36,009 nucleotides of DNA from Methylovulum psychrotolerans (GTDB lineage: Bacteria > Pseudomonadota > Gammaproteobacteria > Methylococcales > Methylomonadaceae): positions 7,291 to 43,299 of the forward strand of contig NZ_PGFZ01000018.1 of the NCBI RefSeq assembly GCF_002923755.1, read 5' to 3'. Under the pieces are notes generated by a model. It worked only from the letters and a program-made list of their open reading frames with translations, ran no database searches and had not been told where the DNA came from. Made by a program: the position numbers and the translations under genes. Position 1 is the stretch's first letter. Each line of letters opens with the position of its first letter. Below are positions 1 to 36,009 of the stretch, in pieces.

Positions 1-166
1 TTGTTGGGTGGCGAGCGAGTGACCAGGACGGCTGGGGCAGCCGAAGGCATAAGCGGTCGCGTGATTTTTGCTGATTGACCGGCAAGGATGCCGAAGCAAT
101 CTTTCGCAAAAATAGCGACTCCCCTTAGGTCTCCTCACTTACTTCAATTCACCTTCTTGGCATTCC

Positions 167-181
167 GGGTTCTGTCGCAAA
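167..181 (+). repeat. Left terminal inverted repeat of the IS6 element
   Basis: The 15 bases are an exact reverse complement of 974-988 and begin with the GG(T/C)TCTG(T)-GCAAA pattern typical of IS6-family ends. Confidence 0.9.
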
Positions 182-226
182 CTTTCCAATTTTGGGGGAT
201 AATCCGCCCATTTTCGTTGCCAGACT

Positions 227-933
227 ATGAAGATCAGCTTTAAAGGCGTCCACTATCCGAAAGACGTTATCCTGTACGCGGTTTTCTTCTATGTCCGGTA
301 TGGCGTTTCCTACCGCGCCCTGGAAGAGATTTTGGCGGAGCGCGGTGTCACCGTGGACCATGCGACCCTGAACCGCTGGGTTGTCCGTTATTCTCCATTG
401 ATCGCCTTGACGGCAAAAAGCCGCAAACGGACGGTGGCCGGCTCTTGGCGCATGGACGAAATGTATATCAAAATCAAAGGCGAATGGGTCTGCCTGTATC
501 GCGCGGTCGACAAGTTTGGCGACACCGTTGACTTTATGCTGTCCGAACGCCGCGACGAAGCGGCGGCCACCGCCTTCTTCAGGCAAGCCATTGACGGCAA
601 TGGCCTGCCCGAAAAAGTGGTCATGGACAAAAGCGGCGCCAACCTGGCCGGATTGGAAAACATCAACGTCTTGCGGGTGCTGGCAGGCCTGCTTTGCCTG
701 ATGGTCGACATTTGCCAAGTCAAATACCTCAATAACCGGGTGGAACAGAATCACCGGTTCACTTGTGCCCTGGGGGTATCAAAAAGATAATCGAGCCAAT
801 GTTGGGGTTCAAAGCCTTCCGTTCCGCCCAAGCGACCCTTAATGGGATATAAACAACCCATATGATCCGCAAGGGGCAACTCGCCGGAAAGACACTTCCC
901 GCTTACCAGCAATTTATCAATTTGGCAGGCTAG
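227..933 (+). pseudogene. IS6-family DDE transposase, disrupted
   Basis: The first 178 residues read as an IS6 transposase: VSYRALEEILAERGV near residues 27-41, catalytic D77 in WRMDEMY, D134 in VVMDKSGAN, and E173 in the LNNRVEQNHRF block. A 17-bp insertion at 761-777 directly after the NHRF codons shifts the frame, and translation ends at 790. Downstream, in the shifted frame, the conserved tail is recognisable (KIIEPMLGFKAFRSAQATL), but an in-frame TAA at 850-852 (probably from a Glu codon) interrupts it before the original TAG at 931-933. Two independent lesions make an active enzyme very unlikely. The truncated 187-residue product would still hold the DDE triad but lack the C-terminus. 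Confidence 0.88.
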
Positions 934-973
934 TTTTGCCCGCCAATCAGGCCGGGCTCGGCTCTTGTAACTA

Positions 974-988
974 TTTGCGACAGAACCC
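974..988 (-). repeat. Right terminal inverted repeat of the IS6 element
   Basis: TTTGCGACAGAACCC is the exact reverse complement of 167-181. It lies about 40 bases after the original transposase stop codon, as expected for this family. Confidence 0.9.
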
Positions 989-1252
989 AAGGCTGATGCC
1001 CGCCAAGAACCGGTGCCGCCACCGGCAGCTTTTGCAGCTATAGCGTTGCAGGCCGCTGGCGGAGCCGTAACGTGATAACCGGATGCCCGCACCGTGGGGG
1101 CAAGCGGGGTTTAATTCGAAACGGGCCTCAATCACCTCAAGGGTTTCGGGCAGGTCGGTTTGCTGGTTAAGGGTGGCCTTGGCCAAATTACGCTGATGAT
1201 GGCCAAGCCCCCGGAGACTTGACAGCAATTCCTTAAACTCTTCGGCAATCAT
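989..1252 (-). pseudogene. N-terminal fragment of an IS1595-type transposase
   Basis: Reading leftward from an ATG at 1250-1252, about 88 codons resemble the start of IS1595/ISXO2-group transposases: a helical segment (MIAEEFKELLSSLRGL), then a zinc-ribbon-like stretch with ACPHG, SASGLQRYSCKSC and HRFLAGISLG, matching the family pattern CPHC...SGLxRYxCKxC..F..LTGTxL. The second Cys of the first CPxC pair is Gly. Homology stops exactly at the right end of the IS6 element. The sequence left of the IS6 element does not continue the protein, so the remainder was probably lost in an IS6-mediated deletion. This fragment is of a different subgroup from the IS1595 remnant near 25 kb. Confidence 0.65.
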
Positions 1253-1411
1253 GGGCTTATCCCAGTCGGATGGTGGCTGCCTAATTCGACATGGCTTTAG
1301 CGGTATGATTCCATAATTAACGGTGACATAGCCTTCTGAATTGTTGCCTAGGCCGCCACCGACCCCTCCAATTTGATGGGTTGGTGCAAATCTAAAAAGT
1401 CGAACATCGCG

Positions 1412-1417
1412 TATAAT
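1412..1417 (+). promoter_or_regulatory. Candidate -10 box for the DUF262 gene pair
   Basis: A perfect TATAAT lies 35 bases before the ATG at 1453. No good -35 hexamer sits 16-18 bases upstream, so the promoter call is tentative. The remainder of the 200-bp gap from 1253 shows no gene. Confidence 0.35.
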
Positions 1418-1452
1418 TCCCCCAATAATAAATCCAGAAAAGCAGCAAGCGC

Positions 1453-3048
1453 ATGACCCAACCGAATGAAAAAAACGATTCAATTAAAGTAGAAAAAAAT
1501 ACCCTGTGGGCATTGATGCAGCGGCCTTTGGCGATTCCCGATTATCAACGCCGTTATTGTTGGGGCAAACAGCAAGTGGAACTGTTATTGGAGGATATTA
1601 AAACCTTGCTAAAGTGCAACGGCCAGCTGCCGTTGTTTTTAGGCACGGTGATATTGCATCAGGAAAAGGACAAGGCCAATTTGGTTGATGGTCAGCAACG
1701 CTGTTTAACGCTAGCCTTGTTATTAAACGCCTTACAGAAATTAGCGCCATCAAACGAAACTCAAGCTCTTGGCTTGATGAAGGCGAAGTTTCCCGATAGC
1801 CAGTCACGACAATCCCTTATAGCTAATTACCAATACATAAACGCTTATCTTAATACCGAGCCAAAAACCGATGTTACGGCGATGCTCAATACCTTATGGG
1901 AAAAAATGGAATTTGTAGTGATCACCATTGATTCGATTGATCAAGCCTTTGCCTGTTTTGACAGCCAGAACAGTTCAGGTAAACGGCTGACCGATTTTGA
2001 TTTACTCAAAGCCCGGCATTTACGCGGCGTAGTGTCCGGCCCAGCGGTTGGTATGGGCTGCTCTTACCTTTGGGAACGTTACGAAAACCAAAAAGTCGGT
2101 AATAGCCAACGCTTGGCCTATTACTTAACAGAACAAATTTTGGCCAGAACCCGGATGCGCCAACGTAATAAAAATGTGGATGATCTGCAATTGCCCCATG
2201 AATTTGCAGTGCATACCTCAGGTGATGGCTTAAAGATTCCACTTTCGCCACCTACGGCCGTGGGTTTTTACCGTTATTGGCAAGTGGTGTGTCTTCCGCA
2301 TACCGCTAACACCGTCCCGTTTGAGTTTTCAATGGTGTTAAGTGCGGTCAATAACGGCTACCCGGCATATAAGGTCGACGATATCACCCAGTTGCCCTTG
2401 CAATTGAACCAGCCCTTAGTGGGCGGTGAGCAGTTCTTTTTTTATATCGCCAAATATACCGAACTGTATCAGCGTTATTTCCCTGAAGATGTGACCGGGC
2501 GGGATTTTATTGGCCCGATAAATCTACAGAAGCAGCCCTTACTCTTACAGCAGCCTCTTTTACGGCGACATCGGCTATTGGAACAAGGCCAAAGCGCGGG
2601 CTATTCGCGTTTGATAGAAATATGGTCAGCCTTGGTGGTGTTTTATTTGGACTGTTTTGGAGACGATGAAAACTTTAACGCGTTTGTATGCATTAGTGAC
2701 CAATATGTGTTTAGTTTACGCATTACCGCTGACGTATTACGCAGAGATTTGGTTGAAAAGCATTTCAAAGACCATCAGGTATTTGGGTCCTTGCTGGAAT
2801 GCCCTACTTCTTTACAAGCCTTGGCCTACATTAAAGATCAATGTGATAAGCAAGCTAAGGTTATCAATACAAAAAGCACCGAATTATCTAAAATTCTGAC
2901 CAGAAAATCAGGCGTGATCTGGCGGTATTTAGAACAGTTTTACCCAGCAGATCCTGGTGGAAGTTGGCACGCAAAATATTATGAAACATCACTATCGGTT
3001 GCCATGAACGGCATAATAAACCCTAAGGTGGTTTCAAATGACCAATAA
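1453..3048 (+). CDS. DUF262 protein, GmrS-like subunit of a type IV-like restriction system
   Basis: The 531-residue protein has the hallmarks of DUF262: IPDYQRRYCW at residues 28-37 and VDGQQR at 78-83, followed by FDSQNSSGKRLTDFDLLKA, the usual N-S-x-G...D-x-L-K motif. In GmrSD-type systems this ParB/Srx-like fold binds and hydrolyses nucleotide and drives cleavage of modified phage DNA. The Leu-Val-Asp-Gly-Gln-Gln-Arg motif is intact, apart from Cys in place of the common Leu/Thr after it. I do not see an HNH motif in the C-terminal part, so this is probably the non-nuclease partner. Its stop overlaps the next gene's start by 11 bases, so the two are translationally coupled. Composition is lower in GC than the BREX genes next door, suggesting separate acquisition. 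The Shine-Dalgarno sequence is weak. Confidence 0.82.
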   Translation: MTQPNEKNDSIKVEKNTLWALMQRPLAIPDYQRRYCWGKQQVELLLEDIKTLLKCNGQLPLFLGTVILHQEKDKANLVDGQQRCLTLALLLNALQKLAPSNETQALGLMKAKFPDSQSRQSLIANYQYINAYLNTEPKTDVTAMLNTLWEKMEFVVITIDSIDQAFACFDSQNSSGKRLTDFDLLKARHLRGVVSGPAVGMGCSYLWERYENQKVGNSQRLAYYLTEQILARTRMRQRNKNVDDLQLPHEFAVHTSGDGLKIPLSPPTAVGFYRYWQVVCLPHTANTVPFEFSMVLSAVNNGYPAYKVDDITQLPLQLNQPLVGGEQFFFYIAKYTELYQRYFPEDVTGRDFIGPINLQKQPLLLQQPLLRRHRLLEQGQSAGYSRLIEIWSALVVFYLDCFGDDENFNAFVCISDQYVFSLRITADVLRRDLVEKHFKDHQVFGSLLECPTSLQALAYIKDQCDKQAKVINTKSTELSKILTRKSGVIWRYLEQFYPADPGGSWHAKYYETSLSVAMNGIINPKVVSNDQ

Positions 3049-5122
3049 TGATAATGCGTTAAGCACTAAAAAATACAGTGCCGAAATGCTGACCCAAGGC
3101 GATTATCGGATAAATTTGCCGTTTTTGATACCCATTTACCAACGCTTGTACACCTGGGAGCATCAGCATGTAGAACGCCTGTTGGTGGATTTATGGGCGG
3201 CCTACCGATCGGATCAGCCAGAATATTTTATTGGCGCGGTGGTTGTCAGCCCCGCTAATGCTAATCCGACAAACAAATATCAAGCCTTAGAGTTGATAGA
3301 CGGACAGCAACGGATGACAACGCTATGGTTAATCGCCTCGGTATTAGTAACTTATAAGGCATTAACTGCCGATGCCGATTCCCTACAGCAATGGAAAAAA
3401 TTTATGGCCTTAGGTGACGATTCTTCGCCTATGGCGAGGTTAGATTTTTTAGGCAGGGAAAATGATAAAGCGGCAGTAAGCAGTTTCATTAAAAACTGGT
3501 GTTGCAGCTGTGACGGTAAATCGTGTGATAGTGACTGTAACGGATGGTTAAAAAATGAGGCGATGTCCGTTGCGCGTAGCACGATCAGCCGTTTTTTGAC
3601 CAGTGAGCAATATGAAAAAACCGATATTTCAGAATCGCAAAATATTGCTGATAAAATTCCGGGGTTTAGCGCTTATATTTGGTCAAAAGCCACGTTTGTT
3701 ATTACCCGGCTACATTCTGGAACCGATAAAAACCGTTTTTTTGACACCATGAATAGCCGTGGCATCCAGCTTGAAAAACATGAAATTTTAAAAGCCAAAC
3801 TGTTGAATGGCATGGATGAGCCGTCACGGCAACGTTACGCCAAAGCATGGGATTTGTGTGCGGATATTAACGGCTATATGCCAACGGAATGTCAAGAGAA
3901 GTTTGATTATGGCAGGATTGTCTTGGATGAATATTGTATTAATAAATCGATTGAAATCTCTAGAGCTAATAAAGCGCAAGATGACTTTACCTTAGAAGAT
4001 ATTCTGAGTAAGCCCGAGTCGGATCCACAACCACAGCCACAGCATGAAGAAAAGAAACAAACTAAAGCGTACAGGAGTGTCGTATCTTTTCCTGTTTTCT
4101 TGCTGCATGTGCTGAGAATTTTTGTCTGCCATCAAAAGCCTCCCGCTGCGTTAAAAGACATATCAGTGGATGATAAAAAATTGATAAGCCAATTTGAAGA
4201 AAATTTGGCTTTTGAAGATAAGCCCTTATGCAAAAAGTTTATTGGATGCTTGTTGGAATGCCGTTTATTGCTCGATAATTTTGTCATTAAAGGCCATGTC
4301 GATGAAGGGAGTGAATTTGCCCGATGGGAAATTTGGTCGCATTTGGCGGGTAAAAAAGCCGATACCCGTGATAAACGTACGGGGCAAACGTGGGATTCAA
4401 TTACCATGCTGCAAACCATGATGTATTTTAGCCAAGATACCACCCGCGCCCCTTGGTTGACAGACCTGCTAAAGGGCTTACGCGAGGAAACCGAAACGAA
4501 AGGACGTTGGGCAACAGCGGCTGATGGTGGTTGGTTGTTGGCGCAATTGCAGCAACAAGATAAACAATATGCCGAAAAGCGGCTGTCTGGCAATACCTTA
4601 GAAAAAATAGTGGGGGCTGAAGGTAAGGGCTTAAGCACAAAAGTCCCCCATTATTGGTTTTTCAAATTGGAATATTGTTTGTGGGAGTTATGGTTTAACA
4701 AAAATCAGACAATATGTGCCTGTGCCAAACCGCAGCCGCTAATTGAAAAAAAACCTAGCTTTCGGATGCGTCATGTCACATCAATTGAACATGTCAGCCC
4801 ACAAAGCCGGAATAATGGAGATATTACTGACTTGTTGCTGGATAGGTTCGGCAATCTGGTGTTAATTTCTGTGGGCGCCAATTCCAGTTACAGCGATAAA
4901 GACCCGTCGGTTAAAGCCGCTGAATTTACCCTGAAGTTGGACAAAGGCATGGTTGAATCATTAAAGCTCGCGCATATCTTCAAAAACGGTTCAGGTAATT
5001 CCTTACGATGGAACGATGATGATCTGAAAGCCCATGAAACAGAAATGTTAGCTGTATTGAAAGCGTTCCATCCAGAGTTGGAAAAAAACAATACCTGCGA
5101 CCAGGAAGATAATAAGGGGTAA
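3038..5122 (+). CDS. DUF262 + DUF1524 (HNH) protein, GmrSD-like nuclease
   Basis: The 694-residue protein begins with a DUF262 domain (IPIYQRLYTW at residues 31-40, IDGQQRMTTLW at 87-97, FFDTMNSRGIQLEKHEILKAK further on). It ends with a DUF1524 domain: SIEHVSPQS around residue 582 followed by DRFGNLVLIS, the H...N pattern of His-Me-finger (HNH-like) nucleases. GmrSD/BrxU-type enzymes joining these two domains cut modified phage DNA. A Cys-rich insert (CCSCDGKSCDSDC, about residues 151-163) between the motifs is unusual and could bind zinc. The gene is coupled to the upstream DUF262 gene and converges on brxL with 51 bases between stops. Pairing with a second DUF262 protein suggests a heteromeric complex. 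Which partner hydrolyses nucleotide cannot be told from the sequence. Confidence 0.85.
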   Translation: MTNNDNALSTKKYSAEMLTQGDYRINLPFLIPIYQRLYTWEHQHVERLLVDLWAAYRSDQPEYFIGAVVVSPANANPTNKYQALELIDGQQRMTTLWLIASVLVTYKALTADADSLQQWKKFMALGDDSSPMARLDFLGRENDKAAVSSFIKNWCCSCDGKSCDSDCNGWLKNEAMSVARSTISRFLTSEQYEKTDISESQNIADKIPGFSAYIWSKATFVITRLHSGTDKNRFFDTMNSRGIQLEKHEILKAKLLNGMDEPSRQRYAKAWDLCADINGYMPTECQEKFDYGRIVLDEYCINKSIEISRANKAQDDFTLEDILSKPESDPQPQPQHEEKKQTKAYRSVVSFPVFLLHVLRIFVCHQKPPAALKDISVDDKKLISQFEENLAFEDKPLCKKFIGCLLECRLLLDNFVIKGHVDEGSEFARWEIWSHLAGKKADTRDKRTGQTWDSITMLQTMMYFSQDTTRAPWLTDLLKGLREETETKGRWATAADGGWLLAQLQQQDKQYAEKRLSGNTLEKIVGAEGKGLSTKVPHYWFFKLEYCLWELWFNKNQTICACAKPQPLIEKKPSFRMRHVTSIEHVSPQSRNNGDITDLLLDRFGNLVLISVGANSSYSDKDPSVKAAEFTLKLDKGMVESLKLAHIFKNGSGNSLRWNDDDLKAHETEMLAVLKAFHPELEKNNTCDQEDNKG

Positions 5123-5173
5123 AATCCCGTCTGGCAACAGGTCATATTCTAAAGCGATGCGGCTCTTGGCCAT

Positions 5174-7228
5174 TTATTCGGCCCCCAACGCCTTAAACAC
5201 CGCGTCAACCGGATCGGCATAAAAGCTGATTTGGAATTTTGCGAACAGCTCGCCCCTGACGGTCGGAATATCGCTGACACTGGCCATCGGCAACAATATC
5301 CGCTTGCCCCCCGAATCAAAGGCCATCTGTAACGTTTCCGCCAGATTTTCAACGGGGATAATGTTTCCGCCCAAGGTCATGGTACCTAAAATAAGCATCT
5401 GGCTTTGCACGGGCTTATTCAGGATGCCTGAGCAAAAGGCGATAAACCCCGCCATTGTTAAGGTAAGCGATGGCCCGCTGTTATGCAATTCAACCAAATG
5501 CAAATGATAGTCGCGGTCTGCCGCTTTGGCGGAACCGCTGACCCTAGAAATATTGCCTTTATAATAATCAAATCCGACTTTGACGGCTTCTTTGGCTTGG
5601 GTGTTGCTGCCAAAACCGGACAGGTTCAGCTTGCCATTACCCATGGCCATTTGTGTTTCAATCCTGAACAACCCCAAATGGCCTTTGGCCCCTTGGGAAA
5701 TGGTATGCAGCACGCCCGCTTTTAATGTGCCTTCCGGTATCAGCTTATCGCCGCCTTGCTCCGGGACGGCCACAAATTTTTCTTCCAGCGTTTCTTGGTC
5801 GATATAGCTGAAATGCACGTCAAAAAACTCCATGCCGCCGAGCTTTTTTAATTGCTCTTTAACACGGCGGCGGGTTTCCAACGCGTACTCAAGGCATTGC
5901 GCAACGGCGGCCTTGTCATAATCGCCATGCGGGTAAAGCAGCTTTAACAAACCCGATACCGTGCGCCGGACGGCAATGGTGTCGCGTTGGTTGAGGTTAT
6001 TGCCCAGCTTGAAATGTTTATCAATGGCATCGGCAAAGCTGCGCTTACGCATTTCGCGCATAAACTCGGCCAAGTAATCGACAATAAAGCCATATTGGTT
6101 GGTGAAAAACTCCGGGCGCATTTTGGGGATTTCCCAGCCAGGGATGTAGGCATGGAAGCGGTCAAAAAACGCGGTGTCAATCATCACATCCGGGAACGGC
6201 GTCAATAAGTGGCTAGTTTTGACCAACGTATCAACGGATTGGTTGATGTTGCCGATAAACACCATACTGGCCGACGCCACAATGGAATCCCGCCCCCTGG
6301 CAAACGAGCCGGAGGCCATAAAGTCTTTCATGATCTGGATGCCGTCCTTGTCCTTAAAGGCTATGCCCGCCACCTCATCAAACGCCACGACATCCCATAA
6401 CCCCACCAAGCCGATGCTTTGCCGCCCCAGATTATAAAAAAGGTTCGCGACGGTGGTCTGTCCGCCGGAAATCAGAATGCTGTTGGGGCTGACCTCCTTA
6501 TAGATATGGCTTTTCCCCGTGCCGCGCGGCCCCAATTCGCAGACGTTATAATTGTTCTCCACAAAAGGGATCATGCGTGCCAGCAAATGCCATTTGGCAC
6601 GGCCAGTAAAATGTGCAGGCTCCATGCCGGTCGAGCGCAGCAAGACATCCAACCATTGCCCGGCATCAAAAGCCTTACGCCCTTCAAATAAGGCCTCCAT
6701 ATCCATATTGGGCATCTGGATGGGCTTTAATTCGGTGATTTGAAAAGGCGACCCGGCCTGCCCTTCCTCAAACACATAATGCAGCGTGATGATGCACCAG
6801 ATGCCCCCGGCCAACAGCTTTTCATAGGCCTTAACCAAGCGGTCAGAAATTTCAACGCCCTTAACCCCCAGATTGAACAGCATGGCTTCGTAGACATCAC
6901 GGCGTTCGTTCAGCTTGACGGCGACCTTATCAATCACCTTATAACTGCCGCTTTCCCTGATTTTGGACTTGATCTTTTCGGCTTCATCAGGGCGCACATA
7001 ATTATCCGCCAAGATGCGCTTGACACTGGCCAAACCGGCCTGGATAGTCTGCTCGTCATCACTGGCGCAATACATGCCCAGCAAATATTCCAACACATAC
7101 ACCGGCACATTCGCGCCTTCCTTGACCAGCTTGGTCAAATCCTTACGGACGACCTTACCGGCAAACGTGTGGTTTAATAAAGCGTCCAGACTCGTGTCCG
7201 TCCCGTTAGGGGGTGGTTTCCCGTCCAT
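5174..7228 (-). CDS. brxL: BREX type I Lon-like AAA+ protein BrxL
   Basis: About 684 residues, full length for BrxL. Order, counted from an alternative ATG one codon upstream: N-terminal BrxL-specific region, Walker A GPRGTGKS at 234-241, Walker B VVAFDEV at 281-287, sensor-1 FIGNIN at 325-330, then a C-terminal Lon-protease-like domain with HNSGPSLTLTMAGFIAF and LGGNIIPVENLAETL. In BREX-1 systems BrxL is a DNA-binding AAA+ ring needed for phage exclusion. It is the last gene of the operon, 8 bases after the pglZ stop. Two ATGs lie side by side (7231 and 7228). The strong AGGAGG, which overlaps the pglZ stop region, is only 1 base from the first but 4 from the second, so I chose 7228. No clear terminator hairpin was seen in the 51 bases after the stop. 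Confidence 0.95.
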   Translation of the reverse strand: MDGKPPPNGTDTSLDALLNHTFAGKVVRKDLTKLVKEGANVPVYVLEYLLGMYCASDDEQTIQAGLASVKRILADNYVRPDEAEKIKSKIRESGSYKVIDKVAVKLNERRDVYEAMLFNLGVKGVEISDRLVKAYEKLLAGGIWCIITLHYVFEEGQAGSPFQITELKPIQMPNMDMEALFEGRKAFDAGQWLDVLLRSTGMEPAHFTGRAKWHLLARMIPFVENNYNVCELGPRGTGKSHIYKEVSPNSILISGGQTTVANLFYNLGRQSIGLVGLWDVVAFDEVAGIAFKDKDGIQIMKDFMASGSFARGRDSIVASASMVFIGNINQSVDTLVKTSHLLTPFPDVMIDTAFFDRFHAYIPGWEIPKMRPEFFTNQYGFIVDYLAEFMREMRKRSFADAIDKHFKLGNNLNQRDTIAVRRTVSGLLKLLYPHGDYDKAAVAQCLEYALETRRRVKEQLKKLGGMEFFDVHFSYIDQETLEEKFVAVPEQGGDKLIPEGTLKAGVLHTISQGAKGHLGLFRIETQMAMGNGKLNLSGFGSNTQAKEAVKVGFDYYKGNISRVSGSAKAADRDYHLHLVELHNSGPSLTLTMAGFIAFCSGILNKPVQSQMLILGTMTLGGNIIPVENLAETLQMAFDSGGKRILLPMASVSDIPTVRGELFAKFQISFYADPVDAVFKALGAE

Positions 7229-7236
7229 CATTCCTC

Positions 7237-9843
7237 CTAAAAATCGTTACTAAAGGCCAGATCAACTTGCAACGGAACCCGCAGCATTTCGACTTTGGTC
7301 GTTGCGTCACGCGCAACCAGAAAATAATCTTTATTACGGTCATAAGCACCCGATAACACGGTCAGCACGACCGAGCGTTTGCGCTCATCCAGCAATTGGG
7401 AAGGGCTGTCAAAAGTGACCGTCTGTTCATTACTGATGGGCTGGTCGCCATCGCGTAAACAGACCACCACCGTGCGGGGCAAAACCCGTTCGGACACCGC
7501 CTCGTTCTGGATAAACTCAAAACGTTGGGTATTGGTGACGACCTTATTGGATGCGCCAAGCAAACTGATACTGGCCGCCTTAGTCTTGGCCAATTCCGAT
7601 TCGCTCGCCCGGACGGTGATCACCGGCACCACAATCTCCTGGGGCATGGCGCCGCCATGCACAAACCGTGCGCCGCCCGTAAAATGAAAGCGGTTAATGC
7701 CTTTGGGTAGCCAAAAATCCAAGCTGCCATCCGCCCCGGTGCCCGCCGTCAACGCCGTATTGCCAGACCAAGCCTTGGCATTAGTGCCCAGACCTTGACC
7801 CAACACATAACGCTTTTTCGCCAGCAATGTCCCTTCCGGCTTATCAGCCAACACCGATTTGTCGGCTTCCGCCAAAGCCGCTTCCTGATAAATAAACCCA
7901 TGATCGGCGGTCACCAACACGTTATAGCCGTTCAGGCTATTGACGATAAAGCCCACCAATTGCGCCAATTCAATGACGGTATCGGCAGCGGCTTCAAAGG
8001 TCTTGGTTTCAGAGGCTTGTTTGTCGCCAATCAAATCAATCCGGTCGTGGTAAATATAGATAAGCCGACGGTCACGGACAAATTCGCGGCCTTTCTCTTT
8101 GCCCATAGCCACCAAATCTTCGGCCTTAATGGCCGCCCCGCCATGCAAACCTAAATAAGCGCCGCGTTGCTCCATTGAAGACACCGGCTTACCGTCCGCG
8201 CTCAGCTCCAGATTACTGTTAATCTTATAGGCCAAGCGCTGATGGGGCAATAAAGCCGCCATGCCCAACCCGGTATAACTGGGCAATACGCCCAGCATAG
8301 CGGATAGCGAGGCCTTAATCCGGCTCTTACTGTTGATGGCCTGCGCCAACTCCTCGGCCACCTCAAAGCGGAACGCATCAGAGATGACGACAAACACCCG
8401 CTTGGCGCCGTCATCGGATAGCGGCGCCACCACTTTGGCAAAAAAGTGCTGTTGGTTAATCACACCGGGTAACTGCCAAGATGACAACAAACCTGACCCG
8501 CCCTCAAGAATATTGCCCCAAGCCGAACTGAGCTGGGGCATAAACCAACCCGAATAAGCCGCTTCAATGCGCTGTTTCACTTCATGCAGGACTGACCAAC
8601 CCATCGGCTCGACCAATTCGTAGGCCCGGTTAAAATGCCGATAGCCTTGGTCAAACCTAAACAATCCGGTTTGATAAGCCAAAAACCCCGCCTTACCCGA
8701 AGCAAAACTAAAGCCGTCCTGATACTGGTCTTTCAATGCCAAAAAGTGGATGGCGGCTTCTAAGGCATCATAACTGGCGGCTAACGCCCGGTTGACATCA
8801 TGGGTGTTCGCCAAAATAGGATTCGCCCAATGCCCATCCCTGCGCCGGGCAATCAAGGCCAGCACCGCCTCCAGAGCCGCCCCCGCCCCGCCCAAAACCC
8901 GGTCTTTCAAATCACTGATGATCCGGCGTTCCACATCTTCAAACGTCATCACCTCAGCCAAATCATCGGCGGACAACCCGGACAACAGGTGCGCCAACGC
9001 CAAATCCTGGCCGACAGCGGCGGACATCAGGTTATAGCTTGAATAATGCGCCATATCCGCACGCCAGCGTGACGCGAAGACGGACGCATTGGCGGCAAGA
9101 CGGCGTTCCGGCAACACAAAATGTTGCAACGCCCCGACCGGCTTGGCGAGGACTGAGCGGGAAAAATCGGTCACCAAAATGCGGAACAACAAATCCCGCA
9201 AACCGGGCTTGGCTTCCGCATAACCCAACTGTGTTTTCACCGCTTGCCAAAAAGCTTCTTCCAAATCATTGGCGATAATGTCCTGCCAGATTTTCGGTTG
9301 GGCATTCAGGTCAACCTCGCCTTCCTGCACAAAAGCCACGAACAAACGCAGCAGGATGGCGAACAGTTCCGGCTGGTCGGCACGCACTAACACCGCCAAC
9401 ATTTTCCGGTCAAGGTCATCGGCGGTGTCGCTGGCAAGCACCAACCGCTTTAAGCGCCCGACCCGCGCCGATGAGCGCAAAAACTTCGCCCGCGCCTTTA
9501 AATGCCCGCGTAGGGTTTGCGACACCAGCCCTAACTCCGCCAACAAAATAGAAGCCGAATCGGCTTTAAAAGACTTGCTGCGCAGACGGATATCCAATAA
9601 CCAATCGGCATAAGGGTCAGGTTCGGGCTGGGTGCTGTACAGCAGCCAACATTGCCCAGGCTGGCGTTCAATAGCCAATTTGACTTGTAACGCAGGCGTG
9701 TCCTGCAACCGGACAAGCGCGGCATTATCGGGTACGAGATTGTCCACCGTTGCGGCAAACTCGCCTTCAGCATCGTGCCAAAACACGATGGGCTGCACAG
9801 CAAACAAGGCCGCTAGGGAATCGGTGATACGTTGTAGGCTCAA
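7237..9843 (-). CDS. pglZ: BREX type I alkaline-phosphatase-superfamily protein PglZ
   Basis: The 868-residue product matches the BREX-1 form of PglZ. The core alkaline-phosphatase-like domain is recognised from VFVVISDAFRFEVAEEL (about residues 481-497), where the Asp-Ala-Phe-Arg block is the family hallmark, and VLVTADHGFIYQ (about 640-651), whose DHG supplies metal ligands. The C-terminal GGAMPQEIVVPVI is also typical. PglZ is a core BREX component that acts with PglX; its enzymatic target is not settled. The start is a TTG at 9841-9843 with GGAAG about 9 bases upstream; no ATG upstream fits better. It ends 8 bases before brxL, so the two are co-translated. It begins 51 bases after the AlbA_2 gene stop. 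Confidence 0.94.
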   Translation of the reverse strand: MSLQRITDSLAALFAVQPIVFWHDAEGEFAATVDNLVPDNAALVRLQDTPALQVKLAIERQPGQCWLLYSTQPEPDPYADWLLDIRLRSKSFKADSASILLAELGLVSQTLRGHLKARAKFLRSSARVGRLKRLVLASDTADDLDRKMLAVLVRADQPELFAILLRLFVAFVQEGEVDLNAQPKIWQDIIANDLEEAFWQAVKTQLGYAEAKPGLRDLLFRILVTDFSRSVLAKPVGALQHFVLPERRLAANASVFASRWRADMAHYSSYNLMSAAVGQDLALAHLLSGLSADDLAEVMTFEDVERRIISDLKDRVLGGAGAALEAVLALIARRRDGHWANPILANTHDVNRALAASYDALEAAIHFLALKDQYQDGFSFASGKAGFLAYQTGLFRFDQGYRHFNRAYELVEPMGWSVLHEVKQRIEAAYSGWFMPQLSSAWGNILEGGSGLLSSWQLPGVINQQHFFAKVVAPLSDDGAKRVFVVISDAFRFEVAEELAQAINSKSRIKASLSAMLGVLPSYTGLGMAALLPHQRLAYKINSNLELSADGKPVSSMEQRGAYLGLHGGAAIKAEDLVAMGKEKGREFVRDRRLIYIYHDRIDLIGDKQASETKTFEAAADTVIELAQLVGFIVNSLNGYNVLVTADHGFIYQEAALAEADKSVLADKPEGTLLAKKRYVLGQGLGTNAKAWSGNTALTAGTGADGSLDFWLPKGINRFHFTGGARFVHGGAMPQEIVVPVITVRASESELAKTKAASISLLGASNKVVTNTQRFEFIQNEAVSERVLPRTVVVCLRDGDQPISNEQTVTFDSPSQLLDERKRSVVLTVLSGAYDRNKDYFLVARDATTKVEMLRVPLQVDLAFSNDF

Positions 9844-9894
9844 ACTGTTAGCTTCCGTTTAAAAATTATTCTGGGACGGTGCGGGAATGCTCCC

Positions 9895-11139
9895 TTACAA
9901 CGCCGGACGTGCGGGAATCACTACCCGTAAATGATCGTCAGTAAGATCAAAATCCGCCTCTTTTCCAGAAAACAAACGCGTCAGAGGAATTATTTTTCTC
10001 CTAACCCCCATGCCGCGGGCATCTACATAGCCATAATCACGCATAATTTCGACAATGATGGGGTTTCTGGCCGAACGCTGGCCTGCAAGCATTTTCTCGA
10101 CCGTCATGGAGTTTTGCAGTGTGCCGGGGCTGATGACTTCCAGCCGATCGGCATAGTTGACAACTTCAACCTCCGTTGAGCGCGTCCAATCGCGATGTAC
10201 AAATGCGTTTAAAATGGCTTCACGGATAGCATCAAGCGGATAGCGGTAACGCGGATCACGCCGGAGTTCTTCATTAACTTCGGAACTGTCCTCAGAAATG
10301 AAAGGCCGCATCCGGTCAGACAGGCGTTCGACCAAGCCGTCTTCAACCAGTGTCCGGCCTTCACCAGGCCGCACTTCCCATAAAGCGATCAATGGGCCAT
10401 CTAATACCGTATCGTCCTGAGCCTGATAAGCTTTCTCGGTGCCGGCAAACGACATCCAACGGACCCCGGCATGTCGGAGGCTCCGTCTTGGACTACGGCC
10501 AAACAACACCAATCCGGCCACCGTGCAAACGGCAGGATCGCCATCAGGGCGCCCCACCATTAAGCCCAAGCCTTTTAAACGTTGTTCCCATTCTTCACCC
10601 GATTGCGGGGGCGTCAAATCCCCAATGACATTCAGCAAATAATCCGTTAAACGGCTTTGGTCAAGGTCTTCCAGACGGCTGCCTGAAACCGGCAAAACTT
10701 CGCTGTGCAACATGCCCCCGCTCTCAAACAAGCGGGCTTGTTGCTCCCGTGTGGCCAAACGGGACGTGCTGCCGACACGGACGTAAATGTCCTCCCGATT
10801 GTCCTTGCGTAGCACATAAGGTTTTGCCGTACCTTGGGTAAAAGAAATCACCGCAACCCTTTTGCCGCCATCAAATTCAACTTCTTCATAGAAGGGCAGG
10901 ATCATAGGATGGACATAGCGGCCAAAAACCGTATCCATAACCCATGTTTCCAGGCCGTCGCGTTGGATGCCGCTAATGCTGCCGTCGTCTTCAACCCCTA
11001 ACAGCAGCTTACCGCCTTGAAAATTAGCCAAGGCGACTATCTCTTTGGCCAACTGCTCCGGCCGCAAATCGTCCCTTTTAAATTCCACGCCGGAGTTTTC
11101 GCCATTGGCAATGATTTCCAGCAACTCACTTTTCAACAT
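9895..11139 (-). CDS. AlbA_2 (Schlafen-like) DNA-binding and GHKL-type ATPase domain protein
   Basis: The 414-residue protein opens with an AlbA_2/Schlafen-like domain: GENSGVEFKRDDL at about residues 12-24, the catalytic-like E-F-K in family context, then EIVALANFQGGKLLLGVEDDG. The C-terminal half has DAIREAILNAFVHRDW (around residue 295), the N-box style motif of the HATPase_c_4 domain found in these putative transcriptional regulator/RecG-like proteins. Such proteins are frequent in defence islands, including between pglX and pglZ in some BREX loci; their role is not established. It lies 11 bases after the TrlF-like gene, so the two probably form a unit. The ATG at 11137-11139 has only a weak AAAGG upstream, consistent with coupling. 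Confidence 0.85.
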   Translation of the reverse strand: MLKSELLEIIANGENSGVEFKRDDLRPEQLAKEIVALANFQGGKLLLGVEDDGSISGIQRDGLETWVMDTVFGRYVHPMILPFYEEVEFDGGKRVAVISFTQGTAKPYVLRKDNREDIYVRVGSTSRLATREQQARLFESGGMLHSEVLPVSGSRLEDLDQSRLTDYLLNVIGDLTPPQSGEEWEQRLKGLGLMVGRPDGDPAVCTVAGLVLFGRSPRRSLRHAGVRWMSFAGTEKAYQAQDDTVLDGPLIALWEVRPGEGRTLVEDGLVERLSDRMRPFISEDSSEVNEELRRDPRYRYPLDAIREAILNAFVHRDWTRSTEVEVVNYADRLEVISPGTLQNSMTVEKMLAGQRSARNPIIVEIMRDYGYVDARGMGVRRKIIPLTRLFSGKEADFDLTDDHLRVVIPARPAL

Positions 11140-11150
11140 AAAAACGGCCT

Positions 11151-13811
11151 TTAAAATTCATACTTTTCTTTACGCTGGATAAAGGCGGCACGGCCACCTT
11201 CCAAGATAGCGGCGACTTGGTCACGGATGACCGGCACATCAATCGAGCCTTGCGCATCCGCATCCAATGAACCGCGATTGTCCACGGCGGTAAACACACC
11301 AATCCACTCGGCATCACCGAAAACCGGGATATTGGCATTGTGGGTGGCAAACAAAAATTGGCGGGTCGTCTTGGCGGCCCGCAACTCATGGACGATACGT
11401 TCGGCAATGAACGCATTATCCAGATTGTCTTCCGGCTGATCCATAATCAACGGGTCAACATTCTCCAACAACAGCATGTGCAAGATGGCGGTGCATTGCT
11501 GGCCTGTTGAGAGTTTGTCCAACGGTTTGAATAGGGCTTCTGCTTCACCATGGGCGATGTTTAGAGAAATCCCGACACGGTGGTCGAGTTCCAACACCTC
11601 CAATTCCATCAATTGCGCAGCAGGAAGTTTAGTCAGCGCATCTGCAACGAGGGGTGAAATGCCCAGTTCAAACTGAAGGTTTACGGGCCCTTGCCTTATC
11701 AAGGACGCTAACGCCAATGGCTTTAGGGTGTCCGGCCCATCAATCCAAGCCAGGCGTTTCTCGCCAATCCCATCCAACCGACAGCCAAGCAAGAAAGCTT
11801 TTAACGGTGTTCTGTCGGCCTCAACGGCAACCTCGACTTTCAGTTTGCCTTTAAGTCGGTTATTCAATTTTTTGGCGGCGCTGAGTAACGATTGGGTATG
11901 CTGTTCGCGCAGGTCGGATACTTCTGCAAGCAAGTTGCGCCGTTCCTGTTCCAGGGAATCCTTTAATTTATTAAAAGTGGCAACGCGTGCCGTCAGCGGT
12001 TTAATTCTCTCGATTTCACGCAATAACTGCTGATAGGCCGTCCCTACTTCCTGACCGCTTTTGCCGGATAAGATGGGCAGACTGCGTAATGCCGTTTCCA
12101 ACTCCGCTTCACCCTGTTGCAGGGCTTGCCGCCATACCGTCAGATCGCTTGCTTGCCGACTTTCGCCTTCCGTCAGCAGCGTTTGTAACGCGTTGGCATA
12201 ATGCCCAAAGTGTTGCTGAAGGTGCTGCAAATTCTCGCGGATGGGAATAAGTAATGGGGCATTTGGCAACCCTTCCAGAGCCTTATCACTGATAAAGGTC
12301 AGATCGGGGAGATTGTCGCGTAAGGCGGCCAGACCTAACTGCAAATGCTGGAGCTCTTCATTTGCACGCATTGCGATTTGACGTTCCCGTGCGAATAATG
12401 GCGTTTTCGACAATTTCTCCTGGATACCCAAAGCAACAAAACCTTGCAGCTGCTCTTCCAATTTTGGTAAGCGTGCGACTTCGGCTTGCAAGTCGTCCAG
12501 ATCGCCCAATGATTTCAGCAGCTTTTGCTGATTCTCATGTAGGCGCTTTTGTAAACTGGCATTGTGTTGGGCAAAGCCGCCATCGTTTGGCAAAAACCGG
12601 TCTAAAAGCCGGAGCCTGCTTTGTTCGTCCTGGGCTAATTCGTAGATTTCGTTTTGCCCGTAGATGTCGATTCCAGGCAACAAGTCCCTAGGTTGCAAGG
12701 TAGAAACATTGCCGTTTACATCCCGGACGATAGGCAATTCACCATAACGGCGGGACACCCGGTAGCGATGGCCGTGCTGGGCAGATGAGATAAGCTCAAC
12801 CTCTATCCGACCAGACTCCTTACCCAAATTTTCCTTAATAAGCTCCGAATGGAGTTTTTGCGCCTGCTTGCTTTTAGGTTGGATGTCGAGCGCGTAACGT
12901 AAACACTCCAACAAAGTCGATTTGCCCGTACCGCGCCCTCCGATAACCGTGTTCAAATGGGGAGAGAAGGTAATATTCAGCCCATCCAGATAACCGCCAG
13001 ACACGCTCATTGATACAATCTCACCCGTAGGCTGTTCTTCACTTTGAGAATTCAACCGGATACGCGATTCTGGATCAAGGAACGCCACCTTAAAAGCCTC
13101 AAAACAGGGTCGGGTCATTTTAATCCAACAGGTGACGCCGGCCTCATCCAGATCGGCGGGTTTTGCCACATCTTTGGCGTTGATGACTGCGAGCGGACGT
13201 TCGCGTTGCCAGTTTGGGTCCACATTTTCAACGATCCGCTTGAATTGGAATGGCAACTCAGAAATTGGCCCTGGTATTTGTCCTGCACGGACTAGAGCAT
13301 GATTTTTCCAGACATGCACCAAACCGCCGCCGTCTTGGTTTAGGCGAAGCAGGCCGTTTTTGCCGGTGATATGTGCCGCATACCAGAAGCCGCCAAGGTC
13401 ACTTATTATTCTGGCCAGCTTCAGGCATCCGAGGTTTGATGGCGACACTTTTTCTTCGGTGTCGGTTAAATCAAGTTTGCCCAAGTAACGGTTCAATTGA
13501 TCCTTACTTGTCCCTTCCGGGAACAGGCACACCATGTGGATTTTCTCGGTCGAAGCAATTTCAAAACCGGGAAAAACTACAATGCCATAGGGTTCCAAAA
13601 ACGAGCGCAAGGCATCGACACTATCCACACTGCCATGATCGGCAATTCCTATGACTTTAATGCCATGTTCCAGACACTTGTCCAACAACTGTTGGTTATA
13701 GGTTGCCTCAGTCAAGCCGTGTTCGCCGCCACGGTAGTCTCCGTGGTAACTGAACGGGTTGACTTGTAAGGCGCAACGCCAAAATCGCGCTTGGTTGTAT
13801 TGCCCGCTCAT
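11151..13811 (-). CDS. TrlF-like protein: PHP domain fused to SMC/ABC-type ATPase
   Basis: The 886-residue protein starts with a PHP-type metal-dependent phosphoesterase domain: SYHGDY at 21-26, ADHGSVDS at 57-64, GFEI at 82-85 and AAHITGKNG near 145-153 supply likely metal ligands. An ABC/SMC-like ATPase follows: Walker A GGRGTGKS at 291-298, a long Leu/Gln/Glu-rich predicted coiled coil (about 430-650), signature LSTGQQCTAILHMLL, Walker B LIMDQPEDNLDN. This matches what is called the TrlF family of AAA-like ATPases, found in defence loci; a nuclease role for the PHP domain is plausible but unproven. An in-frame extension reaches 13940, but the ATG at 13811 has a strong AAGGAG and starts one base after the upstream stop, so I use it. 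Confidence 0.85.
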   Translation of the reverse strand: MSGQYNQARFWRCALQVNPFSYHGDYRGGEHGLTEATYNQQLLDKCLEHGIKVIGIADHGSVDSVDALRSFLEPYGIVVFPGFEIASTEKIHMVCLFPEGTSKDQLNRYLGKLDLTDTEEKVSPSNLGCLKLARIISDLGGFWYAAHITGKNGLLRLNQDGGGLVHVWKNHALVRAGQIPGPISELPFQFKRIVENVDPNWQRERPLAVINAKDVAKPADLDEAGVTCWIKMTRPCFEAFKVAFLDPESRIRLNSQSEEQPTGEIVSMSVSGGYLDGLNITFSPHLNTVIGGRGTGKSTLLECLRYALDIQPKSKQAQKLHSELIKENLGKESGRIEVELISSAQHGHRYRVSRRYGELPIVRDVNGNVSTLQPRDLLPGIDIYGQNEIYELAQDEQSRLRLLDRFLPNDGGFAQHNASLQKRLHENQQKLLKSLGDLDDLQAEVARLPKLEEQLQGFVALGIQEKLSKTPLFARERQIAMRANEELQHLQLGLAALRDNLPDLTFISDKALEGLPNAPLLIPIRENLQHLQQHFGHYANALQTLLTEGESRQASDLTVWRQALQQGEAELETALRSLPILSGKSGQEVGTAYQQLLREIERIKPLTARVATFNKLKDSLEQERRNLLAEVSDLREQHTQSLLSAAKKLNNRLKGKLKVEVAVEADRTPLKAFLLGCRLDGIGEKRLAWIDGPDTLKPLALASLIRQGPVNLQFELGISPLVADALTKLPAAQLMELEVLELDHRVGISLNIAHGEAEALFKPLDKLSTGQQCTAILHMLLLENVDPLIMDQPEDNLDNAFIAERIVHELRAAKTTRQFLFATHNANIPVFGDAEWIGVFTAVDNRGSLDADAQGSIDVPVIRDQVAAILEGGRAAFIQRKEKYEF

Positions 13812-13812
13812 A

Positions 13813-14016
13813 TCACTCCTTGACAGTGCGATAACTTTGACTATCAATGTCCCTGTCCGAAACCACATGACCACCGATTGAATAATAATTGGGTATCCCC
13901 AAAGCACGGTTGGTGGCTTGGGCGCGGTGAACTGCAACATTGCCTATAGCCATCATATCCATAGCTTCGCGTAAAACGGCCGCATCGGTAACGGGTTCAA
14001 AGGTTTGTTGTTTCAT
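13813..14016 (-). CDS. Small protein, probable antitoxin/partner of the adjacent zeta-toxin remnant
   Basis: The 67-residue protein has no domain I can name with certainty. Its core, VAVHRAQATNRALGIPNYYSIGGH, cut here as VAVHRAQATNRALGI and PNYYSIGGH, follows the A-Q-x-x-N-R-x-L-G-I-P-x-x-Y-S pattern of small proteins encoded beside zeta-toxin-like kinases. ATGA overlap joins it to the upstream remnant, and its TGA lies one base before the TrlF-like ATG; its last codons hold that gene's Shine-Dalgarno sequence (AAGGAG). It therefore may survive because it couples translation through the operon, even though its toxin partner is destroyed. Antitoxin function is inferred from position and residue pattern only. 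Confidence 0.6.
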   Translation of the reverse strand: MKQQTFEPVTDAAVLREAMDMMAIGNVAVHRAQATNRALGIPNYYSIGGHVVSDRDIDSQSYRTVKE

Positions 14017-14201
14017 AAAGACTCCAAAGAGGCGATAAAACGCATAAAAAGATCAGGCGCCGTTTCTGTGACCTGATGGCCTTTACCCGTGGCAAGGAGA
14101 TCAAATCCTTCGCCAGTATTGGCAAACAGTTGCCAGCTATTCACTAATGATGCCAAACTGCCGTTAGGGCCGCCAACGATGACCAAATGAGGCTCACTCA
14201 T
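14013..14201 (-). pseudogene. Zeta-toxin-like P-loop kinase with in-frame internal deletion
   Basis: The 62-residue frame starts as a zeta-type kinase (MSEPHLVIVGGPNGS), where family members continue AGKST to complete the P-loop. It then jumps to what looks like the family's C-terminal end (NSWQLFANTGEGFDLLATGKG), matching the W-x-x-F/Y-D-N-S/T-G...L-I/L-A-x-G pattern. The central ~130-150 residues, including the Walker A lysine and the catalytic region, are missing, yet the frame is kept. The start overlaps the pglX stop by 8 bases, and the end overlaps the next gene by 4 bases. A deleted toxin that keeps both junctions suggests selection for operon integrity. It could still be a real microprotein; I rank this lower. 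Confidence 0.6.
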
Positions 14202-17200
14202 CCTTACCGCCTGTCACCGCCTTCACCTCGGCCAATAAATCGCCAAACTTGCCGTAATTGACTTTTACGCCGTCATCCAAATCAAGCGCGATGCGCAGGT
14301 CGGCGTAGTGGCGGAGTTTTTCATCGTAGGCCAATAGCTCAAGGTGTTTTTTTCTGAGCCTTTCGATGTCCTTGTTCAGTTTGCTGCGGGTGGCGTTGCC
14401 GACAGCAGCTGCGGCATCTTTTTCCAGCATATCAAGGCGCGATTGCATTTTTCCGGTCAGCGGCACGACATATTCGGTGCGCATTCGGGATAATGTGCCT
14501 TCGTGGTAACGGTGCAAATACACCAAAGCCTGGAATGCGCCGTGTTTGCCGCTGGAGAACAGCCAATAAATCGGGCGTTTTTTGTAAGTTTGCAGATGGT
14601 TTTTATAAAAGCTGCCGGCAAGATAACGGCGGAGGGTCTCTTGGGCGGTTTCGGTCGGTTTTTGGCCTAGGCTTGCCGCCAGCCACGCGAGGTTTTCATC
14701 CTGGGTGTCAGCACCCCACACCGCCAGTAAAAATTCGTTGAGGCGGTTGGCGGCATCGTCCTCAAACCAGAGTTCATCGGTGATCGGCACAATGCCATCG
14801 GCATCGGCGGGAAAGCTGGGGTAACGGTCAGGGTCAAAACCGATATTACCCGCATGGGCGTAGATTAAACCGGGTGCATCCAAGCTATAACGCCCCATCA
14901 TGCAGCTGACGGCATAAGAGACTAGGCGTTGGCTGTCTTTTTCACGGTCGGCGCGGGTTAGGGTTATTTGCTCTTCGGGTACGTCCGGCGACAGCTCATC
15001 TTGCAGGCCGTAGGCTTCGATGAATAGGCGATTGTTTTCTTCTTCCAAGCGTTTCATTTGCGTGATGGCTTCATGGTTTTTCAATTGCCATTGCTTGAAG
15101 CATTGTTCAAGGCTAGTTGATATGTAGATTGGATTAGCAGCTTTATCGCTAAACGCCGTCATTCCTACCGGAATGACGGGGCGGATAGTGGCTGCGGGTA
15201 TGTTTTGTTTTTGGCAAATCAGCTGGTTTTCTGTGAAATCCCATGAAATCTCGAACGAATTCCAATCTTGCTTTGCAACTAGTTTGGCATCCTCGACATT
15301 TCTGATCACCACATCGGGAGCGATTGGCCTAACAATTGGAAGTTTTCCGAACGGACCCTCGTGGTAATCCATAGTCGGTGATAAAGCCGAAAAAAACTCA
15401 TTCGCCAACTTTGTATTTGTAAAGCCGAGAATTAAACTTCCATCGTTAGTTAATTTTGGGAAACAGACCGCCCCTTTTGACTCAAAAATGAATCCAGATG
15501 GGCAATAGCGAGTCGTAAAGTCACCGGAAGTCAATGTGGACCAAGTTACCCCCTCATTCCCATAGTAGCGCTCGTTTCTTATATTTGAGCCTTGATGGTT
15601 CTTTATCGCTGCGCCTGAATATTCCCAAAGGACAACGAATTCGTGATTCCCATACCATCGTCTTCTTGCTCCACCTTTTTGACATGGCACCCAATGCAAA
15701 GTTTGACCAGTACTGCTATTGCTAAGTGGTGTAAATTTATCAAAAGAGATTTCAAACCAACGGCGTAGGAATTTATCATTTTCTCCCGTATCGAGGCCTT
15801 TACGAGGAAAAGCAATACCTTCGATTAACTGCGATTTGCTCCAAACTGTTCTTACGTTATCCGATACCCAGTAGGAAATTGGTGCTCCAGGGATAAATTT
15901 AAATCTATCGGGCTTGGCAATTTTATAACGATGATTTGGCACGGGAAAGACTCGTGGCCTTTCTCCTTCAACTAGATCAGCATAATCGCAAAATGAAAAG
16001 CTACCAGCATAGTCGTCAATGTGCCGATTGAGCATGACAGTCGCAGCCGTCCCAAATGCAATGCCCATCACGCCATTTCCCATGTGAACCATGCAGGATA
16101 ATGTTCGCTCTTTTAATAACTTTTCACGCATGGCTTCATAAGACGACAAAAACATCCAGCTCTGCATCGTCACCATACTGTTAAAACCAGTCGGTTTGCA
16201 CCACTGAAAACCACGCTCCATAAACATGGCAAACAAATCCGATTTACTATCAGGAAATGTACGTTTAGCAAACGCCTTCAAAGCCGGATTCATGCCCTTG
16301 CCGCCCATATACGGCGGGTTAGCCACCACCACATCAAACTGCATCGCCAAGATAACCGCTTGCCGGATAAACGGCAGTAAGGTGGTCGCGGCGGTTTTTT
16401 GGAAGCTGTCGCCTTGGCTTGCCAAAGTTTGGCATTGCGCCAATAGGTCTTGTAAAGGTTTGGCGTATCCGGCGGGGATTTGGATCAAGGCACCGAAAGT
16501 TTCCGCGTGTTCAAACAAGGCCAAGGTGTTTTTGATGAGCTGGTATTGGCTGTCATCAATGGCCTGGGTCAGGTCGGTTTGCGGGTCTGCAAATAAGGAG
16601 CTGGTCGTACCGCGTTGGCTTTGGCGGTTTACGTCCAGCCGTTGCCATAACAGCGGCAGGTTCAGGTTGTTGCTGGCTTGAATCGCCAGCACATTGAGTT
16701 GGGGCGGGTTATCCAGCAAGCGCCTGTCATCGGCGCGGGCTTTTATCAGCAAGGCAAAGCCTGCCAGTTGCGCGGCGCGGTCGTCAATGTCCAAGCCATA
16801 GAGGTTTTTTTCCAGTATCAGGCGGGGTATGCTGCGGAGCGGGTAGCCGCGTTCCAGATAGATGGCTTTTAATACAGCGTAAGCTTCCACCAAGATATGA
16901 CCTGAACCACAGGCGGGGTCGAGTACGGTGATGGTTTCAGGATTAAGGCTACCGCCATCTTCTGCCCTGCGGGATTGGATGAGCGCATCCAGTTGCGTCT
17001 GCACTTCAGGCGTTTGCTCGGCGGGTCCGATGTAGTATTCCCATTCGTTTTTTAGCGTCGATTCTGGATTTGCCATTGTCGATAACCGCCCGACGCTGTT
17101 TTGCACCAGGTATTTGACTATCCAGTTCGGGGTAAAAAGCTGGGTGGCGGCGGGTATGTCTTCGCTTTTGACCACTTTGCCGATGACTTGGTCTTTTTTC

Positions 17201-17871
17201 TCGCTGATGTAAAATTGGTACAGCCAGCCGATGATTTCGATGTCTTGCCAGTCTTGTTCGGGAATGGCGGCGACCAGTTTGGCAATGACCGAATCGGTCA
17301 GCAATAAGTTGTCGGGCAGCAGCAGTTCGCTTTCGTTGTCGATACGCTCAAACAGGAACGGCATGGCCTTGGCTAAGGCGTTGCATTGGGCAATCAGGGC
17401 CAGGCGGTATAACTCGCCGTCTTTGTCGCCCGCCAGTTTGAGCGCGATGGCTTGCTCGGCGTTCAAATCGGGCAAGCCGCCGTTTTGCGCCAGTTCCGCC
17501 GCCGCGTTCAGCAGTTCCGGCAAGCCGCCGTCCCGGCTGGACAGGGCGCGATAACCGTGGCTGAGGTAGTCGTGGATTTCCATATAACGCAAGGCGGCAA
17601 AACGGTTAAACCAGGTGTAGGCCACGGCCTCCAACGTCTGGCTAAAGCCATCTTTGTCGATACGGGCCAGCAGTGCGTCCCGTTGACGGCTGATTTTGGC
17701 AGGCCAGGACTGTCCGGCAATGATGACGAAATCACCATTTTTTTCCGCTGGCGCAATGGCCAGTGTGCCGTTTTTCTCCGCCAGCCCGATCCGGTTGGCG
17801 CGGGCGGTGACGGCGGCGATAAAGTCTTTCCGCGCTTGGGGGGCGTAGGTTTTGAGTTTGGCTTTGTTCAT
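14194..17871 (-). CDS. pglX: BREX type I adenine-specific DNA methyltransferase PglX
   Basis: The 1225-residue protein is full length for BREX-1 PglX. The SAM-binding motif I is VLDPACGSGHILVEAY at about residues 315-330, and the N6-adenine catalytic motif IV is VVANPPYMGG at about 513-522. The C-terminal half contains the target-recognition part, then a conserved helical tail. PglX methylates host DNA at a non-palindromic site and is required for both modification and phage exclusion. The ATG overlaps the vapC stop by 4 bases (ATGA). The section coding for roughly residues 530-920 (about 15.1-16.3 kb) is visibly more AT-rich than the rest, consistent with an exchanged target-recognition domain. 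Confidence 0.95.
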   Translation of the reverse strand: MNKAKLKTYAPQARKDFIAAVTARANRIGLAEKNGTLAIAPAEKNGDFVIIAGQSWPAKISRQRDALLARIDKDGFSQTLEAVAYTWFNRFAALRYMEIHDYLSHGYRALSSRDGGLPELLNAAAELAQNGGLPDLNAEQAIALKLAGDKDGELYRLALIAQCNALAKAMPFLFERIDNESELLLPDNLLLTDSVIAKLVAAIPEQDWQDIEIIGWLYQFYISEKKDQVIGKVVKSEDIPAATQLFTPNWIVKYLVQNSVGRLSTMANPESTLKNEWEYYIGPAEQTPEVQTQLDALIQSRRAEDGGSLNPETITVLDPACGSGHILVEAYAVLKAIYLERGYPLRSIPRLILEKNLYGLDIDDRAAQLAGFALLIKARADDRRLLDNPPQLNVLAIQASNNLNLPLLWQRLDVNRQSQRGTTSSLFADPQTDLTQAIDDSQYQLIKNTLALFEHAETFGALIQIPAGYAKPLQDLLAQCQTLASQGDSFQKTAATTLLPFIRQAVILAMQFDVVVANPPYMGGKGMNPALKAFAKRTFPDSKSDLFAMFMERGFQWCKPTGFNSMVTMQSWMFLSSYEAMREKLLKERTLSCMVHMGNGVMGIAFGTAATVMLNRHIDDYAGSFSFCDYADLVEGERPRVFPVPNHRYKIAKPDRFKFIPGAPISYWVSDNVRTVWSKSQLIEGIAFPRKGLDTGENDKFLRRWFEISFDKFTPLSNSSTGQTLHWVPCQKGGARRRWYGNHEFVVLWEYSGAAIKNHQGSNIRNERYYGNEGVTWSTLTSGDFTTRYCPSGFIFESKGAVCFPKLTNDGSLILGFTNTKLANEFFSALSPTMDYHEGPFGKLPIVRPIAPDVVIRNVEDAKLVAKQDWNSFEISWDFTENQLICQKQNIPAATIRPVIPVGMTAFSDKAANPIYISTSLEQCFKQWQLKNHEAITQMKRLEEENNRLFIEAYGLQDELSPDVPEEQITLTRADREKDSQRLVSYAVSCMMGRYSLDAPGLIYAHAGNIGFDPDRYPSFPADADGIVPITDELWFEDDAANRLNEFLLAVWGADTQDENLAWLAASLGQKPTETAQETLRRYLAGSFYKNHLQTYKKRPIYWLFSSGKHGAFQALVYLHRYHEGTLSRMRTEYVVPLTGKMQSRLDMLEKDAAAAVGNATRSKLNKDIERLRKKHLELLAYDEKLRHYADLRIALDLDDGVKVNYGKFGDLLAEVKAVTGGKDE

Positions 17872-18290
17872 CCTGCGTAATCCTGTAAACGCACAATATG
17901 ACCAATGTCTTGTGCTTTGCGGTAGTAAACTTCATCGGCAGTGATGAATTTTGAGCCGGGTGTGTGTAATGCAACGGCGTGGTAGAGGGTATCGAACAAA
18001 TGATGCCGATAACGGATGGAGAGATCGATTGCTGTTGTATAAATCTCTGGCCCTTGGGTGATGTGACATTCGACGCACAACAAATCAAACAGGTCATCTA
18101 GGGCTTCATCGGGCTTTTCGCGGGCCAGTACCGCCGCCACTTCCGCAATAAAATGCGGCGGTTGCAGTAGTTGGATTCGTCCCGCGCCCACACTTTCCAA
18201 AATGCCCAATGCCAAGTCGCAATCAGTTTCATTATCCCGCCCCTGAAAGAACCATTTGATGGCGACGCTAGCATCGACCACCAATATCAT
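17868..18290 (-). CDS. vapC: PIN-domain ribonuclease toxin VapC
   Basis: The 140-residue protein fits type II VapC toxins: VDASVAIKWF at residues 4-13 carries the first catalytic Asp, FIAEVAAVL near 47-55 the conserved Glu, and LFDTLYHAVAL near 97-107 with FITADEVYY near 114-122 carry later acidic residues (LFDTLYHA, FITAD). All positions of the acidic quartet appear intact, so the enzyme is probably active as a Mg-dependent RNase that cleaves tRNA or rRNA when the antitoxin is lost. ATG overlaps the vapB stop by 4 bases, and the TGA overlaps the pglX ATG by 4 bases. The toxin gene thus sits within the BREX operon, between brxC and pglX, which would tie loss of the locus to toxicity. Confidence 0.9.
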   Translation of the reverse strand: MILVVDASVAIKWFFQGRDNETDCDLALGILESVGAGRIQLLQPPHFIAEVAAVLAREKPDEALDDLFDLLCVECHITQGPEIYTTAIDLSIRYRHHLFDTLYHAVALHTPGSKFITADEVYYRKAQDIGHIVRLQDYAG

Positions 18291-18520
18291 GGACGGCCTT
18301 CTTCGCGTGCTGCACGAAATTCTGCTTCGGTGATTGCCGGCGCATGTTTGCGCCGTTCTACTATACTTGCAATCGCATCGCGGCTGCGTTGTTTACGCTG
18401 GGCACGTTCAACGGCTTCGCGCATCAGTTCGGCAATGACGGCACTCTTGTTTTGTCCTTGGTAAGCGATGTTAAACGCTTCTTTAACATCGTCTGGGATG
18501 CTGAAATTCATAGTGGCCAT
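18287..18520 (-). CDS. vapB: VapB-type ribbon-helix-helix antitoxin
   Basis: The 77-residue protein has a short N-terminal strand (MATMNFSIPDDVKEAF) followed by two helices (YQGQNKSAVIAELMREAVE), the layout of ribbon-helix-helix antitoxins. The charged C-terminal tail, rich in Arg/Glu, would wrap VapC. AGAGAG lies about 6 bases before the ATG. A 19-bp palindrome lies 17-35 bases upstream of the start and is the likely autoregulatory operator. A second in-frame ATG three codons on is possible as the start. Confidence 0.82.
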   Translation of the reverse strand: MATMNFSIPDDVKEAFNIAYQGQNKSAVIAELMREAVERAQRKQRSRDAIASIVERRKHAPAITEAEFRAAREEGRP

Positions 18521-18536
18521 AGTAATCTCTCTTAGC

Positions 18537-18555
18537 TTGTTGAAGTTTTCAACAA
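18537..18555. promoter_or_regulatory. Palindromic candidate operator upstream of vapBC
   Basis: TTGTTGAA-GTT-TTCAACAA is a perfect inverted repeat with 8-bp arms and a 3-bp centre, located in the 77-bp gap between the brxC stop and the vapB start. Ribbon-helix-helix antitoxins typically bind such repeats near their own promoter. It suggests a second, internal control point in the BREX operon. A weak terminator is less likely because no T-run follows. Confidence 0.6.
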
Positions 18556-18597
18556 ATTATTGAGTATCGCCGGAGAAAATGCAAGTCATTGCGGATT

Positions 18598-21500
18598 TCA
18601 CTGAATCCGGGCTTTTTTGCCTTCCCGCAGTATGGCCATCAGGGATTGCCTGAGTTTGGCAAGGTAAGCGTCCACTTCCGCTTCGGTTTCCAGATAGCTT
18701 TTGTCACTGAGCGCTTGGGCATTAAGCACTTTAACAGGTTTTGGCGCGGTGTGGTTGCTGGGTTTGCTGACGGTTGCCGTGCCGGGCGCTTTATCGCCAA
18801 CCAGCGGCGGCTTTTGGCTGGCGGCAATCTTATCCATTGCCGTATCCAATAAGGTGCCGGTCTGTTCGCCCAGATAGCGGATTTGGGGGATGCTGGCCAA
18901 TCCGGCAATTTTGCTTTTGAGCTGTTGCAGCGGGTATAAGGCCTTATTGCGCAAAGCCATATCCGCTTGCACTTGCGTCAGGGCGGTGTCAATTTCGGCC
19001 AGCTTCTCCCCAATGGCCAATAAGGCGTTTTCCCGTTCGCTGTCCGCCAGTCGCCCGTTAACCGCGCCGACCGTGCCGAGTAAAGGGGCGATACGGTTGA
19101 TCTGGCCGTATGGGGCCGGATTATCCCGGATAAGGTTTAGCTCTTTGAGGGCGTTGGCGGCGTTACCGTCTTGCTGCAAGGCTTCGTGGTTGTCGGCAAA
19201 ATTAGCCAATGCGTCCAACATACGCTGCCAGGTTGTCAGTTGGGTTCTGTAGAAACTGGTGACATCGTGGCTGTCTTCCCGCAAATCCAGCCAATCGTCT
19301 TTGCCCGCCAGGAAGGTGTCGATGAATTCGTAACTGTCGCGGATCGCCAGTTGTTTGCCTATCTTGGCAAGGGTCTGGTCAATGACGGTTTTGCCGGGAT
19401 GATATTTCCCCGCCGCCACATGGCTGGTGTTTTTGAGTTCGTTTTGCCAGAGCGTGAAGCTGTCACGGATATCCGCGACCAAACCGTCCTCCTCTTCCCT
19501 AGGCAGTTTGGCAAACAATTCACGGTGCAAGTCGCGTGCGCGTTTGAGCGAGACGCTATCCGCCGATTTTCGTTTGAGCAGGGAGACTTGTTTAAAACGG
19601 ACGGCTTTGGTCAAGGGGTCTATGGCCGCTTTGGGTTCAATGTCAGCGCCTTCGAGCATCAATTTGATCTCACCCACCATGTAAAGCCGGGCGACTAGCA
19701 AGACGATCTCCCATTCCGGTTTCCAGCCCCACGGGATGCCGGTAAACCGGTCGATGAGGTCGGACAGCAACACGCGCTTTTCTGAAGCCGCCAGTAACAG
19801 GTATTGGCGCAGTTCGTTGACCGCGAGCGGGTTGAGTTCTTCGTTTTGGGTATCCGGCAACAGCGGCCTAATGTCATCGCCGGCAAGGACGGCTTTGATT
19901 TCGGCGACGGGGTCAGGTGTGCGGTATTTGAGATAGGGCAGTTTGTAGTAGGTGTTGCCGATCAAATAATTGCCCAGTTCATCCAGCAAGCCAGCCGGGT
20001 TAAGTCCCGCCTTAAGGTCGGGTTTTTGCCCCAGCACATAAAAATCCCCGGTCACCATCAGTGTGCCGAGCTGTTCGGTCAGGCGCAGTTTCCGCTCGCG
20101 GTTTTCATCCTTACGGTCAGCGAGGATGCGTTTTAATGATGGCGTGGCTTGGTCGGCCTTAGGGCTGATGATGTATTTTTCAATTTGCAGGTACAGCGTC
20201 AGCTCTTCATAAAGGCGTTGGCCTTCCGCCATGCGCAGGATAGCCCGGCCTGCCGATTCGCTGCTGCGTAATACACAGGTGGCCTCGTACAGCTTTTCAT
20301 AGTCATCGCCTAAGGGCGTGAGTATTTCCAGCGTTAAGGCATGGTGGGCGGTTTTCCACGGCGCACCATCAAGCAGGCGGTTAAATTCGTAGTCGCCTTT
20401 GGTGTCACGGTGGCGGACTTTGGTTTGGCTGCGGAGGATGTCCTCGAAAACCAGTTCGGACAGCAAGCGGGCACGTTCTGAAGCTGACACCTCGACATGG
20501 CCGAGTTCCCTGGCGACATCGCGTTCTTCATTGGTCAGGAAAAACCAGTGGTCGCCGTTACGGCTGACCAGTTGCTGTTGCTCCAGCCGGGCCAATGATT
20601 CTTGGATACGGCGTTTGAGCTTGAGTTTGTCGGCATCGACTTCCTCAAGACACAGCGTCGCCAAATTGTCGATGGTGGGCTTGATGGTTTCTGAAATGTA
20701 GCGGATCAGGAACAAGGCCTTGAGCAATTGGGTGTCGTAGGGTTCCAGTGCCGGGTTATCAGGGGCTTGGTCAATCGACTTTTTGGCGATGCTGTCAATA
20801 AAACTGTCGATGGACGGATAAAAGTCATACAAGGGTATTAGGGCGTTAATGGCCTTGCCGGCGTTTTGCACTGCCGCCGACTGGAAGGCGTCCAATAAGG
20901 AGCGTTCACCGCGTGACAAATGTTTGCCGGTCGCCCCCACTTTGCGGACCGACTCGAAGATTTTTTGTAAGAGTTGGAATTGGTAAGGGGTAAACGGATA
21001 AAAGGCGACAAATTCCGCCGCATCCTTAAAGCCCCGCAGGTGGGTGGTATTGCCCTGAAATGACAGTTGGTTGTTGATAATGTCGCCTTTTTGGGCATAG
21101 ATGTCGCGTAAGGCCACATGGGCGGCTTCGGTTTTGGACAGCAAACGCTCACCAATCACTTCGTCGGTGTTGGAGCTGGCCAAGGACAAGCGGGTATGGA
21201 AGCGGGCTTGGATTTTGGAAAAGTCTTGGGACTGGGTTTTGTTGGTGCCGCCGATGGCAGCGTCAATATCTTCTTGGCTGGTGACGATCACCCAGGCGCG
21301 TCCTTGGCACAGCGTGCCCAACTGCTCGACGATAGTTTGCAGGCTGAGCATCAGTTGGGTGTTGTCGCCGATAAACTGCCCGACTTCATCGGCCAGAAAA
21401 ATGACCCGGTGGCCGTCGGGTTTGCTGTCCAAATAGTCCCGCACCAACTTTGCCAAGCCTTCAATGTTGATGCGGTAGCTGTCACGGGCGTTGTCAAACC

Positions 21501-22203
21501 AACGTCCGGCGGATGCTTCCGTCATGTTGAGGGCTTGCGCCAAGGCGGCGACCACGTCATCACGCAGGAAGTCCACCGCATCGCGTTCCTGTTCCCAGGC
21601 ATTGCCGTTTTGGCTTTGGAAGACGGTTTTAAAGGTGCCGTAAGCCCCTTTGGCGATCAGGTAACGCTCCATTTCGGCGATATGCGGGGCATCACCACAC
21701 AGCCCCAGCTTTTCGTTAAACACCCGCAGAAACACTTGGACAATGGCGTCGCGTTCGGATTTGGCGTCCGCTTTGGCATCGATGTTAAACAGGATGACAT
21801 CGGCAGTCCCTTTAATGGCCCGATGGATGTCCGCCAACAGCAACGGGTCTTTGATTTTCTGTCCGTCAAAGAAATCCGCCGCTTTTTTCCGGTCGCCGGT
21901 GTTGGGGTCAACCGCCTCACGGTTTTCCAACAAGTAGGAGAGGATTTTGATGTAATGGGATTTCCCTGAGCCGAAGAACCCGGAAACCCAAACGCCCATC
22001 CGGGCGGTAATGGTCGGGTCTTTGGGCTGTTCGGCGGCGGCCAGGTAAGCGTCGAAGAATTTGCGGAAGTATTCGGTAAGCTGTTGGGTGACGACGTACT
22101 CTTCCAATTCCTGCCAGATGCTTTCCGCATCCAATTGGTCGGCCTTGATGACCCCATTGATCGGGCGGTCAATCGGCTTGGTGAACAGTTCCTTTATTTC
22201 CAT
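18598..22203 (-). CDS. brxC: BREX system P-loop ATPase BrxC
   Basis: The 1201-residue protein has the signature BrxC opening (MEIKELFTKPIDRPINGV) and Walker A GFFGSGKS at residues 75-82, with VIFLADEVGQFIGDN around 264-278 as the Walker B region. The C-terminal third is largely helical (DUF6079-type region), with a low-complexity linker rich in Pro/Lys before the end. Length equals typical BrxC (about 1200). BrxC is a large ATPase of the BREX complex and is required for defence. It begins 28 bases after the brxB stop with only a weak purine-rich ribosome site, so coupling to brxB is likely. It ends 77 bases before vapB, the largest internal gap in this part of the operon. Confidence 0.96.
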   Translation of the reverse strand: MEIKELFTKPIDRPINGVIKADQLDAESIWQELEEYVVTQQLTEYFRKFFDAYLAAAEQPKDPTITARMGVWVSGFFGSGKSHYIKILSYLLENREAVDPNTGDRKKAADFFDGQKIKDPLLLADIHRAIKGTADVILFNIDAKADAKSERDAIVQVFLRVFNEKLGLCGDAPHIAEMERYLIAKGAYGTFKTVFQSQNGNAWEQERDAVDFLRDDVVAALAQALNMTEASAGRWFDNARDSYRINIEGLAKLVRDYLDSKPDGHRVIFLADEVGQFIGDNTQLMLSLQTIVEQLGTLCQGRAWVIVTSQEDIDAAIGGTNKTQSQDFSKIQARFHTRLSLASSNTDEVIGERLLSKTEAAHVALRDIYAQKGDIINNQLSFQGNTTHLRGFKDAAEFVAFYPFTPYQFQLLQKIFESVRKVGATGKHLSRGERSLLDAFQSAAVQNAGKAINALIPLYDFYPSIDSFIDSIAKKSIDQAPDNPALEPYDTQLLKALFLIRYISETIKPTIDNLATLCLEEVDADKLKLKRRIQESLARLEQQQLVSRNGDHWFFLTNEERDVARELGHVEVSASERARLLSELVFEDILRSQTKVRHRDTKGDYEFNRLLDGAPWKTAHHALTLEILTPLGDDYEKLYEATCVLRSSESAGRAILRMAEGQRLYEELTLYLQIEKYIISPKADQATPSLKRILADRKDENRERKLRLTEQLGTLMVTGDFYVLGQKPDLKAGLNPAGLLDELGNYLIGNTYYKLPYLKYRTPDPVAEIKAVLAGDDIRPLLPDTQNEELNPLAVNELRQYLLLAASEKRVLLSDLIDRFTGIPWGWKPEWEIVLLVARLYMVGEIKLMLEGADIEPKAAIDPLTKAVRFKQVSLLKRKSADSVSLKRARDLHRELFAKLPREEEDGLVADIRDSFTLWQNELKNTSHVAAGKYHPGKTVIDQTLAKIGKQLAIRDSYEFIDTFLAGKDDWLDLREDSHDVTSFYRTQLTTWQRMLDALANFADNHEALQQDGNAANALKELNLIRDNPAPYGQINRIAPLLGTVGAVNGRLADSERENALLAIGEKLAEIDTALTQVQADMALRNKALYPLQQLKSKIAGLASIPQIRYLGEQTGTLLDTAMDKIAASQKPPLVGDKAPGTATVSKPSNHTAPKPVKVLNAQALSDKSYLETEAEVDAYLAKLRQSLMAILREGKKARIQ

Positions 22204-22231
22204 CTGGCTCTTTTCTCTATTGGCGGCGGTG

Positions 22232-22819
22232 TTATTGCGCTTCAGGTATCAACCTGAAGGCACGGTAGTAATGGTCTTCGGACAGTTTGTTGAACAGGCG
22301 CAATGAATAGCCGTCGTAACGGCCCGGGTAAAACATCAGTAACGGTGTTCTGCCCATTAAGGGATGCAGCGCCGACAGTAAGGTGTGCGTCCTCAGCAGG
22401 GGATACGCGCTGCCGACCCCCCACAGGATCAGCACGTCGCAGTTGTCCAGACCGGCCATCGCCACGATTTTTTGCGCCAATTTGTCTTCCTTAAGCACGG
22501 GGCGTAAGGCGGACAGGATAGCATCGTCACCTTTAGTGCGCTGCATTTCGATAGCCTTGTCGAGCAGCTTGCGTTCCTCAAGCACTTGGATCACGAGGTC
22601 AAATACGTTAACGGCTGCCGCACGGATGGGCGGTTGTGACTTGTTCAGCCGGGCGATCACCGTCCGGGTCAGAAAATCCCGCATGTCCAGTTCGCGTTCG
22701 GGCGGATAGTCAAAAATCCAAAAGCCAATTTCATTGCCGAGGCCTTTGCTGTTTAAGAAGTCATCGGAGGCAATTTTCGGCAGGATTTGATTGAGCCGTT
22801 CTTCAAAAGTCAATGCCAT
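22232..22819 (-). CDS. brxB: BREX protein BrxB (DUF1788)
   Basis: The 195-residue protein matches DUF1788: FEERLNQILPKI at the start, then GNEIGFWIFDYPPERELDMR around residues 29-48 and VLILWGVGSAYPLLRTHTLL in the second half, with LLMFYPGRYDGYSLRLF near the end. BrxB is a core BREX-1 component of unknown biochemical role. The ATG shares one base with the brxA stop (TGATG), so translation is directly coupled. Confidence 0.94.
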   Translation of the reverse strand: MALTFEERLNQILPKIASDDFLNSKGLGNEIGFWIFDYPPERELDMRDFLTRTVIARLNKSQPPIRAAAVNVFDLVIQVLEERKLLDKAIEMQRTKGDDAILSALRPVLKEDKLAQKIVAMAGLDNCDVLILWGVGSAYPLLRTHTLLSALHPLMGRTPLLMFYPGRYDGYSLRLFNKLSEDHYYRAFRLIPEAQ

Positions 22820-23412
22820 CAGACCCGCTCCAGCAGTCCGATTAAGGCGGTGTCGCCATGGGCCGACAGGTAATGCCGGACATCGGGATGTAAAGATTGC
22901 GGGGTCAGTTTCATGCTGCCGGAATTTTCAAGATAGTTGGCTTCGGCCAGGATACGGCGGATAACCTGGAATAATTTGGCTTGTGTTGCGGCCGACCAGT
23001 GCGCCACGGACGGGTCCCTATGCCGGCATTCGCTTAAGAAGCCGTCCCAATCGAGCGGGGATAGCGCCAAATCTAACCGGCGTTGATGGCCGATATAAAC
23101 GTCCCTTATATAATCGGCCAGCAATTGGCTGTGCTTGGCGGCGGCAACCAATAAAAGTTGGATGCTCACCTCTTTTTCCCGATGGGCGATCATGTCCCAA
23201 CCGGTGTCATCAAGCGTCTTCAGGCGTTTTCTGATCAAACCGGCTTGGCGTAACGCCGTGGCCGGCGCTTTCTTTTGCAAGAGGTTATCGTCAACTAAGG
23301 CCTGTTTCCAGGCCTTATCGTCAGGACGGCCCAATAAAAATGCCGCGATACGGCGGCTTTCCAAGGGCATCAGGGAGCCGGCGGAAATTTCTGCGTTGTA
23401 ATAAGCGTTCAC
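22819..23412 (-). CDS. brxA: BREX protein BrxA (DUF1819)
   Basis: The 197-residue protein matches DUF1819: YYNAEISAGSLMPLESRRIA at residues 4-23, then KKAPATALRQAGLIRKRLKT. BrxA is a small helical DNA-binding protein that is part of the BREX-1 core. The start is a GTG at 23410-23412 with no strong Shine-Dalgarno sequence. There are 62 bases between the brxR stop and this start, without a recognisable promoter, so brxR and brxA probably share a transcript. Confidence 0.92.
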   Translation of the reverse strand: MNAYYNAEISAGSLMPLESRRIAAFLLGRPDDKAWKQALVDDNLLQKKAPATALRQAGLIRKRLKTLDDTGWDMIAHREKEVSIQLLLVAAAKHSQLLADYIRDVYIGHQRRLDLALSPLDWDGFLSECRHRDPSVAHWSAATQAKLFQVIRRILAEANYLENSGSMKLTPQSLHPDVRHYLSAHGDTALIGLLERV

Positions 23413-23474
23413 AGTATGTTCAAAAATTGCCCATCATGTAATCCCCATCCGTTTTTCGGACGGCTCTGTTAAAG

Positions 23475-24383
23475 CTATAACGGCGCCTCGTACCCAGGCG
23501 CAAACACTGCGCTTGATACGTTATATAAGGCAAGGTGGTTCCTAAGCCAAAGCCGATATTCATTGCCTTTAAGGCGGTGGTCTGGCGAACAATCGACAAG
23601 CCAATGCCGAAGCACATAGCCGGCGGTGGCCGCCCTGACATTTATCCGCAACACCCCCGCTATCATGCCATAGTCGCCTTCAATAATTTGGGAATGTTCT
23701 TGGTTTGGGTGCGGTACCAAGTCCAGTTCCACTATCCGGTTCCATTGTATATCCGCCCCAGGTAGCTCATGGCTTTCAATGGGGCTATTGTCAACCGACG
23801 TGGTTGCCAACATCCTGGTAAGGACAAAGTCACGGAACTCGGAGGATTTCCGGTCATACGCACGGACATGCCAACGGAGGCCATCATTGACTAAGGCGAA
23901 CGGAATGATTTCACGGACGGTCGCCCCGCTGGTGAACGATTTATATTCCATGCGGACTGCTTTTTTATTATAGATAGCCCGTGTGACCGGCGCGAGGATG
24001 TCGATGGACGGGTTATTTAACGTCAGCGGAAGTTCGCAAGCCAGCAAAGCGCCCATGCTAGACCCGCCCTCACCAAAACCTTGGGATAAGGCCGTTAACA
24101 CCCGCTCCGAAGCGTGTCGGAACGCCGCCGTGAAACCATCCCCCAACACATACCGTTTAGTTTTGCTGTCGAAATTGATGTTTTCCGGGAAGGTGTCCCG
24201 GTATTGGGCAAAGTCCCTGGTGGCGACGGCAGGCGCTATCCCAAACCGTTGGATTAAATCCTGGCGCCGCGCTTCCCCAAGAAAATACAGGCGGAATTCA
24301 ATGTAGGCCAAACGCTCCCTTTGTGCGCGGCTTAAATGGTCTAGCCCATTCGGAATAAGGTTTTCTAAGTGTTTATTTTCCAT
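23475..24383 (-). CDS. brxR: BREX transcriptional regulator BrxR (winged helix + WYL domain)
   Basis: The 302-residue protein has an N-terminal winged-helix region (QRERLAYIEFRLYFLGEARR, ATRDFAQYR) and a WYL-type ligand-binding domain (RMEYKSFTSG, EIIPFALVNDGLRWHVRAYD, FRDFVLTRM), plus a C-terminal dimerisation part. BrxR-family proteins sit first in many BREX operons and repress them by binding upstream inverted repeats. I chose the ATG at 24383; a TTG at 24419 would add 12 hydrophobic residues unlike the family. No Shine-Dalgarno precedes either start, but a -35/-10 pair ends only a few bases before the ATG, which suggests a leaderless or near-leaderless message. Confidence 0.9.
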   Translation of the reverse strand: MENKHLENLIPNGLDHLSRAQRERLAYIEFRLYFLGEARRQDLIQRFGIAPAVATRDFAQYRDTFPENINFDSKTKRYVLGDGFTAAFRHASERVLTALSQGFGEGGSSMGALLACELPLTLNNPSIDILAPVTRAIYNKKAVRMEYKSFTSGATVREIIPFALVNDGLRWHVRAYDRKSSEFRDFVLTRMLATTSVDNSPIESHELPGADIQWNRIVELDLVPHPNQEHSQIIEGDYGMIAGVLRINVRAATAGYVLRHWLVDCSPDHRLKGNEYRLWLRNHLALYNVSSAVFAPGYEAPL

Positions 24384-24390
24384 GATTTCA

Positions 24391-24419
24391 AGTATAGCCA
24401 ATAAGACTATAACAAGCAA
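24391..24419 (-). promoter_or_regulatory. Candidate sigma-70 promoter of the BREX operon
   Basis: On the minus strand TTGCTT (24414-24419), a 17-base spacer and TATACT (24391-24396) form a reasonable promoter. Transcription would start within a few bases of the brxR ATG at 24383. A second AT-rich candidate -10, TATAAT, lies further upstream near 24453-24458 without a good -35. Confidence 0.45.
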
Positions 24420-24728
24420 TCAAGCACATTAATTGACATAACTAAAACGATTATATAGAATAATCAAAATATTTTTTAGGTATTATAGTTATAACTTAAC
24501 ACCAAGCCATAATATCGATAATCGACCAAACTTAAAATTTTTTTATACTAATAGATAGTGATGAAGATAGACCATTACCCTTTAGGGGAATGAGTGCGTA
24601 AAATCAGGTATCAATATAAAATTATCCGAAGCAGGACACAGGTAGCTATGGATTAGTAAAAGGTTGACTGGCAGATGCTGACTTAGCTCTGCTTTTGCAA
24701 CAATTATTTGCCGGCTAGTTCGCACAGA
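24420..24728. other. AT-rich intergenic region upstream of brxR, no gene seen
   Basis: About 300 bases, very AT-rich near brxR, then rising in GC toward the IS1595 remnant. It contains short imperfect palindromes such as TTATAGTTATAA, which could serve BrxR binding. I find no open frame with coding character and no RNA gene. Confidence 0.5.
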
Positions 24729-25600
24729 TTAGATGCCTTCAAAAATGATCGCCTCGTGTTGGCAACCCGTACCGGTCACCGCCGCGAAGCAGACCAGCCC
24801 ATCGGATAAGACGGTACAGCCGGGTTCCAAGTTGGTTTTCACTCAGTCGGCAATAGCCTTGCTAATGAAACCCGGGGCGGGGGATAGCTTGATGTATACT
24901 TTGAACGGTCAAGTTTTCGGTTAATCCGCTCGTGGTGAGCCTGTCGAACCATGGGCGGATTAGCCGTCCACCCTTCGACAAGCTCAGGGCGAACGGCTAA
25001 TCCTAAAACCGAAAACTTGACCGTTTGAAGTATATAAAGGATGTCCGCTGTCATCAAACGACAGCGCGGTGTCAACAGTAGGTGATTTAGGTAACAAAAG
25101 GCGCTTTGTTTCAGCCCACCAGTCCGCTTTGCTGCCGATGAGTTCGCCGCCAAGATAGGTGTCATCAATGTCGACCCTGCCGCTGAGGGTGTAGTTCACA
25201 TCACGCTCGAACATCGCTGTCATCAGCTTGTGCTGGAGTAGCTATGCCGTGGGATAACTGACACTCAACAGCCTCTTCAAAGCCAATGCGGTCAGCCCTT
25301 TCGGGGCTAGGCTGATGTGAGGTAGGTCGCCAAAAACCAAACCGTCAACGGCGAGCGGGTGCTTTGGAAGAGCGTCCCGGCGGTCAGTCACGTTTGGCGG
25401 CAGCAGGCTTTGCACTGGAATGTTTTGTGGAAACTGATTTTTAAACACGCTATGGCCGGTTCCGCCACAACAGGGGCAGAAAAACCCTCAGTTCAGCGGG
25501 CTTTGCTCAAATTCGGCCTCACTTGCGCTTCGCTGCCGAACTGCTTAAGAAACGCAGGCCTCGACAGCCCCGGTTGGAATTGAACGCGGTTTATCGGCAT
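24729..25600 (-). pseudogene. IS1595-family (ISXO2-like) transposase, multiply broken
   Basis: Reading leftward from the ATG at 25598-25600, the family is recognised in pieces: MPINRVQFQPGLS and LKQFGSEAQ at the start, a zinc-ribbon remnant FHKTFQCKAC, then LTAGTLFQST and TVWFLATY. In another frame LTALALKRLLSVSYPTA follows, then a nonsense codon in place of Trp, then TLSGRVDIDDTYLGGEL with the first catalytic Asp of the DDE domain. After the interrupting MITE, KLSPAPGFISKAIADW, LEPGCTVLSDGL and FAAVTGTGCQHEAII follow to a stop at 24729-24731. The normal C-terminal part (NTVLGNLK...) is missing. At least one frameshift, two stop codons and an insertion rule out activity. Confidence 0.85.
24897..25032. 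mobile_element. 136-bp MITE-like element with TA target duplication
   Basis: The element is a near-perfect long hairpin. Its ends read TACTTTGAACGGTCAAG on the left and TACTTCAAACGGTCAAG inward from the right, differing at two positions, and continue into GTTTTCGG on both sides. It is flanked by TA on both sides (24895-24896 and 25033-25034). Removing it restores the IS1595 reading (CATCCT-TTATAC-ATCAAG, His-Pro-Leu-Tyr-Ile-Lys), which proves insertion. TA target use points to mobilisation by an IS630/Tc1-mariner-type transposase. The core contains the widespread CTTCGACAAGCTCAGGGCGAA / GAGCCTGTCGAACC type of repeat (first motif at 24973-24993), which translates as the familiar RPELVEG / MVRQAHHER spurious peptides. 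Confidence 0.8.
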
Positions 25601-25794
25601 GATACGGCCTCCTCAAATGAAATAGCGTTTAATATACGCCGTCCTTTCGCGTAATACTGGATTTGGCTAAAGCATCTCGCCAATCAGAAATATATTTGCC
25701 AAAAGCAATTAATACATACCCCTAATGTCATTTTAAAAGTTTGTGATTGACTGCACCTTGAAAAAGTGATGATTATACTCTCGACCATTTATCC

Positions 25795-25800
25795 AGGAGA
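25795..25800 (+). promoter_or_regulatory. Strong ribosome binding site of the precursor-like gene
   Basis: AGGAGA lies 6 bases before the ATG at 25807, the best Shine-Dalgarno sequence in the plus-strand cluster, as expected for a product needed in excess over its enzymes. A TTGACT (about 25747) and TATACT (about 25774) upstream are 21 bases apart, too far for a confident promoter call. Confidence 0.6.
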
Positions 25801-25806
25801 AACAAA

Positions 25807-26289
25807 ATGAGTGTCAGCAGTACTGCCCCACTGAACTTTGAAGAGTCGCGTGCGCTTCTAAATGATGATCATCAGCTTCAAGAGGCTTTGACCAAAGTTG
25901 AAACTATCGATTTTTCCATGCTTACCCGTAAGCTTGTTGAAGAACATGGCTGGACTGGCGAGTTTTGCCAGGAAGTTGAAGATTTATACCGCAAATTTCT
26001 TGCGCTCAACATCCGCTATCCTGAGAAGAAGATTTGCCCTACTGGTCCTATTGATGAGTTTTGGCATGCCCACATATTGGATACGAGAGCTTATGAGATG
26101 GACAGTAACTTCCTCTTTGGTAAATTTCTCCACCACTTCCCCTACTTTGGCATGCGTGGGCTAGAAGATCGCGCTAACTTGGAAGCAGCATTCCAAGAAT
26201 CCATTGACTTATTTGTGTTGCATTATGGCATTGACCCAACCGCTGGCGATGTGAATGCTCGCAGCTGTGCGCCTCAAAGATGCCCCTGA
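25807..26289 (+). CDS. GRDP-like domain protein with C-terminal two-Cys tail; candidate RiPP precursor
   Basis: The 160-residue protein is mostly a compact helical domain with PIDEFWHAHI at residues 81-90 and LHHFPYFGMRG at 108-118. This is the FWHxHILDT...Y motif of glycine-rich-domain-containing (GRDP/DUF1399-like) proteins. The domain ends near residue 143, and a short tail follows, DPTAGDVNARSCAPQRCP, with cysteines at 154 and 159 and prolines at 156 and 160. The gene is first in a seven-gene unit, has the strongest ribosome site, and is followed one base after its stop by a methyltransferase; two oxygenases and an RRE-like fusion follow. I infer that the folded part acts as a leader and the tail as a core peptide. 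It has no signal peptide and no catalytic motif I know. It could instead be a standalone metal-binding or scaffold protein. Confidence 0.6.
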   Translation: MSVSSTAPLNFEESRALLNDDHQLQEALTKVETIDFSMLTRKLVEEHGWTGEFCQEVEDLYRKFLALNIRYPEKKICPTGPIDEFWHAHILDTRAYEMDSNFLFGKFLHHFPYFGMRGLEDRANLEAAFQESIDLFVLHYGIDPTAGDVNARSCAPQRCP

Positions 26290-26290
26290 T

Positions 26291-26992
26291 ATGGCAGAAA
26301 TTAAGCGCATCTTCATGTTCGACCATGCTGAAGATGTTCGCCTAGAAAAAAGAAACCTCCTCTTTTGGCGTGCTTTGCTGGGTCATATCCAAGCAGATCG
26401 AGCCATAGAGGCAGGAGCTACCATATTGGATGTCGGATGTCATCGCGGCGGGTTGCTTGAACTTGCCATAGACCGATTTAAACCTGCAAGCATAATCGGC
26501 ATTGAGCCCTTAAAACCAGCGCGAAACGCCGCCCAGCAGAAGCTTGGTATCTTTCGGGGGCATGTTCAAATTCTCAGTGAAAAGGAGTGGAATCGTATTC
26601 CTGACACCTCTGTTGATCTCTTGCTTTCCCACGAAGTTTTGCCATTCTTTGACGATCTACAGTTCATAAGCAAACAGATGGGGCGCGTTCTTAAGCCAGG
26701 AGCCTTTGCTTATATGGTGTCTGGTTGCCATACTGAAAATCCCCTTTGGCCTAGATGGAAAGAAGCCCTTCAAATTCAAGGCCACGTTGTCTATGATCAT
26801 TCTCCCCTAGACTTGATGAGAGCGGTCAGTATAACTGGATTTTCACCTTCAGTTCGTCCATTACGAGATAGCGGCTGGGCACACTATAATCCTGTAGAAC
26901 AGGATGTTTTCAAGTATCCATCAGTGCAGGCTCTTCTGGATCACCAATTCAAACACAAACTTCTCTTCCGGTTTCAACGGTCATCAAATTAA
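26291..26992 (+). CDS. Class I SAM-dependent methyltransferase (first of the cluster)
   Basis: About 233 residues with the SAM-binding motif I ILDVGCHRGG at 45-54, an acidic end of strand beta-2 in IIGIEPLK, and later VDLLLSHEVLPFF and MGRVLKPGAFAYM, the usual Rossmann methyltransferase layout (Methyltransf_11-like). The substrate cannot be told; the cluster suggests the peptide encoded just upstream. The ATG at 26291 is one base after the precursor-like gene's stop, so translation is coupled. An in-frame start at 26255 inside that gene is possible but would add residues unlike the family. Confidence 0.78.
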   Translation: MAEIKRIFMFDHAEDVRLEKRNLLFWRALLGHIQADRAIEAGATILDVGCHRGGLLELAIDRFKPASIIGIEPLKPARNAAQQKLGIFRGHVQILSEKEWNRIPDTSVDLLLSHEVLPFFDDLQFISKQMGRVLKPGAFAYMVSGCHTENPLWPRWKEALQIQGHVVYDHSPLDLMRAVSITGFSPSVRPLRDSGWAHYNPVEQDVFKYPSVQALLDHQFKHKLLFRFQRSSN

Positions 26993-27022
26993 GGGCTGAT
27001 AATGTTTGTAATCATAAGTTAA

Positions 27023-27055
27023 GGCTACTTCAAAAACCTGTGCTACAAAGTAGCC
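27023..27055 (+). other. Hairpin in the gap before the first oxygenase gene
   Basis: GGCTACTT and AAGTAGCC form a perfect 8-bp stem with a 17-base loop, inside the 128-base gap between the methyltransferase and the oxygenase, the longest gap in the cluster. No T-run follows, so it is not a standard terminator. It might stabilise or attenuate the transcript, separating the precursor and first methyltransferase from the remaining genes. Confidence 0.4.
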
Positions 27056-27120
27056 AAGCTTTCCAAAGAGTAAAGTTAATAGGATATAAATTGACTAGCA
27101 CATAATGAGAATAAAGCCTG

Positions 27121-27990
27121 ATGAATACCATTGAAATTACTATGTCACCTGCTGTGTCCCATCTTTTAGAAGTTACCGCTAAAACACATAGGATTGATAG
27201 CCTTGAGCAATACTTTCTCGATCCAGCGTCATCACAACTTGATTTCACATTCGAACCAGAATGGCATGACTTTGTCGATCAGGTAAGCAATGCATGGAAA
27301 ACTAATCATCATATGGTTGTTCGCAATATGCCTACGGATAACGGGGCGTCCACTCTGCTTGCCGCCTTAAGCTTGCCTGCGCGATTTAAGCCTTACCGAG
27401 ACCAAAAAATCGTTAAGCATTTCAAAATGTCGCCTTGGACTGAGGAGCTTTCCCAAACCATTAAAGAAGGCCATTTTCATACAGACCTTAACACAGCTCC
27501 AATACCACCAGCAGCTACGGTGATTCACTGTATTAAGTCTGATCCAGATCCAAAGATGGGGGTGTCCCGCGTGGCATTGCTGTCTGATTTGATCAACCAC
27601 TTGGAAAAAGTAGGAGCCACAGAAACCCTCACATTTTTGACCGAAACCCAGGTAGATATGGTTGATGAGCGAAAGCAAAGTGCTTGGTCTGGCCTGATTG
27701 TAGAAAGTGATGCCATTCGTTTCCATCCAGAGACCTTGCGTGCAGCTGCAAGACGGCTTAATTCTCTGCCCGAGGATTTGGAAGCTTATTTAGCACAAAT
27801 CCATGAGAGTGCCTTGGCCGTATCAGAGCCCATACATCTGGCACCAGGTGATGCCATCTTTGTTTCCAATAAACGCGCGCTTCACTATCGCGGTGCCTGT
27901 ACTGCACAATTTACTATGTTTCCACATGAGTTTCAGACACGTGAAATCTATGTTTTACATCTACAGGAAGAGCCTCAATGGAGCGTCTGA
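27121..27990 (+). CDS. TauD/clavaminate-synthase-like Fe(II)/2-oxoglutarate oxygenase (first)
   Basis: The 289-residue protein carries a 2-His-1-carboxylate iron site: H120 and D122 in EGHFHTDLNTAP and the distal H255 in SNKRALHYRG, the pattern of TauD-superfamily and clavaminate-synthase-like enzymes. R274 (FQTREIYVLH) is a candidate for binding 2-oxoglutarate. These enzymes hydroxylate or desaturate unactivated carbons; peptide side chains are substrates in several natural product pathways. The stop overlaps the UvrA-like gene's start by 13 bases. The ATG follows a 128-base gap with a weak ribosome site. Confidence 0.75.
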   Translation: MNTIEITMSPAVSHLLEVTAKTHRIDSLEQYFLDPASSQLDFTFEPEWHDFVDQVSNAWKTNHHMVVRNMPTDNGASTLLAALSLPARFKPYRDQKIVKHFKMSPWTEELSQTIKEGHFHTDLNTAPIPPAATVIHCIKSDPDPKMGVSRVALLSDLINHLEKVGATETLTFLTETQVDMVDERKQSAWSGLIVESDAIRFHPETLRAAARRLNSLPEDLEAYLAQIHESALAVSEPIHLAPGDAIFVSNKRALHYRGACTAQFTMFPHEFQTREIYVLHLQEEPQWSV

Positions 27991-30900
27991 AGATTGACAC
28001 TATTGAAGTTATTGGAGCGGATGCCAACAATCTGCGCGATGTAGATGTTCATTTCCCCATAGGCGGTATTTCTATGGTGGTGGGGATGTCCGGTTCTGGT
28101 AAAAGTTCACTTTTAAAAAACGTTCTGGCCACAGAGGGCAATCAGCGTTTGAAGGATTTTCTTGGTGTCGGACAAAATCACCTCGATCCTCCTTTGAATC
28201 ATGCATTTGTGGGAGCGCTGCCCGCTACAATCCATGTAGGTCAAAGGGCATTCCGCGCTTCCTCGAGAACGACGGTAGGAACTGCCAGCGGACTTTTGTC
28301 ATTGCTGCGCCAGATGTTTTTGCGCTGGTCCTACCCAGTGTCCCGCGCGACGGGGCATCCGGTCAATAGGCCCAATGCGATCGACTATACAGACTGGTTG
28401 CTTGAGCATCATTCTGGGAATATTGTGGTTTGGGCGATTCCTCTTTCCTTTGTAGCCAGCGATGGCATGGACATGGCTCAGCGCCTACTTGACCTTGGCC
28501 TCAAATCAGTCATCGTACGTAGTGAGACCGATTCACCACAACAATGGGAAAACGGACGTCTAATTCTCCTTGCTAATTTCAAACCACTTTCGCTCAAGTC
28601 TCGGCATCTTGTGGAGGTAGAGATTGGAAGCATCAACCTTGGCACGCGAACCGTAAAGAACGACCAGAAACTTCGAGATCTCCTCGACCTTGCTTTTAAA
28701 GCAGGTGAAGGAAAAGTTTTTGTGGAAACCCTACATAGCAATATACAAGATTTTCAAGGCCCCAACGGGCCTGGGCTTGATTCACGCCACCACTGGGTGA
28801 CACCAATGGATCAAAGGATTTATCGTCCAGCAGATCACCATCTTCTTTCTTTTAATGCCCCCGATCACGAGGCCAGTGGAGCCTGCCCCGAGTGCCGGGG
28901 CTTGGGCAAAGCTGCGACCATAGACATTGATGCGCTCATCAATAATTCTCAACGCTCCATGCATCAAGGAGCCTGTGCCCTTTGGAGTACCAAGAATTAT
29001 AAGTTCGTCAACATCCAGCACTCTACCATCGAAGGTCTGCGGGGCATGGCTGGTTTTGATCCCGATATCCCTTGGAACCAATTAAGTAAGGAAGCGCAGA
29101 ATCTGATCTTGAACGGCAGTGGTGCTGCTCTAATTACCGATATTGAACCTAGCACTTTGCGCAAAATGAGCAAACCACGCCCCTATCCCGGCTTGGTTCC
29201 TAGCATTATGAAACACATTATCAATGGCAGTAAAACTGGAGAGCATCTGGCTTTTTTGATTCGAGATGGTCGCTGCTCCCTGTGTCAAGGAACCCGCTGG
29301 TCTCATGCTGCCCGTTCTCTGATACTTGGCCATCAAACTATCGACGGTATACTACAAATGAATTTTGATGAACTAGCAGCACTCTGTCAGCCTTCATCAA
29401 TTTTTGCTCAAACACTTCCTTCTGAGGCGGCTCCCTTCCTAGCTCAGATTTCGCGCCTTACTGAAAGCTTAGTTGGTGTTGGACTTTCCCATCTGAGTGC
29501 TGATCGCGGCATGCTTGAAATCAGCGAAGGGGAATCCAGGCGCATTCGTCTTGCCGCTGTTTTTGATGGGCGTCACCGTGGGCTTTGCCTTTTACTTGAT
29601 GAACCCGCCCGTGGTCTTCACGACGAAGATGTTCTCAGATTGACTGAGACCCTAGAACAATTGCGCGGACAACACACGCTCATTATTAATGAACATCGGC
29701 AACAGCTGGCTCAAGTAGCCGATCACTTTATTCAGCTTGGCCCCAGTGGCGGACCTAAAGGCGGGCAGATTACTTATGTCGGCTCCGTACCTGAGCAATG
29801 GTGGGAGTCGCCCGTGGAAATGAAACGGGTTGCGCGACCCGTGGATGTGAATGGGCCTTATCTTTTGATTCGTGGTGCCTGTTGTCACAACTTAAACAAT
29901 CAAGATGTATCCATTCCTCTTGGGCATTTGATTTGTATTACCGGTATTTCCGGTTCTGGCAAATCCAGCTTTGTTCACGGTGTGCTCAAACCAGCGCTCA
30001 ATAATCCCCAGAATCCAAATCCCCAAAGCTGGCGTGAAATTGAGGTCACTCAACATATCAATGAGGTGATCAGCCTTGATCAGGGCACGCCGCCAGCCAA
30101 TCGACACAGCACCGTGGCAACTTTCCTGGATTTAGCTAAAGCGCTACGCAGCCATTACGGCAAACTGCCTCAGACCATACACGCAAAGCTCAATGACCGG
30201 GATTTTGGGCTAAACAGTGGTTGTGGTCGATGCTCTGGGTGCCTTGGTATTGGTGAGACGAAAGATGGTGAACATTGGATTCCCTGTTCCAGCTGTGGGG
30301 GCTCTCGTTTTGGCAGTCTGGTGCTATCCATTCATGATCACGGCCTCAACTTTTCCCAACTCCTCGACAAAACCATGGAGCAACTGCTCGATTTGCATCA
30401 CCCAGCAGTTGCTCCCTTTATTCCCTTCATTAAATCCATCACCAACCTTGGGCTTGGCCACCTTTCCCTAGGGCGTCGTTTAGATACCTTGAGCGGCGGA
30501 GAGATCCAGCGTTTGCGCATTGCCCGCCAGCTTAACCTCAATAATCCACACGGTTTTGTGCTTCTGCTCGACGAACCTGCCTCTGGACTTCACAAAAGAG
30601 ATGTCGCCAATCTGCTTAATGCCCTGGATCACGTTCTCGCCGATGGCAAGAATACAGTTATCTTAGTTGAGCACAACCTCTCAATTGTGGCCGCCAGCGA
30701 CTGGATTATCGAATTTGGTCCAGGCAGCGGACCAAAAGGGGGTACTGTGGTTGCTACCGGGAGCCCCGACCAATTATGCCATACAGATACCGCCACAGGG
30801 AGAATGCTGCTTAACTTTGGGAAAGCTGGAGTAGCGAAGGAACTATCCCTGCTTACTCCAAACAAGGAGGCGATGACGATCAATGCAGCCACAGCTGCAA

Positions 30901-32243
30901 GCACCTTGCGTTGGCTACGACGTCTACTTGGCGACGACATTCCGCCCAGCACCTCCCCTCAGGGAACTGTAGTTTCTACTCCCACCGTTGTCTTTCATCC
31001 AGAGAAGTTGGGTCAAACACGCCTAATTGAATATGGCGGACTGGATCGCGAACTTCTGACTCTCATGCTTGAACTTCAAATGATAGGCGATTCCCGTTTT
31101 TCTATTCAAAATATCCTAAAATGCTGGCAAGAACATCCAAAAGCTGAGCTTTTTGTACACCCTATAATTCAGGATATCTACATTTGGGGAAATAATCTAC
31201 CCACTAGCCTTATAGAAGAGCGGCGTAAGCAGTTGGTATCTCAGGGTTATCAGTGGCTTGAGGCTAAAAATATCGCCAAAATCCGGGTTGGCGGTATACC
31301 CTTTTATTGCCCTCAAGATGCCAACATGCAACAACGTCAGGAAACTCTCGATACAGCCATTGCCGTTGGTGGCGGTTATGTAGAGCTGTGCGAAGATGGC
31401 CATCTTCTGCATAGTTATACTAGGCGTCTAATTGACCTCGAAGGTATGCTTATTGGCCCCCTTAAAATATCGCCATACGACTTACAACATAACGGGCAGC
31501 GAGGCAAATGTATTGCTTGCAAGGGTAGTGGGCTAATTATGACTTATGATTCTCGCCTGATTTTTGGGCTGACAGATCATCCAATCGAAGAGAAAGTAGC
31601 CTTACATCCCCGAGCACTAGAAATTCTCAAGGGAGTTCACCGCAACATTTTGTTGCCATTCCTGAGGCGCATGAACAAGGAGGGACTTTGGCCTGCCAAG
31701 AAGCCGATAAAAGATTGGTCGACAAAAGAACAGGACTTGATTCTGCATGGCTTCTGGTGCCGCCCTGGTCCTGGGAGTTTCCTGAAAACAGCAAATATTA
31801 ACTCAAATGAAGTGGTCTCCTGGCTGCGCTGGGATGGCTTGTACCATCATCTTCGTGAAAACCTTGACCAAGGCCTTCAAGACTGGCAACGGCAGTTGTT
31901 GGAAAGCGCAAGAGAGCAGCCCTGTCCCACTTGTGACGGTCTGGGACTCCTGCCGTACATCCAGCTAATCACCTTTGGCGGAAAGAATTACGGAGACTGG
32001 ATCAAGCAAGGTACCGTCAGAGAGCTTTGGAGTGTGCTGCACAAGCTCCAACCAGAGGGTGGGCGCCTCAAACATCGTCGGGAGCGCCTGCTTGCTATCC
32101 TTGCAACTTTGATAGATAAGGGCTTTGGCCATACCTACCTGTTCCACCTCATATCTCCCGATGTTGCAGCCCAATTTGTCCCACTGGTTGTCAGCCAGTT
32201 CACCCTGATGCCAGTCCTCATGGAGTCTCTTGCCAGTGATTGA
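27978..32243 (+). CDS. UvrA-like ABC ATPase, 1421 residues, with an extra third zinc module
   Basis: The protein follows UvrA order but is about 480 residues longer than UvrA. First ATPase: Walker A GMSGSGKS (36-43), zinc-type CPECRGLG (about 303) and CSLCQG (about 433), signature ISEGESRRIRLA (about 514-525, E replaces the first conserved G of SGGE), Walker B LLLDEPARGLH. Second ATPase: GISGSGKS (about 656), CGRCSGC and CSSCGGSRF (about 748-776), a canonical LSGGEIQRLRIARQL, and LLLDEPASGLH. From about 950 onward is an extra region with CIACKGSG (about 1177) and CPTCDGLG (about 1315) but no P-loop. Housekeeping UvrA finds DNA damage; UvrA paralogues such as DrrC protect producers of DNA-binding antibiotics. 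Here self-resistance is the leading inference. AGGAAGAG precedes the ATG. Confidence 0.85.
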   Translation: MERLKIDTIEVIGADANNLRDVDVHFPIGGISMVVGMSGSGKSSLLKNVLATEGNQRLKDFLGVGQNHLDPPLNHAFVGALPATIHVGQRAFRASSRTTVGTASGLLSLLRQMFLRWSYPVSRATGHPVNRPNAIDYTDWLLEHHSGNIVVWAIPLSFVASDGMDMAQRLLDLGLKSVIVRSETDSPQQWENGRLILLANFKPLSLKSRHLVEVEIGSINLGTRTVKNDQKLRDLLDLAFKAGEGKVFVETLHSNIQDFQGPNGPGLDSRHHWVTPMDQRIYRPADHHLLSFNAPDHEASGACPECRGLGKAATIDIDALINNSQRSMHQGACALWSTKNYKFVNIQHSTIEGLRGMAGFDPDIPWNQLSKEAQNLILNGSGAALITDIEPSTLRKMSKPRPYPGLVPSIMKHIINGSKTGEHLAFLIRDGRCSLCQGTRWSHAARSLILGHQTIDGILQMNFDELAALCQPSSIFAQTLPSEAAPFLAQISRLTESLVGVGLSHLSADRGMLEISEGESRRIRLAAVFDGRHRGLCLLLDEPARGLHDEDVLRLTETLEQLRGQHTLIINEHRQQLAQVADHFIQLGPSGGPKGGQITYVGSVPEQWWESPVEMKRVARPVDVNGPYLLIRGACCHNLNNQDVSIPLGHLICITGISGSGKSSFVHGVLKPALNNPQNPNPQSWREIEVTQHINEVISLDQGTPPANRHSTVATFLDLAKALRSHYGKLPQTIHAKLNDRDFGLNSGCGRCSGCLGIGETKDGEHWIPCSSCGGSRFGSLVLSIHDHGLNFSQLLDKTMEQLLDLHHPAVAPFIPFIKSITNLGLGHLSLGRRLDTLSGGEIQRLRIARQLNLNNPHGFVLLLDEPASGLHKRDVANLLNALDHVLADGKNTVILVEHNLSIVAASDWIIEFGPGSGPKGGTVVATGSPDQLCHTDTATGRMLLNFGKAGVAKELSLLTPNKEAMTINAATAASTLRWLRRLLGDDIPPSTSPQGTVVSTPTVVFHPEKLGQTRLIEYGGLDRELLTLMLELQMIGDSRFSIQNILKCWQEHPKAELFVHPIIQDIYIWGNNLPTSLIEERRKQLVSQGYQWLEAKNIAKIRVGGIPFYCPQDANMQQRQETLDTAIAVGGGYVELCEDGHLLHSYTRRLIDLEGMLIGPLKISPYDLQHNGQRGKCIACKGSGLIMTYDSRLIFGLTDHPIEEKVALHPRALEILKGVHRNILLPFLRRMNKEGLWPAKKPIKDWSTKEQDLILHGFWCRPGPGSFLKTANINSNEVVSWLRWDGLYHHLRENLDQGLQDWQRQLLESAREQPCPTCDGLGLLPYIQLITFGGKNYGDWIKQGTVRELWSVLHKLQPEGGRLKHRRERLLAILATLIDKGFGHTYLFHLISPDVAAQFVPLVVSQFTLMPVLMESLASD

Positions 32244-32982
32244 TGCAAATAACTACCAACTTTACGGTGCTTTTGGGGATCGTTATGATCTTCATACCCC
32301 GGCCCATCACTACCAACACGATCACCAGTTTCTCATTCAGCGGATTCAGAATATTGGTGGTCTTGGTCGAATTCTCGACATTGGTTGCGGAACGGGGGTC
32401 TTTTTAGAGAAGGCTCTTGCCGCTGGACTCGATCCAATTGGCTTGGATCCCGCACCTGCTATGCTCCAACTTGCCAGTCAAAAGGTCGGAATGAGCCGCG
32501 TACGTCTCAGGCGCATGCAGGATCTTGATGACCAACAAGCATTTAACGCAATTACCGCTCTTTCCTGGTCGCTTAACTATTGTCGTGATTATGGAGAGCT
32601 TTGTACGGTATTGATGCGATGTAAAGAAGCATTGCATCCAGGTGGTGGACTATTTCTTCAGGTCGCTCATGCACCCCATGCAGCCACGCAACCCCCCGAT
32701 TTCTTTGTGGACTACGAAGCTGGGCCCGGTGGTCCCCAAGATATTGTTTTGAAATACCGTTTTTGGGCAGCCGATCATCAAACCATGATGGCCGAATATA
32801 ACTTCGAATGTATATCTATGGCTGATTCTTTCCGTGAAGTCCATGTGCTTCAGGTTGCAGATGCCATGCTTGTTGCTAGCGCCGCAGAGGAAGCGGGGTT
32901 TATCGACTTGGAAATCCTAGAGGGCTATGGCGGTGACCCTTTGAAAAAAGCCATCAATCCGTTTATCTTTGGAAAAGTTTAG
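32230..32982 (+). CDS. Class I SAM-dependent methyltransferase (second of the cluster)
   Basis: About 250 residues. The N-terminal YDLHTPAHHY and RILDIGCGTGVFLE (47-60, motif I) followed by GLDPAPAMLQLA identify a Methyltransf_25/11-type Rossmann enzyme; LKYRFWAADHQ and EYNFECISM in the second half resemble small-molecule and peptide methyltransferases. The start is uncertain: TTG at 32230 with GGAG four bases upstream, overlapping the UvrA-like stop by 14 bases, or GTG at 32236 with better spacing. The substrate is unknown. Three bases separate its stop from the next gene, so it is part of the same operon. Confidence 0.8.
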   Translation: MPVIDANNYQLYGAFGDRYDLHTPAHHYQHDHQFLIQRIQNIGGLGRILDIGCGTGVFLEKALAAGLDPIGLDPAPAMLQLASQKVGMSRVRLRRMQDLDDQQAFNAITALSWSLNYCRDYGELCTVLMRCKEALHPGGGLFLQVAHAPHAATQPPDFFVDYEAGPGGPQDIVLKYRFWAADHQTMMAEYNFECISMADSFREVHVLQVADAMLVASAAEEAGFIDLEILEGYGGDPLKKAINPFIFGKV

Positions 32983-32985
32983 GCT

Positions 32986-33834
32986 ATGAGTAAGCCGATT
33001 GTGGTAAGACTTAGTTACTATGTTTGTTTTGTGCGATATAAGGATTATGTGGAACTTCAACACACCGCTCGTAATATGTGTTATCAAATAGATTTGGAAA
33101 CATTCCATCGCCTACTTTACTTTGGTAATTTTAAGGCTTTCGAGGAGGATCTTAACTTCTGGTTTGATAACGGAATTTTAGTAGCCCCGTATTTGGATAC
33201 CTTTGAACTACACAAAGGGAAGAAAGAAAGCGAAGCTGGGCTCGCTAATGCCTATCACAAATGGTATTGGCAACACGAGGTGGAGACAGAACGCGAATAT
33301 CGCTGGCTAGGCAAGGTAGCGGTGAAGATGCCAACCGATCTCTTTTTCTACCAGGAGACTTTGTCCGAACTATCTAGGCGGCACGTCCTTGAACTTGGTT
33401 ATGGTCAAGGTGGTTCATTGCATTTCTTTAGTAGTATCGTCGGCTTACTCGGCGGCGGACTGGTAGTGGGGGTCGATAAGGAAAACAGTGCCTCGGTCAT
33501 TGATGCGTCGTCCGATTTACCAGTAATTCTAATTCATGGAGATGCATTGTGCAACGAGACCGTTTATAAGGCTCAAATTATCTCCCAAAACTACGACTTG
33601 ATTGTCCTTGATCTCGGGCCATCGCATATCAATTATCAAGCTCTAACTCTGTGGACACCATTGCTTGCGCCTCAGGGCGTGCTTGTGATTGAAGATCTTT
33701 GGGGAACAGACGATGAGAATTTGATTCCTAGAACGATTGATTTGCTTTTATTGGATAATCCGCAATTAGCTTTTTACGAGCCAGCCCGTCGCTATCCCTT
33801 TTTGAAGGGAATTGTTTTGTCAAACTTGGGTTAA
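32986..33834 (+). CDS. CmcI-like methyltransferase with N-terminal RRE/PqqD-like domain
   Basis: The 282-residue protein is a CmcI-type (cephalosporin hydroxylase family) methyltransferase from about residue 110 on: KMPTDLFFYQETL (114-126), VLELGYGQGGSLHFF (134-148), GVDKEN, LDLGPSH (208-214) in place of the usual DSDH, and VLVIEDLWG (232-240). The first ~75 residues, IVVRLSYYVCF, QHTARNMCYQIDLETFHRLL and DNGILVAP, have the strand-strand-strand-helix-helix pattern of PqqD-like RiPP recognition elements, with the usual end at D/N-G-I-L-V. If right, this domain would hold the leader of the 160-residue protein and deliver it for modification. The RRE call rests on pattern only. ATG 32986 is well placed three bases after the upstream stop. 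Confidence 0.7.
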   Translation: MSKPIVVRLSYYVCFVRYKDYVELQHTARNMCYQIDLETFHRLLYFGNFKAFEEDLNFWFDNGILVAPYLDTFELHKGKKESEAGLANAYHKWYWQHEVETEREYRWLGKVAVKMPTDLFFYQETLSELSRRHVLELGYGQGGSLHFFSSIVGLLGGGLVVGVDKENSASVIDASSDLPVILIHGDALCNETVYKAQIISQNYDLIVLDLGPSHINYQALTLWTPLLAPQGVLVIEDLWGTDDENLIPRTIDLLLLDNPQLAFYEPARRYPFLKGIVLSNLG

Positions 33835-33841
33835 GTGATAG

Positions 33842-34576
33842 ATGAATAAGATTATCCAGACTATTAGCGAGAATCTAGCTAGGGATGGCTATCACTATGA
33901 TCCCTGCTTTGAGCCCAATAATCTATCCCTTACCCAGAAAAAAGATATGTTTGTAGCGTTTGCCAGTCAATTTGGAGAGATATATCTATCTGAGAGTGAG
34001 TCTGTTCTTCAAACTAACCCACAACCTACAGCTCCGTCTTGGATGCCTTTTGATCGCAGCGCTCAAATCGGTTGGCATAATGATTTTACCACGAAAAAGG
34101 TACGACCTCGAATCAGTATGTCTTGGATTGTCAATCAAGATCCACAGGGGCCGATGAAAGGGGGGTGGCGTTTAGCATCCGCGCGAGATGTAATTACGGT
34201 AATTCGAGGTATGAATGATGGCGTTGAGCGCGTAGCAAGGCTGGCACAGCCTATTTTCCCCTTTGGTTACTTGGGTGGAGGGGCGGTAAAGCATTTTCCT
34301 ATTCTTAAAAAAGCGGATGGAGATCAGATGCGTTTTTACGGACGTGCGCTTCGAGAAGGGGTACGGCTAAAGACTCGGCAAATAATAACAAAGCCAGAAC
34401 TATTGGAAATCGTTCAGATTGTGGAGAATGCTGCCGATATGGTAGGTTGTGTGAAACCCGCCCACCAAAGTGCTTTAATGGTGGTAGATAATACACGTTC
34501 GTTGCATGATAGGCTGCCACAGACGATTGATGGTAAGCAGCTATTACGCATGGCCTTGCTATGTTTTGTTGTTTAG
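33842..34576 (+). CDS. TauD-like Fe(II)/2-oxoglutarate oxygenase (second)
   Basis: The 244-residue protein has IGWHNDFTTK (H79, D81) and DNTRSLHDRLPQ (H222) as a 2-His-1-carboxylate iron site, with R236 (LLRMALLCF) 14 residues after the distal His, the spacing of clavaminate-synthase-like enzymes that bind 2-oxoglutarate. It is clearly divergent from the other oxygenase in the cluster, so the two probably carry out separate steps. It lies 7 bases after the CmcI-like gene and is the last gene of the unit. The IS66 element begins about 100 bases after its stop, so further genes of the cluster may have been cut off. Confidence 0.75.
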   Translation: MNKIIQTISENLARDGYHYDPCFEPNNLSLTQKKDMFVAFASQFGEIYLSESESVLQTNPQPTAPSWMPFDRSAQIGWHNDFTTKKVRPRISMSWIVNQDPQGPMKGGWRLASARDVITVIRGMNDGVERVARLAQPIFPFGYLGGGAVKHFPILKKADGDQMRFYGRALREGVRLKTRQIITKPELLEIVQIVENAADMVGCVKPAHQSALMVVDNTRSLHDRLPQTIDGKQLLRMALLCFVV

Positions 34577-34750
34577 GACTAACGCCACATCCCTATGGAT
34601 GAGGGCAACCGAATCGCCTTCGCGGTCAATCATCTGCACACCAAGGGTTTGAGAAAGCCTTGCGCGTCCAAATGTGTAAACGTCTAACCCAGCCACCTAG
34701 GCAAACCTGATAGGAACTGTCATCCTTGCCCTTTTGTATGGGGAATAACG

Positions 34751-35044
34751 GTGGGATTATCAAAGAAGTGGATTGGGCATATTGAAGCATGGCAGGCCAG
34801 CGGCCTGCCGCAAGCGGATTATTGCCGGCAACAGCAACTGAACGCCAAAACCTTTGCGGCACGATTGTGCGAATACCGTCGGGGGCAACCGGTATTGCCG
34901 CCGCCTCCGGCCTTCATTCCGGTACAAGTCCAAGTGCCGGCATCCGAACCTTTTGTGCTGCGGCACGCGGGCGGCCACAGTCTTGAGTTGCCGCCGGGCG
35001 TGTCGGCGGCTTGGCTGGCGGAGCTGTGGCGATGCCTGGGCTGA
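34751..35044 (+). CDS. tnpA: IS66 accessory protein TnpA
   Basis: The 97-residue protein has the IS66 TnpA layout: KKWIGHIEAWQASGLPQADY and CRQQQLNAKTFAARLCEYRR form the helix-turn-helix, and the end SLELPPGVSAAWLAELWRCL is typical. TnpA is needed for transposition together with TnpB. The start is a GTG at 34751. The stop overlaps tnpB by 13 bases. Confidence 0.85.
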   Translation: MGLSKKWIGHIEAWQASGLPQADYCRQQQLNAKTFAARLCEYRRGQPVLPPPPAFIPVQVQVPASEPFVLRHAGGHSLELPPGVSAAWLAELWRCLG

Positions 35045-35382
35045 TCCCATGCCCGCCGCACATTTGGCTGGCGGTGTCGCCCGTAGATATGCGCAAGGGC
35101 GCCGACGGCCTGTCGGCCATCGTCCAGCAGGGGTTGGGGCATACGCCGTGCGCGGGCTCCGCGTTCGTGTTCCGCAACCGGGCGGGCAACCGCCTGAAGC
35201 TGTTGCTGTGGGACGGCAACGGCGTTTGGTTGTGCCAACGCCGTTTGCACCGGGGCGGTTTTGTCTGGCCAAAAGCCACGGACAGTTGTTTTTCGATGAC
35301 GCCGGACGAATGGCGCTGGTTGGTGGCCGGGGTGGATTGGCAACGTTTGTCGGCGGCCCCAGCCGCACATTGGCAACCCTGA
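35032..35382 (+). CDS. tnpB: IS66 accessory protein TnpB
   Basis: The 116-residue protein carries the IS66 Orf2 signature: IWLAVSPVDMRKGADGLSAI near the start, GSAFVFRNRAGNRLKLLLWD in the middle and FCWP-like FVWPKATDS later. I chose the ATG at 35032, overlapping tnpA, over one seven codons upstream because family members begin just before the P-P-H-I-W motif. Confidence 0.9.
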   Translation: MPGLIPCPPHIWLAVSPVDMRKGADGLSAIVQQGLGHTPCAGSAFVFRNRAGNRLKLLLWDGNGVWLCQRRLHRGGFVWPKATDSCFSMTPDEWRWLVAGVDWQRLSAAPAAHWQP

Positions 35383-35478
35383 ACAGACAGGTTCCGGCAC
35401 CTAAAAAGCACGCCGAAAATTTGGGGTAAACCCAGTATTGACAAGGCATACAGGTGTTTTTTTGGTATAATATGACCT

Positions 35479-36009
35479 ATGAACCCACTCGCCGAACTCG
35501 ACAGTTTAGACCTCGACCCCGCTGCCAAAAGCCAAGTGGCGGGTATGATCCGGGCGTTGCTTGAGCAAACTGTACATGATGCGGAGCTGTTGCATCTCAA
35601 AGACGCGCAAATCCAAGCCAAAGACCTCAAAATCGAAGCCCTGACCCACGAGCTCGCCCATATCCGGCGTATCCGCTTCGGCGCGAAAAGCGAAACCTTG
35701 CCGCCGCTGCAACGTGACGTGTTCGAGGAAACCTTGGACACTGACCTTGCCGCCATCGAAGCGGAGGCCGAACAGCTTCAGGATGGCCAGCCCTGCGGCA
35801 CAGTGGCGAAACCCAAACGCCCCCGCGCCGGACGCCAACCCTTACCCGACCATCTGCCCCGTGTCGACCACCACCATGAGCCGGCATCCTGCACTTGCGG
35901 GCATTGCGGCAAAAACCTGGTCAAAATCGGCGAGGATGTCACCGAGCAACTGGATGTCGAGCCCGCCAAGTTCTTTGTCCGCCGCCATATCCGTCCCCAA
36001 TATGCCTGC
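35479..36009 (+). CDS. tnpC: IS66 transposase TnpC, N-terminal part
   Basis: From the ATG at 35479 the frame stays open for 177 codons to the window edge. It has the expected N-terminal parts: a leucine-zipper-like helix (LLHLKDAQIQAKDLKIEALT), the IRRIRFGAKSE motif common to IS66 transposases, and a zinc-finger CTCGHCGKNLVKIGEDVTEQ followed by LDVEPAKFFVRRHIRPQYAC. The catalytic DDE core is beyond the window. It follows tnpB after 96 bases, a gap containing TTGACA and a TATAAT-like box (35437-35472), which may be an internal promoter. Confidence 0.9.
   Translation, partial: MNPLAELDSLDLDPAAKSQVAGMIRALLEQTVHDAELLHLKDAQIQAKDLKIEALTHELAHIRRIRFGAKSETLPPLQRDVFEETLDTDLAAIEAEAEQLQDGQPCGTVAKPKRPRAGRQPLPDHLPRVDHHHEPASCTCGHCGKNLVKIGEDVTEQLDVEPAKFFVRRHIRPQYAC

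What the first reader, a model, noticed from the sequence alone, without database searches (positions are those of the whole stretch)
25807..34576. Unrecognised seven-gene peptide-modification cluster (candidate new RiPP type)
A 160-aa non-enzymatic protein with a Cys-containing tail leads an operon of three methyltransferases, two distinct Fe(II)/2-oxoglutarate oxygenases and a giant UvrA-like ATPase. Coupled junctions (gaps or overlaps of 1-14 bases, one 128-base gap) show these genes act together. None of the known RiPP class-defining enzymes (LanM, YcaO, radical SAM, DUF692, ATP-grasp) is present. Seen: domains and order. Inferred: a ribosomal peptide product that is methylated and hydroxylated, possibly targeting DNA.
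Basis: partly seen in the sequence, partly recalled or inferred. Interest (0 to 1): 0.92.

Follow-up and report, generated by a model that had tools for sequence, protein, structure and literature searches.

The report
Peptide-tail modifying operon with UvrA-like ATPase
A seven-gene bacterial operon, with its core found in distantly related bacteria, seems to chemically modify the cysteine-bearing tail of a small helper protein and to pair it with an enlarged DNA-damage-sensing ATPase; this looks like an undescribed kind of ribosomal peptide pathway, though no product has been seen yet.

Summary
In detail: seven coupled genes encode a 160-aa Cys-tailed protein (g1), three methyltransferases (MTs), two Fe(II)/2-oxoglutarate (2OG) oxygenases and a 1421-aa UvrA-like ATPase (g4). 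g1 is GRDP-like: a helical domain without a PDB fold match plus a disordered Cys-bearing tail. A core of g1 + MT + 2OG oxygenase + extended UvrA was found in 16 clusters (Pseudomonadota, Acidobacteriota); 13 share the order g1-g2-g3-g4-g5. In these the tail stays C-x4-C-[PR]-COOH (15 of 16) although g1 falls to 34-42% identity. The four g1 genes nearest the main clade without the operon lack that tail or have a degraded one, and the extended UvrA was not found in 66 of 66 genomes holding only orphan g1 relatives. g4 carries a second UvrA-like zinc/DNA-binding module. Nine of 16 clusters lie beside known or candidate anti-phage genes, but so do 3-4 of 11 control loci: not significant. Best reading (0.55): the tail is a core peptide modified by the operon's enzymes, with g4 acting on DNA as immunity or effector. 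Against: most fetched homologues have no such operon nearby, some share the tail spacing, and no protease or transporter recurs. No modification is shown. My paper searches found no description.

The parts
25807..26289 (+). g1: 160-aa GRDP-like protein, helical domain plus C-terminal tail ...ARSCAPQRCP; proposed precursor or carrier
26257..26286 (+). g1 residues 151-160 (ARSCAPQRCP), low-confidence/disordered in the model and conserved; proposed core peptide
   Evidence: A151, R152, C154, Q157, C159, P160 invariant in 13 of 13 type-A g1; mean entropy 0.52 against 0.87 for residues 21-141; pLDDT under 50 at 156-160
26255..26992 (+). g2: class I SAM methyltransferase (in-frame start at 26291 also likely) with a GCHxENPxW-type motif
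   Evidence: profile A6 at E 1e-40 matched only the own genome of 185
27121..27990 (+). g3: TauD-type Fe(II)/2OG oxygenase, HTD...ALHYR site
   Evidence: a 2OG oxygenase with an HxD motif is in 16 of 16 clusters; my pattern for the distal His matched in 13 of 16
27978..32243 (+). g4: 1421-aa UvrA-like ATPase, both Walker A motifs present
30831..32243 (+). C-terminal extension of g4 (about 470 aa): second UvrA-like zinc/DNA-binding module, possibly also UvrB-binding-like, without Walker motifs
   Evidence: the intact examples seen all lie with a g1 gene
32230..32982 (+). g5: class I SAM methyltransferase, in 13 of 13 type-A loci
32986..33834 (+). g6: CmcI/rhamnosyl O-methyltransferase-like, found in 4 of 13 type-A loci
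33842..34576 (+). g7: second Fe(II)/2OG oxygenase (HND...LHDR), homologues in 6 of 13 type-A loci
5174..24419 (-). Neighbouring BREX island on the opposite strand (BrxA, BrxB, BrxC, PglZ, BrxL domains, a WYL-domain gene); context, not part of the operon
   Evidence: Pfam

Best explanation
The operon makes a ribosomally encoded, post-translationally modified peptide or tail-modified protein. The helical GRDP-like domain of g1 is the leader or carrier; its flexible C-terminal tail (C-x4-C-P) is the substrate. g2 and g5 (with g6) methylate it and g3 (with g7) oxidises it. g4, an enlarged UvrA-like ATPase with a duplicated zinc/DNA-binding module, acts on DNA either as self-protection against a DNA-directed product or as the machine that uses the modified tail there. 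Shown: gene content, conserved order, tail conservation, catalytic motifs, architecture of the g4 extension. Inferred: that the tail is modified, where, whether it is released, and the DNA link.
For: g1-g2-g3-g4-g5 in 13 of 13 type-A loci, window included, and three divergent type-B clusters with g1 + MT + 2OG + extended UvrA: 16 in all. C-x4-C-x-COOH in 15 of 16 cluster g1 (14 of 15, L146 read) against 8 of 73 non-cluster homologues; penultimate Cys 16 of 16 against 20 of 73. On a tree of the g1 domain without tails the 17-row clade holding type A has four members without the operon: three have no tail Cys (L044, L045, L085) and one a degraded tail (L041); the extended UvrA was not found in their genomes. 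The tail is low-confidence in the model yet more conserved than the domain. At least 2 tail Cys in 81 of 87 homologues parsed, and 3 or more Cys repeats in 8 of 87; Cys tails at 6 of 6 places (own included) found by a domain-only query. Two Walker A motifs and a 2OG HxD motif in 16 of 16.
Against: 67 of the 80 fetched g1 relatives show no such operon in the fetched flanks, and 8 of the 73 non-cluster homologues share the C-x4-C-x-end spacing (all CKPxxC[KR]), so the tail may have an enzyme-independent role. No protease or transporter family recurs: one search lists, as shared by three or more type-A loci, only the g1-g7 families. The GRDP-like domain has invariant W86, H87, D92, H110, which could make it an enzyme or metal protein. 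Wider-family tails are enriched for Cys (313 of 3684 residues against 153 of 9306 in the domain), which also fits plain metal binding. The 13 type-A tails are orthologues, so independent cases are few (type A, L104, L078/L146), and the tree does not fix whether the tail was gained or lost.
Confidence: 0.55

Rival explanations
1. g1 is an unmodified accessory protein: its Cys tail is a metal-binding or redox arm that serves the oxygenases or the UvrA-like ATPase, and the enzymes build a small non-peptide metabolite.
For: Most fetched wider-family homologues carry Cys tails with no such enzymes in the flanks; tails such as CWHDCQGRCWHAC and HACHVPTSCACRVPGAC look metal-binding (by eye); a penultimate Cys resembles C-terminal thiol arms (recalled); invariant His in the domain.
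Against: In the clade nearest type A the tail is missing or degraded where the operon is absent; 8 of 87 homologues have 3-11 Cys repeats, which fit a multi-core substrate better than a redox arm; no scaffold-building enzyme is in the operon.
Confidence: 0.2
2. It is a dedicated anti-phage system: the extended UvrA senses phage or modified DNA, and g1 with its modified tail is the effector or signal.
For: Nine of 16 clusters lie beside known or candidate defence genes: BREX and GmrSD in the window (Pfam), RdrB-like in L035 and L036, QatB/QatC and SIR2 in L037, candidate PDC families in L021, L032, L034, pVip in L033, type IIG RM and PDC-S02 in L104. RiPP precedent: lanthipeptide clusters in defence islands protect against phage (PMC12360287, passages).
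Against: Control flanks of 11 orphan-g1 loci hold such genes too, in 3-4 loci by my reading (type I RM and pVip in L056; DpdF/DpdG; TIR-TM and PDC-S01), giving a one-sided Fisher value of 0.10-0.21 for 9 of 15. Cluster-side proteins were hand-picked. g1, g3 and g7 match nothing in PADLOC and the hits of g2, g4, g5, g6 are generic MT/ABC matches. Odds lowered from 0.15 to 0.12 after this control was completed.
Confidence: 0.12
3. It is a DNA repair or DNA modification cassette in which the MTs and oxygenases act on nucleic acid and UvrA-like g4 finds the sites.
For: g4 is UvrA-like with a duplicated zinc/DNA-binding module.
Against: g3/g7 are TauD-like and g6 CmcI-like, families known for small-molecule substrates (established knowledge); no nuclease, glycosylase or nucleotide enzyme recurs among the clusters; the tail conservation would be unexplained.
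Confidence: 0.06

Closest known systems
RiPP pathways with large folded leaders (proteusins with NHLP/Nif11 leaders; recalled, not tested against a member)
   Same: A folded conserved N-terminal domain followed by a short variable Cys-containing tail; repeat-bearing tails in relatives; tailoring enzymes in one operon
   Different: Domain is GRDP-like; g1 matches no NCBIfam model at E<=1; no LanM, YcaO, radical SAM, DUF692 or ATP-grasp among the seven; no recurring protease or transporter
UvrA-like self-resistance proteins (DrrC, Ecm16) of DNA-intercalator clusters
   Same: UvrA homologue with Walker A motifs inside a putative biosynthetic operon; Ecm16 is among the PDB matches of g4 (7sh1, E 9.2e-82)
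   Different: [quoted passage not shown] g4 may keep it in degenerate form and adds about 470 residues of second UvrA-like module. A uvrA-like-gene survey of actinobacteria sorted its clusters into eight classes that include RiPPs (PMC10413001, passages)
Anti-phage lanthipeptide clusters in defence islands
   Same: RiPP operons that can lie beside defence systems
   Different: Other enzymes; no anti-phage activity is known here (PMC12360287, passages only)
GRDP (DUF1399) proteins of plants
   Same: Distant relation of the g1 domain (PF07173, below cut-off)
   Different: The 10 papers listed under DUF1399 concern plants, a fungus or plant-bacteria interaction by title (listing only)

Membership tests
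RiPP | Gene-encoded precursor with conserved leader and distinct C-terminal core | tested here: inconclusive
   Conserved domain plus low-confidence conserved Cys tail; core status not shown
RiPP | Modifying enzymes in the same operon, co-inherited with the precursor | tested here: met
   13 of 13 type-A and 3 type-B clusters; that they modify g1 is inferred
RiPP | Post-translational modification of the core shown | not testable with these tools
   needs mass spectrometry
RiPP | Leader protease and export genes | tested here: not met
   No such family recurs within the fetched flanks; not obligatory for all RiPPs (recalled)
Known RiPP classes | Precursor or class-defining enzyme matches a curated model | tested here: not met
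   g1: 0 NCBIfam families at E<=1; daptide_MTase (31.9 against 175 bits) and ApyS (18.5 against 400) hits of g5 far below cut-off
UvrA-like self-resistance (Ecm16/DrrC) | UvrA homologue with two ATPase sites in a biosynthetic cluster | tested here: inconclusive
   Two Walker A motifs in 16 of 16 (my signature and Walker B patterns did not match every site); biosynthetic nature inferred
UvrA-like self-resistance (Ecm16/DrrC) | Lacks the UvrB-binding domain | tested here: inconclusive
   PF17760 on the N-part scores 16.7 bits, below its cut-off of 23.3; the extension model matches isolated UvrB-binding domains only weakly (4dfc E 0.33, 3fpn E 0.93)
Known anti-phage systems | Match to a PADLOC system | tested here: not met
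   Only generic MT/ABC hits such as mad2 and mad3

The most novel reading that the evidence does not exclude
A RiPP-type chemical anti-phage defence: the methylated and oxidised C-x4-C tail of a GRDP-like carrier is a DNA-directed warhead or DNA-lesion mimic, and the 1.5-fold UvrA (UvrA plus a second zinc/DNA-binding module) uses or neutralises it on DNA. The much larger set of orphan GRDP-like Cys-tail proteins, some with up to 11 repeats, would then be an unexplored reservoir of precursor-like substrates. (Lowered from 0.15 after the defence-island control proved non-significant.)
Probability: 0.12. Interest if true: 0.95.

Novelty: new variant of a known kind. Interest (0 to 1): 0.75.

Why it matters
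If the tail is modified, this is a new RiPP class with a new leader fold and a UvrA partner, present in at least two phyla. The predictions are simple to test in E. coli by mass spectrometry.

Tried and rejected
Rejected: g4 as the housekeeping UvrA (the own genome has a separate ordinary UvrA, G000:C23:215499-218306, 31% identical). Not supported: a phage-borne system (no phage record with the C-extension; of 14 viral stretches matching a g1 pattern none confirmed). Rejected as proof of defence: the island context; the control holds defence genes too. Led nowhere: Foldseek of g1 (best E 1.2); PF07173 in the own genome and 14 controls (nothing rang); promoter scan (weak matches only). Literature: searches returned no paper; one unrelated soybean paper; ten papers on plants, a fungus or plant-bacteria interaction; eleven papers on UvrA-like self-resistance and related topics; four on natural products, defence islands or mobilomes; four, two on mining, two unrelated by title. 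None listed describes this operon by title or start of abstract; only PMC10413001, PMC12360287 and PMC10192343 were opened, by passages.

Limits. Gene calls in fetched loci are my longest-ORF picks, so neighbours can be mis-called. The 80 fetched loci are the best of 550 relatives, ranked by likeness to a query that includes the tail; the domain-only search was made to check that bias and found only 6 places, own included. L065 was left out of the tail count because my pattern did not parse it, and L027 because it duplicates L030 (87 counted). Many genomes are MAGs and may be incomplete, so 'not found' for the extended UvrA is not proof of absence; 12 of the 66 genomes gave weak matches (E 1e-8 to 1e-11) to UvrA-sized ORFs. 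PADLOC was run on 20 hand-picked flank proteins of the clusters; a rough rule counts 60 flank ORFs of 250 aa or more there (which skips the positions next to g1); the window was judged by Pfam only. The control scanned 106 ORFs of 11 loci (which shows 25 of 87 families); 15 loci were listed and 4 dropped for the residue limit; rescanned 93 of the 106 (all but the 10 of L056 and 3 helicase/ABC ORFs). Defence hits there are counted per set, not per locus; placing RM and pVip in L056 rests on sequence motifs. L031 and L146 have no usable flank. In one search the match list was cut, so rarity of the extended UvrA rests. The tree has few columns and rough support.
Full report
WHAT IS THERE. The seven ORFs lie at 25807-34576 on the + strand, tightly coupled. 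Pfam and NCBIfam give g2 and g5 as class I SAM methyltransferases, g6 as CmcI/rhamnosyl-O-MT-like, g3 as a TauD oxygenase, g7 as a weak TauD match, g4 as UvrA-like, and g1 only as a weak GRDP-like match. In the window both oxygenases keep an HxD...H-x-R site. PDB sequence searches match g6 to CmcI, g3 weakly to clavaminate synthase (E 0.024), g7 to nothing credible (best E 0.58), g4 to UvrA and Ecm16, g1 to nothing. The operon sits between a BREX island, with a GmrSD-type pair beyond it, and an IS66-type gene.

DISTRIBUTION. The 11 at 60% identity or more (L030-L040), an Azospirillum ramasamyi plasmid (L021) and the window carry g1-g2-g3-g4-g5 in the same order, L038 with a g7 homologue between g3 and g4: 13 of 13, called type A, in Pseudomonadota and Acidobacteriota. 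g6 homologues occur in 4 and g7 homologues in 6 of these 13; a PhyH-type oxygenase is found in 2 (L021, L040). That makes 16 clusters with a shared core of g1 + MT + 2OG + extended UvrA. The system is rare: at E 1e-25 the C-extension was found in 3 of 301 genomes of the order, own included and one of them a fragment, and in 1 of 74 of the G112 family; the MT profile at E 1e-40 matched 1 of 185 of the class, the own genome.

THE TAIL. AlphaFold2 gives g1 an all-helical domain (mean pLDDT 87) with a low-confidence C-terminus; Foldseek finds no PDB match (best E 1.2). Across type A, residues 151-160 have 6 of 10 invariant positions (ARxCxxQ[RN]CP), mean entropy 0.52, against 41 of 121 and 0.87 for residues 21-141. 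C-x4-C-x at the C-terminus is kept in L104 (NPCKSTDCR) and L146 (NPCAATRCR); L078 has SCGCRSGNGSSCR. So 15 of 16 cluster g1 have C-x4-C-[PR]-COOH and 16 of 16 a penultimate Cys, against 8 of 73 and 20 of 73 non-cluster homologues for C-x4-C-x-end and penultimate Cys. Identity to the window g1 falls to 42% (L104), 40% (L078) and 34% (L146). In the wider family 81 of 87 parsed homologues have at least two tail Cys (tail 313 of 3684 residues, domain 153 of 9306), and 8 have 3-11 near-identical Cys repeats such as AAWCSLEAGK or AAFCSIEPSQ. A query made of the domain only, run on 299 Pseudomonadota genomes, hit 6 places in 5 genomes, own included, and all 6 have Cys tails.

TAIL AND OPERON GO TOGETHER, WITH EXCEPTIONS. 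In a tree of g1 domains without tails (87 rows, 118 columns, rough support) the cluster g1 fall in at least two groups (4 label changes). In the 17-row clade that holds type A (99/94), the four rows without the operon have either no tail Cys (L044, L045, L085) or a degraded tail (L041...RGAACRGCA). L045 and L085 come from one genome. L044 lies at a contig end, so its neighbours cannot be read. The extended UvrA was not found in any of their genomes. The tree does not tell gain from loss. Over the C-extension matched strongly in 4 genomes (L034 and L036 as positive controls; L078 and L104) and in the 66 other genomes gave no match (54) or only a weak one to a UvrA-sized ORF (12). Against this reading, eight orphan homologues (six Bacteroidota, one alphaproteobacterium, one actinobacterium) carry CKPxxC[KR] tails of the same spacing without the operon in the fetched flanks.

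THE UVRA PARTNER. g4 is a UvrA-like ATPase (two Walker A motifs in 16 of 16) plus about 470 residues. The extension has two invariant CxxC pairs, aligns with g4's own zinc/insertion region (hhalign E 6e-7), and its model matches UvrA (3uwx, E 1.8e-14). Matches to isolated UvrB-binding domains are weak (4dfc E 0.33, 3fpn E 0.93), so that part is tentative. It is best read as a second zinc/DNA-binding module without Walker motifs. Ecm16, a UvrA-like resistance protein, lacks the UvrB-binding domain (PMC10192343, abstract and passages); g4 differs at least by the added module.

CONTEXT. Nine of 16 clusters have known or candidate defence genes within the fetched flank: the window (BREX, GmrSD by Pfam), L021, L032, L034 (candidate PDC families), L033 (pVip), L035 and L036 (RdrB-like, overlapping the g7 homologue by 4 nt), L037 (QatB, QatC, SIR2), L104 (type IIG RM, PDC-S02). 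A control of 106 flank ORFs from 11 orphan-g1 loci at E 1e-20 also holds such genes: type I RM and pVip (both in L056 by motif), DpdF with DpdG, TIR-TM and PDC-S01, besides generic ABC hits. That is 3-4 loci by my reading, more if the hits of a set lie in separate loci. One-sided Fisher for 9 of 15 against 3 or 4 of 11 is 0.10 or 0.21: not significant, though cluster flanks are shorter. The island context therefore gives a lead, not support.

MECHANISM. Most likely g1 is a carrier-bound precursor whose tail is methylated and oxidised by the operon; g4 links the product to DNA as immunity or effector. There is a precedent for RiPPs as defence: anti-phage lanthipeptides in defence islands (PMC12360287, passages). 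Every step beyond gene content and conservation is inference. The lack of a recurring protease or transporter argues for a product that stays in the cell or on its carrier. The searches for prior description are listed in Tried and rejected; none of the papers listed describes this system by title or start of abstract.

Noticed in passing
L025 9995-10603, L026 9974-10549, L064, L082, L084, L094, L103, L109 (g1 homologue ORFs); G354:C1:389379 and 390852: Orphan GRDP-like proteins with 3-11 Cys repeats (AAWCSLEAGK, AAFCSIEPSQ, AYCAGPH and others), several next to a related long gene of about 1100 aa (looks like a sensor/diguanylate protein by eye, not searched); two adjacent paralogues in G354.
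   Followed up: partly
L022 11827-12402 and L024 9944-10420: GRDP-like proteins without a Cys tail in Pseudomonas savastanoi and Halomonas plasmids, each followed by a ~440-aa multi-pass membrane protein that looks flippase-like by eye; in Halomonas beside annotated LuxR and AHL-synthase genes.
   Followed up: no
L035 17021-20442 and L036 10180-13454, - strand: RdrB-like (RADAR) adenosine deaminase gene overlapping a g7-type oxygenase gene by 4 nt, convergent with the g1-g5 operon.
   Followed up: partly
L152 (G764:C50), about 9230-9835, - strand: Fragment of an extended-UvrA C-terminus in the same family as the window genome, with no g1, MT or 2OG gene found by tblastn in 18.5 kb; probably the relic of a lost cluster.
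   Followed up: partly
L056 9899-11659: GRDP-like Cys-tail gene directly followed by a gene with a viperin-type radical SAM motif, and type I RM-like genes at 1466-8088 upstream (motifs; PADLOC counts).
   Followed up: no
L146 3869-5215, - strand: Protein with pentapeptide-like repeats (by eye) inserted in the G112 type-B operon; such proteins can protect gyrase (recalled), which would fit a DNA-directed product.
   Followed up: no
window 24895-25034: 28-nt inverted repeat (93% complementary) around an inner 18-nt inverted repeat, upstream of g1: MITE- or REP-like element.
   Followed up: no
L040 990-9581: 2863-aa ORF upstream of the Caenispirillum cluster, no PADLOC match at 1e-5.
   Followed up: no
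window 1453-5122: Two adjacent GmrSD_N-domain genes, only the second with a GmrSD_C match, on the opposite strand to the BREX island.
   Followed up: no
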